A stretch of 64,000 bases of DNA, from contig DDRH01000022.1 in assembly GCA_002343075.1 (NCBI GenBank), positions 177,207 to 241,206 on the forward strand, written 5' to 3'. Below, in pieces: positions 1-64,000 of this stretch. The position numbers and the translations under genes are program-made. The notes beneath the pieces were generated by a model. That model was not told the DNA's origin. It searched no databases and saw only the letters and a program-made list of their open reading frames with translations. The stretch comes from Phycisphaerales bacterium UBA2421 (lineage in GTDB: Bacteria > Planctomycetota > Phycisphaerae > Tepidisphaerales > Tepidisphaeraceae). Numbering within the stretch: position 1 is the stretch's first letter; each line of letters begins with the position of its first letter.

Positions 1-2319
1 GCCCTGGATCGCCTTGACGACAATCACGTCATCGCCATCGGTGCCGTCAAAAATCACGCCTTGGGTTTTGTCAGTCTCTACTGCGGCCCCGGACGGCTGG
101 GCGGAACCCCCGCCGAGGTCGACGAAATCGTTGCCGTTGCCGGGATTGATAGCCTGGTTGGCCCCCGCCCCGCCGCGCAGGGTGTCGGTGCCGTTGCCGC
201 CGTCCATGGCGTCATCGCCGTTACCACCCTCGATACTGTCGTTTCCGTCGTTGCCCCTGAGCGTGTCGTTGCCATCGGCCCCGAGGATCGTGTCATTCCC
301 CGATCCTCCTTCGGCGGTATCGTTGCCTGCGCCGGCGTCGATAAAGTCGTTGTTGCCGTTGCCACGGATGCTATCGTTTCCTCCACCCCCGAAGATTCGA
401 TTGGCTGAACCATTTCCACTGATGGTGTCGTTGCCAGAGGTGCCGAAGATGTTCTCGACGTCGAGCCGGACGTTATCGCCTTCGCCGATCGCTCCATCGT
501 CAGCGACGTCGTCGATGGTCACGCGCACGCCCGCACCGCCAACTGATATGAAAACGGCCGTATCGTTCCCCCCGCCGCCGCGCAGTTCGTCTCTTCCTGT
601 GCCTCCGGTGACGGTGTCGTCACCATCATCTCCGTTGAGCGAATCATCGCCGGCATCGCCACTAAGCTGATCATTGCCTGCACCACCGGCTATTGTGTCG
701 TTCCCGGTTGCGCCGCCACCACCGGCACTCAAACCGCTTGCCGGGAACTGATCGCCGCCAAGTGAGTCATTTCCATCACCGCCGACGATGGAATCATTCC
801 CCGCCCCGCCGTCGATGATATCGTTGCCGGCCCCGCCGGTGATCGTGTCGTTGCCCGCGTCGGCCCGAACGGTGTCATTTCCGTCGCCAGCGATAATCGA
901 ATCATTGCCCAGTTCAGGTTCTGAGTCATCAAGGGAGTCAAACAGATTGGAATCGAGCTTGGTGCCGATGAGATCGTCGCCCTTGCCCCCGCTGATCGTG
1001 TCATTGCCAAGCCCGCCGAAGACCTGATCATTTCCGGCGCCTGCTTCGACATAATCGTTCCCCGGCCCGCCGAAGATTGTATCGTTACCACCGACGTCTA
1101 GCACACGATCATTTCCAACGCCCGCGAGCACGAGATCGTTGCCGGCACCGGTTGCGATCGTGTCATCGCCAAAGCCGGCGTCGATGAAATCGTTGTCTGG
1201 GCCGCCGGTGATTCGATCGTTTCCACCGCCGCCTTCGATGGTAGCCTGTTTCTCGGCTTCGAGGTTGTCGTCGCCATCGCCGCCTTTGATGGTCGAACCC
1301 GCGCCGCGTGTGGTGAGGGAATCGGAGCCTTTGCCGCCGACCAGCGAGTCGCGACCCAGCCCGCCGTCAACGATGTCATTGCCGTCCCCGCCAATGAAAG
1401 TATCGTTGAAATTGGTCAGCGTATAGGCCTCAAAGTTCTTCAGAATGTCGTTTTCCCCTGGCTGGCCGTCATCGCCAAAGGTGTCGGCGGTGACACGGAC
1501 GGCGTTTGCCTGCGATGTTCTTGAGACGCGATACTCCAGCTTGTCGAGGCCGTCCCCGCCGTTTAGATCGTCCTTACCCAGCCCGCCGTCGATGGTGTCG
1601 TTGCCCCCACCGCCAAAGAGCGTGTTCGGGCCTGAGTTTCCGAGGATGACGTCGTTGTCCAGCCCTCCATTTGCGTTGTTGATTCCCAGGCCAAACTGGT
1701 CACCCTCGCCAGCCGCTCCCTGAACCGGCGTGGTTTTGCTCAAGTCGATGAACACCGGGCTGGTACGGCTGAGATAGCTTACCCTGTCCGTGCCACCGTT
1801 TGGCACGATGGTATCAGCGCCCTCAGGACCCTGGTTGTTGTCATTGAAGCTGTCATTGGCAACCGAACCGGTGTAGCGGTCGTTGCCGGGGCCACAATCG
1901 AAGATGATGTTTCGACCGTTCTTGCTCTCCACACGGATGTTGTCGTTGCCCGGGCCATCGGATACGGATGCGGATCGCGGATCGAGCAAGACGAGCGTGT
2001 CGTCGCCATTCCCGCCGGAAACCGTTGCCGGCAACGCCGCGTCGAGAAGGCTCTTGCCGAGGCGCACCGATGCGTTGTCGTTTCCGTCGCCCAGCGAAAT
2101 CTTCACTTCATCAAGGCTGGGAAAATTGAAGTCGGACTGTACACCGTTCAGCCGAACTCGCATGGTGTTGCTCGAAAGCCCGACCAGGTCTATCGTCAGA
2201 CTGTCATTTCCGGGCGTGCCAACGATCTCCAAGACTTGGAAAGGGATGCCTTGCCGGACGATCTGAATCTGTTGTGCTGCAAGGAAAAGTCGGCCTTCCA
2301 GCGGTTCAATCTTCGCCAT
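1..2319 (-). CDS. RTX-type (hemolysin-type calcium-binding repeat) secreted protein, C-terminus beyond window
   Basis: The frame is open for 773 codons from an ATG at 2319 (GGAG lies eight bases upstream) to the left edge, so the C-terminus is missing. Residues 6-15 (PLEGRLFLAA) match the N-terminal LEPR-XLL-type motif of planctomycete secreted proteins. Residues about 20-235 are a lead-in domain. From about residue 236 to the edge the protein is dozens of near-nonameric Gly/Asn/Asp units of the GGxGNDxI/L type, which in RTX proteins bind Ca2+ in a parallel beta-roll. Two non-repeat breaks (roughly residues 285-310 and 590-620) separate repeat blocks. No adjacent type I secretion genes are visible. 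It could be an adhesin, S-layer-like protein or secreted enzyme; the missing C-terminus would decide. Both other-strand and other-frame readings here are low-complexity shadows of the repeats. Confidence 0.85.
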   Translation of the reverse strand, partial: MAKIEPLEGRLFLAAQQIQIVRQGIPFQVLEIVGTPGNDSLTIDLVGLSSNTMRVRLNGVQSDFNFPSLDEVKISLGDGNDNASVRLGKSLLDAALPATVSGGNGDDTLVLLDPRSASVSDGPGNDNIRVESKNGRNIIFDCGPGNDRYTGSVANDSFNDNNQGPEGADTIVPNGGTDRVSYLSRTSPVFIDLSKTTPVQGAAGEGDQFGLGINNANGGLDNDVILGNSGPNTLFGGGGNDTIDGGLGKDDLNGGDGLDKLEYRVSRTSQANAVRVTADTFGDDGQPGENDILKNFEAYTLTNFNDTFIGGDGNDIVDGGLGRDSLVGGKGSDSLTTRGAGSTIKGGDGDDNLEAEKQATIEGGGGNDRITGGPDNDFIDAGFGDDTIATGAGNDLVLAGVGNDRVLDVGGNDTIFGGPGNDYVEAGAGNDQVFGGLGNDTISGGKGDDLIGTKLDSNLFDSLDDSEPELGNDSIIAGDGNDTVRADAGNDTITGGAGNDIIDGGAGNDSIVGGDGNDSLGGDQFPASGLSAGGGGATGNDTIAGGAGNDQLSGDAGDDSLNGDDGDDTVTGGTGRDELRGGGGNDTAVFISVGGAGVRVTIDDVADDGAIGEGDNVRLDVENIFGTSGNDTISGNGSANRIFGGGGNDSIRGNGNNDFIDAGAGNDTAEGGSGNDTILGADGNDTLRGNDGNDSIEGGNGDDAMDGGNGTDTLRGGAGANQAINPGNGNDFVDLGGGSAQPSGAAVETDKTQGVIFDGTDGDDVIVVKAIQG

Positions 2320-2483
2320 TTTTGATACTCCGAGTCAACATAGCCTCACGACGCAATCCTGCCCTGTATTGCGCGCGACCCACCAGATTGCTCATCAGTT
2401 TTTTCTTTTGTGGCGATCGGTAAACTGTGGCCCAGCCGGTCGGGAGCGGCCGGCTCAACTGATTCTGTTTCCCGGAGATTTTT

Positions 2484-3791
2484 GTGGCTGATATTCGTCC
2501 TTTTCATGCGATTCGCTACGCCGATCGGCTCGCGGCGGAGCACTCGAACCTGATCGCCCCGCCTTACGATGTGCTCGATGCCGGACCTAAAAAGGCGCTG
2601 CAAGACAAGCACCCGAACAACGTGGTGACGATTGACCTCCCTTTCACCCCGCCGAAGACGGTCGGGCCGGACAGTGTGTATGAGCAGGCAAACTTGACCA
2701 TGCAAGCATGGTTGAGCGCCGGAATCCTGCAAAAAGACCGCCGCCCGGCGATGTACCCCTACGCCCAGAGCTACCAGCACCACGGCAAGACCTTCCACCG
2801 CCGGGGTTTTATTGTGCTTGTGAAGCTTACGCCGTTTGGCGAAGACGTCATTCCCCACGAAAAAACGTACGCGGGGCCGATCGAAGATCGACTCAAGCTT
2901 ATGCACGCCACGGGTGCGCAACTCTCGCCGGTGTTTGGCCTGTTTAGCGACCCTCGCAATGAAGTCACCCGGCTGCTTTACAGCCAGGTCGGCAAGCCGC
3001 AGGCGACCGCGACCATGGACGGCGTGACCAACCAACTCTGGAGCGTCATCGACGCTGAAATCGAGCGGCAGGTGATCGATCTGATGGACGACAAGAAAAT
3101 CTACATCGCCGATGGCCATCACCGGTACACAACCGCGTTGCATTACCAGAAGCAGATGATCCAACGCAACGGCGGCAAGCCGCTGGCAATAAGTGACCCT
3201 GCCAACTATTGCATGTTTGTGCTCGTTGCGATGCAAGATGACGGCCTGCTGATTCTGCCGACTCACCGCATGCTACAACTGGAAACCCCATTCGACCTCG
3301 CGGTGTTCAAAGCCGCCCTTGGCGAGGCGGCAATCGTAACCGATGTGCCGGTCTCCCCAGAAGAGATTGAACGGTGGACCGATGAGCAGCTTCCCAAGCT
3401 GCCGGCGCATACCTTCGGCCTCTACGACGGCGCAACGCGAATGCTGCACAAGATCGAGTTTCGCGACGGGGATGTGCTCAAGAAGTACGAGCCAGATAGA
3501 TCGCCGGCGTGGAGGAAGCTTGATGTTGCGATTCTCCAGCGATATCTGGTCGAGGAGATCATCCAGCCCAGGTTCACCGGCGGTAAGGAAGCGAAAAAGG
3601 GCTATAGCGCCTACGCAAAAGACATCGTGCCGATGACCGACGGCCAGAACCACCATATCGCCCTCATTACAAAGTCCACGCCGCTGCATGCATTGGAAGA
3701 GCTTGGAAAAGTGGGCGAGGTGATGCCGCAGAAGAGCACTTTTTTCGTGCCCAAGCTTGCCACCGGGATGACGATCAATCCGCTGCGATAG
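2484..3791 (+). CDS. DUF1015 family protein
   Basis: This 435-residue protein spans the full length of the DUF1015 family (about 400-450 aa). It carries the family N-terminus with an APPYDV motif (residues about 26-31) and the diagnostic DGHHRYTTAL motif near residue 209. The start is GTG at 2484, preceded by GGAG at 2474-2477 with good spacing. The biochemical role of DUF1015 proteins is not established to my knowledge; they look like cytosolic enzymes with no signal peptide or membrane segment. It is transcribed divergently from the RTX gene and convergent with nnrD, so it is probably monocistronic. Confidence 0.85.
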   Translation: MADIRPFHAIRYADRLAAEHSNLIAPPYDVLDAGPKKALQDKHPNNVVTIDLPFTPPKTVGPDSVYEQANLTMQAWLSAGILQKDRRPAMYPYAQSYQHHGKTFHRRGFIVLVKLTPFGEDVIPHEKTYAGPIEDRLKLMHATGAQLSPVFGLFSDPRNEVTRLLYSQVGKPQATATMDGVTNQLWSVIDAEIERQVIDLMDDKKIYIADGHHRYTTALHYQKQMIQRNGGKPLAISDPANYCMFVLVAMQDDGLLILPTHRMLQLETPFDLAVFKAALGEAAIVTDVPVSPEEIERWTDEQLPKLPAHTFGLYDGATRMLHKIEFRDGDVLKKYEPDRSPAWRKLDVAILQRYLVEEIIQPRFTGGKEAKKGYSAYAKDIVPMTDGQNHHIALITKSTPLHALEELGKVGEVMPQKSTFFVPKLATGMTINPLR

Positions 3792-3835
3792 GCGCGGTGC
3801 GTTTCGACGGCGCAAAGGCTGCCGGGGCTCATTAA

Positions 3836-4729
3836 TCAGAGTGAATAATCAGTAAAGGCCGCGGCAAGGGATGAGATGACGTCGCGCGCCACCGCGGAGC
3901 GAGCGCCAAAATGCTCGCCGGCAATCTCACCCGCCCTGCCATGAAGCCGCGCCCCGGCGCAGGCGGCATCGAACGCGGTCATTCCCTGGCCGAGGAGCGA
4001 CCCAATCACCCCGGCAAGCACATCCCCGCTGCCCGCCTTGCTGAGGGTGCTGTTGCCGGTCGAGTTGATATACGCCCGCGTTCCGTCTGTGACGATCGTT
4101 CTTTCGCCTTTGAGCAGGACGATCGCGCCCAGTTTCTGCGACGCGGTCATGGCAACGTCCACACGGCCGCGCGGGTCGGTGGGGATTGCACCGATGCCAA
4201 TACGTTTGCCGAGTCGGAGCATCTCGCCGGGATGTGGCGTTAGAATTGTGTGCTGAAGTTCCCTGGGCCACTTCTTCTCACTTGCGAGGATATTGAGCGC
4301 ATCAGCATCGACCACGGTAGGCTTCCTATGCTTTAACAATGCCAGAATGCGCTTTCTTGCACGATTGGTCTGCCCCATTCCAGGTCCGACGACCAGCGCA
4401 TCAGCAGCAGAAGCCGCGGCAGCGAGAGTGCGGTCTGACTTCTCATCCAGTGGTAAACCGATGAGTTCGGGGGTAATCGACATCGCAGACGGCAAGACCC
4501 CCCGCGGCACCGCGACCTGCACCAGCCCGCTGCCGCAGCGCAGCGCCGCCGTCGCCGCCAGCAATGCCGCGCCAAACATCGCCTCATCGCCGCCGACAAC
4601 CAACACTCTGCCAAACATCCCTTTATGGCCGTGCGCAGGTCGCGCGGGCAGGGGCGGAACAGCGTAGACGCGCCTAATCTCGCTCGGTGATTTGGGTTCC
4701 TCTTTTCGCTTCGGTTTTGCCACGATCAT
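3836..4729 (-). CDS. nnrD: ADP-dependent (S)-NAD(P)H-hydrate dehydratase
   Basis: This 297-residue ribokinase-fold protein has the YjeF C-terminal domain signature: VVGPGMG near residue 118, a TPHPGEM segment and GSGDVLAG near residue 233. The family repairs damaged NADHX/NADPHX by ADP-dependent dehydration. The N-terminal epimerase domain (NnrE) found in many bacterial YjeF fusions is absent. The start is chosen at 4729 because its ATG overlaps the tsaD stop as ATGA, giving translational coupling. An upstream ATG at 4840 would run deep into tsaD and adds an unrelated Cys/Arg-rich tail. Confidence 0.9.
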   Translation of the reverse strand: MIVAKPKRKEEPKSPSEIRRVYAVPPLPARPAHGHKGMFGRVLVVGGDEAMFGAALLAATAALRCGSGLVQVAVPRGVLPSAMSITPELIGLPLDEKSDRTLAAAASAADALVVGPGMGQTNRARKRILALLKHRKPTVVDADALNILASEKKWPRELQHTILTPHPGEMLRLGKRIGIGAIPTDPRGRVDVAMTASQKLGAIVLLKGERTIVTDGTRAYINSTGNSTLSKAGSGDVLAGVIGSLLGQGMTAFDAACAGARLHGRAGEIAGEHFGARSAVARDVISSLAAAFTDYSL

Positions 4730-5811
4730 CGCCTCGGTATCGAGCTGCTCGTTACGGCGTCTAGGTCCAGGCTTGCTGCTTGCCCTGCTTGGCACAACAC
4801 ATATCCAAGCCCGGCAATCATGGCAGCATTGTCGGTGCAATATTGCATCGGCGGGGCATGAACGGGCACTGGTAAACCCAAAAATGCTTCCCGCAACCCG
4901 CGATTGGCCGACACCCCCCCACCCATAACAACCGAGTTTGCATTAAACTGCTTCACCGCGCGCGATACTTTCTTAAACAGCGCGTCAACGCAGGCTGCCT
5001 GAAAGCTGGCGGCGACATCCTTTATTTCTACGTCGGTCAAATCGTCTAACGTGCGCTCTTTTCCCTGGTACCCGAAGACCTGATATCGCACCGCAGTCTT
5101 CAGCCCGCTAAAGGAAAAATCGAGCGAATCACGCCCGAGCATAGACCGCGGCAGTTTCAGCGCCGCGGGGTTGCCGGCTGCGGCGAGTCGGTCTATTTCC
5201 GGCCCGCCGGGGAAAGCTAACCCGAGCATGGCGGCAACCTTATCATAGGCCTCGCCGACAGCATCATCGATCGTGCTGCCGATCAGCTCGATATCCAGCC
5301 AATCGTTCACAAGATAAAGCGCGGTATGCCCCCCGGAGCAGACCAGACCGACAGCGGGCAGCGAAAGGCAGGTAACCGACGAAGGCAAAGACCGTAACAG
5401 CGCTTCGCCTTCTTGCCCCTTGCCCTGTATCAAATGCCCCTTCTCTGCGAGCATCACGCTGTAGAGGTGGGCCTGCACATGGTCGACCGGCAGTAGCGGC
5501 TTGCCAAGCGACCATGCAAGCGTTTTCGCCGCGGTCACGCCGATGAGCAATGAGCCGATCAGCCCGGGCCGATGCGCCACGGCGATCGCATCAAGCTCTG
5601 TGAGTGCGATATCTGCCATATCCAGCGATTCGCGGATCACGGGCATGATGTTTTCGATGTGAGCGCGCGATGCGATCTCCGGCACGACCCCGCGAAACTT
5701 TTCATGCAACTGAAACTGTGTGGCAATGGCCGAAGAATGCACAATCCGCCCGTCCTCCACCACCGCGGCTGCGGTCTCGTCGCAAGTTGATTCAATACCG
5801 AGCATTAGCAT
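4726..5811 (-). CDS. tsaD: tRNA N6-adenosine threonylcarbamoyltransferase TsaD
   Basis: This 361-residue protein of the Kae1/TsaD family transfers threonylcarbamoyl to A37 of ANN-decoding tRNAs. It shows the GIESTCDET start, the metal-binding HVQAH at residues 111-115, CSGGH at 158-162, the LDFSFSGLKT segment and a C-terminal CTDNAAMIA. A stretch of about 23-30 residues (roughly 122-152) is inserted between the HVQAH helix and the conserved VGLVCSGGH strand, compared with the E. coli protein. It overlaps nnrD by four bases. The partner TsaC is also in this window, fused to a phosphatase (40720-41844). Confidence 0.95.
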   Translation of the reverse strand: MLMLGIESTCDETAAAVVEDGRIVHSSAIATQFQLHEKFRGVVPEIASRAHIENIMPVIRESLDMADIALTELDAIAVAHRPGLIGSLLIGVTAAKTLAWSLGKPLLPVDHVQAHLYSVMLAEKGHLIQGKGQEGEALLRSLPSSVTCLSLPAVGLVCSGGHTALYLVNDWLDIELIGSTIDDAVGEAYDKVAAMLGLAFPGGPEIDRLAAAGNPAALKLPRSMLGRDSLDFSFSGLKTAVRYQVFGYQGKERTLDDLTDVEIKDVAASFQAACVDALFKKVSRAVKQFNANSVVMGGGVSANRGLREAFLGLPVPVHAPPMQYCTDNAAMIAGLGYVLCQAGQAASLDLDAVTSSSIPRR

Positions 5812-5856
5812 CGTGCTTTCCGTGCTTTCGGTGCCGTCGGACGCCTGCGCCGGTGA

Positions 5857-7191
5857 TTACTGATCGCGCGGAGGCGCGTTCTCGCTGCCGAGAACGAGAA
5901 GTGCCGTCATGGTATCGACAGCGCGCTGAAGCTGCGCATCCAAGGGCGGCTCGGGTGTCGCCGAGGCTGCAGTGCCGGTAGTGGGCGCTGTAGTTGGTCG
6001 ACGGAACAACTCGGCCTCGTATCGCTGCCGCTGCAGTCCCAGTTGCGACTCTTCGTCGAGTCGGACGGTGATGTTTGGCTCCACCCCCCAGTCGGTGGCA
6101 TCCTTCTTACGGTGCACAAGTCGCCCGCTGGGCAGGTAATAATATGCAACGGTCATCTTCAACTCACCGCTGTCTTGTTCGAGTGGGACGACTTCCTGCA
6201 CGCTTCCCTTTCCGTAGCTGCGTGTCCCGATCACGATGGCGCGCTTGTTGTCCTTCAGGCTGCCCGCCACCACTTCGCTGGCCGAGGCGCTGTTCTCGTT
6301 GATAAGGACAATCATCGGAAATCGCGGCAGGGTGATTTCGGTCGTCGCCTTCACAACCTGCTCGGCCCGATACCGCCCACGCGTGCTAAGGATTGTCCCG
6401 CTATCTACAAAGAGGTCGGTAATCTTGATCGCCTGATCCAGCCTCCCACCTGGGTTGAATCGCAAGTCCATGATCATCCCCTGCATGCCCTGCTTGAGCA
6501 TGGTTTCAACAGATGTTTTGACCGCCTCGTAGCTGTCGGGTGTGAATTGCGTGAGGCGCAGGTAAGCAATCTTCGGATCATCTCCGATGAACCAGTCCCA
6601 TTGATTCTCTTCATCGCGCCCCCAGCCGCGCGCGGTGGGGACAATCACCTCTTCGCGCGTCATAATGAGTTCGAGAATCTCACCGGTGGTTCGTCGCACC
6701 TGCAGCTTGATCTCGCTCCCGAGCGGGCCGGCCAACTTCTTAACGGCGTCGGACAATCGCTGACCTTCCACGGTCTCGCCGTTGATTTTCAGGATCAGAT
6801 CGCCGGCCATGACCCCGGCCTTGAACGCGGGACTGCCGTCAACGGGCGTGACGACCTCAATCGCACCATTTTCGAGTTGGTTGAGCTGGACCCCAATGCC
6901 CTTAAACGAACCCTCGAGCATGCGATCGAAATCCTCCTGCCGCGATGGGGGAACGTAGACGGTGAACGGATCAAGCTCGTGCAGCAGCCCCGTGATGGCC
7001 GCCTGGCGCAGCTGTGCAGGATCGGTTTCCTCCACATAGTTGTTGCTCACCTGCCGCTGGATGTCGATCAGAGTGCGGACGAAGGAAAAGTCGTCATCGC
7101 GACTCCCGCCGGGTACGCCGCGCGACACCGTGACTGATGTCACGACAACTGCAAACAGCACTAATGTCCAGAGGATTCGTTCTCGCTTCAT
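5857..7191 (-). CDS. S41 family C-terminal processing peptidase (CtpA/Prc-like)
   Basis: An N-terminal hydrophobic segment (residues about 7-25) anchors or exports the protein. A PDZ domain follows (about 85-170) with an FKGIGVQL start, then the S41 protease core. The catalytic serine lies in the NENSASASE motif near residue 300 and the lysine in YGKGSVQ about 25 residues later. These periplasmic or envelope proteases trim protein C-termini. The start is ATG 7191 with AAGGA eight bases upstream; a GTG directly before it (7194) is the alternative. The tail is Thr/Pro/Ala-rich. It is followed closely by tsaD and nnrD in the same direction, so the three may be co-transcribed. Confidence 0.92.
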   Translation of the reverse strand: MKRERILWTLVLFAVVVTSVTVSRGVPGGSRDDDFSFVRTLIDIQRQVSNNYVEETDPAQLRQAAITGLLHELDPFTVYVPPSRQEDFDRMLEGSFKGIGVQLNQLENGAIEVVTPVDGSPAFKAGVMAGDLILKINGETVEGQRLSDAVKKLAGPLGSEIKLQVRRTTGEILELIMTREEVIVPTARGWGRDEENQWDWFIGDDPKIAYLRLTQFTPDSYEAVKTSVETMLKQGMQGMIMDLRFNPGGRLDQAIKITDLFVDSGTILSTRGRYRAEQVVKATTEITLPRFPMIVLINENSASASEVVAGSLKDNKRAIVIGTRSYGKGSVQEVVPLEQDSGELKMTVAYYYLPSGRLVHRKKDATDWGVEPNITVRLDEESQLGLQRQRYEAELFRRPTTAPTTGTAASATPEPPLDAQLQRAVDTMTALLVLGSENAPPRDQ

Positions 7192-7227
7192 CACAACAGT
7201 CCTTGATAGACAGGCATGCCTTCATCA

Positions 7228-8007
7228 CTACTTGATTTCGTCGAGCATCTTCAGGATCGCGGCGTTGACGCGTTCGGGCTGCTCCATCGTGGAGATATGG
7301 CCCGCTCCTTCGACTCTCGCGATCCATGACCGGGGAAGCCCGTCTCGCATGCGTTGTGCCACCTCCGGCGGAGTGATCACGTCATACTCGCCGACCATGA
7401 CAAGCGTGGGCGTCCGAATCGAAGCAAGCAGCGGCGTGAAATCTTCGCGGTCCCGCATTGCCCCGATAGCTGCGCAGACAGTGTCGACCGGCTGATCGCG
7501 CATGATCTGCCGAAGCTTTTCCGCCACTTGTGGCCTTTGGTGCGTGGTGCTCTGCGCGAGCATCTTCCCAAACATCATCTCCACAACCGCGGTCATGCCC
7601 CGGGCGCGGGCTGCCTCGATCATTCGGTTGCGATTTTGCTTTCCTTCGTCGGTATCGGCTTCGGCCCGGGAATCGATGAGCAGCAGCGCCATTACGTCCG
7701 CGGGAAACGTCTTCACGAATGACATCGAGACATAACCACCCATCGACAGCCCGCCGAGGACGCAGGGCAGGGCGTTAATCGACTGCAGGTACGAATGCAG
7801 TTGCCCAGCGAGCCACGACATTGACATCTCCGCAACATCATAGGGCTGCGAAAGCCCGAAACCCGGAAGATCGGGCACAATCACACGGTGTCGCGCCGAC
7901 AGCGCATCTAATTGGTCATCAAACACGCGGCCGTCGAGCGGAAACCCGTGGACGAGCACGAGGGGCGCGCCCGATCCCCGTTCTCTATGTTTTATCTGGT
8001 TCGACAT
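7228..8007 (-). CDS. alpha/beta-hydrolase fold protein
   Basis: This 259-residue protein has the complete catalytic set: an oxyanion loop VHGFPLDG, nucleophile Ser88 in GLSMGG, an acid in GEYD near residue 205 and a histidine in GAGH near residue 238. The layout resembles esterase or 3-oxoadipate enol-lactonase-like hydrolases, but the substrate cannot be inferred. The ATG at 8007 begins directly at the conserved N-terminus (MSNQIKHRERG). Longer readings upstream overlap the divergent phosphatase gene and lack homology. It lies 36 bp upstream of ctpA on the same strand and is probably in the same unit. Confidence 0.88.
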   Translation of the reverse strand: MSNQIKHRERGSGAPLVLVHGFPLDGRVFDDQLDALSARHRVIVPDLPGFGLSQPYDVAEMSMSWLAGQLHSYLQSINALPCVLGGLSMGGYVSMSFVKTFPADVMALLLIDSRAEADTDEGKQNRNRMIEAARARGMTAVVEMMFGKMLAQSTTHQRPQVAEKLRQIMRDQPVDTVCAAIGAMRDREDFTPLLASIRTPTLVMVGEYDVITPPEVAQRMRDGLPRSWIARVEGAGHISTMEQPERVNAAILKMLDEIK

Positions 8008-8112
8008 CGTCGATAGAGCATATGCCAGCGATCGGCGGGCGACAAACCCAATCCTGGTTCGCCGGCACTTGCTCCGGTGAGATTTCGCGCTTAGAACGTG
8101 CTGACAAACGAT

Positions 8113-9819
8113 ATGTCCATGGATGGCCCCCCGCTTAAGCTGACTGATTTCGTCGATCCGACGATTCTTCAGGAGATTCAGGATAGCTTCGCCGCTGTTG
8201 CAGGCGTGCGCGCGAGCATCTTTGATGCAGAGGGCACGGCGCTCACCCAGCCAGCCCCCAGCCGCGATTTTCTTCAGAGGCAGCGGTCGATTGCCGAGAC
8301 GGAAGCAACCGATGGTCCGCAACGTGCGGGCCGGGAGTATGTCGCACCGATTCAGATCGGGCCGCACCGCTTCGGCACCATTCGCATGAAAGCGCCCACC
8401 GTTGATGTCGATGAAGCAAAGCTGCAGGCACTGGGCGAAAAGTTTGGGCTTGAACTGAAGCAGATCAAGTCGATCAACACCAGCATCCACAAGCTTACCG
8501 ACAAGCGGCCCGCCGCGATTCAATTCCTTTACCTGCTGGCCAATGCGATCGCAAAGATCGGTTATCAGGAGTTTGTGCTGCGCCAGCGGGTGGAAGAACT
8601 GACGGCGATTTACAACGTCACATCGCTGCTTGGCCAGTCGCGCGACCTTGAAAGCGTGCTGAAAAAGACGGTGGAAGTCGTTTGCGATGTCATCGGCACG
8701 CGATCGAGTTCAATCCGGCTTCTCGACCGCGACACCGGCGAGTTGCGCCTTCAGGCTGCACATAACCTTTCGCGGGAATATCTCGCCAAAGGACCGATCG
8801 TGCTCAGACACTCTGCGGTGGATACTGAAGCTCTCTCGGGAAAGGGCTACTCGTACGTCGCCGATATGCAGGCCGACGCCCGCACGGTCTACCCCGTTTC
8901 AGCGCGCGACGAAGGGGTGGTTTCCGTATTGGCGGTGGGAATGCGCTATCAGGGCACCGCGATTGGCGTTTTGAGGGTGTACACAGAGGAGAAACGAGAG
9001 TTTGATGCACAAAAAGTCGATCTTCTCCGATCGATTGCCGCCCAGGCCGCCGCGGCGATAGAAAACCGCCGCCTGCACGAAGACCGCGTGGCTGCGGCAC
9101 AGCTTGAAAAGCAGGTACACCTCGCGGCAAGTGTGCAGCGTCGGCTGCTGCCGCGCGATCCGCCGGTCGTTTCGGGAATCGAACTCTCGAGCATCTATGT
9201 CCCCTGCTATGAGCTTGGCGGTGACTTTTTCGACTTTATTCCGTTTCCTGATGACAACGTTGGCATTGTTGTTGCCGATGTGAGCGGGAAAGGGGTGCCC
9301 GCGTCGCTCATCATGGCATCGGTGCGATCGGCACTGCGTGCTCAAGTTGATAATCTCTACTACCTATACGAAGCCATGCACCGGCTGAATCACATGTTGT
9401 TGCGCGACAGCGAGCCTTCTGAGTTTGTCACGCTCTTCTACGGCGTCGTCGACGGGCGTAATCGAAGGCTCACATACTGCAGCGCCGGTCACCCCCCGGG
9501 CCTGCTCCTGCGCAAGGGGAGCGTGCATGAGCTTGATACGATCAACATGGTGCTGGGGGTCAATCCTGAAGAGCAGTTCGAGCAATCGATTCTGCAACTC
9601 GAGTCGGGCGATCTGCTGCTTTTCTACACCGATGGCCTGTTTGATGCTGGCAATTTCTCCGGCGAGCGATTCGGCCGACAACGGATTATTGAAGCGATGG
9701 TGCGAAATTCCGACTCGGCGGGCGCGCTGGTGCATGGCATCTTGTGGGAGATGCGAAAGTTCGTGGGAATCGCCCGGCCGACCGACGACGTGACCATGGT
9801 GGCAATGCGGGTGGAGTGA
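8113..9819 (+). CDS. PocR-like sensor, GAF and SpoIIE/RsbU-type PP2C phosphatase
   Basis: About 568 residues. The N-terminal region (LTDFVDPTILQEIQDSF onward) resembles a PocR ligand-binding domain. A GAF domain spans about 160-315, followed by a helical linker and a PPM/SpoIIE phosphatase domain from about 345 to the end. The phosphatase shows GGDFFDF, VADVSGKGVPAS, FYTDG and DDVT metal-site motifs. Family knowledge suggests dephosphorylation of an anti-sigma antagonist or similar partner-switch protein; no such partner is adjacent. The start is uncertain: ATG at 8113 or 8119, or GTG at 8098; none has a clear Shine-Dalgarno. Confidence 0.9.
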   Translation: MSMDGPPLKLTDFVDPTILQEIQDSFAAVAGVRASIFDAEGTALTQPAPSRDFLQRQRSIAETEATDGPQRAGREYVAPIQIGPHRFGTIRMKAPTVDVDEAKLQALGEKFGLELKQIKSINTSIHKLTDKRPAAIQFLYLLANAIAKIGYQEFVLRQRVEELTAIYNVTSLLGQSRDLESVLKKTVEVVCDVIGTRSSSIRLLDRDTGELRLQAAHNLSREYLAKGPIVLRHSAVDTEALSGKGYSYVADMQADARTVYPVSARDEGVVSVLAVGMRYQGTAIGVLRVYTEEKREFDAQKVDLLRSIAAQAAAAIENRRLHEDRVAAAQLEKQVHLAASVQRRLLPRDPPVVSGIELSSIYVPCYELGGDFFDFIPFPDDNVGIVVADVSGKGVPASLIMASVRSALRAQVDNLYYLYEAMHRLNHMLLRDSEPSEFVTLFYGVVDGRNRRLTYCSAGHPPGLLLRKGSVHELDTINMVLGVNPEEQFEQSILQLESGDLLLFYTDGLFDAGNFSGERFGRQRIIEAMVRNSDSAGALVHGILWEMRKFVGIARPTDDVTMVAMRVE

Positions 9820-9845
9820 ACACGCCAAATAGTCATCAAAGCGGG

Positions 9846-10985
9846 TCAGCCAGCCAGATTCAGCCTGGCCAGCTCCTCAGCCGCAATCGCGCGCTCCCTC
9901 TCACCCGTAAGTCGCTCGGCTGCAGTGTGGAGTAGTTCGCGCGCCCGTGATGGGTTGGCAAGATATCGTGAGTAGATGATTCCGAGCATCAATTGAACCT
10001 GTTCCTGCCCGCTACCTGAGCGCTGATATTGCTTCAGGTACGCCTCATATGCCGCCGCCGCTGCGGGGTGGTCTTGCCTGGTGAACAACTCGTTGGCGAT
10101 GTCGAGTTGCGTCTGTCTTGCCATCACCTGGTCCCTGTCAATTGCCAGTAGCTGGGTGTACTCCGTTGCGGCGTCCTCCAACCGCCTCTGGGCGATCGAT
10201 TCATTGATGGTAGCGCGGAGATCCTGAATCTGCTCGAGCTGTGGGTTGGGCTTTTGCCGTCCCGCCAACATTGGCTTAAACGCGAATGGATCGTGCCCAC
10301 GGGCGACCAGATCGCGGTGCTGACGCCGACGGTTCCAACGGTCCAGCAGCGCCAGGAAATCAAAGGTATCGCGAGGCAAGAGCCTGGCTGCCAACAGCGA
10401 CAGGCATACCGACACGCCAAAGACCGTGCCGCCGATGTGCGCACTGTATGCCACATTCCCCCCGCCGAGCATTGGAATGAACTGCTGGCCGAGGTCCATG
10501 AGGAAAAAAGCGAGAATGAACCAGATGCTGTTGATCTCGTAGACGCCTATCAGGAAGAAGATGAAGAGAATCGTCACCTTCGTGCGCGGGAGGAGCACAA
10601 GAAATGCCCCCGTCACCGCCGACACCGAGCCGCTCGCGCCGATGAGCGGGCCATATCCTCCGAAAAACATGTATGCCACCCCCGCAAACACGCCGCCGGC
10701 GAGGTACAGTCCTAGATAGGCGACATTGCCGAGTTTGTCGTTGAGGTTGTTGCCGAAGATGTAGAGGAAGAGCATATTCCCAAGCAGATGCCCCACCCCG
10801 CCGTGCAAAAACTGGTAGGTGACAAACTGATACACTCTCGGCGCAATCGGATCGAGCGCGCAATTGTCGTTGATCCACGCAGATTTAATCTGCAGAATGA
10901 ACATCGCAACGTTGACCAGAATCAGCACCCAGTTTGTGTACGGGTTGGTGCGCAGCGGGTTGTCGGTCCGGATCGGCAGAATCAT
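9846..10985 (-). CDS. rhomboid-family intramembrane serine protease with C-terminal helical tail
   Basis: The N-terminal 200 residues form the rhomboid core: HGGVGHLLGNM near residue 61, the catalytic serine 118 in GASGS and His183 in AHIGG. A 180-residue soluble tail (about 200-379) follows that looks like degenerate TPR helices (repeated A/L/Y heptads), probably a protein-interaction module. The ATG at 10985 is directly preceded by an in-frame TAG, so translation cannot start further upstream in this frame. That ATG lies in the 3' arm of a perfect 11-bp inverted repeat (10981-11005), and no Shine-Dalgarno is seen. Confidence 0.92.
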   Translation of the reverse strand: MILPIRTDNPLRTNPYTNWVLILVNVAMFILQIKSAWINDNCALDPIAPRVYQFVTYQFLHGGVGHLLGNMLFLYIFGNNLNDKLGNVAYLGLYLAGGVFAGVAYMFFGGYGPLIGASGSVSAVTGAFLVLLPRTKVTILFIFFLIGVYEINSIWFILAFFLMDLGQQFIPMLGGGNVAYSAHIGGTVFGVSVCLSLLAARLLPRDTFDFLALLDRWNRRRQHRDLVARGHDPFAFKPMLAGRQKPNPQLEQIQDLRATINESIAQRRLEDAATEYTQLLAIDRDQVMARQTQLDIANELFTRQDHPAAAAAYEAYLKQYQRSGSGQEQVQLMLGIIYSRYLANPSRARELLHTAAERLTGERERAIAAEELARLNLAG

Positions 10986-11005
10986 CTATTGAAACAATAG
11001 ATGAT
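10981..11005 (-). promoter_or_regulatory. perfect 11-bp hairpin containing the rhomboid start codon
   Basis: Bases 10981-10991 and 10995-11005 are exact reverse complements with a three-base loop. In the minus-strand mRNA the rhomboid AUG lies in the 3' arm, so folding would bury the start codon. The stem is A/T-rich and of moderate stability, which fits a translational switch such as an RNA thermometer. A DNA operator is the alternative. Confidence 0.6.
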
Positions 11006-11113
11006 GGCGTGACTGGAAACAAATCGCGAACCGGCGCGCGGGAAACGCACCGCTGGATCACTGTCGCGCCCGTTGGTCGCTGCGCGCGGCAATTCGGCGG
11101 CGACGCGCATCAG

Positions 11114-14100
11114 TTATAGCTCCAACACATCGTCCGTCACACGCAACTGCGAAAACGGATTCTCGCCCGCCGGCGCGGGCCGCCCTGCGGCGAGCGTGAC
11201 GCGGGGCACATCTCCGCCCGCGGGCAGGGATTGACCGAAATTGGCGGCGAGGATGGTGAAATCGCCGAGGTTCACTGCATCATCATAGTTAAAGTCGCCC
11301 TGGCTGAAGAGCGCGCCCGCCGACCCAAACGCTGCTGCCAACGCGGTGAAGTCATCGAGGTTGACCGTACGATCGCGCGTGGCATCGCCGGCAAGGGTGA
11401 AGAAGTTGATTCCAGTTGCCGGCGCGATTGCATTGCCGCTCAGGTCGGTTACACCGCCGGGGGCGAAGGTGAGCCGGTAGTTTCCGTCGGCGAGGTACCC
11501 GCCGGGCACATTGTTAAACGCAACACCCGCGACGCGTGTAACGGGGTTGTAACTCAGTTGGTACTGTGACCCGGGGACGACCTGCATCGTCGACAGGTTG
11601 GTCACAATCAGATCGCTGGCCGAAAGTGAGGCGTTTACGTCTTCGCTGAATGTAAACTGCAGCGATTGTGCCTGTTCAAACGCGAACGACTCGCCGCTGA
11701 CCGTGGGAGCCGTCGTATCGGCGGTGATAAATCCGAGCACCGCGGCCATGATCGCGTTTCTGTTCGCTTCGGTTGTGATCGTTTCAAAGGGAAAGCCCAT
11801 GACAACGGTTCGCGCTTGCGTCAGCGCATTCACATACTGTGTCGCCGCACCGCCGGCGCCGTTGCTGTAGTTGAGTGCGACTGTCGATCCACCGAAGCCG
11901 GTGAGTACATCGGGGAAATCAACATTGTAGGTCTGCGCGCCATTATCAAACGAAGGACTTATGCCCGCAAAGATTGAGCCTGCCACGCCGGTAGTCGCAT
12001 AAGTGTTGGCGTCATCGGCCGCATAATCGGCGCGAAGGGTGTTGTTGAAAAATGCTCGACCGTTGTTCTGCGCATCCAGGTCCCAGCCAACCTCCGCGCC
12101 GCTGACAAAGATCCGCCCGCCGGCATCAATATAGTCTGCAACGAAAGCCTGCATGCCCACGGTGAAAGTACGATCAACGGTTGACGTTTCGCCGGACATC
12201 CAGATCACAGCGTTGTAGTTACTGAGGTTGATCTGTCCAAGCTCGACATTCTTTGAGGTAGCCGAATCAATCCCGAGTTGTTTGGCTGCATATGCTTCAA
12301 TGGCCTCGCCCGCCTGCACAACGTAATCAAAGCTGTTGTTAGCCCGCGGGCGGACGCGATCGATCACCAGCGAATTGGGCAATGTCTGGCGGACGTTGTT
12401 GGTTCGATCCCACCTGGGATTGCCGTTGACAACCAGAACCTTGTCCGTGGTGGACGCGCCACGCCGCGTCACGGCCACCGGTGACGGCGGCGACTCACCA
12501 CCGGCATTGGTTGCGGCGACGCGCCAATAAATCGCATCGGCACCACCGGGCAACTGCGATGCTGGGATGGTGTGTTGAATAGTCCCACCACCCGCGACGG
12601 CCAGCCCGCCGTCAAAGCCGTAGCCGTTACTGGAGGAGTAGATGCGATAGCCCGTCGCCGCGTCGCCAACAACCGAGTTGGCGGCAGGCGGCGTCCATCG
12701 AAGTGTGACATCGCCGGCGGCATTGGTGGTGGCCTGCACGTTGGCTGGCGCATCGGGAAGATTGACAGGGTTACTCACCCCCCCGAAGTTGGCGAAGTAC
12801 TGCACGGTCGCCTGATAGCTCGACCGCCCCACCGCATTGCGCACTTTTGGGTCGCGCATTAGATTGGCGTCCCCCGCATCATCGTGAAAAGCGACTTCGA
12901 GAATGGTGCTGTCAAACTCATCGCCATTGGCGCTGGTGCGAATCTCGCCAAATGCGAAGTCGCTCCGTGCAAACGTATGTGACGTGCGGGTGGACCATGC
13001 CGTTTCCAGAGGCGGGGAGCCGATGGCCTGCATGTCCTGATTGGTTTGCTGACCGACATAAGTCGCCCAAGCAAGCTGGTTGGGTGTTGCCGTGTTGGGA
13101 AACAGCGTTTCGTTGTTATAAAGCCCGACCGCCCCGCGGCCGCCGCCGGCATTGCTGTGAAAACTGAGATGAACCGATTGGCCAAACGGCGCGGCGTTCA
13201 TGTACGCCGCCCACCGGCTTGGGGCACCCACATTTGCATCGCCATCGCTTGCACTGCCGCCGCGATAAAAATCGCTCACGCCCACCCCGCGGCTAAACTC
13301 ATACCAGTAGATCGACGCTTCATCCTCTCGGGGCGCATTGCTCTTCTGGCCCGAAGCATTGGTCTTCTCGCCCATGCCATTACCTAAGCGAATGGCATCG
13401 GCAATGATCGCACTCCCCGCTGCCGACGATTTATTGCTGATTTGCACACTCTGGCTTGTTCCGGCATTAAAATGAAACGTTCCAAGATAAACCCAACCCT
13501 TGCCGACCCAACGATGATTGATCTTCACCTCGGTCGATCCACCGGAGTGATTTACCCGGTAAAGCTGGTCGGTGGCGCGATTCGAGCCATCGAGCGCCCA
13601 GGTGTAGACCGGATAAAAGCCTGACTGCGGGATGTTCGGTGTGTAGGTAGCGACGGCAGTCTCGGTCGTCGCACTTGTGCTGGCTCGATATCGCACGGCA
13701 TCGCCGGCCGTGCCATACCATGGCGTGCTGCCGCCGTTACTCCAACTGCCCGAAAAGGTGGCAGCACCATTATCGACGACGACTTCGTTCACCTGGCTCC
13801 CGATTGGCCGAAGAGGCACAACGGTCGCTCCCGCATTCCAGAGGTAATTGGCGTACCAGATCATCTGGTCCTGGTTGCCCATATCTTCGATCATTTCAAA
13901 CGTCTCGCCCCGCTGCGTGTACCAGTTGCCGGCACCGGTGTTGTTGACCGTCCAACCATGTCCCGCGCCGACGTAGACAATCTTTCCCGTGAGCGACCCC
14001 GTTGGCTGGGCCCCGACAGCACCAAATGCGCTCTCCGGCCCGGCTGCGTCGGCGGCGGCGCGGTTTTGGTTGTCAGAGTAGAATATTGCCGGAGAACGCT

Positions 14101-14314
14101 CAGGCGTTGGCTGTTGGCGAATCTCGCGCTCGACGTTTTGTATCGAAGCCAGTGTCGCTTCGGCATCGCCGTTGCCACCACTGCATCCTCCGCACGAGCA
14201 ACCGGGGTGATGCTCCCCCGCGGCGATGATCGTCTCAAGGTTCCACCGGCTGAGCAACCGACGAATCTCCAGCACCTCAACAGCAGAACGACTTGCAGGA
14301 CGGCGTGACGACAT
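11114..14314 (-). CDS. secreted modular protein: amidase_3 split by golvesin-like domain, FnIII, GATase-like and dockerin modules
   Basis: This 1066-residue protein opens with a LEPR-XLL-type motif (VEVLEIRRLLS, about 12-22) and a Cys-rich segment. An N-acetylmuramoyl-L-alanine amidase-like core starts at about 108 (VYVGAGHGW) and resumes at about 335-500 (HLSFHSNAGG, LEVAFHDD). Between the halves sits a golvesin-C-terminal-like beta domain (about 185-310). Next come an FnIII domain (about 520-615), a glutamine-amidotransferase-like alpha/beta domain (about 622-840), an Ig-like domain and a duplicated dockerin I/EF-hand pair (about 975-1035, GDATRDRTVNLDDF and GDFNYDDAVNLGDF). It is probably an extracellular peptidoglycan-active or cell-surface enzyme. 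GAGGAG nine bases before the ATG supports the start. Confidence 0.85.
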   Translation of the reverse strand: MSSRRPASRSAVEVLEIRRLLSRWNLETIIAAGEHHPGCSCGGCSGGNGDAEATLASIQNVEREIRQQPTPERSPAIFYSDNQNRAAADAAGPESAFGAVGAQPTGSLTGKIVYVGAGHGWTVNNTGAGNWYTQRGETFEMIEDMGNQDQMIWYANYLWNAGATVVPLRPIGSQVNEVVVDNGAATFSGSWSNGGSTPWYGTAGDAVRYRASTSATTETAVATYTPNIPQSGFYPVYTWALDGSNRATDQLYRVNHSGGSTEVKINHRWVGKGWVYLGTFHFNAGTSQSVQISNKSSAAGSAIIADAIRLGNGMGEKTNASGQKSNAPREDEASIYWYEFSRGVGVSDFYRGGSASDGDANVGAPSRWAAYMNAAPFGQSVHLSFHSNAGGGRGAVGLYNNETLFPNTATPNQLAWATYVGQQTNQDMQAIGSPPLETAWSTRTSHTFARSDFAFGEIRTSANGDEFDSTILEVAFHDDAGDANLMRDPKVRNAVGRSSYQATVQYFANFGGVSNPVNLPDAPANVQATTNAAGDVTLRWTPPAANSVVGDAATGYRIYSSSNGYGFDGGLAVAGGGTIQHTIPASQLPGGADAIYWRVAATNAGGESPPSPVAVTRRGASTTDKVLVVNGNPRWDRTNNVRQTLPNSLVIDRVRPRANNSFDYVVQAGEAIEAYAAKQLGIDSATSKNVELGQINLSNYNAVIWMSGETSTVDRTFTVGMQAFVADYIDAGGRIFVSGAEVGWDLDAQNNGRAFFNNTLRADYAADDANTYATTGVAGSIFAGISPSFDNGAQTYNVDFPDVLTGFGGSTVALNYSNGAGGAATQYVNALTQARTVVMGFPFETITTEANRNAIMAAVLGFITADTTAPTVSGESFAFEQAQSLQFTFSEDVNASLSASDLIVTNLSTMQVVPGSQYQLSYNPVTRVAGVAFNNVPGGYLADGNYRLTFAPGGVTDLSGNAIAPATGINFFTLAGDATRDRTVNLDDFTALAAAFGSAGALFSQGDFNYDDAVNLGDFTILAANFGQSLPAGGDVPRVTLAAGRPAPAGENPFSQLRVTDDVLEL

Positions 14315-14543
14315 CAGGCGGTTCTCCTCGGAAACAACAGTTCAATCTCCGCCAGAATATACCCCCAAGCACGGCAAAGAGATTATGAAATCCGTATAAG
14401 CTGCGGCCAATTCTCGAAAAAATCTTTCTCTTCGACCTTTCCTGGTTTACGGCGGAAAAGTAACGATCGGGCGCGCACCCCGCCGATACACCTAACATAG
14501 TACGATCATCCGGGCGAAGAGTTCATGCTTTGCACCCGTAACG

Positions 14544-14551
14544 ACCGATAA
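14544..14551 (+). promoter_or_regulatory. candidate sigma-28-like -10 element before the fliD block
   Basis: ACCGATAA at 14544-14551 matches seven of eight positions of the FliA -10 consensus GCCGATAA. The same neighbourhood carries TTTGCACCC at 14529-14537, which also occurs before a second such element upstream of fliS. The -35 match is weak (about four of eight). Confidence 0.4.
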
Positions 14552-14586
14552 TCCACTAGGACAACCGAGCATTTTCAGGAGGAACC

Positions 14587-14811
14587 ATGACCGAGACCCT
14601 CTGGAACACCGCAGAACGCCTTCGCACCGTCCGCGATGCCCGCCAGCGTTTTGTGACAATGTGGGCGCTGCAGCAGGCCACCCGGCTATTTGAGTCGCAA
14701 TGGTCAGCACGGTGCGCCTCGCGATCCGACTTATTCTCGGACCCCGACGCACACCTGCTGGGAAATGCCGACTGGAAGTGCTTATACCGCGGGTCGGTTC
14801 TTGACGATTAA
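14587..14811 (+). CDS. small unrecognised protein preceding fliD
   Basis: A 74-residue frame with a strong AGGAGG Shine-Dalgarno six bases before ATG 14587, ending seven bases before the fliD ATG. The protein is soluble, Arg/Trp/Leu-rich, predicted mostly helical in the first 45 residues (TAERLRTVRDARQRF) and carries two cysteines. I do not recognise a family. Position and ribosome site argue that it is a real gene, translationally coupled to fliD; a role in flagellar assembly or its regulation is inference only. Confidence 0.7.
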   Translation: MTETLWNTAERLRTVRDARQRFVTMWALQQATRLFESQWSARCASRSDLFSDPDAHLLGNADWKCLYRGSVLDD

Positions 14812-14818
14812 ATAGATT

Positions 14819-17800
14819 ATGGCGCGCATTACTTCCAGCGTTGGGCTTGTCAGCGGAATCAACAGTCGAGATATCATCGACCAGTTGATCTCCATCGAGT
14901 CGCGACCCAAGGCTTTACTTCAGTCACGCGTCGATAACGTCAATAGCCAGCGGACCGCCTACACCGAACTCTCCACGCGGCTTACCTCGCTGCGACTTTC
15001 GGCAACATCGCTGAAGAAGATCTCGACCTTTCAGAACGCAAAGGCAACCACAAGCGACGACGGCGTAATCACCGCCAATGCCAGCGCCGGCGCGGCGGTC
15101 GGGTCGTACACATTTCAGGTCGCGCGGCTTGTCACCACACAGCAGGCCGTCTCGCGTGGGTTTGCCGACTTCACCTCGGCGAAAGTCGGCCCGGCAACCG
15201 GGTCGCAGACCGTCACCATCGAGACCGGCGGCGGCGAACTCACGGCCGAGAATCTGCTGGACGAACTCAACGGCGGCAATGGCGTACGCAGGGGCGCGTT
15301 TCGCATCACCGATCGATCGGGGAACTCTTCGATCATCGATGTCTCGGGCGCAGTCTCGTTGCAGGACGTCCTTAAAAAGGTCAATACCTCGCTTGATGTC
15401 GCGGTGCGCGCGTCACTGGACGGCGACCAACTCGTCTTGACCGACCAAACCGGAAAAACTACGAACAACTTCACCGTGCAAGATATTGGCGAAGGCACAA
15501 CGGCCCTCGACCTGGGCATCGTTGCCGATGTTGCTGCTGGCACTATCACAGGCACTGATATCAACTCGATTGGCCGTGGGACGCGCCTCGATCAGCTAAA
15601 TGACAACCGCGGGGTGCGCACCGGCGGAAGTGGTAACGACCTTTCCATTACGCTCAGCGACGCGTCAACGGTCGAAGTTTCGTTGCTGGCAGCCCGCACC
15701 GTCGGCGATGTGATTGACACCATTAACACTGCCGGCGCGGGGAAAGTAACGGCTTCCTTCGATGCCGGGTCAAATGCGCTCAAACTCACGGACAACACAG
15801 GCAGCGGCGGAATCACCGTTGCGGCGGTCGGAACTTCGCGGGCCGCGGCCGATCTGGGTTTGCTTGGAACCGGTGCGGGTGCGACGCTGGTCGGGCAAGA
15901 AGTGCTCACCACGCTCGGCACCGTCTCTCTACGAAGCCTCAACGGCGGCGCAGGGCTCACGCTCGGCAGTTTGAGTATTCAAAATCGATCGGGCACCACC
16001 ACCGCGGTCAACTTAAGTGGCGCGAAAACCGTGCAACAGGCGATTGACACGATCAACGCTGCCAACGCGGGTGTAAAGGCGGCAGTAAACCGGTCAGGAA
16101 GTGGCATCCAACTCACTGATACCTCCGGCGGAAGTGGCAATGTCGTCATCGGCGAGTCGGGCGGCACCACCGCGGCAGACCTGGGCCTGCTTGGCACGTT
16201 TGATGCCAGTTTCGGGGCGATCCAAGGCAAGAACCTCCAGCGGCAATACGTCACGGAGAGCACGCTGCTGAGCAAGTACAACGGCGGCCGCGGGGTGCAA
16301 GCGGGAAAATTTCGCGTTACCGACTCGAGCGGGGCTTCGTCGATTGTGGATCTTACGCAAGGCACGGAGGTGCGGCTGCGCGACGTAATCAGCGAAATCA
16401 ATTCTCGCGGGCTGAGCATCACCGCAAGCATCAATGCCAAGGGCGACGGGCTGCTGCTGACCGACACCGGCACCGGGACGGTCAAGATTAAGGTGGAAAA
16501 CGTCGAGGGCAGCACCGCCAGCGATCTGGGCATTGAAACAGAGTCGGCCAGCGCGCTTTCGGGCGAAAACAAGATCGACGGCTCGCTCGAACGCACCATC
16601 ACGCTCGACAATACCGACACCCTCACGACCGTTCAGAAGAAGATCAATGACCTGAGTTTTGGCGTTTCGGCACAAATCATCAATGACGGCACGGCCGGCA
16701 CGCCCTACCGGCTCTCGATCAGCGCGCGCGGCAGCGGCCGCGATGGCCGCTTTGTCTTTGATGCCGGCAACTCCAAGCTCGAAGTTAACACACTTGTCGA
16801 AGCCAAGGACGCCGCGGTGTTTTTTGGCGACGCAACCGCAACCCAGCCGCTGCTGGTCACATCGAGCAAGAACCAGATTGCCGGCGTCATTCGTGGGGTC
16901 AGCCTCGAATTGACAGGCACCAGCGAAAAGCCCGTGACCGTATCGGTCAGCAACACCATTGACAATGTGGTGGAAGAGATCACCAGGTTCACAACAACAT
17001 TCAATGAGTTGAACGCAAAGATTGAAGACCTGACAAAGTTCGACACCGAGACCAACGAGCGGGGTTTGCTGCTCGGCGACAGCGCGATACAGCAAGTGCA
17101 GACACAGATCTTCAGCGTGCTCAATCGCTCGCTTCCCACCGGCGGGCAGTTTCGCGTGCTGGCGGATGTGGGAATCCGCGTGGGACCATCCAGTGAACTG
17201 CTCTTTGACGAAGACAAGTTCCGCGAAGCCTACGGCAATAACCCCGACGCACTGAGGGAACTGTTCACCCGCGCACCCGGCGGGCTGACCGAGGGCACGT
17301 CGCTGAGCGTGCTCAATAAGGGCAAAGGCATCAATACCGCAGCATCGGGAAACGACATCCGCATCGTCACGCGCGACGGGACCGCAATCGATCTCTCGCT
17401 GGCGGCGGCTACGACTGTGGGCGACGTCGTCCGGGCCATCAACACCGCAGGCGCTGGCAAGCTGACCGCGACGCTCAACGAACTGGGATCGGCGTTTCAA
17501 ATCAAGGACAACACCACGGGTAGTTCGCCGTTCGTCGTCTCACCGCTTGCGGGGTCCTCGGCAGCGGCGGATTTGGGCATCTCCGGCACCGGTGTGGGTG
17601 GAGTGCTCAATGGCAAGGCAATCGAGCTCACGCAGCAGCAGACGGTGTCCGGCTTGGGCTTTCTTATCGAGCAGCAGATTAACCGGCTAATCGACCCAAT
17701 CGACGGCCTGATTACCCGTCAGAACAAGACACTCGAAGCACGCACCGATCAATTCGAGTCGCGCATCAAGGCCCTCGATACCCTCATCGCCGGCAAGCGA

Positions 17801-17914
17801 GAACGCCTCGAACGGCAGTTTTCGGGCCTCGAAAGCGCGCTATCCGGGTTGCAAAGCCAGCAGCAGAGTCTCTCGCGCATCCAATCACTCAACACCAACA
17901 ACAATGATCGCTAA
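14819..17914 (+). CDS. fliD: flagellar hook-associated protein 2 (filament cap) FliD, extra-long
   Basis: The N-terminal FliD domain (residues 1-120, GLVSGINSRDIIDQLISIE) and the C-terminal coiled-coil domain (about 940-1020, FLIEQQINRLIDPIDGL) identify the cap protein that guides flagellin polymerisation. At 1031 residues it is more than twice the usual length of about 450. The extra length comes mainly from flagellin-IN-type repeats starting near residues 148, 258, 373 and 485, each opening with LNGGxGV or a variant and ending in LTDxxG. A fifth copy near 830 interrupts the C-terminal FliD domain. The extra domains would form an elaborated outer ring of the cap. Its start follows the small upstream gene by seven bases without its own ribosome site. 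Confidence 0.93.
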   Translation: MARITSSVGLVSGINSRDIIDQLISIESRPKALLQSRVDNVNSQRTAYTELSTRLTSLRLSATSLKKISTFQNAKATTSDDGVITANASAGAAVGSYTFQVARLVTTQQAVSRGFADFTSAKVGPATGSQTVTIETGGGELTAENLLDELNGGNGVRRGAFRITDRSGNSSIIDVSGAVSLQDVLKKVNTSLDVAVRASLDGDQLVLTDQTGKTTNNFTVQDIGEGTTALDLGIVADVAAGTITGTDINSIGRGTRLDQLNDNRGVRTGGSGNDLSITLSDASTVEVSLLAARTVGDVIDTINTAGAGKVTASFDAGSNALKLTDNTGSGGITVAAVGTSRAAADLGLLGTGAGATLVGQEVLTTLGTVSLRSLNGGAGLTLGSLSIQNRSGTTTAVNLSGAKTVQQAIDTINAANAGVKAAVNRSGSGIQLTDTSGGSGNVVIGESGGTTAADLGLLGTFDASFGAIQGKNLQRQYVTESTLLSKYNGGRGVQAGKFRVTDSSGASSIVDLTQGTEVRLRDVISEINSRGLSITASINAKGDGLLLTDTGTGTVKIKVENVEGSTASDLGIETESASALSGENKIDGSLERTITLDNTDTLTTVQKKINDLSFGVSAQIINDGTAGTPYRLSISARGSGRDGRFVFDAGNSKLEVNTLVEAKDAAVFFGDATATQPLLVTSSKNQIAGVIRGVSLELTGTSEKPVTVSVSNTIDNVVEEITRFTTTFNELNAKIEDLTKFDTETNERGLLLGDSAIQQVQTQIFSVLNRSLPTGGQFRVLADVGIRVGPSSELLFDEDKFREAYGNNPDALRELFTRAPGGLTEGTSLSVLNKGKGINTAASGNDIRIVTRDGTAIDLSLAAATTVGDVVRAINTAGAGKLTATLNELGSAFQIKDNTTGSSPFVVSPLAGSSAAADLGISGTGVGGVLNGKAIELTQQQTVSGLGFLIEQQINRLIDPIDGLITRQNKTLEARTDQFESRIKALDTLIAGKRERLERQFSGLESALSGLQSQQQSLSRIQSLNTNNNDR

Positions 17915-17968
17915 CCCCGACAGGCGCGGGTCCCAGGCGGATAAGGTTGCATTTTGCACCCCCGGCTT

Positions 17969-17976
17969 GCCGATAG
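17969..17976 (+). promoter_or_regulatory. candidate sigma-28-like -10 element before fliS
   Basis: GCCGATAG at 17969-17976 matches seven of eight positions of the FliA -10 consensus. TTTGCACCC at 17953-17961 repeats the motif found upstream of the fliD block at almost the same distance. If used, the fliS leader would be about 25 bases. Confidence 0.45.
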
Positions 17977-18007
17977 CATAAACGTCGGAAATTGGCCGAC
18001 TGCGATC

Positions 18008-18466
18008 ATGAATTATCAAGCCGCCAACAATTACCTGAAAACCAAGGTTTTCACCGCAACCCCCGAGCAATTGCAGCTGATGCTCTATGACGGCGCGATT
18101 CGGTTTACAGACCAGGGCAAGTCCTCCCTGGAAAAGAAGGATTACGAAGGCGTCTACAACGCCCTGTCGCGGGCACAGAAGATTCTCACGGAGTTACAGT
18201 GTGGGCTGAAGCACGATGTCGCGCCGGAACTCTGCGGCAAGCTCTCGGCCCTGTACACCTTCGTGTTCCGCAAGCTGGTCGACGCGAGCATTCACCACCA
18301 GATGGAACCGATCGACGAAGCCCTGCAGATTCTGCGCTATCAGCGCGAGACTTGGGTGCTCCTGCTCGATCAACTCGGCAAGGCCAAGGCGGGCGTCGCG
18401 GCGACTCGGATCGACATGCCTGCACCGAACGAACAAATGGAACGTCAGTTGCGTATGACGGCCTGA
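18008..18466 (+). CDS. fliS: flagellar export chaperone FliS
   Basis: A 152-residue protein with the FliS signature: an N-terminal YLKTKVFTATPEQLQLMLYDGAI segment, four-helix pattern and LDxxAxIL-like helix (IDEALQIL). FliS caps the flagellin C-terminus in the cytosol until export. The start is ATG 18008; an upstream TTG at 17954 adds an unrelated stretch and overlaps the candidate promoter. It lies 93 bp after fliD, matching the common fliD-fliS order. No flagellin gene is in the window. Confidence 0.92.
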   Translation: MNYQAANNYLKTKVFTATPEQLQLMLYDGAIRFTDQGKSSLEKKDYEGVYNALSRAQKILTELQCGLKHDVAPELCGKLSALYTFVFRKLVDASIHHQMEPIDEALQILRYQRETWVLLLDQLGKAKAGVAATRIDMPAPNEQMERQLRMTA

Positions 18467-18484
18467 GCAGCCTTTCACGAACAG

Positions 18485-18540
18485 AAGGCGGGGGCCGGGA
18501 TTGACATCTTTGACGCGCCTCTGGGAACGGCCCTCGCCTT
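18485..18540. terminator. long hairpin between convergent fliS and tatD
   Basis: Arms 18485-18497 and 18528-18540 pair over 13 bases with one G-T wobble around a 30-base loop. It lies just after fliS and downstream of tatD on the other strand. There is no long T-run on either side, so a Rho-independent terminator function is only suggested. Confidence 0.4.
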
Positions 18541-18613
18541 TACTATACGTCTGGCCTCTCGATGCATCTAACTTTGTTTTGCTACGGAGCTTGTGCTGGA
18601 ACAAGAGTCACGT

Positions 18614-19378
18614 TTAGCCCGCCGGCCAGCCGAAAAAACGCTCTGCATTTTCTGTGGTAACTCGATCGACCTCGCCCAGCGGCACGTTCCAGGCGTTCGC
18701 CACGACCGCTGCGGTGTGAACCACCAGCGCGGGCTCGTTGATCTTCTGCGCGCGGAACGGCTCGGGCGAAAGATAGGGTGCATCGGTTTCCACCATGAGC
18801 CGGTCGCGCGGCGTGAGGCGCACGCACTCCCGAAGGGCGTCGTTTCGCTTGAATGTGATCGCGCCGGTGTAGCTGATCCAGAATCCGGCGGCCAGGATTC
18901 TGTTTGCTTCTTCAGCCGTGCCCGTGAAGCAGTGAAAGACAGCAGTCCTCTCAAACCCGCGCATCATCGCCAATGCATCGTCAATCGCTTCCCGGCAGTG
19001 AATGATCACATTGCGGCCGGTCTCGCTGGCAAGGTTCAGCTGAGCCTCAAAAAACCTCCGCTGCCGATAGACGGGCGCAAACTTGTGGTGATAATCGAGG
19101 CCCATCTCACCAAGCGCCACGACCGTCGGGTGAACCGCGAAGTCGCGGACGACGGCTACATCGCCGATTTCGGACTCGTGGCAATAGTTTGGGTGAATGC
19201 CGACAGCGCATCGAATGTTGGGGTTGGCTTCACATAGCGCGATCGCGGTGGTGGCGTCGCCGATGTCGGTGCCGATCGTCACCATCCGCTCCACCCCCGC
19301 GGCGCGGGCGCGGGCGAGCACTGCATCGAGCGGTTCGAGCAGCCGTGGGTCGGTTAAATGACAATGCGAATCGATCAT
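18614..19378 (-). CDS. TatD family metal-dependent deoxyribonuclease/hydrolase
   Basis: This 254-residue TIM-barrel protein has all metal ligands of the family: DSHCHL at the N-terminus, GEMGLDYH, IHCREA, HCFTG and ETDAPYL. TatD-type enzymes are 3'-5' exonucleases or quality-control nucleases in the cytosol. The ATG at 19378 starts exactly at the conserved MIDSHCHL; a longer reading to 19495 overlaps yraN and has an unrelated Arg-rich head. It follows yraN in the same direction with a 67-bp gap. Confidence 0.93.
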   Translation of the reverse strand: MIDSHCHLTDPRLLEPLDAVLARARAAGVERMVTIGTDIGDATTAIALCEANPNIRCAVGIHPNYCHESEIGDVAVVRDFAVHPTVVALGEMGLDYHHKFAPVYRQRRFFEAQLNLASETGRNVIIHCREAIDDALAMMRGFERTAVFHCFTGTAEEANRILAAGFWISYTGAITFKRNDALRECVRLTPRDRLMVETDAPYLSPEPFRAQKINEPALVVHTAAVVANAWNVPLGEVDRVTTENAERFFGWPAG

Positions 19379-19445
19379 GGCAGTAAAAACTGCGCGCCGG
19401 GGCGGCGGGTCGCGCCGCTTCTGAGCCTGGCTGGAAGCACACAGC

Positions 19446-19850
19446 TCAGAACGTCGCTGGAAATGCGTCGATGAGATGCTTGATCTGCGGCTCACGCCCC
19501 TGCGGCCACAGGATGCTCACCACGTCAAACCGCGCCGGCGGCCGGGGCACGCCGTATCGGCTCATGTACAACTTGGCCACCTTCGTAATCTGGTGCTGCT
19601 TGGTTTCGTTCACCTGCTCTTCGGGCGTGGCAATGGCGTCATCGGCGCGGGTCTTCACCTCGACAAACACCAGCGTGTTGCCGTCGCGCGCGATGATGTC
19701 GATCTCGCCGAGTTCCACCGCAAAATTTCTTGTGATGATGCGATAACCCAGTTCACGCAGATACTTCGCAGCGGCGTTCTCGCCACGGCGGCCGAGCGTC
19801 TCCTGGGGATCGATCTCGGTGGCGAGCATGTTTTTGAGCCACGTGAGCAT
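19446..19850 (-). CDS. YraN/UPF0102 family endonuclease-like protein
   Basis: A 134-residue protein of the UPF0102 family with a restriction-endonuclease-like fold. The catalytic pattern is visible as GENAAAKYL, GEIDIIARD and VFVEVKTR. The in vivo role is not settled; association with Holliday-junction or DNA processing has been proposed for the fold. The ATG at 19850 fits the family length; an alternative at 19889 adds thirteen residues. Confidence 0.9.
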   Translation of the reverse strand: MLTWLKNMLATEIDPQETLGRRGENAAAKYLRELGYRIITRNFAVELGEIDIIARDGNTLVFVEVKTRADDAIATPEEQVNETKQHQITKVAKLYMSRYGVPRPPARFDVVSILWPQGREPQIKHLIDAFPATF

Positions 19851-20016
19851 AAGACGGTGATACCGTAAATCGCCCACTCCGCCAAGCACCCGACAGAACG
19901 CCGTCGGTCGGGCGTGGTCGGCCGCCGCTCTGCATCGGCACCCGCTTCGCCCGACGGCGTTGCCTGGTAAACTCTCCGGTTTCGCGTTTTGGCACGCTCG
20001 TGTATCCTGCTGGTCG

Positions 20017-20664
20017 ATGAACGACGGACTCTCTCACCCTCCCCTCGGGCCGAATCCCGGCCAGCCCGGCGACGACAACACCATTTTTACGCAGAAGTTT
20101 CAGCATCAACCGGTCGGCGCACGGGTGCCGGAGAAAATCAAACAGGGTGTGCTGAGCACCGGCCAGTTGATTTTGGATACGCCAAAGGAGTTCATTATTG
20201 ACTTCCTGCAGTCTCTGGCGCGCCCGCCGCAGATTGTGGCGCGGGTGGTGATGGCTCCGCAGACGATGAACGAGTTCATCACGGCGCTGCGGGACAACAT
20301 CGGAAAATACACCGAGCGTTTCGGCCCGCCCCCGCCGTTGCCGGTGCCTCCCAATCAGCCCAAGCCGACGATTCAGGAGATTTACGAGCAGTTTAAGCTC
20401 CCGGAAGAGCTATGGAGCGGGCAATACTGCAACAGCGTGATGATCGGCCACTCCGCGGCGGAGTTTAGTTTTGACTTCATCACCGGCTTCTACCCCACCG
20501 CGGCGGTCAGCGCGCGGGTGTTTGTTTCGGCGCCGCATGCGCAGCGAATGGCAGACGCGTTTGCATCGGCATACCAGAACTTTGCCCGCCGACAGCAAAA
20601 TCCACCCGGCGGGCGCGGCCCCGCGGGGCCGACCGAACCGCTCCCGCCGCCTTTCCAGGGTTGA
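20017..20664 (+). CDS. tandem DUF3467 protein
   Basis: A 215-residue protein with two related modules. The first (about 40-105) has EFIIDFLQSLARPPQIVARV followed by a helix containing KYTERFG. The second (about 130-195) has CNSVMIGHSAAEFSFDF followed by VFVSAPHAQRMADAF. Each matches the pattern of DUF3467, a short domain of unknown function normally present once per protein. The ends are Pro/Gly-rich. It is divergent from yraN and 31 bp before a methyltransferase. Confidence 0.75.
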   Translation: MNDGLSHPPLGPNPGQPGDDNTIFTQKFQHQPVGARVPEKIKQGVLSTGQLILDTPKEFIIDFLQSLARPPQIVARVVMAPQTMNEFITALRDNIGKYTERFGPPPPLPVPPNQPKPTIQEIYEQFKLPEELWSGQYCNSVMIGHSAAEFSFDFITGFYPTAAVSARVFVSAPHAQRMADAFASAYQNFARRQQNPPGGRGPAGPTEPLPPPFQG

Positions 20665-20695
20665 CGCCCGGATTGGGGCTGCCTATTTTCTGGAA

Positions 20696-21376
20696 ATGTC
20701 CCAATCCGTGCTGCCCACGCAAGCAGGCTACGACCGGTGGTCGCAAATCTACGACGCCGACGAAAACCCACTTATTGAACTGGAAACGCAGGTGATGCGA
20801 CAGTTCATCGGCGATGTTGCAGGGCGAACCGTGCTCGATGTTGGATGCGGGACCGGCAGACACACCTCGGCGGTCGCAGCGGCCGGCGCGAGGGTGACGG
20901 CCATCGATTTCTCGCGGGGCATGCTCGACCGTGCGCGGGCCAAGCCGGAATGCCGCGATGTCACGTTCCTGACTCACGACCTGTCGCAGACGTTGCCTTT
21001 TCCTGATGGAACGTTCGATGTCATCGTCTGCGGGCTTGTCATCGATCATATCTCCACACTCAAGGGGTTGTTCGGCGAGATGCAGCGCGTCGGCAAGCCT
21101 GGCGCGCGGGCCGCGATTTCAGTCATGCACCCGGCCATGGAATTGCTCGGCGTTCAGGCTCGTTTCACCGATCCTGCAACCGGTGCAAAGATTGCCTGCG
21201 GCACCGCGCAGAACGCTACGAGTGATTACGTCACGGCAATCTGTCACAGCGGGTGGTACATGGCTGAGATGATTGAGCGCGCGGTGGATGACGCAACCAT
21301 CGCTGCCTGCCCGCGCGCCATCAAATATGCGGGGTGGCCGATGTTGATGGCATGGCGGCTATTGAAGAAGTCGTAG
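20696..21376 (+). CDS. class I SAM-dependent methyltransferase
   Basis: A 226-residue Methyltransf_11-type enzyme. Motif I is TVLDVGCGTGRHT at about 45-57, motif II ends in TAIDFSRGML, and motif IV is FDVIVCGLVIDHI. The substrate is unknown. The ATG at 20696 begins just before the conserved YDRWSQIYD segment that is typical of this group; upstream in-frame sequence overlaps the DUF3467 gene in another frame. Confidence 0.88.
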   Translation: MSQSVLPTQAGYDRWSQIYDADENPLIELETQVMRQFIGDVAGRTVLDVGCGTGRHTSAVAAAGARVTAIDFSRGMLDRARAKPECRDVTFLTHDLSQTLPFPDGTFDVIVCGLVIDHISTLKGLFGEMQRVGKPGARAAISVMHPAMELLGVQARFTDPATGAKIACGTAQNATSDYVTAICHSGWYMAEMIERAVDDATIAACPRAIKYAGWPMLMAWRLLKKS

Positions 21377-21419
21377 CGACGAAATTTCTCTTGATTCTTT
21401 GCAACACAATTGTTCTGCT

Positions 21420-21770
21420 ATGCGCGATATGGTTGCTGAACCTGCTGTCCAGCCAGAACAACAGCGAGAACGAAGAGGCTCCACTGAGCGGCGGGTGAAG
21501 AAACTGCCGCCGTACAATGTCGTGCTCATTGACGACGACGATCACACTTATCCGTATGTGATTGAGATGATGGGCGCGTTGTTTGGCTATCCGGCTGAAA
21601 AGGGCTTTTTAATCGCCGACGAGGTGACGCACACCGGTCGCGTGATTGTGCAGACAACACACCGCGAGCTTGCTGAGCTAAAGCGTGATCAGATAACGGC
21701 TTATGGCGCAGACTGGCGCGTCGCCTCGTGCCGCGGTGCCATGACCGCCGTCATTGAGCCCGCGGGGTAG
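21420..21770 (+). CDS. clpS: ATP-dependent Clp protease adaptor ClpS
   Basis: A 116-residue protein with the ClpS core: PYNVVLIDDDDHTYPYVIEMM, then GRVIVQTTHRELAELKRDQI and a terminal TAVIEPAG. ClpS delivers N-degron substrates to ClpAP or ClpCP. The N-terminal 30 residues are charged and disordered-looking, as in other ClpS proteins that use this tail for delivery. The start is ATG 21420; ATG 21429 is possible. No clpA or clpC gene is in the window. It lies 43 bp after the methyltransferase. Confidence 0.92.
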   Translation: MRDMVAEPAVQPEQQRERRGSTERRVKKLPPYNVVLIDDDDHTYPYVIEMMGALFGYPAEKGFLIADEVTHTGRVIVQTTHRELAELKRDQITAYGADWRVASCRGAMTAVIEPAG

Positions 21771-21934
21771 TCGGCAGCACGATTCTTCGCAAGATTTGTC
21801 ATTTCCGATAATATCCATGTTGCGGCGGTCGATCCGCCTATACGCTCCGACCGACAACGGATTGCACCACTCCGGCGGGAAAGTCGTTCGACGGAATGGC
21901 CGAACTTTGACATAGCTGTCGTCTATTCTCTCGG

Positions 21935-21953
21935 CCGGCGCGCGTTGCGCCGG
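21935..21953 (+). terminator. GC-rich hairpin before the polysaccharide operon
   Basis: CCGGCGC and GCGCCGG pair over seven bases around a five-base loop and are followed by AAAATTTT. This is a plausible intrinsic terminator for the clpS unit, although it lies 165 bp past the clpS stop and the T-run is short. Confidence 0.4.
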
Positions 21954-21989
21954 AAAATTTTAGACGATCAGGCCATGTCAGGAAGTACG

Positions 21990-22003
21990 CGCAAATGTTT
22001 GCG
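21990..22003. promoter_or_regulatory. CGCAAA-TG-TTTGCG dyad upstream of the polysaccharide operon
   Basis: A perfect six-base-arm dyad lies 59 bp upstream of the GTG start of the first polysaccharide gene. Its size and place fit an operator for a dimeric regulator, but no second copy was found nearby. Confidence 0.35.
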
Positions 22004-22061
22004 ATACCTCTCCTTATGACAGAATCCGTATTTTGCCGCCCGACAAGGGTGGGAGACTCGC

Positions 22062-24176
22062 GTGAGCAAGGGTGAGACATTTCTAATCCGCCGGACCAGC
22101 GGTGAAAAGCCGGCCGAACTCATTCGCGTCCCCGACGAACTTGTCGTCCTCGCCGGGCAGCAACGCCGCGCCGCGGAGGATGTCGCGATCCAGCCGACCG
22201 CGCGCGACTTTCTGTTTGTCCTGTTCCGTCATCTCCCGAAGTCGATCATCTTCTTTTGCACCGTTTTCGGGCTTGCCCTGCTAGTCGCTATGTTCATGCC
22301 CAATAGCTACCAAAGCTCGGCGGCGCTACTCGTGAGGCTGGGGGCGGAGAGTATGCTGCCCGATCCGAGCGTGCAGATCGGCAAGGCGGTCGTTGCACCA
22401 ATTCAAAGCCGGCTGGCGGAGATCAATACCGAACTGCAGATCCTTCGATCGCGCGAGGTGGCAGAAGTTGTCATCGGCAAACTCGGCGCGGCGCGCATTC
22501 TCAACGCCGCACCCGCGTCGAGTGCTGCAATTGATCGAGACGCACCAGAGACGCGCGCCGCCATTCTGCAGATTGATCGTAAGCTGCAGGTGGAAGTCGA
22601 GCCGGACTCAAACGTGCTCAAGATCACATACGAAGCGAAGGACCCACTCGTGGCGCGCGATGTTGTTGCGGCCTACACTGACGCATTTAAGTCAGTCCGG
22701 GCAAAAGTTTACCGCAACGCGGCGACTGCGGCGTTCTTCGGGGGGCAGGAAGAGTCGGTCCGCAAGGCGATCGAGGGGCTGGAACGAGAAATCAAGACCT
22801 TAAAAGACGCCACCGGCGTAGCCGACCTGGAAGAACAGCGCCGAGTGCTGATCAGCCGCGCGGCGGGAATTCAGTCGGAGATTGACGCGCTGCGACGGCA
22901 GCTTGCAGCGATCAATGCCATGCCCTCGCATCCCGGCCAGCAACGGTTGCAGACACTCCTCTTGCAGCAAAATGAGGCAAGCGACGCAATCCGGCGGCTG
23001 AACGATGTCACCGGCAAGCTACAACAACTCGAACGCGAGCATGGCGTGAAGTCGGACACGTTCAAGCAATATGCAGCGATCGCACAGCAGGCCGAGGTCG
23101 AGCAGAACATGGCCGACGGCTCGCTTAGCAATATCAGCACTGTGCAAGCTGCCAGCACGCCGCTCAAGCCGAGCAAACCCAACCGGCTGCTCATCCTGGG
23201 CGTTGGCCTGTTCCTGGCGCTATCCGGCGGGCTGGGGTTGGCATTTGTGGCCGAAGCGATCGATCACAGCATCAAGCGGCCGGAAGATCTGGCAATGCTC
23301 GGTATTCGGAGAACGGTTTCAGTGCCACTGATTGCAGCCCTGCGAAAGGCGGCCCCTAAATCCGAACCCTTGCCAACGACCAAGGCTGCCGAGGTCGTCA
23401 TGCAGACGCGAGAGGGCTTCTCCGCCGGGCCTTGGACTGCGCCCGGTGGTGGCAATGGTGTTGACTCGTTAAACGTGCTGGCGCAAGCGCCAGTTGTGAG
23501 TTGGTTTCACGACCTACGTCAAGGCGTCCGCCGGCTTGCGGAGCAAGTGCTCACGGGCACAGCGATCGACGGCTCGACCCCCCGCGTCATCGCGTTCATC
23601 GGTGGACGCCCTGGTGAGGGCGCGTCAACCATCGCCGCCGCCACGGCGGCCCTGCTTGCGGAGCGCGCCCAGCTTGATTCGCCCGCGGCCGATTCTCGCA
23701 CTTTTGGCGAGGTGCTGCTGATTGATGCCGACCTGCACGCCCCAACGCTGCACAGGCAACTTGGCGTTGAGCTTTCCCCCGGGTTAACCGACTGGCTGAG
23801 CGATCCAACCTCAATCCAGACGCCACTTGAAGCAACGATCAAGGCGGCACCGGTGGACGGCCTGCATGTTATGCCAGCCGGTGCGCTGCGCGGCGGCGCT
23901 CTGACGCCGAATCGACTGAAGCGGCTGATCGATGTCGTCGCGCCGAACTACCAGTTTGTGGTCATCGATCTGCCCTCCGTCGATGAAGCCCCCGAAGCCG
24001 CCCGCCTCGCCGCGGTCTGCGACGGAAGCGTCTGGGTCGTGCAGGCAGAGGTTCTCCGCAAACAGGCCGCCATCGGCCTTCTGACCACGCTACAGGAAGC
24101 CGGCGTGCATGTCCTGGGCGCGGTGTTAAATCAGCGAACTTATCCCGTGCCCGAGTGGCTGTACGAGCGTGTTTAA
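22062..24176 (+). CDS. Wzz/BY-kinase-like polysaccharide copolymerase with degenerate Walker A
   Basis: This 704-residue protein has a Wzz domain starting near residue 45 (a membrane segment, SIIFFCTVFGLALLVAMFM), long periplasmic coiled coils (about 215-350) and a second membrane segment (about 375-395). A cytosolic BY-kinase-like ATPase domain spans about 510-700. Walker A reads GGRPGEGAST near 514-523: the usual lysine is alanine. Walker A' (LLIDADLHAP) and the Walker B strand (FVVIDLPS) remain. There is no C-terminal tyrosine cluster. It probably sets chain length without normal kinase activity. The start is GTG 22062 with GGGAG upstream. Confidence 0.88.
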   Translation: MSKGETFLIRRTSGEKPAELIRVPDELVVLAGQQRRAAEDVAIQPTARDFLFVLFRHLPKSIIFFCTVFGLALLVAMFMPNSYQSSAALLVRLGAESMLPDPSVQIGKAVVAPIQSRLAEINTELQILRSREVAEVVIGKLGAARILNAAPASSAAIDRDAPETRAAILQIDRKLQVEVEPDSNVLKITYEAKDPLVARDVVAAYTDAFKSVRAKVYRNAATAAFFGGQEESVRKAIEGLEREIKTLKDATGVADLEEQRRVLISRAAGIQSEIDALRRQLAAINAMPSHPGQQRLQTLLLQQNEASDAIRRLNDVTGKLQQLEREHGVKSDTFKQYAAIAQQAEVEQNMADGSLSNISTVQAASTPLKPSKPNRLLILGVGLFLALSGGLGLAFVAEAIDHSIKRPEDLAMLGIRRTVSVPLIAALRKAAPKSEPLPTTKAAEVVMQTREGFSAGPWTAPGGGNGVDSLNVLAQAPVVSWFHDLRQGVRRLAEQVLTGTAIDGSTPRVIAFIGGRPGEGASTIAAATAALLAERAQLDSPAADSRTFGEVLLIDADLHAPTLHRQLGVELSPGLTDWLSDPTSIQTPLEATIKAAPVDGLHVMPAGALRGGALTPNRLKRLIDVVAPNYQFVVIDLPSVDEAPEAARLAAVCDGSVWVVQAEVLRKQAAIGLLTTLQEAGVHVLGAVLNQRTYPVPEWLYERV

Positions 24177-24179
24177 CTC

Positions 24180-25523
24180 ATGGCCACATCTTCACAAGCT
24201 GTACCCACCGACGAAGGCCGCCGGCCCCTGCGGGCCGTCATGCGCGTCTTTTTCACACTCGGCGATCAGGCCATTGTCAGTGCCACGAGTTTTCTATCGG
24301 GCATGATCGTCGCCAAGGCCACGAGCAAAGAGCAGTTCGGGCTTTATGGGCTGGGATTTACGATTGTGTTGATCGCGACCGAGCTGCAATCGGCGCTCAT
24401 CTCCACGCCCCAAACTGTCTTCGGTCCACGATACAGCGGCGATCGCAACAGCCAGTTTCAGGGCTCGATGCTCTTGAAGTTGCTGATGCTCGCCGCGTTC
24501 AATGTGACGATCCTCCTTATCGGCGCGGCCCTGGCCCAGACCGCCGGGAAGCACGACATCGCGCGAATGCTCGCGGCCATCGCGGTTAGCGTGACATCGA
24601 TGCACCTCGGGTTGTTCGTTCGCGTCACCTGTTTTGCACATCTCAACTCAATTGGCGCGTTTTTTGTCGATCTCGCCACCGCAACGCTTCAATTGGCAAC
24701 CTTACTCACCCTCTGGCACTACGGCGTACTCGAAGCCTGGACGGCGTGGCTTGCCATTCCGCTGGCGGCGTTTCCATCCGCGGTGGTGTTCCTGCTCTTC
24801 TGGCGGACGCACTTGCGCATCACCCGTGCCGGCGCGAAAGAAGACTTTCACATCACCTGGCTGCAGACGCGATTCGTCCTTGTCAGTAGCCTGATGTGGA
24901 TCCTCGGCATGCACATTTACGCCTGGTTGATCGAGTTTTTCGCCGATCGTGAAGGCGTGGCGGAGTGGACCGCATGCCTCGCCATCGCCGCGGTGGGAAA
25001 TCCGCTGATGTATGGCATGATGAACATCCTCGGCCCGCAGATCGCACATCGTCATCAAAGCCTTCCTTCAGTGGCATTTCGCAGATACATGTGGCTCGCG
25101 TCGGCGGCGTTCTTCGTGGTGATGGCGGGGTTTGCCGTCACCGTCACGGTGCTGGCCGACTGGCTCATGCTGCACATTTACACCCCGGAGTATGTGGGTC
25201 ACACCGCGATTGTCGCCATGATGGCATTTGGCTTCGCGGCCCGAGTGCCGGGCTTCGTCGCTTCCAGAGGGCTTTTTGCGCTCAACCGGGCGGACCTCGA
25301 ACTGTTGAACAACATCGCCCCGCTAGTCGTACTCGCGGGGCTGGGCATTTTCCTCACCTACCGATATCACGTTGCCGGCGCGGCGTTTTGCCTGCTGTTG
25401 GCACAAGTGATTGGTTCGATCACCCGACTGATCTGTTTTGAGTCGTGCATGAAAGCGGAGTCGCAACTGCGAGAGTCAGCCCCGACTGCCCCGCTGGCCG
25501 TTACCGCGGGAGCACAATCGTGA
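24180..25523 (+). CDS. polysaccharide flippase-like membrane protein (MOP/Wzx superfamily)
   Basis: A 447-residue protein with about 12 hydrophobic segments and the oligosaccharide-flippase layout. The N-terminal helix pair includes DQAIVSATSFLSGMIVAKA, followed by FGLYGLGFTI, a pattern typical of Wzx-like proteins. It would move lipid-linked repeat units across the inner membrane. It starts three bases after the previous stop and overlaps the following gene by four bases (GTGA), so the genes are translationally coupled. Confidence 0.85.
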   Translation: MATSSQAVPTDEGRRPLRAVMRVFFTLGDQAIVSATSFLSGMIVAKATSKEQFGLYGLGFTIVLIATELQSALISTPQTVFGPRYSGDRNSQFQGSMLLKLLMLAAFNVTILLIGAALAQTAGKHDIARMLAAIAVSVTSMHLGLFVRVTCFAHLNSIGAFFVDLATATLQLATLLTLWHYGVLEAWTAWLAIPLAAFPSAVVFLLFWRTHLRITRAGAKEDFHITWLQTRFVLVSSLMWILGMHIYAWLIEFFADREGVAEWTACLAIAAVGNPLMYGMMNILGPQIAHRHQSLPSVAFRRYMWLASAAFFVVMAGFAVTVTVLADWLMLHIYTPEYVGHTAIVAMMAFGFAARVPGFVASRGLFALNRADLELLNNIAPLVVLAGLGIFLTYRYHVAGAAFCLLLAQVIGSITRLICFESCMKAESQLRESAPTAPLAVTAGAQS

Positions 25524-26845
25524 GCGCGCTGACGGCTGGCAATCTGGTTATGCCTGCCTTCCGCCCGCGCGCGACGGCGACGCGCCGGCCGTGGTTTTAC
25601 GCGCTGTTTCTCTGCATTGTGTTCTTCATGGCCAACCACAACTGGTACGCCGCCAGCGCCTGGGAAGAAACCAATAGTACTGATGTGAGCAATCTGGTCT
25701 CCCGCATGGCCGAAGGGCAACTCTCTCGCCAGGTGGCATTCGTGGCCATGCTCGGAGTGGGGTTGGTGGGGATCGTCTTACCGTCACCCCGGCGGATGCG
25801 TGTGGACCTGCTGATTCTTTACCCGCTTCTGCTGCTTTGCGCCTGGTGCCTGCTCAGTATCCTCTGGAGCCAGGCCCCGATGATGACCGCCAAGCGGTTT
25901 ATCGTGTTTTTTGCGATGGCGGCAACTGTCCTGGCGATCGTGCGGCAGTTTTCCCTCAACTTCCTGGTGATTCTTTCGCTCTGCTACGGGGGGATGTCGC
26001 TCATGCTCGCCGTGCCCGCCGAGATCCTGAACGCAAACTTTTCGCAGGCCGGATATCGCTTCGCAGGCACAATGCATCCGAATCATACCGGTGTCTGCAT
26101 GGTGCTGCTCATGCTCGCCGCGCTGGCCCTGGCCGACTGGCAAGACCGCCGCCGGCGCTGGTTTTTCGCGCTGGCGGGGGTGGCGTTTCTCGTCCTACTG
26201 CTTACCCAGTCGCGCACCGCCCTGCTCGCGGGCATGTTTGCGGCGATGGTGATGACCGTTCTCCGATGGCCGCTGCGCAGGCTTCTGCTGGTGGGACTGC
26301 CGATCCTATGGATCATCCTCGTCGGCGGTACGCTTTACTCGCTGGAGTTGATCCCCCCGATATGGCAGGACGCGATCAACATGAACCGGCAGGACGCCGA
26401 TGCCACAACCCTCACCGGTCGCACCGATATCTGGAAATTCGCACTTGGCCATCTGACCAACGACGAAACGCGCCTGCTTATCGGCTTCGGCTACGACACA
26501 TTCTGGACGCCCGAGATGGCGCGCGCCGTGAGCAAGTTCGTTCAATTCAAGATCAGCGAAGGACATAGCGCCTATATTGATGCGACCCTGGAAACCGGTT
26601 TGATCGGCGCAAGCCTCTATGTTTTCTGCCTTTATGCCACGTTCTTCCGATGGTGCTGGTACGCCTGGAAGACTAAGGCCGCCGTTGCGGCATTTGCTGC
26701 GGCGATTCCGGCATTTGCGATGGTCCACGGGTTTGCCGAGTCGGCCACGGTGGATGCGCACACATGGACGCTGTTGCTTTTTGCGTGCATTGCCTTCGCC
26801 GGCCTGGCAAAACCCAATCTCAACAAAGGAACATTGTCGGCATGA
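25520..26845 (+). CDS. O-antigen ligase/Wzy-like polymerase
   Basis: A 441-residue protein with 10-12 membrane segments and the Wzy_C-type motifs RFAGTMHPNHTG, TQSRTALLAG and, in the large loop, TGRTDIWKFAL and EGHSAYIDATLETGLIG. Such proteins polymerise or ligate undecaprenyl-linked glycans at the periplasmic face. The start is GTG at 25520, overlapping the flippase stop as GTGA; a longer reading from 25445 overlaps the flippase and lacks a ribosome site. It overlaps the next gene as ATGA. Confidence 0.88.
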   Translation: MSALTAGNLVMPAFRPRATATRRPWFYALFLCIVFFMANHNWYAASAWEETNSTDVSNLVSRMAEGQLSRQVAFVAMLGVGLVGIVLPSPRRMRVDLLILYPLLLLCAWCLLSILWSQAPMMTAKRFIVFFAMAATVLAIVRQFSLNFLVILSLCYGGMSLMLAVPAEILNANFSQAGYRFAGTMHPNHTGVCMVLLMLAALALADWQDRRRRWFFALAGVAFLVLLLTQSRTALLAGMFAAMVMTVLRWPLRRLLLVGLPILWIILVGGTLYSLELIPPIWQDAINMNRQDADATTLTGRTDIWKFALGHLTNDETRLLIGFGYDTFWTPEMARAVSKFVQFKISEGHSAYIDATLETGLIGASLYVFCLYATFFRWCWYAWKTKAAVAAFAAAIPAFAMVHGFAESATVDAHTWTLLLFACIAFAGLAKPNLNKGTLSA

Positions 26846-28008
26846 AGCCCTTGAAAGTGCTAGTGATCAGCGGAGACTTCCCGCCCGCGCTCAGCGGTGT
26901 GGGTGACTATTCTAATCGCCTCTGCGCCCATCTCGCCGCCGACGGGGCCGCGGTGACGCTGCTGACAACGGCAAGCGAGTCTCTGCCGGAAGATGCGGGC
27001 CGGCCCTATCGCGTCCTACGGCAAATGAAATCATGGGACATGAGCCAGCGGGCCGAGATGGTCTCGATTGCGCGCGACTTTGACATTGTAAGCCTCCAAT
27101 ACCCCTCCGCACTCTACGGCCGCGGGCTCGGGATCAACATGCTTCCGCTTTCGCTCATGCGGTTGGGCGTGCCCTGCGTCGTAACCATCCACGACTTTCG
27201 TGTGATGCGAAAGAGGTGGCGCGCCCGCACGATTCCCATGCTGTCCTTTGCGCGAGCGCTCATTCACGTCGACCAACTCGACGGCGAGCACCTCCGGCGG
27301 TGGTCGTTCCGCCATGCACCGATGCGGCACATTCCCATCGCCTCTAACGCCCCGGTGGTCGACTGCGACGCTTCAAAGCGCGCCGCCTGGCGTGAACACC
27401 TGGGGATTCAGCCAGATGAACTGCTGGTCGCTTACTTTGGGATTCTCTATCCGCATAAAGGCGTGCCCGAGATGCTCGACGCCGTTGCCACCCTTCGCCG
27501 CGAGGGGCACCGCATTCGGGCGCTTTGCGTCGGCGACTTCGACCGCGAGGCCGATTACGTCGCCCCGATGACCGCCCGCCTGCAGGCCGATCATGTAACG
27601 TGGGTGCGCGGCGCGAGTCTGGAGCGCGTCAGCGAGTGTCTTCACGCCGCGGACATGGCGGCCCTGCCTTTTTACTCAGGCGCGGGCTTCAATCGATCCA
27701 GCCTGCTCTCGTGCCTTCAACACGGCCTGCCTACCGTCACCACCGATGGCCCGAACACGCCTGCCAACTTGAAGGATGTGTTTGAGCTACTGCTTGTACC
27801 GCCTCAGAATTCGCCCGCAGTGACAGAGGCGTTGCGGAAACTTGCTACCGATGCATCGTTGCGGAGCCGGCTGCGCGAGAGCGCAATCGCGGCAACGGCA
27901 AATCTCAGCTGGCCGGCCGTTTCTCGCCGCCACATGGAGTACTTTTCGCAACTGGCTGCCCGGCCCGCGCAGAGGGAGGTGGTTCATGAGAATCCTCAAC
28001 GTGCATAA
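26842..28008 (+). CDS. glycosyltransferase family 4 protein
   Basis: A 388-residue GT-B enzyme. The N-terminal acceptor domain begins LVISGDFPPALSGVGDYS, with the usual G-G/D loop. The C-terminal donor domain has LVAYFGILYPHKGVPEML near 190-210 and a Rossmann half ending in HAADMAALPFYSGAGFNRSS. The typical EGFG donor-site glutamate region is replaced by GAGFNRSS, which is seen in some GT4 subfamilies. It overlaps the ligase stop (ATGA) and the next gene by 23 bp. Confidence 0.88.
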   Translation: MKPLKVLVISGDFPPALSGVGDYSNRLCAHLAADGAAVTLLTTASESLPEDAGRPYRVLRQMKSWDMSQRAEMVSIARDFDIVSLQYPSALYGRGLGINMLPLSLMRLGVPCVVTIHDFRVMRKRWRARTIPMLSFARALIHVDQLDGEHLRRWSFRHAPMRHIPIASNAPVVDCDASKRAAWREHLGIQPDELLVAYFGILYPHKGVPEMLDAVATLRREGHRIRALCVGDFDREADYVAPMTARLQADHVTWVRGASLERVSECLHAADMAALPFYSGAGFNRSSLLSCLQHGLPTVTTDGPNTPANLKDVFELLLVPPQNSPAVTEALRKLATDASLRSRLRESAIAATANLSWPAVSRRHMEYFSQLAARPAQREVVHENPQRA

Positions 28009-29179
28009 CCGCCACATCGGCGCCGGCGGCACCGAAATGATGTTTGAAGCGATCACCCGGCTGCTGCGCTCCCGGGGGCAGGAAGTGATCTCCTTTGAAA
28101 AGGACAATCGCGACCTGCAAACCGTGTGGCAGAAGGTGAATGCGTTCGGAAGCGCAGTCTATTCACCGTCGGCGAGGCGCGAGTTTGCCCGGCTGCTCGA
28201 AGCCGAGAAGCCGGATTTGGTCCACGCGCATAATCTCTACCCGCAGCTATCAGTGAGCGTGCTCGACGCGTGCCGCGAGGTGGGCATGCCAGTGGTGCTG
28301 CATGTACACGACTACAAGATCACCTGCCCAACCGCGCAGCACATTCGCAACGGAAGGGTCTGCACCGAATGCACTGGCGGGAAAGAGCACTGGTGTGCAA
28401 TTCACAACTGCCGCGGTAGCCTGCCAATGAGTGTTGCGTACGCGCTGCGCAATGCGTTTGCCCGGGCGAGCGGCAAGATTCACGATGCCGTCTCTCTCTA
28501 CATCGGCTGCTCGTCGTTTGTGCGCGACTTGATCGTGAGCAACGGCTACCCCGCGGAACGGGCGATCGCCATTCCCAACTTTTTTGATCTCCCGCCGTTT
28601 TCGGGTCGCTCGTCGGACGGCGAGTATGTGGCGTATATTGGGCGAATCAGCCCGGAAAAGGGGCTGGATGTGCTGCTGGAAGCGGCGCAGCAGACCCGAC
28701 TCCCGGTTCGCATCGCTGGCGACCCGACATTCATGCCCGGCATCGAGCAGCGGGCACCGGCAAACGTGACATTTGTAGGGAAGCTGAATCGCGCCGCGAC
28801 CGACGCGTTTCTGGAACGGGCGAGAATGCTGGTCGTGCCAAGTGTCTGGTGGGAAGCATTTGGGCTGGTGGGTGTGGAAGCGATGAGCCGCGAGTTACCC
28901 GTCATCGCATCAAACATGGGCGGATTACCAGAAGTCGTGGATGATGGCATCACGGGACTTCTAACCCCTCCAAACGACGCAGCGGCGCTTGGGGCGGCGA
29001 TGAGGCGCCTGTGGGACGATCGTGCCCTCGCACGAAGGATGGGGTTGGCGGGACGCGAAAAGGCCGAGCGGCTCTACACCCCGAACGCATATTACCAGTC
29101 GCTTATGCGAGCATACGGGCGCGTGGCCGGCCATGCCACCCGCCCGATGCCGCGCGCAGAAGGCAGGGCCGTTGCATGA
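27986..29179 (+). CDS. glycosyltransferase family 4 protein with Cys-rich loop
   Basis: A 397-residue GT-B enzyme with the full donor motif: YIGRISPEKGLDVLLEA, VPSVWWEAFGLVGVEAMS (the ExFGxxxxE pair) and ASNMGGLPEVV. Between the domains near 113-142 lies a cysteine loop (C-x11-C-x2-C-x7-C-x4-C) seen in a known GT4 subgroup, possibly metal-binding. The start is ATG 27986 with AGGGAGG nearby, inside the end of the previous gene. It overlaps the following gene as ATGA. Confidence 0.9.
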   Translation: MRILNVHNRHIGAGGTEMMFEAITRLLRSRGQEVISFEKDNRDLQTVWQKVNAFGSAVYSPSARREFARLLEAEKPDLVHAHNLYPQLSVSVLDACREVGMPVVLHVHDYKITCPTAQHIRNGRVCTECTGGKEHWCAIHNCRGSLPMSVAYALRNAFARASGKIHDAVSLYIGCSSFVRDLIVSNGYPAERAIAIPNFFDLPPFSGRSSDGEYVAYIGRISPEKGLDVLLEAAQQTRLPVRIAGDPTFMPGIEQRAPANVTFVGKLNRAATDAFLERARMLVVPSVWWEAFGLVGVEAMSRELPVIASNMGGLPEVVDDGITGLLTPPNDAAALGAAMRRLWDDRALARRMGLAGREKAERLYTPNAYYQSLMRAYGRVAGHATRPMPRAEGRAVA

Positions 29180-30393
29180 ACTCTCTCCCGAAGCAGACAT
29201 CGACCATGAACCCGCGCAACCCCACCCCCGCAACGCCGCAACGTATGAGGATCGCTGTCATCGGCAGTCGTGGGGTGCCGAGCAACTATAGCGGTATTGA
29301 ACAGATACTTGAAAATCTCTTCTCGCACTTCGCGGCACAGGGTCACGACATCACCTGCTATTGTCGCCCGCAGATCGAGCGTCAACCCGGCGGAACGTTC
29401 CGGGGCATTCGACAGACATTCACTCCCTCGCCCGGCGGGAAAAATGGCGAAACTGTCTCGCATTCGCTTCTGAGCATGCTTCATGCAGTCACCCGCGGAG
29501 CACCGGGTGGGGGGAAGTTTGATCTGATCAGCATGCACGCGATCGCCCCAAACCTCGCCACGCCCATTGCGCACCTGGCGGGCATTCCCATCATCTCCCA
29601 TGTACACGGCCTGGATTGGCAACGGGAAAAGTGGAAAGGCCTCGGCAGCCAGATCATTCATGCCGGCGAAAGGGCCATGGTGGAACACAGCAGCGCGGTG
29701 ATCGTCGTCAATCGATCGCTGCAGGAGTACTATCGCTCGAACTACAACCTTGAGACTGCCTTGCTCCCCAACGGCATCCATATCACGCCCGACACACTGC
29801 CGATTCATGCACCAGTTTTGCAAGAGTTCGGCTTGCAGCCAAAGCGATTCATCGTCTGCATTGGCAGGCTGGTGCCCGAGAAACGGCTCCATGATACGAT
29901 CGCCGCGTTTACGAAGCTCAAGAGTGACTACAAACTGGCTATCGTCGGCGAAGGAAAGACAACCGCCGACTATGTCGAGTCGCTGCGCGCTGCGGGCGAA
30001 CCATCGCAGCGGGTGGTGTTTACGGGGCTTCAGCGTGGGGTGGCACTTGAAACGCTTTTTCGTGAAGCGGCGTTTTACGTCACCAGCAGCGAGCTGGAGG
30101 GCTTGCCATCGAGCCTGCTCGAGTGCATGGAACGAGGCACCTGCGCCATCGCCACCGATATCCCGCCGCACCATGAACTGCTTTCGCGCGTGCCGGGGTA
30201 CGATTTGTTTTTCAATGTCGGCAATGTGGCTTTGCTCTCACGACACATGCAGTACCTGATCGATCACCCGCAACACGCACAGGATATAGGCAGTGCGGCC
30301 CGGGGGTTTGTGCGCGGCGAATATGCATGGCCGGTGCTGGCGGCAAGAACCGAGCGGTTTTACCAGAAAGTGCTCGCACGGTTCGGCGCATAA
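29176..30393 (+). CDS. glycosyltransferase family 4 protein with DUF1972-type N-terminus
   Basis: A 405-residue GT-B enzyme. After a 23-residue Pro/Asn/Thr-rich head, MRIAVIGSRGVPSNYSGIEQ matches the start of DUF1972/rhamnosyltransferase-like GT4 proteins. The donor domain has FIVCIGRLVPEKRLHDTIAAF and TSSELEGLPSSLLECME (ExxGxxxxxxE pair). It is the last gene of the plus operon and ends 30 bp before the convergent minus operon. It probably adds a sugar to the repeat unit; the linkage is unknown. Confidence 0.88.
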   Translation: MNSLPKQTSTMNPRNPTPATPQRMRIAVIGSRGVPSNYSGIEQILENLFSHFAAQGHDITCYCRPQIERQPGGTFRGIRQTFTPSPGGKNGETVSHSLLSMLHAVTRGAPGGGKFDLISMHAIAPNLATPIAHLAGIPIISHVHGLDWQREKWKGLGSQIIHAGERAMVEHSSAVIVVNRSLQEYYRSNYNLETALLPNGIHITPDTLPIHAPVLQEFGLQPKRFIVCIGRLVPEKRLHDTIAAFTKLKSDYKLAIVGEGKTTADYVESLRAAGEPSQRVVFTGLQRGVALETLFREAAFYVTSSELEGLPSSLLECMERGTCAIATDIPPHHELLSRVPGYDLFFNVGNVALLSRHMQYLIDHPQHAQDIGSAARGFVRGEYAWPVLAARTERFYQKVLARFGA

Positions 30394-30423
30394 CCGCATA
30401 ACCATCACAGGGCATAACCGCCG

Positions 30424-31584
30424 CTACCCCATCACCCGGTCGAGAAGCGACTGCAGGACGCGGCGCGAATCAAAGAATTCTTCGGCAATCTGCCGTGCCG
30501 CGGCGCAGTGCCGCTCGTGGTCGTGCCGGGTCGTTTCCAGGGCCGCGACTGCCTCATCAATTGTCTTGAAGCAGAACAACCCTTCGCCGGTTGGCAGCCA
30601 ACGCTCGTAGCCGCTCGATTGTGTAATGACCGGGCGGCCCGTCATCAGGTAAGCTGCACTGCGGTCGCTAAACCAACCGCTCGGCAGTTCGGTGTAAATC
30701 TGCTTTGCGACCGTCAGCTCCCCCGCCGACTCGGCGATGAACTGACGAAACGCCGCAGGGTCCTTCGACGCGCGCACGGCATCGTCGATCAACCAGCCCG
30801 CATCTTCAAACTGCATCTGCACCGGCGGCAGCATTTTGTCCATCGCGATGCGGAGTGGCCAAGGCGAGCGCGACGGCAAACTCATGAGCTTCATCCACTC
30901 GACCGCTTTGGTGCTGGCGTACTCCCTACCGTTGAATGTCACTGTGCGGCTGGCTGCGTGCTCCCACTTGCCAAGCGTGGTAAACGCGCGATCATCGACA
31001 AACAAGCCTGGTCGACTGGGAAGCAGCGGCCAGTACCGCTGCATGATCGGCTGACACGTCGGAATCCAGTCCATGTCGTGCGTGGGTAGTTGAGAAGCGG
31101 GTGTGCCGATGAGCCGGCCAAACGTCGCGGCGTGCGTGAATGACTTGTAATAGTTGCGGAACGACTCATCGTGCACCATTCGCAACTGCGTGAAGACCGG
31201 GTCGGTATCAATGATGAGCGTCCGCGAAGGACGCTCATACCAGTCGAGCGGCGTCACGCCGCTGACGCAAATGAGCAGATCGGCCGACTTTAGTCGGCGG
31301 TTAATTTCAGCGACGGTTACCCCTTCGACTACAGGACCGAACCGGTAATGAAATGCGATGTTGCCGTAGCCATAGTTTTCGAGGGTTCGTTTGAGATAGT
31401 CGACGCCGTACGCTGCCACGCCGTTGCTTTCGGTCGTCGGATCATACGGCGGCATGTCGGCGCCGTCTTCGAGATAGGTGACCTCGTGCCCCAACTCAGC
31501 CAGCCCGAGCAGATAATTCAAGTGATGCCAGGTCATCCCCCCCAGCGGGTAGCCGACGATGTATCCGGCGACGACAATTTTCAT
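30424..31584 (-). CDS. atypical glycosyltransferase-like protein (paralogue B)
   Basis: A 386-residue protein with a GT-B-like pattern: an N-terminal YIVGYPLGGMTWHHLNYLLG loop, then AELGHEVTYLED. The C-terminal half has FIAESAGELTVAKQIY, GWFSDRSAAYLMTGRPV and a GEGLFCFKTIDEAVAAL segment. It lacks the classical GT4 E(x7)E motif. It is clearly paralogous to the gene upstream (31581-32858), sharing these blocks in the same order, and overlaps it by four bases (ATGA). Donor and acceptor are unknown. It is the last gene of the minus operon. Confidence 0.75.
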   Translation of the reverse strand: MKIVVAGYIVGYPLGGMTWHHLNYLLGLAELGHEVTYLEDGADMPPYDPTTESNGVAAYGVDYLKRTLENYGYGNIAFHYRFGPVVEGVTVAEINRRLKSADLLICVSGVTPLDWYERPSRTLIIDTDPVFTQLRMVHDESFRNYYKSFTHAATFGRLIGTPASQLPTHDMDWIPTCQPIMQRYWPLLPSRPGLFVDDRAFTTLGKWEHAASRTVTFNGREYASTKAVEWMKLMSLPSRSPWPLRIAMDKMLPPVQMQFEDAGWLIDDAVRASKDPAAFRQFIAESAGELTVAKQIYTELPSGWFSDRSAAYLMTGRPVITQSSGYERWLPTGEGLFCFKTIDEAVAALETTRHDHERHCAAARQIAEEFFDSRRVLQSLLDRVMG

Positions 31585-32858
31585 GACTTTCCCGACAGGC
31601 CAGACGGGAGGCTCGAAGATGCGCCGGATGATGCGCCTTTGCCCGGCGGGAGGTGTTGGGGCTGGCGCGCCGCGCTGAAAATTGTTTCGAGCATCGGCGG
31701 TAACACACGATCGGGAGCGACATATTCTCGGGCAACGTCGTACGCGGCCAGCCGATGCCGCGTCGGGTCGGAAGAGACGGCCTGCAAGCCCGCGACGGCT
31801 TCATCCATCGTCGAAAACGCGAGCAACCCTTCACCGCAGGGCACAAACCGGCTCCAACCCGTATCCTGCACCACCGCCGGGCGACCCGCGGCGAGGTAGC
31901 AGGCGGTTCGACAGCTAAACCAACCCGTCCGCGGGGCGACATAGCAGTTCTTCGCGACCGACCACTCCCCCGCCGACTCGGCAATGAACTCAAGATAGTC
32001 CTGCGGCGAGAGCGAAGCGGCCCTGGAGTCCACCTGCTGCCACCCGGCGGCGTTAATCCTGGCCTCAGGCTTGTGATACCCCGCCGCTGCCACGGTAAGG
32101 GGCACGTTCACCCGTTTCGGCAGGTCCATAAACTTCTCAAACTCTGGTGCCTTTGCCCCATATTCCACGCCATCCCAGACCAGCGGGCCTTTGAAATATG
32201 TCCAACTCATGACCGTGGTGTAGGGCGCGCCGGCAGGCAATTGACGATCACGAAAAGATTGCCACGGCTCAAGCGTGACAACCGCGCGCGTAGGCCGCCA
32301 GTCAAGGTCCAACCGCGGGAGCAGGCAATCGATTCCGTAGATGTTTTCGGCGTAGGTCAGATGTCGGTCGTGCGCGCGGACCGTCTTCACCCAGCCATCG
32401 ACGTTGGTGCCCCAGTTAGGGTCGGTCGCCATGACAATCTGGTTGTAGCCCGGGTCGGTGTCCATAAACACCTTCACGCAGTTCGGGCTTAGGTTGTCAG
32501 GAATCATCGACGCCCCACTGACATTCAGGAACACGTCTGCAGTACGGGCAATCTCATCAAACTCCGCCTTTGACATACCAAAGTGCTTCTCATGCAGATG
32601 CAGGTAGTGCCATCGGTCCTTAAGCTGCGGCGCGTGCTTCTCAAAAAACTGCCGAAAATACTCCGCGGCGTAGGTGGGATCGTCGGTTGGATAGCCCAGC
32701 ACCGGGTTGTTCACCCAACACCATGTATCCTCATGGTAATAAACATCATGCCCAAGCTCAGACAGCGCAAGGAGATAGTGAAAGTAGTCCCACGCCACCC
32801 CACCGAGGGGGTGTGCTCCGACCATGCCGCAGGTGATGATTCGTAGCTTGGATTTCAT
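31581..32858 (-). CDS. atypical glycosyltransferase-like protein (paralogue A)
   Basis: A 425-residue protein paralogous to its downstream neighbour. Shared blocks include the start GAHPLGGVAWDYFHYLLALSE, the middle KVFMDTDPGYNQI (DTDP in both proteins), FIAESAGEWSVAKNCY, GWFSCRTACYLAAGRP and GEGLLAFSTMDEAVAGL. The C-terminal 25 residues are a Ser/Gly/Pro tail. It lies 38 bp after the ABC exporter in the same direction. Annotated relatives are usually called glycosyltransferase family 1, but the assignment is by weak similarity. Confidence 0.75.
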   Translation of the reverse strand: MKSKLRIITCGMVGAHPLGGVAWDYFHYLLALSELGHDVYYHEDTWCWVNNPVLGYPTDDPTYAAEYFRQFFEKHAPQLKDRWHYLHLHEKHFGMSKAEFDEIARTADVFLNVSGASMIPDNLSPNCVKVFMDTDPGYNQIVMATDPNWGTNVDGWVKTVRAHDRHLTYAENIYGIDCLLPRLDLDWRPTRAVVTLEPWQSFRDRQLPAGAPYTTVMSWTYFKGPLVWDGVEYGAKAPEFEKFMDLPKRVNVPLTVAAAGYHKPEARINAAGWQQVDSRAASLSPQDYLEFIAESAGEWSVAKNCYVAPRTGWFSCRTACYLAAGRPAVVQDTGWSRFVPCGEGLLAFSTMDEAVAGLQAVSSDPTRHRLAAYDVAREYVAPDRVLPPMLETIFSAARQPQHLPPGKGASSGASSSLPSGLSGKS

Positions 32859-32896
32859 AATATCATTTCAGCCTCGATACCCAACTGCACCGATGG

Positions 32897-34711
32897 CTAG
32901 TCGCGAGTCTCTGCCTGCACCTGCGGCTCGGGTTCGTCGCCCAGCTTGAGTTGATGCCGGGCCATTCGATAATAGACACCTCGACGGGCGATCAGCTCGT
33001 CATGCTTGCCCCTCTCCACGATTTCCCCACCGTCCATGACAAAGATTTGATCGCAGTCTGCAACGGTGCTCAGCCGGTGGCTGACAAGCACAATGGTTCG
33101 CTGACTTTTGAGCCGCTTGAGTGTTTCGGTGATGAGCTGTTCGTGTTGGGGATCGAGCGCGCTCGTAGGCTCATCCAGCACGATGATCGGCGCTTCGGTC
33201 AGCAGAGCGCGCGCGATGCTGATCCGCTGCTTCTGCCCGCCGGAGAGGTTGCTGCCTGCTTCTTGAATCATCGTCTCAAACTTCTGCGGCAGCTTGTTAA
33301 TGAACGCCGCCGCGCCGGCCAGTTCGGCTGCTTGAACAATCTCCGCCTCCGTTGCACCCGGGCGCCCATAAGCGATGTTTTCTGACACCGTTGTGGGCAA
33401 AATCACACTGTCCTGCAACACCAGTGCCACATGCCTGCGGAGATCGGCCAATCTGATCTTGCGTACATCAGTTCCATCAAGCGTCAATGCCCCCGAAGTA
33501 GGATCGTAGAACCGCGGGAGAAGATTGAGCAGGGTTGTCTTGCCCACGCCACTTTCGCCGACAAAAGCAACCATCTCGCCAACAGCAATGTTGGCCGTGA
33601 CATCCCGCAAAATCGGTTTTCCGGCATCATATTCGAAGCCCACCCGGTCAAACGCCAGCGTGCGCGCTTGCCGTGGAAGATGGATAGCGTCGGGCGCGTC
33701 CCGGATGATCGGATCGCGGTCGAGGACTTCAAAGACACGTTCCACCTTCGCCACTTCACCCTGCAAACCCGAACCGATGCCGCTCAATGCCTTCAGCGGG
33801 TCATAAAGCTTCTCGAGGTAAATCAGGAAAGTCGCCAAAAACCCCGCCGTGATCTCGCCGCGAAGCGCCAGCACCCCGCCGTAGCCGAGAATCACACTCG
33901 CACCGACGGCAAAAATCACGCCCAGTACAAGCCAATACATGATTTCATGCCAGTGAAGATGCATCTTTACCTGGATGCTGTTGCCCTGCGTGCTGGCAAA
34001 TCGCGTGAATTCATCGTGTTCGCGTCCAAATGCCTGCACCAGGCCAATACTCGACACGCTTCGCTGAATCGCGGTGGTGACTTGCGCGTCGCGCTCGTAG
34101 CTTTGAATGTACTTCTTCTTAAGCACTTCGCCGTACCACCGAATCGCGAAAAATACGAACGGCGTCACAGTCAGACTCACCAGCGTGAGCTTCACATTCA
34201 TCGCCAGCATGATGCATGTCATTGCTACCAGCGTGATGACATTGATCATCACACCGATCAACGTGTTCAAAACACCCTGAAAGCCCATCGTGTCGTAGCT
34301 AAGCCGGTATATCGCGTCCCCTTGCGGCTGGCTCTTGTGATATCCGATGCTCAAGGCCTGCAACTTGCGAAACAGGTCGCAGCGGACCCGCATCATTCCA
34401 TTATAGCCGATGCGAATATTGAGAAGCGTCTGGGCCGGGCGAAGAATCTCGTGCAAGAGTCGGATCGTCAGCATGGCCCCTGCCAACACCAGCACTTGCT
34501 GCGTCGCTGTCATGTCCGAAGCAAAGTTGTTCCACGCGCGGTAGATCCATTTCTCCTCGCCCTTGGAGGACAACACGCGGTCAATCAGCACCATCAGCGG
34601 CAGCGGCCACGCAAGACCGAGCACGATTGAGGCAACTGTGACCAACTGTGACGTGACGATCCTGCCAAGGTCGTCGCGAAAATAGGAAATGGCTCGCCGG
34701 TAAACACGCAT
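32897..34711 (-). CDS. MsbA/NdvA-type ABC exporter (fused permease and ATPase)
   Basis: A 604-residue half-transporter. Six membrane segments occupy about 15-320, including WPLPLMVLIDRVL, then the nucleotide-binding domain. It has Walker A GESGVGKTTL, Q-loop VLQDSVILP, signature LSGGQKQR, Walker B IIVLDEPTSALD and H-loop LVSHRLS, all intact. Exporters of this type move lipid-linked glycans, lipids or cyclic glucans. It starts two bases after the hydrolase-glycosyltransferase stop, which suggests that it exports that enzyme's product. Confidence 0.93.
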   Translation of the reverse strand: MRVYRRAISYFRDDLGRIVTSQLVTVASIVLGLAWPLPLMVLIDRVLSSKGEEKWIYRAWNNFASDMTATQQVLVLAGAMLTIRLLHEILRPAQTLLNIRIGYNGMMRVRCDLFRKLQALSIGYHKSQPQGDAIYRLSYDTMGFQGVLNTLIGVMINVITLVAMTCIMLAMNVKLTLVSLTVTPFVFFAIRWYGEVLKKKYIQSYERDAQVTTAIQRSVSSIGLVQAFGREHDEFTRFASTQGNSIQVKMHLHWHEIMYWLVLGVIFAVGASVILGYGGVLALRGEITAGFLATFLIYLEKLYDPLKALSGIGSGLQGEVAKVERVFEVLDRDPIIRDAPDAIHLPRQARTLAFDRVGFEYDAGKPILRDVTANIAVGEMVAFVGESGVGKTTLLNLLPRFYDPTSGALTLDGTDVRKIRLADLRRHVALVLQDSVILPTTVSENIAYGRPGATEAEIVQAAELAGAAAFINKLPQKFETMIQEAGSNLSGGQKQRISIARALLTEAPIIVLDEPTSALDPQHEQLITETLKRLKSQRTIVLVSHRLSTVADCDQIFVMDGGEIVERGKHDELIARRGVYYRMARHQLKLGDEPEPQVQAETRD

Positions 34712-34713
34712 GA

Positions 34714-37374
34714 CTATGCCAGCGATGCCGACTCTTCCAATTCATCTTCGTCGACCACCGGGCGGGGCTGTTTCGAGGCTTCCAGCGCGTTCATGGGAAT
34801 ATACTGCGCCTTTTCGGCAGCGGCGTCTACCAGGCCCAACACAGGCGCGACGACGCGCGTCTTGTTCACCACATACATCGTCCACCAAGCGATCGGAATC
34901 AGCAGCGCCGGGCGGGCAAACGGCCATAGGTGCGGGTCGGGAAACCCAGTCAGCAGTAGCATGGCAGCTAATACGCAACTGGCGATGGTCAGTACGAGGC
35001 AGAATTTGCTCATCATCAGCTCGACGCGCACGCGGGTCATGTTGCCTGCCCCGCCGTAGTGCTCGGTGGCGGTGGTCAGCCTGACTTTGCAGTAACGTGA
35101 GCCATAGATCTCCATGTCGTACGGTGCCCACCCGCTATCCACGCGCGTGCGCCAGCCGGCTTCCTGCGTTTCTTTCACGATTTCCTGCAGCAAGGGCACG
35201 CGGTCGTGCCAGGTGTTCCAGTAGCGGAGGGTGCGCTTGTCCGCCGTGTCGAAGGGCAGCGCGCGGCCCGTGTAGCCACGCGCTTCGTTGTTCATCACCT
35301 TGTTCTTCAGGCGCACGCTGTACCGCGCCCAGCCGCGAGTGATTGGTTGACGCCAGTGAAGATAGGCGATTAAAGGCCGGGTGAACCAGCTCATATGCTT
35401 CGGCGGCGGCGCCTGCACGGCGGCGACGATCGCAAGACCTACCGGCACTAGTTCCATCAACACAAACACCCACAACAGCGGCGGCACCGCAAGGCTGAGT
35501 AGTCCGATGAACGCTGCAAGCATATGCCACTCGATGCTCATCAGCATCGCTGCAAGCATCGATGCCGGCTTGCGGTAGATCGTCTGAAACAACCCTGTGC
35601 CAAACGTACCGTGGTACACCACATCCCCGCCGACGCGCACACCTACTTGGTCTGCGCCGTAAATCTTGCCCCGCCAGAAGCTTGCGCCCAGCGAGTTAAA
35701 ATGATCGGGGTGCTTATACTTCAGCATCGCCTCGGCAGTGCCGTAGCCGCGCTGCTGCTTGAGATATGCCTTCACGGTGTTTCGTCGATAGTGCCAGACC
35801 TGCGCACTGGGTGCAAAGCCGATGGTTCCCCCGGCGTGTTGCAGACGCCAGATGAAATCGACATCATCCCCCGCCGACCGAAATTGCGCATCAAAGCCGT
35901 TAACCGCCAGCGCGCTCTTGCGGTAAAACGCCATGTTACACCCCGGAACATGCTCCGCGGTGCGGTCATCGAGCATCACATGCGTTGGCCCGCCGGGACT
36001 GACACCCACACAGTCGGCCACCCAACTGCCCTCATCCGGAATCAGGTTTGGCCCGCCGATGCCGATGTGGTTGCTGCGGGTCAGCGCGAGCGCGATGTAG
36101 TAGAGCCAGTCTTCATCCGCCTCGCAGTCGCTATCGGTATAGACGATAATCTCTCCGCTCGCTGCATGCATGCCCACGTTGCGCGCGTAGGAGAGGCCCA
36201 TGTTTTTCTGCTTGATGTTCAGCACCCATGGAAAGTGCTTTAGGATGTCCTGCGTGCTGTCGGTGCTTCCGTCGTCAACAAACACCACTTCAAACTCGCC
36301 CGGATAGCGAAGCTTGGCCATCGACCGAAGACACGCCTCGGTCGTGCTCGCGCCGTTGTACGAACAGACAATCACGCTGCATTTTGGGAGCTTTTCATCG
36401 CAGAGTTGCGGTGCCCGGGCGAAAAGCGCGGCGACTGCCGCGAATGCCTGCTTGGGCGATCGATCGCGCCTGACCACGCCAAACGCCCAGTCTTCAATCT
36501 GATATCCCCCGGTAAACCAGTCGTCTGTGAAGCTGAAAATGAAAGTGCCCACAAGCCCTTCATCGAACACCGCGCGCACATGCGCCGCAAGAATCGAAGC
36601 CTGATCTTCTTCATTGCGCTCGTGCAGCGTATCGATGCCATACTCGCCGAGCATCAGCGGCTTGTCTCCGGCAATCATCTGAAGGCGCGCGAGGTAGTTT
36701 CGGAAAACGCCGGGATCATGGAGGTAGACATTGAAGCACACGAAGTCGATGCTGCGCGGCTGCAGGTATTCTGTTGTCGGAAAGTTGGCAAAAGTGACCA
36801 GGCAATCGGGCGCTTCGGCGTGGCAGATGGCAACCAGATCGTCGACAAACGCTTCGACCCTTTCCTTGCCGACGAAGCGCACAATGTCCGGCGGAATCTC
36901 GTTCACCACACTGATGGCAAAGATCGCAGGATGATTGCCGCACTGGCTTGCTGCGGTGCGAATCGCCTCGTGAGCCTGCCTGGTAATTTCGGCATCGCCT
37001 ACGAAGGTCATGTTTTTTGGCCAGGCGACATCGAGAAGCACCTTCAGGCCGAGTTCCTGAGCCATGTCAAGAAACCACTTCGGCGGCGTGTGGTAGATAC
37101 GGACGCAATTACCATTAAGCTTCCGCACCTGCAGGAAATCGGCCCGGGTTTGCTCACGGGAGGGAAATGGATCGCCGTCGGAATTGGGCGCAAACGGCCC
37201 GTAGGTGACGCCCTTGACGAAGAATTTTTCGTCGCCCAGGCGGAAGAACTTTCCATCGCGGCGCACGCGATTGGTCGGCGCATCGACGCGCCGCTGCCGG
37301 CCGCCGGCGATTGAACTCTGTGCCTGTTCCCCCGGCGAACCGCCGGTGGACTGATCGATTACAGCTAGCGACAT
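34714..37374 (-). CDS. glycoside hydrolase (GH2/GH5-like TIM barrel) fused to membrane GT2 glycosyltransferase
   Basis: This 886-residue fusion has a TIM-barrel hydrolase in residues 40-320 with both catalytic glutamates of clan GH-A: acid/base E159 in VVNEIP and nucleophile E244 in LGEYGID. A GT2 domain starts at about 331 (CSVIVCSYNG), with VDDGSTDST at 366-374, the metal-binding TDSD at 413-416, GDDVDFIWRL and QQRGYGTAEA. Three to five membrane segments follow (around 620-670 and 815-860). There is no signal peptide and no membrane segment between the two domains, so both should lie in the cytosol. It is the first gene of a four-gene operon with an ABC exporter. Confidence 0.88.
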   Translation of the reverse strand: MSLAVIDQSTGGSPGEQAQSSIAGGRQRRVDAPTNRVRRDGKFFRLGDEKFFVKGVTYGPFAPNSDGDPFPSREQTRADFLQVRKLNGNCVRIYHTPPKWFLDMAQELGLKVLLDVAWPKNMTFVGDAEITRQAHEAIRTAASQCGNHPAIFAISVVNEIPPDIVRFVGKERVEAFVDDLVAICHAEAPDCLVTFANFPTTEYLQPRSIDFVCFNVYLHDPGVFRNYLARLQMIAGDKPLMLGEYGIDTLHERNEEDQASILAAHVRAVFDEGLVGTFIFSFTDDWFTGGYQIEDWAFGVVRRDRSPKQAFAAVAALFARAPQLCDEKLPKCSVIVCSYNGASTTEACLRSMAKLRYPGEFEVVFVDDGSTDSTQDILKHFPWVLNIKQKNMGLSYARNVGMHAASGEIIVYTDSDCEADEDWLYYIALALTRSNHIGIGGPNLIPDEGSWVADCVGVSPGGPTHVMLDDRTAEHVPGCNMAFYRKSALAVNGFDAQFRSAGDDVDFIWRLQHAGGTIGFAPSAQVWHYRRNTVKAYLKQQRGYGTAEAMLKYKHPDHFNSLGASFWRGKIYGADQVGVRVGGDVVYHGTFGTGLFQTIYRKPASMLAAMLMSIEWHMLAAFIGLLSLAVPPLLWVFVLMELVPVGLAIVAAVQAPPPKHMSWFTRPLIAYLHWRQPITRGWARYSVRLKNKVMNNEARGYTGRALPFDTADKRTLRYWNTWHDRVPLLQEIVKETQEAGWRTRVDSGWAPYDMEIYGSRYCKVRLTTATEHYGGAGNMTRVRVELMMSKFCLVLTIASCVLAAMLLLTGFPDPHLWPFARPALLIPIAWWTMYVVNKTRVVAPVLGLVDAAAEKAQYIPMNALEASKQPRPVVDEDELEESASLA

Positions 37375-37677
37375 CTGGCGAATCCGACTTTCTTCGTAAC
37401 GCGGCGGCCCGATAAACAGGCGCTGCCGGGCAATACTTCCACCCGCATCGCATGCTTATTGCGATGGAGTTGGTGGCATCTACAAGCGAATCATACAATC
37501 CGCCTGCCCCGTCGTGCGCTCCTAAAACGAGCAACCCGACGGATTTATGGCGATAGACAACCATTTTCAGGTGGGGTTAGGAAAAAGTTATCGGAATTGC
37601 TCAACAGTTTCGTCCGATAACTCGTGTCTGGCGCTGAAGTTGACGCGCCCCGGGCACTCTCCCATTATGGTGCCCCT
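37375..37677. other. divergent intergenic region (303 bp)
   Basis: This region separates the hydrolase-glycosyltransferase operon (minus) from the metallophosphatase gene (plus), so it should hold both promoters. I see only a small dyad, CATCGCA/TGCGATG with a seven-base loop, at 37446-37466. No convincing sigma-70 pair or small gene was recognised. Confidence 0.4.
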
Positions 37678-38547
37678 ATGCCGAACGCCGACGCCGATAC
37701 GGTGGTTGAGAATTTCTCGATAGCGACCGACGAGAACAAGCTGTCTTCGCTGCGGAACCAGCAAGTCGTCACCCTGCCGCCGGACTGCGAAGTCTGGATG
37801 ACCGGCGACATGCACGATCATCGCACCAACTTCAGCAAACTGGCCGCCGCCGCAAGGCTTGGCGACAATCCGCACCGCCATGTCGTGTTGCATGAGCTGA
37901 TTCACGGCGATCACTTTGATGCATCGGGGGCCGAGGACAGTTGGATCACTCTCCATGCCGCAGCCGAGCTGAAAGCGCAACACCCAAGCCAGGTTCATTT
38001 TCTCCTTGCCAACCATGACCTTGCGCAGATTCATGGCGAAGGCATCATGAAGAGCGGGCTGAGCGTTTGCGAGGCGTTCTATAAGGGGCTGAAACGAGAT
38101 TTTCCCGAGGCATACCACAAGGTGAACATCTCAGTCACAGAATTTCTACTTTCATTGCCACTGGCGATTCGCTGCCCGAACGGGCTTTTTTTCTGTCACT
38201 CGCTCCCGACCGACGAACAAATCGCAAGCTTCGATTTTACGGTTTTTGACCGCGAGCTCACCGGCGAAGACTACAAACGGCGGACGGGGCCGGTGTATCA
38301 GCTCATCTGGGGCCGCAATGTTACCCCGGCGGGTGTGGACACATTTGCCGATGCTGTTAATGCGCGGCTCATCATCACCGGTCATCAGCCGCAGGAAATG
38401 GGCTACGCTGTCAACGGCGAGCGGCATATCATTATGGCATCTGACCACAATCAGGGCGTGTTCGCCCCGCTGACGACCAGCGACGAATATGATGTGGATG
38501 CTGTTCTGAGCCGGATGAAGAAGTTTGTGGCCATGCCCGCCGCGTGA
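37678..38547 (+). CDS. calcineurin-like metallophosphatase (PPP type)
   Basis: A 289-residue protein with ordered metal motifs: GDMHDHRTNF (about 42-51), LLANHDLAQIHG, CHSLP and TGHQPQEMG. These match the GDxHG, GNHD/NHD, H and GHxx elements of serine/threonine-type or diadenosine-type phosphoesterases, with D replacing G in the first motif. The substrate is unknown. Start ATG 37678 lies just before the conserved part. It is the first gene of a run with hisI and a TrkH-like protein. Confidence 0.85.
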   Translation: MPNADADTVVENFSIATDENKLSSLRNQQVVTLPPDCEVWMTGDMHDHRTNFSKLAAAARLGDNPHRHVVLHELIHGDHFDASGAEDSWITLHAAAELKAQHPSQVHFLLANHDLAQIHGEGIMKSGLSVCEAFYKGLKRDFPEAYHKVNISVTEFLLSLPLAIRCPNGLFFCHSLPTDEQIASFDFTVFDRELTGEDYKRRTGPVYQLIWGRNVTPAGVDTFADAVNARLIITGHQPQEMGYAVNGERHIIMASDHNQGVFAPLTTSDEYDVDAVLSRMKKFVAMPAA

Positions 38548-38583
38548 TTGACAAACCCCGCGGCCGGGCAGAGAAAGACCCGC

Positions 38584-38970
38584 ATGAAAGATCTGTTCGA
38601 CACGCTAAAGTTTGACCAGCACGGCTTGATCCCCGCGATCATTGCCGATCACGCCTCGCACCAAGTCTTGATGATGGCGTGGATGAACCGTGATTCGCTC
38701 GGAAAGACTATCGCAAGCGGGTACACACACTTCTACAGTCGCAGTCGAGACAAGCTCTGGAAGAAAGGTGAGGAATCGGGCCACACGCAGAGGGTGCGAT
38801 CAATCCGCACCGATTGCGACGCCGACGTGCTTTTGATCGATGTCGAACAGACTGGAGTTGCCTGCCACGAGGGGTATCGGAGTTGTTTCTTCCGAAGACT
38901 CGATGGGGTGATGTGGGCGATCGACGGAGACCGAGAAGTCGATCCGGCGGCGGTTTATCAGAAGAAATGA
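38584..38970 (+). CDS. hisI: phosphoribosyl-AMP cyclohydrolase
   Basis: A 128-residue HisI with the metal and substrate motifs [36 protein letters not shown] and [11 protein letters not shown]. It opens the adenine ring of PR-AMP in histidine synthesis. The HisE domain, fused in many bacteria, is missing. ATG 38584 fits the family; the TTG at 38548 is unlikely. No other his gene is near, so the pathway is scattered. Its stop overlaps the next ATG (ATGA). Confidence 0.95.
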
Positions 38971-40214
38971 CCGAACGTACCTTGATCCTTTCCGACACCA
39001 ATTCTGGCAGCCTCCCCGACGTCGCCCCGCCGCCGCGGGCGGCGCCTGGGACAATCATCCTGACGATGGTTGTCGCCTACTCTCTTCTGCTTTCGTTGGC
39101 ATTTGCACTGTTTCGCAGTTCGCTCGCCACCGTTGCCGGCAGTGAGATGAGTGTGCATCGCGCGATGTTCTTCGCCGTGAACGCGGGCACCAACACCGGA
39201 TTTCAGACTTCGGTTACCGTCGAGAGCCTTCGACCTGCGGCCCGGATTGCGAGCCTGCTCTTGATGATCGCGGGTGCGCTCCTGAGTTGGATCGCTGGCG
39301 GCTGGCTTGTCGCGCGGGCAATCGCGCTGACGGTCAGTTTCAAGCAGTTGGCGATTTACAGCGCGGCGCTCCTGCTCCTCGCCGTTCTCGCTGGCGGTGG
39401 CCTGCTTGTGAGCGGCGACCGTTGGTCGGCTACATTTCAGGGCATCAGCGCGGTCTGCAACGGCGGCGTGTGGATAGGGGACTCGCCGGCAATCAGTCAC
39501 CAGCGCACCGCGATGGTACTGGTTCCATTGGCCGTGCTCGGCGGGCTTGGCATTACCGTCGTGATTGAGCTGACGAAGCTGTTTCGTCGCCAACTTTCCA
39601 ACCACGCAATCACAACGCTCGCGGCGATTGCGGGTGTCTACCTGTTTGGCGTGCTCGCGGTGCTCACGGGGCAGTGGTTCGCAGCCGCGGTGAGCGGTGA
39701 CAATTGGCGCGATGTCGTTTCGCACGCGTCGCTGCTGTCGCTCAACAGTCGTTCAGCGGGGCTTCCGGTTGAACTGCTCGGCACGCTTGATCGACCGACG
39801 CAGTGGACCACCGCCATACTCATGCTGGTCGGTGCAGGCAGCGGTGGTGCAGGAGGCGGGTTGAAGGTGACTTCGCTGGTGATTGCTTTTGCCGGAGTGA
39901 TCGCACTGCTGCGCGATCGGCGGCCGGCACGCGCTTTTGCCATTGCCCTTTGCTGGATCGCCGCACACCTGACACTGATTGCCATTACATGGTGGTTGCT
40001 ACTTGGTATGGTCGCCGAGCAAACTGCCGATCGACTACTGATGTTGGCAATCAGCGCCGCGGGGAATGTCGGGCTGTCGCACGACGTCGTTTCTGCGACC
40101 GGCAATGATGCGCTGATCCTCTCCGCGACCATGCTCGCCGGCCGACTCTTGCCGCTGGCGTTTTTGTATTGGCTGTCGCGCGTCCCGCAAGAAGATCAGA
40201 TTGCGCTCGCCTGA
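38967..40214 (+). CDS. TrkH/KtrB-type cation transporter subunit
   Basis: A 415-residue membrane protein with the four M1-P-M2 repeats. The selectivity-filter regions are recognisable: [29 protein letters not shown] and a final [11 protein letters not shown]. The [11 protein letters not shown] loop matches the conserved GGIKT region of TrkH. It would transport K+ (or Na+) with a TrkA/KtrA gating subunit, which is not in this window. The start overlaps hisI as ATGA. Confidence 0.88.
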
Positions 40215-40226
40215 CGCGATCTGGCC

Positions 40227-40676
40227 TCACCATTCGCCGCGCTCGAGTCCCTGTATCTTCCTGACACGCTCGGTGTGCCGTCCGTCGGTGCACTCGGTGT
40301 TGAGAAAGATGTCGACAATCGCGCGAATCTGTTGTTCGCTAATGAGGTCGGCGGGAAGGCACAGCACATTGCAATGATTCTTCTCACGACTGACGCGCGC
40401 GGTGAGATCGTCGTGTGCCAGCGCCGCGCACACCCCGGCGATCTTGTTGGCCACGATCGACATGCCGATGCCCGTGCCGTCAAGAAGAATGCCGATGTCA
40501 CATTCGCCGCGCGCCACCGCGCGTGCTGCGGGCGCAGCGAAGTCGGGGTAGTCGCACACCTCGCCAGAGTTGCAGCCGAAATCAACCAGCTCATGTCCGA
40601 CCTTCTGCAAAATCGGCATGACGAGCTTTCGCTTGGCATCAAATCCGCGGTGATCGCTGGCGATCGCGACCTTCAT
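40227..40676 (-). CDS. rpiB: RpiB/LacAB-family sugar-phosphate isomerase
   Basis: A 149-residue protein with SDHRGFDAK, CDYPDFA, GTGIGMSIVANK and GRHTERV, the RpiB layout. The position of the catalytic cysteine of E. coli RpiB (Cys66) is Asp66 here (ILLDGTGIG), so catalysis must differ, as in subfamilies using an acidic base, or the substrate is not ribose-5-phosphate. ATG 40676 fits the family N-terminus. It follows the tsaC-ywlE fusion by 43 bp, matching the order of B. subtilis ywlC-ywlE-ywlF. Confidence 0.88.
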   Translation of the reverse strand: MKVAIASDHRGFDAKRKLVMPILQKVGHELVDFGCNSGEVCDYPDFAAPAARAVARGECDIGILLDGTGIGMSIVANKIAGVCAALAHDDLTARVSREKNHCNVLCLPADLISEQQIRAIVDIFLNTECTDGRHTERVRKIQGLERGEW

Positions 40677-40719
40677 ACGCTGCTCCCTCTGAATCGCTTC
40701 AGGCAACAAAGCCAATGTA

Positions 40720-41844
40720 TTAACGCGATGGCACGAGATCACTGACTCGGGTACTGATCAGGCCCTGCAATGTACCTGCCAACTCTTCATAGAGCGATCG
40801 ATCTCCGCCGATCGGGTCTTCGATGTCGCTGTTCGGGTCGAGCGTGCTCACTTTGCTCGCCGCCGCCGGGTTGATTGCCAGCACCGCCTGTCGGTGGGCG
40901 TTGCTCATTGTGAGAATGAGGTCGGCTTGGTTGATCAACTCGGGCATAAGCGGTTTGGATCGATGCTTCGACAAATCACCTCCGAGCTTGCGCACTGCAT
41001 CGACGGCCTCGGGCGTGGCACGACCGCCGGGAAACGCTGATGCCCCCGCCGACAGCACCGAATACCCGCTCGATTCAATCTCATCCTGAGGCACCTTCAA
41101 CCGATCGGCAATCACCTTGCGCGCGATCGCTTCTGCCATCGGGCTTCGGCATGTGTTTCCGCTGCAGACAAACAGAACGGTCGTTCGCATAAGTCGCTCG
41201 ATGATCCGTTGATCGTAGATTCCCTCGCGGACAATCTTGTATCCATCGGGGCCAACCTGAATCAGCGTCGATGGCTTTGCAAATGGTGTCGGACCGGCAT
41301 CCAGAATCAGATCGACTTTTCCCTCCAGCGCTGGTGCGATCTTTGACACCTCTCGCGCGCCCCCGCCATCCGTCCCCGCCACCGCAAGCACCACTGGCGC
41401 GGCGACCGCCCTGATCACGTCAATCGCAACAGTGTGATGCGGGCATCGAAGCGTGATGTTGCCCGAAGCGTCGAACACATCGGCCTCACGCAGTTCCAAC
41501 TTGCCTGCTGCTCTGGCTCGCTGTGATGGATCGACTGAAAACGTCAACCCGACCGGACCCGGCCAGAGCTTCTTCATCAATCGCTTCGCAAATGGCGTCG
41601 GCTCTCCAACCAGATCAATGGCGGCGGATGAGTCGGCGAGATGAATGGTCAGTGGCTGCTCACCGGCATTTCGCAGCGCACGCAGTTTGCGAATGGCGTC
41701 CGGGTGCGATGCCATCGCCGCCACGCCGTATACTGTTTCCGTCGGCAGCACAACCAACCCACCGTCGCGCAACACGCCGGCAGAACGGTGAATCTGGGTC
41801 GGATAGTCCCCGGCACTGAAGATTTCCACGACTGAAGTCGTCAT
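40720..41844 (-). CDS. TsaC/Sua5 threonylcarbamoyl-AMP synthase fused to YwlE-like LMW phosphatase
   Basis: One 374-residue frame joins two enzymes. Residues 1-215 are a YrdC/Sua5 domain (VLPTETVYGVAA, LWPGPVGLTF), which makes threonylcarbamoyl-AMP for t6A. From about 219 a low-molecular-weight phosphatase begins with CSGNTCRSPMAEA (CX5R loop) and ends with DPIGG. The Thr in the GNTCRS loop is the residue that gives B. subtilis YwlE its preference for phosphoarginine; tyrosine phosphatases usually have Ile. In Bacillus the homologues are the adjacent genes ywlC and ywlE. An internal ATG at 41190 could also give free phosphatase. Confidence 0.9.
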   Translation of the reverse strand: MTTSVVEIFSAGDYPTQIHRSAGVLRDGGLVVLPTETVYGVAAMASHPDAIRKLRALRNAGEQPLTIHLADSSAAIDLVGEPTPFAKRLMKKLWPGPVGLTFSVDPSQRARAAGKLELREADVFDASGNITLRCPHHTVAIDVIRAVAAPVVLAVAGTDGGGAREVSKIAPALEGKVDLILDAGPTPFAKPSTLIQVGPDGYKIVREGIYDQRIIERLMRTTVLFVCSGNTCRSPMAEAIARKVIADRLKVPQDEIESSGYSVLSAGASAFPGGRATPEAVDAVRKLGGDLSKHRSKPLMPELINQADLILTMSNAHRQAVLAINPAAASKVSTLDPNSDIEDPIGGDRSLYEELAGTLQGLISTRVSDLVPSR

Positions 41845-42316
41845 TGAAATTGAGTATCTGCGAGTCGGGGGCATGGTTCAAGTGACGGACGTGCCCAGAC
41901 CGGCACGCCTCTTCGCCGGACCAAAGAACGGGTGCAACGACGGGCAAGACGACAATTGTTCCGCGCGGAACAATTGCGCAAAATCGACATAACTCATTTT
42001 GCATAAGAGACTTACGCGGCGCATAAAAAAAAGACCGACCCTAACGTTGTGTTAAGATCGCAGTCTTGCCATTCATCCCACCCCGCCGCAACCGCCGCGA
42101 CCGCCCGGGGTTGCCCTGGTTGCAATCTGAATCACACAGGATCAGAATTGTCACCCGCGATCCCGCACTGGTTGAGTTGTCGAGTCGGGTCAATCTCGCG
42201 ACCCGACGGGCACGGTAAATCGCGAAAATTGTTGATCTTCACGAGCATGAGATATCGCCTCTACTCTTGAGGAATGCGCGTCACTCCGTCGTTAACGCTT
42301 TGCAGGGTTTGAACTT
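41845..42316. other. divergent intergenic region with two adjacent dyads (472 bp)
   Basis: Between the tsaC-ywlE fusion (minus) and the kinase gene (plus). It holds a perfect 24-bp palindrome at 41953-41976, a second inverted repeat at 41978-42002 and an A8 run near 42026. I see no tRNA, riboswitch or small gene in it. Confidence 0.5.
41953..42002. promoter_or_regulatory. 24-bp perfect palindrome plus adjacent GCAAAAT/ATTTTGC repeat
   Basis: Bases 41953-41964 and 41965-41976 are exact reverse complements (CAATTGTTCCGC and its mate). One base later GCAAAAT (41978-41984) pairs with ATTTTGC (41996-42002) across 11 bases. The palindrome lacks a loop, which fits a dimeric protein site better than an RNA hairpin. 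It is 109 bp upstream of the tsaC-ywlE start. Confidence 0.55.
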
Positions 42317-45091
42317 ATGACTGATCTCCCGACTTCAAATCCCGGCGACCGCGCCGCAGAAATCGCTGCCGTCGCGAAGACGCTTCCGCCCAGTCAGCGC
42401 GATTCTTACATCGACCGCGAATGCGCCGGCGACGCTGACTTGCGCCGGCGCGTGAATGTGCTTCTGTCCGAAGCAGGTTCACCCGCGCTCGCCGAGACGC
42501 TCGATCCTTCCACCAGCGGTGCCGCCTCGGCGGGAAGCCTGCCGGCACTTGTAGAAGCCCCGAAGATGCCGCGCGAGATCGGCCCCTACAAGCTGCTGGA
42601 ACAAATCGGTGAAGGCGGGTTTGGCACGGTTTGGCTCGCCGAGCAATCTGTCCCGGTCCGCAGGCGCGTTGCGATCAAGATCATCAAGCCCGGCATGGAC
42701 TCGCGCGCAGTCGTCGCGCGGTTCGAACAAGAACGCCAGGCGTTGGCGATCATGGACCATGCCAACATCGCCAAGGTGCTCGACGCCGGCACAGCCCCCG
42801 ACGGTCGGCCCTTCTTCGTCATGGAGTATGTCGCGGGCGAGCCGATCACCTCTTACTGCGACAAGACACGGCTGGACGTACCCGCACGTCTCGCACTGTT
42901 CATTCACGTCTGCGAGGCCGTGCAACACGCACATCACAAGGGCATCATTCACCGAGACATCAAGCCGTCCAATGTGCTGGTGAGCATCGCATCGGGCCAG
43001 CCGGCAGTGAAGATCATAGATTTTGGCGTGGCAAAAGCCCTGAGCCACACGCTGACCGACAAGACGATCTTTACCGAACACGGCCAGATTCTCGGCACCC
43101 CGGAGTATATGAGTCCGGAGCAGGCTGAGATGGGCGCGCTGGATATCGACACTCGCACCGATGTCTACTCGCTGGGCGTCCTGCTCTATGAACTGCTGAC
43201 CGGCGCGCTGCCATTCGAGGCGCGCGACCTCCGGTCGAAGGGATACAACGAGATCCAGCGAATCATTCGCGAGGTCGATCCGCCGAAGCCGAGCACCAAG
43301 TTGCGCTCACTCGGCGCCCGCAGCGATGAAGTGGCGACTCGACGACATACCAAAATCGCCGAACTTGAAGGCCAACTGCGGCGCGAGCTTGAGTGGATCC
43401 CGCTCAAGGCGATGCGCAAAGAGCGCCAGGAGCGTTACGCAAGCCCGCTGGCAATGGCCGATGACATTCGCAACCATCTCGCCGGGCGGCCGCTCATCGC
43501 CGGGCCGGTTTCGGCGATGTACCGGGCCAGAAAATTTGTCAGCCGCAACCGCTTGCCAGTTTCGGCGGCAGCGGCGGTGCTGATTGCTGTTTTGCTCGGG
43601 GGCATCCTCTCAACGATCGGGTTTGTTCAAGCGTCCCGGCAGCGAGATCGCGCCGACGCCCAGGCCAAACTCGCCACGGAAGAAGCGGCACGGCTGCGGC
43701 AGGTCAACCTCTACATCACGTCGATGCTCGGCAGCGCCAACCCGGTCTCCGGCGAACCAAAAGATGTGACGGTGCGTGAACTGCTGGTGGAAGCCGTCCG
43801 CAAACTTGACGGCGGTGCGCTGAAGGATCAGCCCCGAAATGAAGCGGCGCTGCGTGCGGTGATCGCGGCGACTTATCGCTCGCTGAGCATGTGGGACGAA
43901 GCCGAGCCGCAGTGGCAGAAGGCGATCGAACTTGAACGCGCCACCGGCGGCTCGGAAAGCGTCAACGCCGCGACAGCGCTCGCCGGCCTCGGGCAATTGC
44001 AGTTGGACACGGGCCGGCTCGATGACGCCGCCAAGTCGCTCAACGATGCGCTCGCCACGCAGCGGCGGTCGCTCGCCGGCGACGATTTTCGCCTTGGCGA
44101 TACCATCAACAACCTCGGCCTTCTGGCTGAGTTGCGGGGCGATTTCAAGGCCGCGCAGACGCAATACCGCGAAGCACTCTCTATATACGAGAAGAATCCG
44201 AAGGACTCGCCGCGCATTGCCGATGCATCAAGCAACCTCGCCGGCGCGTTGTTTCGCACCGGCGAGCGGGCCGAGGCAATCAGGCTTGCCACCAACGCAC
44301 TCGAATTGCGCCGTAAGACCAGTGGCGAGAAGAGTGTCGATGTGTGGAACAGCCTGGCAAATCTCGCGACCATGCAGGAGTCCACCAACGACCTCGCCGC
44401 AGCGGAGAAGACGAGGCGCGATGCCCTTGCACTGGCGGCGGCGCTGGTTGGCGAGAAGCATCGCATGACGGTCGTTAGCTCCAGCGCGCTGGGACGAACG
44501 CTCTGGCTGCGCGGGGGCGAATCCCTGACCGAAGCGCAATCGGTGCAGACCCGCGCGCTCGACCTGGCGCGCTCCCTCGACGGCGATACCAGCGCCAGCG
44601 CCGCAATCGCCACCGACATGCTCGGGTGCATCGCGCGCGACCGCGGGCAGTTGGATCGGGCGGTTGAGCTGTTTCGTGATGCCCTCAAAATCCGCAGGCA
44701 AATTCTTCCCGCAGAGCATCCCGATATCGCCGCGGCGATGTCGCAGCTTGCTGACGCGCTCACGCGCGCCGATCAATCCCCCGCCGAAGCGGTGGAACTG
44801 GCAACCGCGGCGCTGGCCGTGCGGCAGCGCGTGTTTGGCGAGTCGCACTGGGCAACATGCAACACGAGGAGCGTGCTCGGTGCTGCGCTGGCGGCGAACG
44901 GGAAGGCGGCAGAAGCCGAACCGCTGTTGCTGCAATCGTATGATGGCTTGAAGACCGGCTCGTCGCTTGGCGTTCGTCCACAGGTTGATGCTGCCAACCG
45001 GCTGGTGGTGTTCTATGAGAAGATGGGCAAGATGGACGAATCCAATCGCTGGAAACGCCTTCGGGACGCCACCCCGACCGCTGACAACTGA
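42317..45091 (+). CDS. membrane Ser/Thr protein kinase with TPR sensor region
   Basis: A 924-residue protein. The N-terminal 80 residues contain a helical segment seen in many planctomycete kinases. The kinase domain (about 89-370) is intact: GEGGFGTVW, Lys121 in VAIKII, HRDIKPSNV near 211, DFGVAK near 234 and GTPEYMSPEQ. A membrane helix lies at about 413-438. The rest (about 480-910) is a run of TPR-like repeats with recurrent LAxLxxxxGxxxxA patterns, probably outside the cytosol, serving as sensor or partner-binding surface. Targets are unknown. Confidence 0.92.
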   Translation: MTDLPTSNPGDRAAEIAAVAKTLPPSQRDSYIDRECAGDADLRRRVNVLLSEAGSPALAETLDPSTSGAASAGSLPALVEAPKMPREIGPYKLLEQIGEGGFGTVWLAEQSVPVRRRVAIKIIKPGMDSRAVVARFEQERQALAIMDHANIAKVLDAGTAPDGRPFFVMEYVAGEPITSYCDKTRLDVPARLALFIHVCEAVQHAHHKGIIHRDIKPSNVLVSIASGQPAVKIIDFGVAKALSHTLTDKTIFTEHGQILGTPEYMSPEQAEMGALDIDTRTDVYSLGVLLYELLTGALPFEARDLRSKGYNEIQRIIREVDPPKPSTKLRSLGARSDEVATRRHTKIAELEGQLRRELEWIPLKAMRKERQERYASPLAMADDIRNHLAGRPLIAGPVSAMYRARKFVSRNRLPVSAAAAVLIAVLLGGILSTIGFVQASRQRDRADAQAKLATEEAARLRQVNLYITSMLGSANPVSGEPKDVTVRELLVEAVRKLDGGALKDQPRNEAALRAVIAATYRSLSMWDEAEPQWQKAIELERATGGSESVNAATALAGLGQLQLDTGRLDDAAKSLNDALATQRRSLAGDDFRLGDTINNLGLLAELRGDFKAAQTQYREALSIYEKNPKDSPRIADASSNLAGALFRTGERAEAIRLATNALELRRKTSGEKSVDVWNSLANLATMQESTNDLAAAEKTRRDALALAAALVGEKHRMTVVSSSALGRTLWLRGGESLTEAQSVQTRALDLARSLDGDTSASAAIATDMLGCIARDRGQLDRAVELFRDALKIRRQILPAEHPDIAAAMSQLADALTRADQSPAEAVELATAALAVRQRVFGESHWATCNTRSVLGAALAANGKAAEAEPLLLQSYDGLKTGSSLGVRPQVDAANRLVVFYEKMGKMDESNRWKRLRDATPTADN

Positions 45092-45143
45092 TTAAACCCA
45101 CCCAGTTTAGCCCAAAATCGTACGCCTGCCCGTCATTTTAACA

Positions 45144-45172
45144 TTGACCAGAGCGGGCCTGCGGTGTGATAC
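45144..45172 (+). promoter_or_regulatory. sigma-70-like promoter of the PEP-CTERM gene
   Basis: TTGACC (45144-45149) and TGATAC (45167-45172) are separated by exactly 17 bases, 43 bp upstream of the start codon. This is one of the best promoter matches in the window. Confidence 0.6.
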
Positions 45173-45214
45173 TCTCTCATAGCTCTGAGTTGACGCAGGA
45201 TTGAGGGAAAGAGA

Positions 45215-46024
45215 ATGTCCATTCGACGCTGCATCGCGCCGGTATTTCTATTGGCCGCCGCACCATTTGCGCTCGGTCAAATCACGGTATCAACCACGGT
45301 CGAGGGGACCGAAGCACCAAACGGTCGAGGCGTGCGCGCTCAGGCCGTCATCACTGAGGCCAGCGGCCTTGGCGCTGGCGTGCAGGCGATCGCAGTCAAG
45401 GAGATTCGCTCTGCGATTTTTGTTATCGACGATGTGGTATCGCGCGATGGCCCGGATGGCGGGCCGGGGCTTGCTGTTACGAAACGCGAGTTGACTGCCA
45501 GCGAAGCTTACGGCGACGGCCTTCCAAACGGGTATAACGTGCCCCCGACCACCGATCCCACTGGCCCGTGGCAGGGCCTGGTCTGGCCGTACCGGGACCA
45601 ATACGACTACTTCCCCAATGTCGGCGATCCGCTGGCCGACAATGTCGGTACGGCGTTCACCATTTCGCCAAATGTCTACGGCTTCGTCGATGTCGACGGC
45701 ATCGCGCGCGGCGGGCCGACCGACCCCACCCCCGCCGGCGGGGACATCAGCCGGCTTCTACGCGGCATCACCGGCAACGGGCTTAATGGGCCGGCAACCT
45801 ACTTTGCTTTTGACATCATTCCTCTGAGCGGGGATCGGGATCGATTCGTTACCGTTCGCCTGATTTCGACGAGCGTGCGCGTCGTCGTGCAGGATCAGAA
45901 CGGTGAGTACGGTGAAGTGGTGGTCGATGTGCCGGACTTCACCACCGTTATCCAACTGCCCGAGCCGACAACGCTCGCGTTGCTTCCCGTGGCAACGATG
46001 TTTCTGGCCCGACGGCGGCGATAG
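45215..46024 (+). CDS. PEP-CTERM sorting-domain protein
   Basis: A 269-residue exported protein. It has a signal peptide (residues 1-21, ending ALGQ), a beta-rich body with no recognised domain and a C-terminal sorting signal: PEP at about 250-252, a hydrophobic helix and a final RRRR. Exosortase cleaves such signals, and PEP-CTERM systems usually accompany exopolysaccharide loci, like the one at 22062-37374. No exosortase gene is in the window. AGGGA precedes the ATG. Confidence 0.88.
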   Translation: MSIRRCIAPVFLLAAAPFALGQITVSTTVEGTEAPNGRGVRAQAVITEASGLGAGVQAIAVKEIRSAIFVIDDVVSRDGPDGGPGLAVTKRELTASEAYGDGLPNGYNVPPTTDPTGPWQGLVWPYRDQYDYFPNVGDPLADNVGTAFTISPNVYGFVDVDGIARGGPTDPTPAGGDISRLLRGITGNGLNGPATYFAFDIIPLSGDRDRFVTVRLISTSVRVVVQDQNGEYGEVVVDVPDFTTVIQLPEPTTLALLPVATMFLARRRR

Positions 46025-46134
46025 TCGGCGGTGGTGGTAGACATCGGTGCGGGTAGACGGCGGGGGCGATTTACCGAACGAGTGGGGGCTCGCCACGTTG
46101 ACAATTTTCGGCACCGCCGTGACAACTTGATCGC

Positions 46135-47094
46135 ATGAAGCAGATCAAGATAGGCCTCATTGGCGGCAGCGGGCTTGGGGCGGCAGTCGCATCCGCGACC
46201 GAAGGGACCCGCCACGATATCCACACCCCGTTTGGTGCTCCGAGTGATGCGATCATCGAAACTGACTGGTCAGGCCTGCCGGTCTTCTTTCTCAGCCGCC
46301 ACGGCCCTGGGCACCTGCTCAACCCGTCACAGGTCAACTACCGCGCCAACATTTTTGCACTGAAACAGCTTGGGTGCACACACATTCTGGCGTCCGGTGC
46401 AGTGGGAAGCCTTCGCGACGAGATTCGGCCGCGTGATTTGGTCGTATTGGATCAGATCATCGACAAGACTCACCGCAGGCCCGGTACGTTCTTCGATTCA
46501 GCGGCGGTGCATGTGGAGTTTTCGGAACCTTTCTGCCCGGTACTGCGTCGGATGATTTTGCAGGCCGCGGTCAGGCCCGCGGTTGCCGAGACGACAGGCA
46601 ATCCGCCGGCCGGAGCGCCAGGCAGCGTCCCTCCTGATGCACCGCCGTTCACGGTGCATGCGCGCGGCACATACGTCTGCATGGAAGGCCCGGCGTTCAG
46701 CACGCGCGCCGAGAGCCTGATGCACCGGCTATGGGGCGGCGACGTGATCGGCATGACCGCGATGCCCGAAGCGAAACTGGCCCGCGAGGCCGAAATGAGT
46801 TACGCCATGATTGCCCTCGCAACCGACTACGATAGTTGGAAGCCCCACACACCCGAGCAGGCAGCAGACCCGTTCAAGCTGTTGAACGAAATCGTGTCCC
46901 ACCTGAACGACGCCACGGCGCACGCAATTGAGCTTCTGAAGCGCACGGTTGAACTGATCGCGGCAAAACCTGAAGAAATTGCAGACTGTCCGGCCCATCA
47001 TGCGCTACGATTGGGCATCTGGTCAGACAAGAGCAAGATAGCTGAGGAACACAAGCAACGTTTGGCCCCGCTTTGGATGCAGTATTTCAGTTGA
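46135..47094 (+). CDS. mtnP: S-methyl-5'-thioadenosine phosphorylase
   Basis: A 319-residue PNP-family enzyme: GGSGL (10-14), LSRHGPGH (53-60), RGTYVCMEGPAFSTRAES and MTAMPEAKLAREAEMSY, then ATDYDSW. The TDYD element points to 6-aminopurine (methylthioadenosine) use. It starts methionine salvage by phosphorolysis of MTA. About 25 Pro/Ala/Gly-rich residues (147-172) are inserted just before the conserved GTYVCMEGP strand. No other salvage gene is adjacent. Confidence 0.92.
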   Translation: MKQIKIGLIGGSGLGAAVASATEGTRHDIHTPFGAPSDAIIETDWSGLPVFFLSRHGPGHLLNPSQVNYRANIFALKQLGCTHILASGAVGSLRDEIRPRDLVVLDQIIDKTHRRPGTFFDSAAVHVEFSEPFCPVLRRMILQAAVRPAVAETTGNPPAGAPGSVPPDAPPFTVHARGTYVCMEGPAFSTRAESLMHRLWGGDVIGMTAMPEAKLAREAEMSYAMIALATDYDSWKPHTPEQAADPFKLLNEIVSHLNDATAHAIELLKRTVELIAAKPEEIADCPAHHALRLGIWSDKSKIAEEHKQRLAPLWMQYFS

Positions 47095-47124
47095 GACTTC
47101 ATGCGAGCCGGCGAGGAGCGATAA

Positions 47125-50100
47125 ATGAGATCATCACACGCAACCGATGACCGCAGGACAGGAGCCCGAGTTGGCCGCCGGTTTGCCGGGATGGTGTTCG
47201 CTGCCTTGTACGCCTCGCCATTGGCCGCTGTCGAGTTGGAGGGGCCCGTCCGCAACAGCCTCTTCGGCAAAGATTCGCTGCAGGGCATTTATGTGCGCGA
47301 TTCAGCGATTGCCGTCGAGAAAATCGCGCACGCCGAACGGCTGGAGCGCCTGAAGGAATGGGCCAAGGCGGCGGAGATTTATCAGGAGATCATCGAGCAA
47401 TATCCCGATCGGGTAGTGCCTTCGCGTGTGAATGATGAAAATCAGATCGTGCAATACACGTCGGTGGTGTCGGCGGTGCAGGAGCGGCTGGCAAAATGGC
47501 CCGCAGACGGACTGACAGCCTACCGCAATCGATACGAGGTCGCGGCGCGGGCCATTCTCGACGATGTAAGTCCATCAGAATCGACGGACAAAGAGGCGCT
47601 GCACCGGGTGGCCAAGCTCTATTTTGTCACCGACACGGCTCGCGATGCCGCGCAGCGGTTGATCGATCTGCAATTGCAGAATGGCGATTTCGCCGCAGCG
47701 GCCTGGCTGGGCGATCGCCTGCTGCAATGGCACCCCGGAATTGATGCAATGCGCGCCCAACTGCTTTTCCGAACGGCAATTGCGTACCGGCTGCTGGGCA
47801 ACGACGAGACGGCTGCCGCCCGAGGCGACGAACTCGCCCGCGAGCACCCCGATGCCACCGGATTGGTCCGCGGTGGGCAGATGAAGCTTGCCGATGCGCT
47901 GGCTGAAGCCCTGACGGCGGAAATCTCGATTCAATCCCTCGCAACCGACTCCTGGCCGACGGCATTTGGCAATAACAGCCGCGACCGCGTGCCAGCGGCC
48001 ATCACGGGGATTGGGGCGAGGCTGTTCTCGGTTCCCATCGTCCGCGCCGCACCGCGCCTGCCCGCGGGCCAGCGCGCACCGGCTGACATGGACCGCGATC
48101 AGCGTCAGGCAGGGTTTGCGACGGGAATTCTCCCGGTAATCGATCGTGGCGAGCTGTTTTTTCAGGATAATCAGCGGATTTACGGCCTCAGTCTCGACTC
48201 TGGCCTGCCGCTTGCCGGATGGGCCGAGACGTACGCCGGCGACCGGGCCGGGCGATACAGCATCGCCGACGCGTTTCCCACGCCGCTGGGAGCGCAACTG
48301 GCTGTCACCGTGACGGATGACACCGTGCTCTCCGTGCTCGGGCAGAATGACTTGCGCGCAATGCTCTACTCGGGCAACCTGGGCGCGTCACGCGAATCGC
48401 GGTTGGTGTGCCTCGATCGTCGCACTGGCGCGGAACGATGGTCATTTGCATCAAGATCGCTCAATCAGCGCGACGAACGCACCCCCGGCCGCGGGATGGA
48501 GTTGCAGGGAACGCCGGTTGTGGCTGGCGATCGAGTGTTTATCACAGCTCAGAGCGCCAGTGGGGTACAGTTTCAGAAATGTGAACTGATCGCGCTCGAC
48601 CGGCACACAGGCACGTTGCAGTGGCGTATTTATATCGCTTCCGCCAGTGTGAATTCGCAGATCTGGGACGTCGAATCGACGTTGCAAGATCAGCAGACCC
48701 CCCAACTGTCGTTCGCGGATGGCCGGCTCTACGTCTGCACCAACCTCGGCGCCACCGCAGCGATTGATGCGACCGACGGCACGATCATCTGGCTGAATCT
48801 CTACCCGCGTGAGGCCACGGCCCAATCAAGGCTGCAACAGCTTCGCCGGCCCATGGCGAGCGGCATGAATGTCTCCAGGAAACCGCGGCCATGGGCGCAC
48901 AATCCGGTCATTGTCTCCGGCAACCGAGTCTTCACCCTGCCGCGGAACAGTGAGTTTGCGTTTATCAATGACGCCTCGACCGGCGCGGAGATCTCGCGCA
49001 TTCCGGTCCAGCCGTTCGATAGCGCTGACACCCTCATCGGGGTGACCGGCGAGAGGCTTCTGCTTGCGGGGCTGAAATCGGTCTACTGCCTCAACTGGGG
49101 CAAGTTTCAGGCCGACGCGCCCGTCGGCGCGTATCTGCAATGGTCGAGCATCTTTAAGCGCGGGGGATTCGACGACGCGAGCCTGCGCGGGCGGCCGTTT
49201 CTCACGCATGATTCGGTCTATGTGCCTACTGCCTGGCAGATGTCGCGGATTGCCCTCGGCAACGGAAAGGCCATCAGCAGCTATCCCGGCGAAGGACGGG
49301 AATGGAGCGAAGAAGAGTCGGCGGGCAACTTGCTGGTGCTGCAGGATCATCTCGTCATCGCCGGGCCTGAGCAGGTGGCGGTTTACACTGATCTGAATGT
49401 TGCGATGCAGAAGCTCGATGCCGAATCGCAGCGCGATCCCTCATCGCCCAAGCCGCGGCTGCGCTATGCCGAGGTGATGTTTGTTGCCGGCCGCTTCGAC
49501 CTCGCCGCCGCCAAACTGGATGAGGCAAGAGATCTACTTACCGCAGCGGGCGCGCTGCAGCCGGGTCCGGATCGCAACCGGCTCTTCAATTCGTCTCTGA
49601 ACTTTGCGAAGAAGCTTACATCGCAACCGCGAGAGGAGGCGAGCATCCGCGGGTTCTTCGACCGCGCCGCGGTTGCCGCTGCATCGCCGCAGCAGAACGT
49701 CGCATTTCGCATCGCAAAGGCGCGCTGGCTTAACCAGCAAAAGGACGATGCCGGCGAGTTGACGCTTTATCAGCAGATTCTGGCCGATCCGGCGATGCGT
49801 CTAGAACTCATCAGCGGCGCCGACGGCGGGCCGGTGACGCAGGCAGCCTATATTGCCGAGCGAGCTGTGGGCGAAATCATCATGCGCAACCCTGCGGTGT
49901 ACGCACCCATTGAGCAGGCGGCGCAGGCTGAGTTCGATGCCGTCGCCAATGACAATGATCCCGAAAAACTGCTCGCGATCGCTCAAACCTACCCAAATTC
50001 AAAGATCAGTGCCGCTGCACTTTTTGCGTCAGCAGGGATCTATGAGCACCGCGGCGACTATCGACAATCGGTCATGATTCTTCGGTCGCTCCTGCCACGC

Positions 50101-51915
50101 AATCTGTCCAACAATGACCGGCTCCTCTGCATGGAAACGCTTGCTCGCAACTACCTGATGCTGCCCAACAGGCTCGATGTCGCGATTTCGCGGCTTTACC
50201 AAGCATCGCAGTTATCTCCCACAGCAAGGCTCTCAAAACCTATTCAACTCCCCGGCGGGCAGACACTCGACAACGCGACCTTTGCAGAGGCAGCACTGGC
50301 GATCAAACAGCTCCGGCGGGAGGTGTCTCGGGAGCGGCTCACGCGGATTGCGCTTCCCTCAGGAGATGCCCCGCCCGATGAGACTCCGCCGGCCTTTGTC
50401 CAGGCGATGGAGCCGATCGATGGCGTCACCCGCCTGCTACGCCCGCCTACAGAGGGCGCGAGACACGATCGCTTAGTGGCGTACATGCCCGACAAAGGCG
50501 TGCGCGTGTTTCAGATCGTCGATGGCATCGCCAAGCCAATATTTGCCAGTCAAACCACCAGCATGCCCACCGGCTGCACATGGGTGGGCCAAAGCCTGCT
50601 CTACTGGACCGCCAACCGAGTTGTTTTCGTCAAGGGGGACGATAGCGGCCTGCCGATGTGGGAGATCTCGCTTGGCAACCTGCCACAGGTTGAACTTTCC
50701 GCCGCCGGGGAAGAGGAGATTGCCAGTTCCAACCAGGACCTGACCGAGGCCGGCGAGCAAGCTCAGTCAGAGCGATTCAACAACCCCGATTTTGGCGGGG
50801 TCAATGCTCGAAGGGTGGTGGTTCGCCAGGGTGGCCAGATTATCGTTCGAAATGGAAATGCGGTGCGAGTCTTCCGCCCAAACCAGCCCAACAACGCTCC
50901 TGGCGAAACTGACGAACGCATTGTGCAGGTGCGTGCGCTTTCCGATCGCGTGATTGTTTCGACGAACCAGGGCCGAATCCTCGCGCTCGATCTTGCCGAC
51001 GGCAATTGCCTGTGGCAGGTGCGTCCCAGCGACCGCGCCATCGATCGATTGCTGGCGACCGACGATTTCGTCGCCACCCTGTTCTTCGACGACAGTTCCG
51101 CACAGATTGTCGCGATCGATGCTACCACCGGGCAGTTTGCGTTCCGGCGGGTGTTCTCGCGCGATGCAGGCGTTGTCAATTTCTGCCTCGCCCCGGATGG
51201 CAAACTCCTCTGGCTGCGGCCCGAAGCCCTTTTTGCCAAAGACCTGTTCGATCCGTCTGACCGCCCGACTTACTCGCGCAGCATGCGTCCCCCCGACGGC
51301 GGGCCTGTGTTTGGCATGGAAATGCGGCTCCTCGACCAGATGCTCGTCGTCGATGACAAAGTGCTCATCCTTGCCGACGGCGGGCAGCATGTGCGCGCGT
51401 TCTCGCTTGACGATGGCCGTCCCATTTCGCAGAAAACCACCGACGGCAACCTCACCATCGAGCAGCGTTTTCGAACGGGTAGCGGCGATTGGAATGCCAA
51501 GCTCGCCGTCTTTGGCCGCAGGCTCTATTGCATGGGTGTTCTCGGCGAGATGATCTCGCACGACCTGGAGACATCGGATTATGTGGTGCTAAACGTCCGC
51601 CGGATTGATTCACCCCTTAAGTGGGCCGGGCGGGAGATGATCGCAACCACCACACACATTCTGCGCATCGAAGAACCGACCAACGCCGGTGCCGGCCGAC
51701 GCCGCGACGCCGTCGCCGCCACGCCCAATGCGGGGCTGAGCATCGCCGCTTTTCGGCGGGCACTTACCGACGGCGGCACCGAAAGCGGAAAGCTCGATCA
51801 TCTCTTTCAAGTCGCCGGCAATATCGTCAACGAACAATGGCAGCCCGTCGACGGCGGACTGGCCTATCTCACCGCCGATCGCAAACTGCATATTCTCAGA
51901 GGAAACGGCAAGTAG
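47125..51915 (+). CDS. very large exported PQQ-type beta-propeller and TPR protein
   Basis: A 1596-residue protein with a signal peptide-like start (residues about 15-35, FAALYASPLAAVE). Helical TPR-like repeats (about 50-270) are followed by a first propeller of PQQ-like blades (about 320-730, with units such as LVCLDRRTGAERW and AAIDATDGTIIW). A second TPR region (about 770-1060) and a second propeller (about 1100-1590, with ILALDLADGNCLW) follow. No catalytic site of a PQQ dehydrogenase is recognisable. It is probably an envelope scaffold or sensor; such proteins are frequent in planctomycetes. It lies 30 bp after mtnP but is likely independent. Confidence 0.85.
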   Translation: MRSSHATDDRRTGARVGRRFAGMVFAALYASPLAAVELEGPVRNSLFGKDSLQGIYVRDSAIAVEKIAHAERLERLKEWAKAAEIYQEIIEQYPDRVVPSRVNDENQIVQYTSVVSAVQERLAKWPADGLTAYRNRYEVAARAILDDVSPSESTDKEALHRVAKLYFVTDTARDAAQRLIDLQLQNGDFAAAAWLGDRLLQWHPGIDAMRAQLLFRTAIAYRLLGNDETAAARGDELAREHPDATGLVRGGQMKLADALAEALTAEISIQSLATDSWPTAFGNNSRDRVPAAITGIGARLFSVPIVRAAPRLPAGQRAPADMDRDQRQAGFATGILPVIDRGELFFQDNQRIYGLSLDSGLPLAGWAETYAGDRAGRYSIADAFPTPLGAQLAVTVTDDTVLSVLGQNDLRAMLYSGNLGASRESRLVCLDRRTGAERWSFASRSLNQRDERTPGRGMELQGTPVVAGDRVFITAQSASGVQFQKCELIALDRHTGTLQWRIYIASASVNSQIWDVESTLQDQQTPQLSFADGRLYVCTNLGATAAIDATDGTIIWLNLYPREATAQSRLQQLRRPMASGMNVSRKPRPWAHNPVIVSGNRVFTLPRNSEFAFINDASTGAEISRIPVQPFDSADTLIGVTGERLLLAGLKSVYCLNWGKFQADAPVGAYLQWSSIFKRGGFDDASLRGRPFLTHDSVYVPTAWQMSRIALGNGKAISSYPGEGREWSEEESAGNLLVLQDHLVIAGPEQVAVYTDLNVAMQKLDAESQRDPSSPKPRLRYAEVMFVAGRFDLAAAKLDEARDLLTAAGALQPGPDRNRLFNSSLNFAKKLTSQPREEASIRGFFDRAAVAAASPQQNVAFRIAKARWLNQQKDDAGELTLYQQILADPAMRLELISGADGGPVTQAAYIAERAVGEIIMRNPAVYAPIEQAAQAEFDAVANDNDPEKLLAIAQTYPNSKISAAALFASAGIYEHRGDYRQSVMILRSLLPRNLSNNDRLLCMETLARNYLMLPNRLDVAISRLYQASQLSPTARLSKPIQLPGGQTLDNATFAEAALAIKQLRREVSRERLTRIALPSGDAPPDETPPAFVQAMEPIDGVTRLLRPPTEGARHDRLVAYMPDKGVRVFQIVDGIAKPIFASQTTSMPTGCTWVGQSLLYWTANRVVFVKGDDSGLPMWEISLGNLPQVELSAAGEEEIASSNQDLTEAGEQAQSERFNNPDFGGVNARRVVVRQGGQIIVRNGNAVRVFRPNQPNNAPGETDERIVQVRALSDRVIVSTNQGRILALDLADGNCLWQVRPSDRAIDRLLATDDFVATLFFDDSSAQIVAIDATTGQFAFRRVFSRDAGVVNFCLAPDGKLLWLRPEALFAKDLFDPSDRPTYSRSMRPPDGGPVFGMEMRLLDQMLVVDDKVLILADGGQHVRAFSLDDGRPISQKTTDGNLTIEQRFRTGSGDWNAKLAVFGRRLYCMGVLGEMISHDLETSDYVVLNVRRIDSPLKWAGREMIATTTHILRIEEPTNAGAGRRRDAVAATPNAGLSIAAFRRALTDGGTESGKLDHLFQVAGNIVNEQWQPVDGGLAYLTADRKLHILRGNGK

Positions 51916-52001
51916 CGGCAGGAACGCACTCGCGACAAACCGCTCGCCAACCATGCAACCGCCCGTTCCACGCATGGCACAAGCGGCGGCAGAAGGATAT
52001 A

Positions 52002-52280
52002 ATGCAGGAGCCTGAGAGGAGCACCGTGGGTCAACCGCTTGAACAATCAACACTGCCGATTCGCGAGCGCGTGCAGAACGTGCTCGACCTCATTCGCCCG
52101 GCAGTGCAGGCCGACGGCGGCGATATCGAACTCGTTGATGTCAATGCTGGCGTCGTGTCGATCCGATTTCATGGCGCCTGCCACGGCTGCCCAAGCAGCA
52201 CCATGACGCTCCAATATGGCCTCGAACGCAATCTGCGCGAGAAGATCCCTGAAATCACCCGCGTGGTTCCCGTTACATAG
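52002..52280 (+). CDS. NifU C-terminal-like Fe-S scaffold protein
   Basis: About 92 residues of the NifU/Nfu domain: VLDLIRPAVQADGGDIELVDV and ACHGCPSSTMTL with the CxxC that holds the bridging [4Fe-4S] cluster. It delivers clusters to apo-proteins. Two starts are possible: ATG 52002 (AAGGA four bases upstream) or GTG 52026, which has a better AGGAG six bases upstream and removes eight residues. YgfZ, another Fe-S factor, is nearby. Confidence 0.9.
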   Translation: MQEPERSTVGQPLEQSTLPIRERVQNVLDLIRPAVQADGGDIELVDVNAGVVSIRFHGACHGCPSSTMTLQYGLERNLREKIPEITRVVPVT

Positions 52281-52332
52281 CTGCCCACGACATTGCAGCC
52301 TGCTGCAAGATTGCCCTATGCATCGTTGGTAG

Positions 52333-52371
52333 TGAGCCGCCCCGCCCGGGGGCGTGCCCGGGAGCCGCTCA
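52333..52371. terminator. hairpin between convergent nifU-like and ppk2
   Basis: TGAGC (52333-52337) pairs with GCTCA (52367-52371) outside an inner CCCGGG/CCCGGG stem, overlapping the ppk2 stop. There is no clear T-run, so its role as a two-way terminator is tentative. Confidence 0.35.
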
Positions 52372-53175
52372 TTTGATGACAATTTTTTCCAGCCCCTCCA
52401 CCGCCGGGGGATACTTCATGTTCAGCCGCTGCATCGAACGAACGATTACATCGCTGATCGCCCAATTGCGATACCACTTTCGATCGGCCGGGATGACATA
52501 CCAGGGGGCGTGTCGGGTGCTGGTCTTGTCGATCGCCTCTTCAAACGCCGCCATGTAGTCGTCCCACAATTCGCGCTCTTTTAAGTCACCCGGGTTGAAC
52601 TTCCAGTGCTCTTGCGGGTCGGCCAGGCGGGCTTCGAGCCGCTCTTTCTGCTCGGCCTTGGATATGTGAAGGAAAAACTTCAGGATAAGCGTGCCTTCTT
52701 CCGCAAGAATGCGCTCGAAGTTGTTGATGTGTTCGTAGCGGTGCTTCCAGACGCTCCGCGGAGCGATGTTGTGAACGCGCTCGATCAGCACGGCCTCGTA
52801 GTGGCTGCGGTTGTGAATGCCGATCATCCCCCTCTGCGGGGCCGCGAGGTGATGCCGCCAGAGAAAATCGTGCGACCGTTCAAGGCTGGAAGGCACCTTG
52901 AAGCTGGTTACACTGCAGCCTTGCGGGTTGACCCCGTGAAACACATGATCAATCGCGCCGTCCTTCCCGCCGGCGTCCATCGCCTGCAGGACAATCAACA
53001 CCGAGTGCTTTCCCTCGGCATACAATCGCTCCTGCAGGTCCCAGAGCTTGGATCGCAACTTCTCTATCGCCGGTTGCGCCGATTCCTTATCCTTAAATCT
53101 GCCCGTGTCGTCTGTCTTACATTTCTTGATATGAAAGCGCTTTCCCGGTGTGGCGAGGTGGTCAGAGTCAATCAT
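52369..53175 (-). CDS. polyphosphate kinase 2 family protein
   Basis: A 268-residue PPK2: Walker A AMDAGGKDGAIDH near residue 70, HNRSHYEAVLIERVH and KFFLHISKAEQKERLEAR of the lid region. The family uses polyphosphate to phosphorylate nucleoside mono- or diphosphates. Single-domain length fits class I or III; the nucleotide preference cannot be read from sequence. ATG 53175 matches the family start; the reading to 53247 adds an unrelated hydrophobic head. Confidence 0.92.
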   Translation of the reverse strand: MIDSDHLATPGKRFHIKKCKTDDTGRFKDKESAQPAIEKLRSKLWDLQERLYAEGKHSVLIVLQAMDAGGKDGAIDHVFHGVNPQGCSVTSFKVPSSLERSHDFLWRHHLAAPQRGMIGIHNRSHYEAVLIERVHNIAPRSVWKHRYEHINNFERILAEEGTLILKFFLHISKAEQKERLEARLADPQEHWKFNPGDLKERELWDDYMAAFEEAIDKTSTRHAPWYVIPADRKWYRNWAISDVIVRSMQRLNMKYPPAVEGLEKIVIK

Positions 53176-53338
53176 TCTCGCAATGCTACCCGCACCGCAG
53201 GGGACCCGGGCCAAAAATAATCGCAAAATGACAGCGCACTCGCCCACCGGAAGCCGTAATCAAGGCGAACGGCCTGCCCGACGAGTCTCATATGCCTCGT
53301 GTTCTATATCAGGCGATGAACACGTTGAGCCACCATCA

Positions 53339-54535
53339 CTAAGCCAACGGCAGTTCCACCACAGTCGCGGTGCGCATCGATCCTTCTGCCGGAATTGTGA
53401 GTTTGGTGCCGGGCGCAAAGTGGGGCTTTTTGAGAAACGCAAACCCGATCGACGCGTTGCCGCGCACGGGGGAAACGGTGCTGCTGGTGACGATACCGAT
53501 CTGATTCTGCTCGGCGTCAAACACAGGCGAGCCAGCGATCGGCAGCGAGTCATCAAGCATCTTAAACCCCGCCAGCATCCGGGGCACCTGCTGGCGGGCG
53601 TGCATGCGCGCGACAATCTCCTGGCCCACGTAGCACTTGCTCAGGCTCACGGCCCGCCGAAAAAGTGCGCCCGTCTCCGCGGGTAAAACGCCCGGCCCGG
53701 TTTCTTCCGCGGGCGTGGTTGCGGCCTCTCGCAGCTTGCGGGCGGGATACGCAGTGGCCGGTGAAACAACCGCAAAATCGATCCCGCAAAGCGCGTGCCC
53801 CGCTTCAATCCGCCGGGCGTTAAAGGCAGCCCAGCCCACACCACGCGCCAGCGGTGCACCCTCGGCACCCTCTGCAGTCAATCGCGTCCAGATCGCCACC
53901 GCGGAATCTGTCGGCACCAGCAAACACGCTGCAGGCGCATCGTTAAGATTGTCTTCAAACACCACCACTTCGACCCCATCAATCGCCAGCCGCCCCGCCT
54001 TGACATCGCTCAGCTTGCCCCCCTCGCCAGCAACCGCTGCGAGCACCTCGCGCGCCTTCGGCCCGATGAGTAGGAAAGGATGCCACACCCCCACCGCCGA
54101 CTGCATCTTCACTTGCTCGGCAAACAGATACTTATCAAAGACATCCTTCAGAGACTCAATCAGTGTGACATCAGCAATCATCATCGCGACATCACCCAGC
54201 TCAATCACGCGCATATCTGCTACGATGCGGCCCTTGAGATTGAGCAGAAACGAGTAGACACCCCCTCCAGCAGGCATGGGTTGCTTCGTCTCCTTGTCCC
54301 AAGTTTGGTTGCTGATCAACCCATTCAGAAACGAGCAGCGGTCGCGACCGGTGAAAAGCAGCGCACCGCGAAATGGCAAATCCATGATTCCACAAGACTT
54401 GTGAAGCGCAGCATACTCCAGCTGCGGCTGGCCGAAAGTGCTGACTATCTCGATAGACCCGAACGACTGCATGTCGGCGTCCACCGATTGATGCAGTTCC
54501 AGCAGCGGGTTGGGAATTTGGGGAATTTGTTCCAT
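53339..54535 (-). CDS. ygfZ: YgfZ/GcvT-like folate-binding Fe-S maturation protein
   Basis: A 398-residue protein with the GCV_T fold and the YgfZ signature SKCYVGQEIVARMH near residue 300, where the conserved cysteine lies. YgfZ supports repair or assembly of certain Fe-S enzymes in a tetrahydrofolate-dependent way. The N-terminal MDLPFRGALLFTGRDR region and a C-terminal beta barrel (VFDAEQNQIGIVTSS) match. At 398 residues it is longer than the E. coli protein (about 326). Confidence 0.88.
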   Translation of the reverse strand: MEQIPQIPNPLLELHQSVDADMQSFGSIEIVSTFGQPQLEYAALHKSCGIMDLPFRGALLFTGRDRCSFLNGLISNQTWDKETKQPMPAGGGVYSFLLNLKGRIVADMRVIELGDVAMMIADVTLIESLKDVFDKYLFAEQVKMQSAVGVWHPFLLIGPKAREVLAAVAGEGGKLSDVKAGRLAIDGVEVVVFEDNLNDAPAACLLVPTDSAVAIWTRLTAEGAEGAPLARGVGWAAFNARRIEAGHALCGIDFAVVSPATAYPARKLREAATTPAEETGPGVLPAETGALFRRAVSLSKCYVGQEIVARMHARQQVPRMLAGFKMLDDSLPIAGSPVFDAEQNQIGIVTSSTVSPVRGNASIGFAFLKKPHFAPGTKLTIPAEGSMRTATVVELPLA

Positions 54536-54710
54536 TGCTACGAGCCGATTTTAGCACAGCCGACGCAAAGTTGCTGTCACTTACAAAGTTCGAGCGGGAA
54601 TCTCTCCAATTGGTTCGTATACTATGCATGAGTGGGTCGGAGACCCGCTCCCCGGGACGGAGAGAACGCAACCGCCTCTCTGTTCATTGCGCTGTGATGG
54701 AGTTGAGCCA

Positions 54711-55532
54711 ATGAGCGAACAACCAAGTGATGGACAACCTCTGCCCGACGAACCCGACGAAGCGTCATCAACCAAAGACATCGCTCCCGTGCTTAGCGGC
54801 TGGGATTACGAGCCGGGCGCGATCAATGTCCGCAAGATTCGCGGGGTGGATGGCGTCGCCAGGCTGCAGATGCGGCTCGATCTCGGACTGCTGCAGATGG
54901 AACTGTCTGGCCGGCCCGATGGCCAGCGCCCGCACGGTTGTGAGTCGTTGCTCGACTACTTCGAGGGCCAGCTCGACAAGCACCGCGACCGCAACGGCAC
55001 CGAGCTGGGCTTTCATCTCACCAACAACCAATGCCAACTGCTTCGTGACGAAGCGCAGATGTATTATCACCGCTACCTCAGCCTTTATGTGCTGGAAGAT
55101 TTCACCGGCGTGGTACGCGATACCGAGCGAAATCTGCGCGTGCTCGACCTCTGCGGGCGATATGCGGTTGATGAGCATGATCGCCTGGCGCTCGAGCAGT
55201 ATCGCCCTTACATCATCATGATGAATGCCCGCGCAAGTGCGTCGCTGCTCTTTAAGGTTAATCAATTTCGCGAAGCACTTTCACTTGTCGAAGAGGCGCT
55301 GGCCAACATCCGCGATTTCTTCGGAAAGTTTGGACAGTCCGATGCATACGGCTACAGCGGCGAAGTAAAAATGCTCAAGCGATTCGCGCGCGAGATTCGC
55401 AAGAAAATGCCCATCGACCCTCTCACCCGCCTGCAAACCCAACTCGATCGCGCCGTAAAGGCCGAGCGATATGAGGAAGCAGCACGGCTTCGCGATGAAA
55501 TCAGGCAAAAAAGCGAAGAAGCAAGAGCCTAA
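54711..55532 (+). CDS. UVR-motif (UvrB/UvrC-like interaction) protein
   Basis: A 273-residue protein. The body (30-230) is helical with a charged N-terminus and no recognised domain. The C-terminal 35 residues form a UVR motif (LQTQLDRAVKAERYEEAARLRDEI), the helical hairpin used by UvrB-UvrC and by ClpC/McsA for protein contacts. Function is unknown; similar planctomycete proteins exist. ATG 54711 is preferred over 54624, which adds a Cys-containing head without homology. Confidence 0.8.
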   Translation: MSEQPSDGQPLPDEPDEASSTKDIAPVLSGWDYEPGAINVRKIRGVDGVARLQMRLDLGLLQMELSGRPDGQRPHGCESLLDYFEGQLDKHRDRNGTELGFHLTNNQCQLLRDEAQMYYHRYLSLYVLEDFTGVVRDTERNLRVLDLCGRYAVDEHDRLALEQYRPYIIMMNARASASLLFKVNQFREALSLVEEALANIRDFFGKFGQSDAYGYSGEVKMLKRFAREIRKKMPIDPLTRLQTQLDRAVKAERYEEAARLRDEIRQKSEEARA

Positions 55533-55723
55533 CCCGCCGAACGCGCCTCTCGAAAGCTCTAAACCGCGCAAGCTGTAAGCGAGGCGCATAGATGGGCGAT
55601 AGAGACCCCGAACTGCAGGTGCAGCAAGCGCCCAATCGTCAAACCCGTAGCAAACCGCGCCCCGCCGCGATATGATTCACTGATACTAGCGGCAACGTAA
55701 AGTTGACGTGAAGCTTGAGTCTT

Positions 55724-55797
55724 GTTCCCGTAGCTCAATTGGATAGAGCATCGGATTCCGAATCCGAAGGTTGCAGGTTCGATCCCCGCCGGGAACG
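55724..55797 (+). tRNA. tRNA-Arg (anticodon CCG)
   Basis: A full cloverleaf can be drawn by hand. The acceptor stem is GTTCCCG (55724-55730) with CGGGAAC (55790-55796), the D-arm is TAGCTCAATTGGATAGAGCA, and the anticodon loop TTCCGAA lies between TCGGA and TCCGA. The T-loop is TTCGATC; the T-stem has one A-C mismatch. No CCA is encoded. Confidence 0.93.
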
Positions 55798-56046
55798 TTA
55801 GGAAACTCGCAGAATCGAAGCTCGCCCCGCAAACACACAGCCACCGGTTGGACACGGGGCATACAACCGCCGAACCATCCGATCTCAATGACCAGATTGG
55901 TTTCTCGCGAGTCGACAAGTTAAGTCTGTCACATCCCCAGCTCTGGCGACAAACTGCCACTGCGGCGAAGATTCGTGGGCTAGAGGGAGCACAAACTCAA
56001 TTCCGCGGCATACCCCGAGATTTCAGGCGTGAGAAGATCCGGCAAA

Positions 56047-56120
56047 TGGGCGGTACAGGGCTCGAACCTGTGACCCCCAGCGTGTCATGCTGGTGCGCTA
56101 GCCAACTGCGCCAACCGCCC
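56047..56120 (-). tRNA. tRNA-Val (anticodon GAC)
   Basis: Read on the minus strand: acceptor GGGCGGT pairs with ACCGCCC, anticodon stem CCAGC/GCTGG holds loop ATGACAC (anticodon GAC), and T-arm CAGGTTCGAGCCCTG is perfect. No CCA is encoded. It faces tRNA-Arg across 249 bp in which I see no gene. Confidence 0.95.
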
Positions 56121-56131
56121 GTCGAAAAGGT

Positions 56132-56160
56132 ACTCTATTCCTTTGCGGTGTCGGATTCAA
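56132..56160 (-). promoter_or_regulatory. promoter of tRNA-Val
   Basis: On the minus strand TTGAAT (56155-56160) and TAGAGT (56132-56137) are spaced by 17 bases, with the -10 element 11 bases before the mature tRNA 5' end. Confidence 0.6.
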
Positions 56161-56226
56161 GGCGCGCAGTTTACTCGCGGCAGGATGCCGGATGCGGCGC
56201 AGCGGGATGGGTGCTGCGGTGTTTCC

Positions 56227-57237
56227 CTACTTCGGTGGCTCTTTTGCGTTTAGCCAGGTCATCATCTTTCTCAGCTTGCGGCCGGTGACTTCGACCGGGT
56301 GGTCGTGGTCGGCTTCATAGAGACGCTTGAAGTTCTGCATACCGGCCTCGAATTCTGCCCGCCAGCCTCTTGCAAAGGTCCCGTCCTGAATCTCCTTTAG
56401 GACCTGCCTCATTTCCTGTTTTGTCAGTTCGGTGACGATCCGCGGGCCGGTTTTCAGGTCGCCCCACTCGGCGGTGTTACTGATGCTGTATCGCATGTAA
56501 TCAAGCCCGCCCTGGTAGATCAGGTCTACGATCAGCTTAACTTCGTGTACGCACTCGAAATAGGCCATTTCGGGCGGGTAGCCGGCTTCGATGAGCGTCT
56601 CGAAGCCTGCCTTGATTAGCGCGCTAAGCCCGCCGCAGAGGACGACCTGCTCGCCGAAGAGGTCTGTCTCACATTCGTCCTTAAAATTGGTCTCGATGAT
56701 GCCGCTGCGCGCCCCGCCGACGCCTCTGGCCCAGGCGAGGCCTATATTGCGAGCATTTCCGGTTGCATCCTGATGCACCGCGAGCAGGCAGGGCACGCCG
56801 CCGCCCTTTTCAAACTCGCTGCGGACGAGGTGGCCCGGGCCTTTGGGGGCGACCATAAGCACATCCACATCAGCCGGCGCTACGATTGTCTTAAAGTGAA
56901 AGTTAAACCCGTGGGTACAGCCGACAGCTTGCCCGGCACGGAGGTGCGGCTTGATGCTCTTGTCGTAGACGCCCGGCTGAACCTCGTCTGGAAGCGTGAT
57001 GATGGCCAGATCGGCCTGCTTCACAGCATCTTCGACGCTCATTGGGTCAAACCCCTTTTCGATCGCCAGGCGGCCGTTGGCGCTGTCCTTGCGATTGGCG
57101 ACGATCACTTTCAGGCCACTTTCTCGCATATTCTGAGCGTGAGCGTGGCCTTGTGACCCGAAACCTATCACCGCTACAACTTTACCCTTGAGGCCATCGA
57201 GGGGTGCGTCTTTCTCGTAGAGAATATTGAGTGCCAT
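56227..57237 (-). CDS. ilvC: ketol-acid reductoisomerase (NADP+)
   Basis: A 336-residue class I KARI. The Rossmann motif is GFGSQGHAHAQN near 25-36, cofactor loop VIVANRKDSANG, and the C-terminal knotted domain has FGEQVVLCGGL and SNTAEWGDL. It converts acetolactate in valine/isoleucine synthesis. ATG 57237 matches the family start. It is divergent from argD and has a strong promoter just upstream. The nearest ilv partners are not in the window. Confidence 0.96.
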   Translation of the reverse strand: MALNILYEKDAPLDGLKGKVVAVIGFGSQGHAHAQNMRESGLKVIVANRKDSANGRLAIEKGFDPMSVEDAVKQADLAIITLPDEVQPGVYDKSIKPHLRAGQAVGCTHGFNFHFKTIVAPADVDVLMVAPKGPGHLVRSEFEKGGGVPCLLAVHQDATGNARNIGLAWARGVGGARSGIIETNFKDECETDLFGEQVVLCGGLSALIKAGFETLIEAGYPPEMAYFECVHEVKLIVDLIYQGGLDYMRYSISNTAEWGDLKTGPRIVTELTKQEMRQVLKEIQDGTFARGWRAEFEAGMQNFKRLYEADHDHPVEVTGRKLRKMMTWLNAKEPPK

Positions 57238-57271
57238 GGTCGATCTATCCTTAAAAACAGTTGAATCGTAA

Positions 57272-57300
57272 AGACTAGAGGCTTGTCGGGTTGCTGTCAA
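57272..57300 (-). promoter_or_regulatory. sigma-70-like promoter of ilvC
   Basis: On the minus strand a consensus TTGACA (57295-57300) and TAGTCT (57272-57277) are separated by exactly 17 bases, 34 bp upstream of the ilvC start codon. Confidence 0.65.
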
Positions 57301-57427
57301 AGCGAATTCAGATTTGATAAATTAGTCGACGGTTTTCGCATGACGGCGAGCGCACGACTGATTTACGGCTGGCAGATTGCGCGTAAAGGCTGCGCGGCGA
57401 ACCAGAGGCAGACGAGGAGACCGAAAA

Positions 57428-58672
57428 TTGGATACGCCCGAATTGATCGATCGCGCGAATGCAGTGCTTATTGGAAACTACGCCCGCATGCCCACTGCGA
57501 TGGTGCGCGGCGAAGGCTCGCTGGTCTGGGATAGCACCGGGAAGCAATATATCGACTTGTTTGCAGGCTTTGGCGGGGCGGTGCTCGGGCATGCCCACCC
57601 GGCCCTCGTGGCAGCAGTGACGGAGCAGGCGCAAAAGCTGTGGCATGTGGGGAACACGTTTCATACCGAGCCGCAGGTGCGCCTCGCCGAGCATCTAAAC
57701 CGCACGGCTTTCGCGGGAAAGGCGTTTTTCTGTCACAGCGGGCTGGAAAGCAACGAGGCGGCGATCAAACTCGCCAGGCTGCGCGGAGCACAGCAGAATC
57801 CGAAGCGGTGGAAGGTTGTGTCGTTTAACAAGAGCTTTCACGGGCGCTCGCTTGCCATGATTGCGGCGACCGGCAACCCTGCTGTGAAGGCTGGGTTTGA
57901 ACCGATGGTGCCGGGGTTTATGCAGGTCGATCTCGGCGACATGGAGGGACTCGCCGCCGCCGCAGATAATGAGACTGCTGCGATTATTGTTGAGCCGATC
58001 CAGGGCGAAGGCGGCATTCATCCGCTGCCTATAGAGTTTGCGGTTGAACTGCGCAAGCTCTGCGATGCGCGCAACATAACGCTCATTTTTGACGAAGTGT
58101 GGACTGGTTGCGGGCGGACGGGACGATGGTTTGGACATCAATGGTTCGACGCAGGCAGCTTGTCGGCAACGAGGCAGGCCTCGACAGGTGAATGTCGGGC
58201 CGGCGAATGCGTGAAGCCTGATATTCTCACAATCGGCAAAGCCATCGGTGGCGGGCTGCCGGTCGGGACGATGTTTGCGAGGCCCGAGCTTGCCGCATTG
58301 CTCGTACCGGGCAAGCACGGGTGCACGCTCGGCGGCAACGCCGTCTGCATGGCGGCGGCAGCGACGGTGTTTGATGTCATCGAGCGAGAGCAACTTCTGC
58401 AACACGCGCTCAACCTCGGCGAACACGCGATGTCACGGCTTCGCAATGAGACCAAGGCTGCGGGCAGAGTGGCGGCGGTGCGTGGCCGCGGGCTTTTCAT
58501 CGGTGTTGAACTGGCGGCAGCGCCCGTCAAGCTGGTTGAGCGCGCCCTTGATCAGGGCTTAATCACTAACGTCACGGCGAGCAAGGTCATCCGAATCGCC
58601 CCGCCGGTCAATATCGACCAGGCAACGCTCGACCGAGGGCTGGATATACTCATTCGGGCGATCAACGAATGA
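57428..58672 (+). CDS. argD: acetylornithine aminotransferase-like PLP enzyme
   Basis: A 414-residue class III aminotransferase: LGHAHPALVAAV, FFCHSGLESNEAAIKLAR, GEGGIHPL, FDEVWTGCGRTG and the PLP lysine 271 in TIGKAIGGG. ArgD acts in arginine synthesis. The preferred start is TTG 57428 with GAGGAG seven bases upstream. A block of about 20 residues (241-261, Ser/Thr/Cys-rich) is inserted between HQWF and the conserved KPDI strand. W replaces the usual Q in DEVQTG. An ornithine or other omega-aminotransferase role is possible. Confidence 0.88.
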   Translation: MDTPELIDRANAVLIGNYARMPTAMVRGEGSLVWDSTGKQYIDLFAGFGGAVLGHAHPALVAAVTEQAQKLWHVGNTFHTEPQVRLAEHLNRTAFAGKAFFCHSGLESNEAAIKLARLRGAQQNPKRWKVVSFNKSFHGRSLAMIAATGNPAVKAGFEPMVPGFMQVDLGDMEGLAAAADNETAAIIVEPIQGEGGIHPLPIEFAVELRKLCDARNITLIFDEVWTGCGRTGRWFGHQWFDAGSLSATRQASTGECRAGECVKPDILTIGKAIGGGLPVGTMFARPELAALLVPGKHGCTLGGNAVCMAAAATVFDVIEREQLLQHALNLGEHAMSRLRNETKAAGRVAAVRGRGLFIGVELAAAPVKLVERALDQGLITNVTASKVIRIAPPVNIDQATLDRGLDILIRAINE

Positions 58673-59631
58673 AGGGCCAACGCATCAACGGCTTGCGACG
58701 CAATCTCTCCCTGACCGCAACAGGGCTGATGCTCGGCGGCTGCGCGATGCCAGCATCCAGCCCGCCGGCGGCCACGGGGAGCGTTGAAACTGGGCGCGTT
58801 GAAACGGTTCAGCCGTCGCGGCAAAACGCCGCCGAGTCGAAAGCGGCGCTCCCGCGTCGCGACGATTCTCCAACAGCATCCGGCGAAACCGCCCTGCGCG
58901 TTGTTCGAGCATCAGACGGCGACGCGCCCAAAGACCCGCAGCCTGCGCTCGATATCGCCTTTAAGGTTGAGGTGTATCAACTCACTCTACCGCGTGGCGC
59001 CGTCAGCCAGAACGCAGAATTCTGGAACCGGCTCAATGAACAAGTGATCGACCCAGCGAGCTACGACGTGCTGCAGCGGAACGGTGTACGCGTCGGCGAG
59101 GCTGCGTTTTCAGACTGGTCATACTTCCGCGCCCTGATCGACCAGCACCCTGGTAAAGCAGCGCAGGCGGTCTCGGTGGCGCGCGAACAGAAGAATCTGC
59201 AGTTGGAAATGAAGACGGGCATCCCGCTGCAGGATATCTTCCACTTTAGCTCGTCCAACGCGCTCACCGGCCGTACCTATGAACGCTGCACCAACCTGTT
59301 TAGCATCGGGTTCGAGCCGACTCCCCGCAAGCCGGGCTCCATGCGGCTGACCCTTGCACCCGTGGTGCGGTCGGAGCGCCGGCGGTTGGAGTTCAGCGTG
59401 CTCAATGACGAACGCGGCGAAGTTCAATACGTCCAGCCCGAAATGATCTACGACTGCAACCTGCGGCTGGACGTACCGATGGATTCGTTCATTGTTGTCG
59501 CGCCGTCGCCGGAAGCGCGATGGCCGGTGAGTGTGGGTAATGCGTTTTTGCTCACCGAAGGTAAGTCGGAGTTGCTGGAACAGGTGCTCATCATCGTCCC
59601 CCGGCCATTTCAGACCGGGGAAGGGAAGTAG
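58669..59631 (+). CDS. unrecognised lipoprotein
   Basis: A 320-residue protein with a lipobox (LMLGGC, Cys25) after a charged N-terminus, so it should be anchored in the envelope. Residues 30-95 are Pro/Ala/Ser-rich and flexible. The folded part (about 96-320) has alternating beta strands with no domain I recognise. It overlaps argD as ATGA, so the two are co-transcribed, which is odd for unrelated functions. It ends facing the membrane-protein operon at 59725-64000. Confidence 0.75.
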   Translation: MKGQRINGLRRNLSLTATGLMLGGCAMPASSPPAATGSVETGRVETVQPSRQNAAESKAALPRRDDSPTASGETALRVVRASDGDAPKDPQPALDIAFKVEVYQLTLPRGAVSQNAEFWNRLNEQVIDPASYDVLQRNGVRVGEAAFSDWSYFRALIDQHPGKAAQAVSVAREQKNLQLEMKTGIPLQDIFHFSSSNALTGRTYERCTNLFSIGFEPTPRKPGSMRLTLAPVVRSERRRLEFSVLNDERGEVQYVQPEMIYDCNLRLDVPMDSFIVVAPSPEARWPVSVGNAFLLTEGKSELLEQVLIIVPRPFQTGEGK

Positions 59632-59724
59632 CACGCGCCGGCCCGCCAAGCAAACCGCGCACCGTCACACAACCGAGCGACCTGATAGCGCGCATCGCGG
59701 GATTCAGCCCGTGACAGCAGTCCC

Positions 59725-61551
59725 TCATCCCCCCGCCGCCGCCGAGGCGGCCTGGTCGGCTAGCTGTTGCTGCAACTTCTTGAATTCGCTGCTCTGCTGG
59801 TCTGAGCTGAACTGCCGGCGCTCCTGTCGCCCGGTCTTGTCAGTGATCAGCACATAGTCGACGTTTGATGCCATGTCTTTTCGCACGTCGACGACGCTCC
59901 AGCCGGTGATGAACTGAACTTCTTTGTCTGTGCGACCGATACTGTCACCCGGCGCTACCGTGAACGACTGCTTATGAAGCTGGCCGTTCTGAAACTTGAA
60001 GACCTCAAACCGCACCGTGCGCGCCGACTCGGCATTAAACCCAGCCGCGAGGAAGAAGCTCGTCAGCGCGGGGATAGAAACCGGTGATGTCCACTCTGTT
60101 CCGGCAAACTCGATGGCAAACTGGTTGGCCATTTCCTGATTGATTGCGACATTCAGCGTGCGCCAGATCGGATTCTTCATCTTGTAGCGGACCATGTAGC
60201 GATAAGTGCGTCCCGGTTCTACCGTGCCATCGTGCAGCCAGCCGGTGATGTCTTTGAGAGACGCATCGCGCGGGTCAAACTCACCTGCGGGAATGGGAAA
60301 CTCGCCGGCGATGTTAATCTGTCCCGGCTGCTGCTGGCCGGGGAAGCCCTCCATCGGGCCGAACTCGCCCCCACCGGGGAAACCGCCGGGGTATCCTCCG
60401 CCGCCGGGGAATCCACCTTCGCCGCGGACCTGGAACGGCACCGCGGGTTGCCCGCTGCCACCCGGCCCGCGTCCGCCGCCACGACCCCCACCAGCCGGGG
60501 CAAATTCGCCACCTTCGGAAGGTTGCCCGCGCGGCTGCCGCTGTCCGCCCTGCTGCTGGCGGCGTTCGGCATTGAGCTTCCGGCGAAGCTCAAGCACCTG
60601 GTTCCTTTGCTCGGGAGTCAGCTTCGAAAGATCGCTCTTCGGATCGACAAACAAGTTTGGATCAAAGAATGCACCCTGCGTGTTCTGTTCCTTGTCTTCC
60701 ATCCCCGGCACGCCCCAGCGGTCGCCCTTGGATGTTGTGTAGAAAACTGGCTGCACCACCTCCAATTGGTTGGAACGCACCCACTCCAGGTAGCTCATCT
60801 GCGCGCCGGCATCGTCGCCGCGCGGCACCGGCTTCAGTTGGCTGATCTTCAGCGGTGGGACGACGGTCTGGTTGCCCCAGGTGCCGTCGGGCAGTAATTC
60901 TTCCCTAACCAACTGCACTTCGAGAATTAGCGCCTTGAAAAATAACTGCGGCACAGCGGCGTCCGTGAATGATTTTGTAAGCGCGTCTTTTGGCAGGGTG
61001 TAACGGATGGTCACCCAATCGAGATCGGTCGCTGTCACGGGCCCGAGGTTGGGGTTGGCTTGATCCACCTGCCCTGCTGGGTCAGGCATGAGCACGGTTG
61101 ACCGGCCGAGGCGCGTTCGCACATCTGTCAGCGCGGGGGCCACCGGCAGGGTCTCCATCTTCTTTGCGGCCGGGTCGGCGGGGTCTTGCTGGGCAATACC
61201 ACCCTGACCACTGGAGACGCTCTCGAGCTTCCCGATCGGCGGCAGAAAAGCGACGGCGGGCAGATCGGCCTTCGGAGGGACGGTGTTGACGGCGCTGAGG
61301 AACCCTTCCACCGGATCGACCATGGTCAGATCAACACGGGCCCGGCTGCCCTTCATTGCCATGCTGAGTTGCTCAGCCTTGCTGTTCACAAGTTCATCGA
61401 CCCGGTCGGGCGTAACCGTCTGCCCGGCGACGTCTACCGTAACCGGCGGAGTGATGACGTAACCCCACACAACATAAAGTAACCACGCTACACCCAGGCC
61501 GAGCACCAGCCATTGAACGTGCTGCTCGAGCAAATCTACAATCTTCTGCAT
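59725..61551 (-). CDS. membrane-anchored protein with Gly/Phe/Pro-rich linker (envelope complex protein 3)
   Basis: A 608-residue protein: one N-terminal membrane helix (about 14-33), an extracytoplasmic body, a low-complexity Gly/Pro/Phe/Gln linker (about 340-430) and a C-terminal beta-rich domain (about 440-590) with GRTYRYMVRYKMKNP. No family is recognised with confidence. The single-anchor design resembles assembly proteins of type IV pili or type II secretion. It is the third gene of a minus-strand run. Confidence 0.65.
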   Translation of the reverse strand: MQKIVDLLEQHVQWLVLGLGVAWLLYVVWGYVITPPVTVDVAGQTVTPDRVDELVNSKAEQLSMAMKGSRARVDLTMVDPVEGFLSAVNTVPPKADLPAVAFLPPIGKLESVSSGQGGIAQQDPADPAAKKMETLPVAPALTDVRTRLGRSTVLMPDPAGQVDQANPNLGPVTATDLDWVTIRYTLPKDALTKSFTDAAVPQLFFKALILEVQLVREELLPDGTWGNQTVVPPLKISQLKPVPRGDDAGAQMSYLEWVRSNQLEVVQPVFYTTSKGDRWGVPGMEDKEQNTQGAFFDPNLFVDPKSDLSKLTPEQRNQVLELRRKLNAERRQQQGGQRQPRGQPSEGGEFAPAGGGRGGGRGPGGSGQPAVPFQVRGEGGFPGGGGYPGGFPGGGEFGPMEGFPGQQQPGQINIAGEFPIPAGEFDPRDASLKDITGWLHDGTVEPGRTYRYMVRYKMKNPIWRTLNVAINQEMANQFAIEFAGTEWTSPVSIPALTSFFLAAGFNAESARTVRFEVFKFQNGQLHKQSFTVAPGDSIGRTDKEVQFITGWSVVDVRKDMASNVDYVLITDKTGRQERRQFSSDQQSSEFKKLQQQLADQAASAAAGG

Positions 61552-61654
61552 ACGTCACCTTGCCTTCTTCTAATGAAGGGCCGAACGGCTTCATCAAACC
61601 AATCAATCTTAGCCAGCCTCTCGCGGGGCAATCACTTACAATGCCGGATCAAGT

Positions 61655-62962
61655 TCATCCCGGCGGGGGAGGCGCGTCGCCGCCGCCCACACCCTCCATG
61701 GCGATGCCCAGAGTGGACTTGATGCGGTCGGGCATGTACCGCGTGGTCCACTGCCGCATCAACAGCACTTCAAGCTGTAAGTCCATTCGCACGCACGGCT
61801 TACTTCCATAGAAATAGCCCGCCTTGGTTGCCGCGATCGGGTCCATCGGCTCGATCTGCTTCACGTGGATCACACCGAGCAACCGCCCGCGGCTAAGATT
61901 ATTGAGCACCTCGGGGAGCTTTGCCGACTCCACAACCATGGTGGCATCGACATGCAGCACATCAAAAAGCCCGTTGGATGCCCGCCCGGTCGGACTGACG
62001 GCGAAGTTGGGCTGGATCGGCGCACCCGGATCCGATGACGGCGGCGCTGAAGCACCCGAGTCGTCGCCCCGGCCCGTCGATGGCGCCATCCCTACAAAAG
62101 TCACCGGAACCTGCACCCGCATCAGATGCTTGATCGGGGCTTCCCCCACGCTCTTAGCAGCCGAATTCACATCGGCAATGGCCTTAAACAAATCTTCCTG
62201 CGCCCAAAGCTGCACTTGCGCCCAGAAGATCACGCTCGGATCGGGAGCCGAGTTGGTATTGAGCAATTGCGATTGCACATCCATCGCGGTTGGCTCGAGA
62301 TAAACCATGCATTTCTCGGCTGTCTCTCGCACAATGCGGTCCTGCAGACCTTGTAGCTGCGCTGCCACGGCCTGGTTGACCGCTTCGAGGTTGACGATTT
62401 GCCCATTCTGCACGATGGCGGCATTTTGCTCGACGCGCTGGCGTTCTTCGTTGATTTTTGCCTGCACATCTTCATTTGTTGGCGCAAAGCCGGCCTTCAT
62501 GATCTTCACCGGAAGCGACTGGCTGCGGCCGCTCGGCGACATATCGACGGCCCGGCGATATTCGAGCAGAAACGCGTTGGCCTGCACAAACTGCGGGTTC
62601 GGCAACGCACCTGGCTCAAGCGGCTGTTTCTCATTCAAGCTGGCGGCGGCGGTGATCAGGTTGCCCGATTTCTTTACAAATTCATCGCTGACAGCCTTCA
62701 CCCGATCAATCACAGCCTGCGTGGGAAAGCCATCGAGCGTGGGCGCTTCGGTCGAGTTGGGATCGAAATTCGGTAGCGAGCGCGGCTTGGTTATAAGCTC
62801 GTCAAGCGATGAATAGGCACCCTTTCGTGCCTCGGCTTCGGTGCGAAGCTGATCGCGGAATCCGCCCAGCGGGATGTAGTTGGCGACGACAGCGCCAATC
62901 GCCACCACCACGCAGATGACGATCGCTATATTTTTTTTCAGCAGTGCAAGGATGTTTTTCAT
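61655..62962 (-). CDS. membrane-anchored PilO-like protein (envelope complex protein 2)
   Basis: A 435-residue protein with a short cytosolic start, one membrane helix (about 10-29), a coiled-coil region (about 35-220) and a C-terminal alpha/beta part with LHVDATMVVESAKLPEVLNNL. This order of anchor, coiled coil and ferredoxin-like fold is that of PilO/GspM-type proteins, although similarity is too weak for a firm call. It ends in a GGGDAPPPPG tail. Confidence 0.65.
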   Translation of the reverse strand: MKNILALLKKNIAIVICVVVAIGAVVANYIPLGGFRDQLRTEAEARKGAYSSLDELITKPRSLPNFDPNSTEAPTLDGFPTQAVIDRVKAVSDEFVKKSGNLITAAASLNEKQPLEPGALPNPQFVQANAFLLEYRRAVDMSPSGRSQSLPVKIMKAGFAPTNEDVQAKINEERQRVEQNAAIVQNGQIVNLEAVNQAVAAQLQGLQDRIVRETAEKCMVYLEPTAMDVQSQLLNTNSAPDPSVIFWAQVQLWAQEDLFKAIADVNSAAKSVGEAPIKHLMRVQVPVTFVGMAPSTGRGDDSGASAPPSSDPGAPIQPNFAVSPTGRASNGLFDVLHVDATMVVESAKLPEVLNNLSRGRLLGVIHVKQIEPMDPIAATKAGYFYGSKPCVRMDLQLEVLLMRQWTTRYMPDRIKSTLGIAMEGVGGGDAPPPPG

Positions 62963-63013
62963 GTTGAAGCTCCGGGTGCAATCATGTTCGCCAGGGCCAG
63001 GCCGACAATAAGA

Positions 63014-64000
63014 CTACTCGCCGTCGGCCGATGCCTGCCCGCTGCCCCCGGCCACTGACGCCGGCGGAGGTGGATCGAGTTGAACGACGAACATGACGTT
63101 GATAATCCAGTCATTTCGAACATCTTCGCCGGTTTTTCGGTCGAGGTAGGCAACTGATTCGTCGGGCGCGCCGGGGCCGCCCCCGCCGGGGTTGAATCCG
63201 GGGAAACCACCTCCCCCGCCGAACCGGCCCGGAAACTCACCCTCAAAACCGCCCCCGCCCGCCGGGCCAAAGCCGCCGGGGCTAAACCCACCCGGACTAA
63301 AGCCCCCGCCGCCGGTATTCAGGTTACCCAGACCAGCATCCCGCGATGCAGCATCGTGGTCGGTCTTAATTTTGTTGAGCCGCTGGGTATCGTCCTTCAC
63401 AAACTGCGCCGTGATGATCTTCACCTTCGGAATCGAGTAAGGCACCTTCGGCATCTTCTCAGTCGGCATGATCTCGAGCAGGCTTTTCTTGAACGTCTCA
63501 TCAATGAGTCGGGGGCCGTTCTTGTTAGGTGTGATGACGCGCGCCAAGACCAGAAACCCCTTGGGCGCGTTTGGATCGCCGATGGATGCAGACGCATCGC
63601 CACCGGACATCCCCTCGGAGCCCATCGGCCCAAACTCGCCGCCGCCACCAAAATCCGCCCCTGCGGACGACTGCGGTGGGGGTGGCGCGGTGACGGTCAA
63701 GCCGACAAGGTTTGCAAAGCTGGTCAGGTCCGCCGCCAAGACTCCCTGCAAGTTTGGCATATACACCGAACGAATTTCATCAATCACAATCTGACGCCGA
63801 TCGCCGCGCGCAATCTTCTTTACGACTTCAGGATCGGCATCAAGCAGTTCCGGCTGCGGTGCAGGAAGAGCCTTCATGATGTCAGCGACGAGGTTGCCCC
63901 AGAGCAACCGATAGGCTTCCATCGATCGAACGTTCAAAATCCGCTGTTTTTCCCCGCCGCCGACTTCGGAGACGGATTGATACTCATTGCTCAACCCCTC
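63014..64000 (-). CDS. Gly-rich linker protein (envelope complex protein 1), N-terminus beyond window
   Basis: The frame is open to the right edge, so the start lies outside. 328 codons are visible. Two Gly/Phe/Pro-rich segments, about 110-140 (GGGGEFGPMGSEG) and about 225-285 (FSPGGFSPGGFGPAGGGG), flank a beta-rich domain (about 140-210, GFLVLARVITPNK). It lies 51 bp before the PilO-like gene. No family was recognised. Confidence 0.65.
   Translation of the reverse strand, partial: EGLSNEYQSVSEVGGGEKQRILNVRSMEAYRLLWGNLVADIMKALPAPQPELLDADPEVVKKIARGDRRQIVIDEIRSVYMPNLQGVLAADLTSFANLVGLTVTAPPPPQSSAGADFGGGGEFGPMGSEGMSGGDASASIGDPNAPKGFLVLARVITPNKNGPRLIDETFKKSLLEIMPTEKMPKVPYSIPKVKIITAQFVKDDTQRLNKIKTDHDAASRDAGLGNLNTGGGGFSPGGFSPGGFGPAGGGGFEGEFPGRFGGGGGFPGFNPGGGGPGAPDESVAYLDRKTGEDVRNDWIINVMFVVQLDPPPPASVAGGSGQASADGE

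What the first reader, a model, noticed from the sequence alone, without database searches (positions are those of the whole stretch)
30424..37374. Four-gene operon: cytosolic hydrolase-GT2 fusion, MsbA/NdvA-type exporter and two unusual GT-like paralogues
Seen: four genes in tight array (gaps of 2 and 38 bp, then an ATGA overlap). The first joins a clan GH-A TIM barrel with both glutamates (E159, E244) to a membrane GT2 with complete VDDG and DSD motifs, and no signal peptide separates them. Known: in rhizobia, glucan synthesis by a GT2-GH17 fusion (NdvB type) goes with an MsbA-like exporter (NdvA). Inference: a comparable synthesise-edit-export module for a planctomycete glycan, with two atypical GTs added. 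The GT2 carries QQRGYG rather than the processive QxxRW motif, so the product may be short or a decorated lipid. I know of no described system with this exact composition.
Basis: partly seen in the sequence, partly recalled or inferred. Interest (0 to 1): 0.72.

Follow-up and report, generated by a model that had tools for sequence, protein, structure and literature searches.

The report
Cytosolic hydrolase-glycosyltransferase fusion export operon
A four-gene operon in a planctomycete-related bacterium looks built to make, trim, decorate and export a short sugar molecule; related gene sets recur in other bacteria, and what they make is still unknown.

Summary
On the minus strand lie FUS (34714-37374: clan GH-A barrel fused to GT2 and a small membrane part), ABC (32897-34711), GTA (31581-32858) and GTB (30424-31584), with gaps of 2 and 38 bp and a 4-bp overlap. 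It is no one-off: FUS is followed by ABC in 14 of 16 loci read in the same family, and all four come in order in 5 of them and in two loci outside the class (L070, L130). GTA/GTB-type genes occur with FUS in 35 of 38 genomes of the class and 10 of 10 of a second phylum, in 9 of those 10 unlinked. In family f5, 14 of 15 loci read FUS-ABC-acetyltransferase(s)-GTA-type-YdjC. NdvB/NdvA membership fails: no helices between GH and GT2, no QxxRW, ABC below NdvA/ChvA/MsbA cut-offs. GTA is a GT-B, GT4-like fold, unusual in sequence only; GTB was not modelled. Best reading: cytosolic synthesis, trimming or transglycosylation, decoration and ABC export of a short oligosaccharide or glycolipid; product, donors and GH role are inferred. 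Against: most verrucomicrobial loci seen carry FUS alone.

The parts
34714..37374 (-). FUS: 886-aa fusion, clan GH-A barrel + GT2 + membrane/C-terminal part
   Evidence: ORF; Pfam; alignments; AF2 model pLDDT 86.1, pTM 0.77
36439..37269 (-). FUS GH domain (about residues 36-312, my estimate); E159 and E244 invariant in 49 sequences
35695..36387 (-). FUS GT2 domain (about residues 330-560): VDDG, DSD, GDDVD, QQRGYG
   Evidence: TIGR03965 MftF 151.8 bits, cut-off 280; 32% identity to an annotated MftF over 243 columns
34714..35559 (-). FUS membrane helices and C-terminal soluble part (about residues 606-886)
   Evidence: hydropathy; predicted helices within 606-691 and 790-855
32897..34711 (-). 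ABC: 604-aa exporter half-transporter (membrane and ATPase domains in one chain)
   Evidence: PF00664 + PF00005; NCBIfam and PDB
31581..32858 (-). GTA: 425-aa GT-B, GT4-like glycosyltransferase
30424..31584 (-). GTB: 386-aa paralogue of GTA (33% identity), not modelled on its own
   Evidence: alignment; tree

Best explanation
The operon makes and exports a short glycan (free oligosaccharide or lipid-linked). Shown: gene order, domain make-up, invariant catalytic residues in GH and GT2, no membrane-strength segment between them, conserved association of the components. Inferred: the membrane-bound GT2 elongates an acceptor on the cytosolic face by an inverting, MftF-like reaction; the fused clan GH-A domain, in the same compartment, trims or transglycosylates the chain (fixing length or linkage, or removing faulty acceptors); GTA and GTB cap or branch it; the ABC half-transporter, presumably as a homodimer, carries the product over the inner membrane. 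In the related family f5 the product is probably also acetylated and deacetylated, since acetyltransferase and YdjC genes sit in the same gene row.
For: FUS-ABC adjacent in 14 of 16 same-family loci read, a GTA-type gene after them in 8 of the 16, all four in order in 5 (small called ORFs lie between in some). All four also in L070 (Verrucomicrobia) and L130 (unnamed bacterium); FUS-ABC-GTA-type in L081 (Methylacidiphilum sp., contig end) and L074. The window's GTA groups with the first GT genes of L070, L081, L130 (99/92) and its GTB with the second genes of L070 and L130 (91/87, below the tool's star). Co-occurrence of FUS and GTA/B-type genes (both, FUS only, GTAB only, neither): class 35, 5, 3, 255 of 298; second phylum 10, 9, 0, 221 of 240; window's phylum 2 (one is the window's genome), 1, 0, 243 of 246 (thresholds 1e-40/1e-100 for FUS, 1e-25 for GTAB; Fisher for the first two, relatedness not corrected). 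In the second phylum the genes are adjacent in G298 only; in the other 9 genomes GTAB is on another contig (G309, G325, G330, G371, G482) or at least 180 kb away (G359, G389, G395, G468), so linkage does not explain it. Pieces recur: ABC-acetyltransferase-GTAB (L192, L198), FUS-ABC (L195, L197). f5: FUS-ABC-HEX(-HEX)-GTAB-YdjC in 14 of 15 loci read (families named by Pfam in L055 and L056); the fifteenth, L054, has another FUS type and ends after ABC.
Against: Of 71 loci L066-L136, 4 have ABC directly downstream and 7 a GTAB gene within four genes; of 20 genomes I picked from these loci 8 have a GTAB gene at 1e-15, 5 of them at the FUS locus itself. Nine of the 19 FUS genomes of the second phylum lack GTAB; they are also the nine with the lowest FUS scores. 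Six of 16 same-family loci have ABC but no GTAB beside it and two (L047, L049) have neither. Within f1 alone the FUS/GTAB association is weak (16, 4, 2, 4; Fisher 0.051). The window's genome has no YdjC, so the acetylation evidence comes from relatives. No model coordinates were available, so whether the GH cleft faces the GT2 site was not tested. GH substrate is unresolved: GH157 (beta-1,3-glucanase) and GH2 uronidases score close together.
Confidence: 0.6

Rival explanations
1. NdvB/NdvA-like: the GT2 makes a beta-glucan chain that the GH part cleaves or cyclises, and the ABC protein exports it.
For: Same two enzyme classes in one chain plus an exporter; GH domain's best solved neighbour is GH157, solved with laminari-oligosaccharides; 43 of 49 members match the Pfam glucanosyltransferase model GH72 at E<=0.01; some P. 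syringae Orphans are also predicted with a cytoplasmic GH17.
Against: No signal peptide and no helices between GH and GT2 against signal peptide plus three helices in the described model protein; QxxRW absent; ABC far below ChvA and glucan-exporter cut-offs.
Confidence: 0.12
2. Lipid-linked glycan flipping: FUS, GTA and GTB assemble a glycolipid headgroup that the MsbA-type ABC protein flips; the product is a surface glycolipid.
For: Best NCBIfam matches of ABC are MsbA-type models (396 and 391 bits); a PglK model also matches (160 bits); PimA and DGD2 are among the many GT4 neighbours of GTA.
Against: MsbA models are missed by a wide margin (cut-offs 780 and 602), PglK too (1000); no lipid-carrier transferase lies in the operon.
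Confidence: 0.25
3. The GH domain is an acceptor-binding or regulatory module rather than an editor, and ABC serves another substrate; gene order reflects shared regulation only.
For: FUS alone in many loci and genomes.
Against: Both GH glutamates invariant in 49 of 49 sequences down to 38% identity; recurrent pairings of ABC, GTAB and FUS in split loci.
Confidence: 0.1

Closest known systems
Pseudomonad GT2-GH17 'NdvB/Orphan' cyclic-beta-glucan synthases (PMC10237404; abstract, outline and passages seen)
   Same: One chain with a TIM-barrel glycosidase ahead of a GT2 and membrane helices
   Different: The model protein there has a signal peptide, periplasmic GH17, three helices between domains and five after, and a BcsA-like GT2 (some P. 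syringae members excepted); here no helices between domains, few helices in all, QxxRW missing
MftF mycofactocin glycosyltransferase (PMC7491314; abstract and passages seen)
   Same: GT2 core: 32% identity over 243 columns; makes a short (up to nine) beta-1,4-glucose chain
   Different: The compared MftF (515 aa) aligns over the GT2 part only; FUS is below the MftF cut-off (151.8 vs 280 bits); no mft gene was recognised beside the operon
NdvA/ChvA and MsbA ABC exporters (NCBIfam TIGR01192, NF010178, TIGR02203, TIGR02204)
   Same: Single-chain membrane-ATPase half-transporter architecture
   Different: 263/585, 339/733, 391/602, 396/780 bits/cut-off
GT4 enzymes such as BshA, PimA, tll1591 alpha-1,2-glucosyltransferase
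   Different: 8-16% identity; the family has its own GWFS.R..YL..G.P..Q motif and the window's two genes reach no Pfam cut-off
Rhizobial Nod-factor genes nodC/nodIJ/nodL/nodB (recalled, not retrieved)
   Same: Composition of the f5 gene row: GT2, exporter, hexapeptide acetyltransferase, deacetylase
   Different: Single-chain exporter here; deacetylase is YdjC or PIG-L type; NodC model 43.5 bits against cut-off 550; I recall no Nod counterpart of the GH domain or the GT-B enzymes

Membership tests
GT2-GH17 NdvB/Orphan synthases | Signal peptide and membrane helices placing GH in the periplasm | tested here: not met
   Hydropathy scan of 49 members: no membrane-strength segment between GH and GT2 (one 1.3 peak, L102); N-terminal stretch in 2 of 49. 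The feature is not universal in that family: P. syringae members lack the signal peptide
GT2-GH17 NdvB/Orphan synthases | Processive Q(Q/R)xRW motif | tested here: not met
   Q540, Q541, Y544, G545 invariant in 49 of 49
GT2-GH17 NdvB/Orphan synthases | GH17 domain | tested here: inconclusive
   No GH17 model among the 11 Pfam families matched by 49 members at E<=0.01; GH157 and GH2 lead the fold lists, absence from a list proves nothing
NdvA/ChvA glucan exporter | Curated model score | tested here: not met
   TIGR01192 263.4 of 585.4; NF010178 338.9 of 733
MsbA | Curated model score | tested here: not met
   TIGR02203 391 of 602
MftF | Curated model score | tested here: not met
   151.8 of 280 bits
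MftF | Other mft genes nearby | tested here: inconclusive
   The neighbours I gave to Pfam are other families; no mft model was searched in the window
GT2 superfamily | PF00535 above cut-off with DD and DxD motifs | tested here: met
   88 bits, cut-off 23.3; motifs invariant
Clan GH-A | TIM barrel with two catalytic glutamates | tested here: met
GH157 | Family-level similarity and beta-1,3-glucanase activity | tested here: inconclusive
   phmmer 2e-14 to LaGH157 but GH2 enzymes nearly as close by fold; no CAZy model on hand; activity not testable
GT4 / GT-B | GT-B fold | tested here: met
   for GTA; GTB by homology only
Nod-factor system | NodC orthologue, deacetylase and acetyltransferase in the unit | tested here: not met
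   NodC model 43.5 of 550 bits; none of the window's four genes matches a deacetylase or acetyltransferase family; f5 relatives have such genes

The most novel reading that the evidence does not exclude
A secreted, decorated signalling or structural oligosaccharide pathway of planctomycete and verrucomicrobial bacteria, Nod-factor-like in composition (GT2, acetyltransferase, deacetylase, exporter) but of separate origin, in which chain length is set in the cytosol by a hydrolase or transglycosidase fused to the synthase.
Probability: 0.15. Interest if true: 0.8.

Novelty: new variant of a known kind. Interest (0 to 1): 0.52.

Why it matters
[quoted passage not shown] The old GTA/GTB pair and the f5 gene row give clear candidates for tailoring steps.

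Tried and rejected
NdvB/NdvA membership: rejected on topology, motif and curated scores, with the P. syringae exception told above. Plasmid-borne copies: tblastn of FUS against 72,556 plasmid records matched 523 records, in none did one place cover 80% of the query, and the 40 listed rows lie in the GT2 part; GTA gave no match. Neighbours of lone FUS: an outer-membrane efflux protein gene upstream in 10 of 71 loci and a thymidylate synthase downstream in 9 of 71 (clusters, one representative of each named); the second looks like housekeeping synteny and neither is used as evidence. A metallophosphoesterase divergent from FUS recurs in f1 loci but is not shown to be part of the system. A paper for PDB 9FZ9/9G5G/9G4N was not found; their titles name GH157. 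Literature for this composition: seen as listings only, showed no description. A first gene caller that took the longest ORF on either strand hid FUS in 9 loci and was replaced by HMM-first calling; the tag GT2b overrode FUS in some rows, corrected. The FUS tree (quick method, SH-aLRT only, odd-numbered lone loci of L066-L136 left out) does not split loci with and without a nearby GTAB gene into two clades (at least 10 changes).

Rows dropped before counts: of 20 FUS-bearing f1 genomes, 16 were read for gene order; G115 (FUS in fragments), G145 (main FUS runs off contig C574), G151 (contig ends within ABC) and G121 (divergent FUS type only) were left out. Of 20 FUS-bearing f5 genomes, 15 were read; G079, G114, G144, G150 and G172 were not. 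In L179 ABC and GTAB are each split into two frames, in L042 ABC is; they were counted as present. L130's phylum is not told by its title; L066-L136 also hold one Phycisphaerales (L067), one Armatimonadetes (L101) and three further records titled only 'bacterium'.
Full report
Check of the finding. The four ORFs, strand, gaps (2, 38 bp) and the 4-bp overlap are as stated. FUS has PF00535 at 88 bits and weak GH72 and GH2_C matches above cut-off (30.3 of 25.9; 23.6 of 21); ABC has both ABC domains; GTA touches PF13524 just under its cut-off; GTB has no Pfam match at 0.001. The genome is a 4.47-Mb assembly in 67 contigs; it holds one full FUS (six further matches cover only the GT2 part) and two GTA/GTB-type genes. 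Named near relatives of the proteins come from Phycisphaerae, Phycisphaerales and Tepidisphaeraceae records, so that placement is inferred.

Constraint. In 49 FUS sequences (38-79% identical to the window) both GH glutamates, DD, DxD, GDDVD and QQ..YG are invariant. In 36 GTA/GTB sequences D135, P136, T215, K236, E298, G312, F314, S315, R317, P327 and Q331 are among the invariant residues, so both paralogues look active.

Topology. No membrane-strength segment separates GH from GT2 in 49 members (one marginal peak in L102), and the window protein has none at its start; its strong segments lie near residues 642 and 800. The described GT2-GH17 fusion of Pseudomonas (SBW25 model protein) has a signal peptide, periplasmic GH17, three helices, GT2, five helices; the same paper says R. 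meliloti NdvB shares only 12.2-13.6% identity with it, and that some P. syringae members lack the signal peptide and are predicted with a cytoplasmic GH17 (PMC10237404, passages).

Distribution. FUS at E<=1e-40: 40 of 298 genomes of the class, 20 in f1 (the window's family) and 20 in f5. GTA/GTB-type genes at E<=1e-25: 38 of 298. From the listed handles: both 35, FUS only 5, GTAB only 3 (G092, G127, G168), neither 255; within f1 alone 16, 4, 2 and 4, where the association is weak (Fisher 0.051). Phylum of G298, reached from a verrucomicrobial locus: FUS at 1e-100 in 19 of 240, GTAB in 10 of 240, all 10 among the 19; they are the 10 with the highest FUS scores. Phylum of the window: FUS 3 of 246, GTAB 2 of 246, both within the 3. 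Fisher values of 1e-36 (class) and 6e-13 (second phylum) take no account of relatedness. A scan of genome contigs, capped, confirmed 569 loci and kept the best 80: planctomycete or verrucomicrobial names, four titled only 'bacterium', one Armatimonadetes.

Gene order. f1: FUS-ABC adjacent in 14 of 16 loci; a GTAB gene after it in 8; two GTAB genes in 5 (window, L037, L042, L043, L048), small called ORFs lying between in some; L039 and L060 end soon after the first. f5: 14 of 15 loci FUS-ABC-HEX(-HEX)-GTAB-YdjC; L054 has another FUS type and ends after ABC; HEX and YdjC named by Pfam in L055 and L056. A second FUS type in f1 (L046, L187) sits with APH-GT4-PIG-L-ABC-GTAB. Elsewhere: L070 and L130 have all four, L081 and L074 the first three, G704 a looser cluster (L188), and other genomes hold ABC-HEX-GTAB or FUS-ABC pieces apart. 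Against this, in 71 loci L066-L136 only 4 have ABC directly downstream and 7 a GTAB gene within four genes, and 12 of 20 genomes picked from them show no GTAB.

History. In the GTA/GTB tree the window's GTA lies with the first GT genes of L070, L081 and L130 (99/92) and its GTB with the second genes of L070 and L130 (91/87, not starred); the duplication seems older than the split of these carriers, or the pair moved together. The FUS tree (SH-aLRT only) shows loci with and without GTAB intermixed.

Mechanism. Inferred: an inverting MftF-like GT2 (151.8 bits; 32% identity to an annotated MftF) extends an acceptor at the membrane; the cytosolic GH trims or transglycosylates; GTA and GTB decorate; ABC exports. 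MftF makes beta-1,4-glucose chains of up to nine units (PMC7491314, passages), which fits a short product. Acetyltransferase and deacetylase genes in relatives suggest a modified, perhaps amino-sugar-bearing, glycan, but the window's genome has no YdjC and its three PIG-L matches lie on other contigs.

Verdict. A real, conserved, uncharacterised module; not a member of the NdvB/NdvA system as described; a new variant of GT2/ABC oligosaccharide synthesis and export. Interest 0.52.

Noticed in passing
22062-30393 (+): Wzz-like, Wzy_C and three GT4 genes, plus a membrane protein without Pfam match that looks flippase-like to me, form an exopolysaccharide-type locus converging on the operon; its last gene ends 30 bp from the end of GTB.
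   Followed up: partly
37624-38547 (+): Metallophosphoesterase gene divergent from FUS; homologues lie upstream of FUS in L038, L044, L045, L048, L049, L062 and L067 (Pfam).
   Followed up: partly
40720-41874 (-): Fusion of a Sua5/YrdC domain with a low-molecular-weight phosphotyrosine phosphatase, next to an RpiB-type gene.
   Followed up: no
L046, L187, L180: Second, divergent FUS/GTAB gene set in the same family: PIG-L deacetylase, GT4 and APH-like kinase genes in L046 and L187, three GTAB with APH and YdjC but no FUS in L180.
   Followed up: partly
L088, L091 and 8 more of the 71 loci L066-L136: Gene of an outer-membrane efflux protein family (named in L088) one or two genes upstream of FUS on the same strand.
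   Followed up: no
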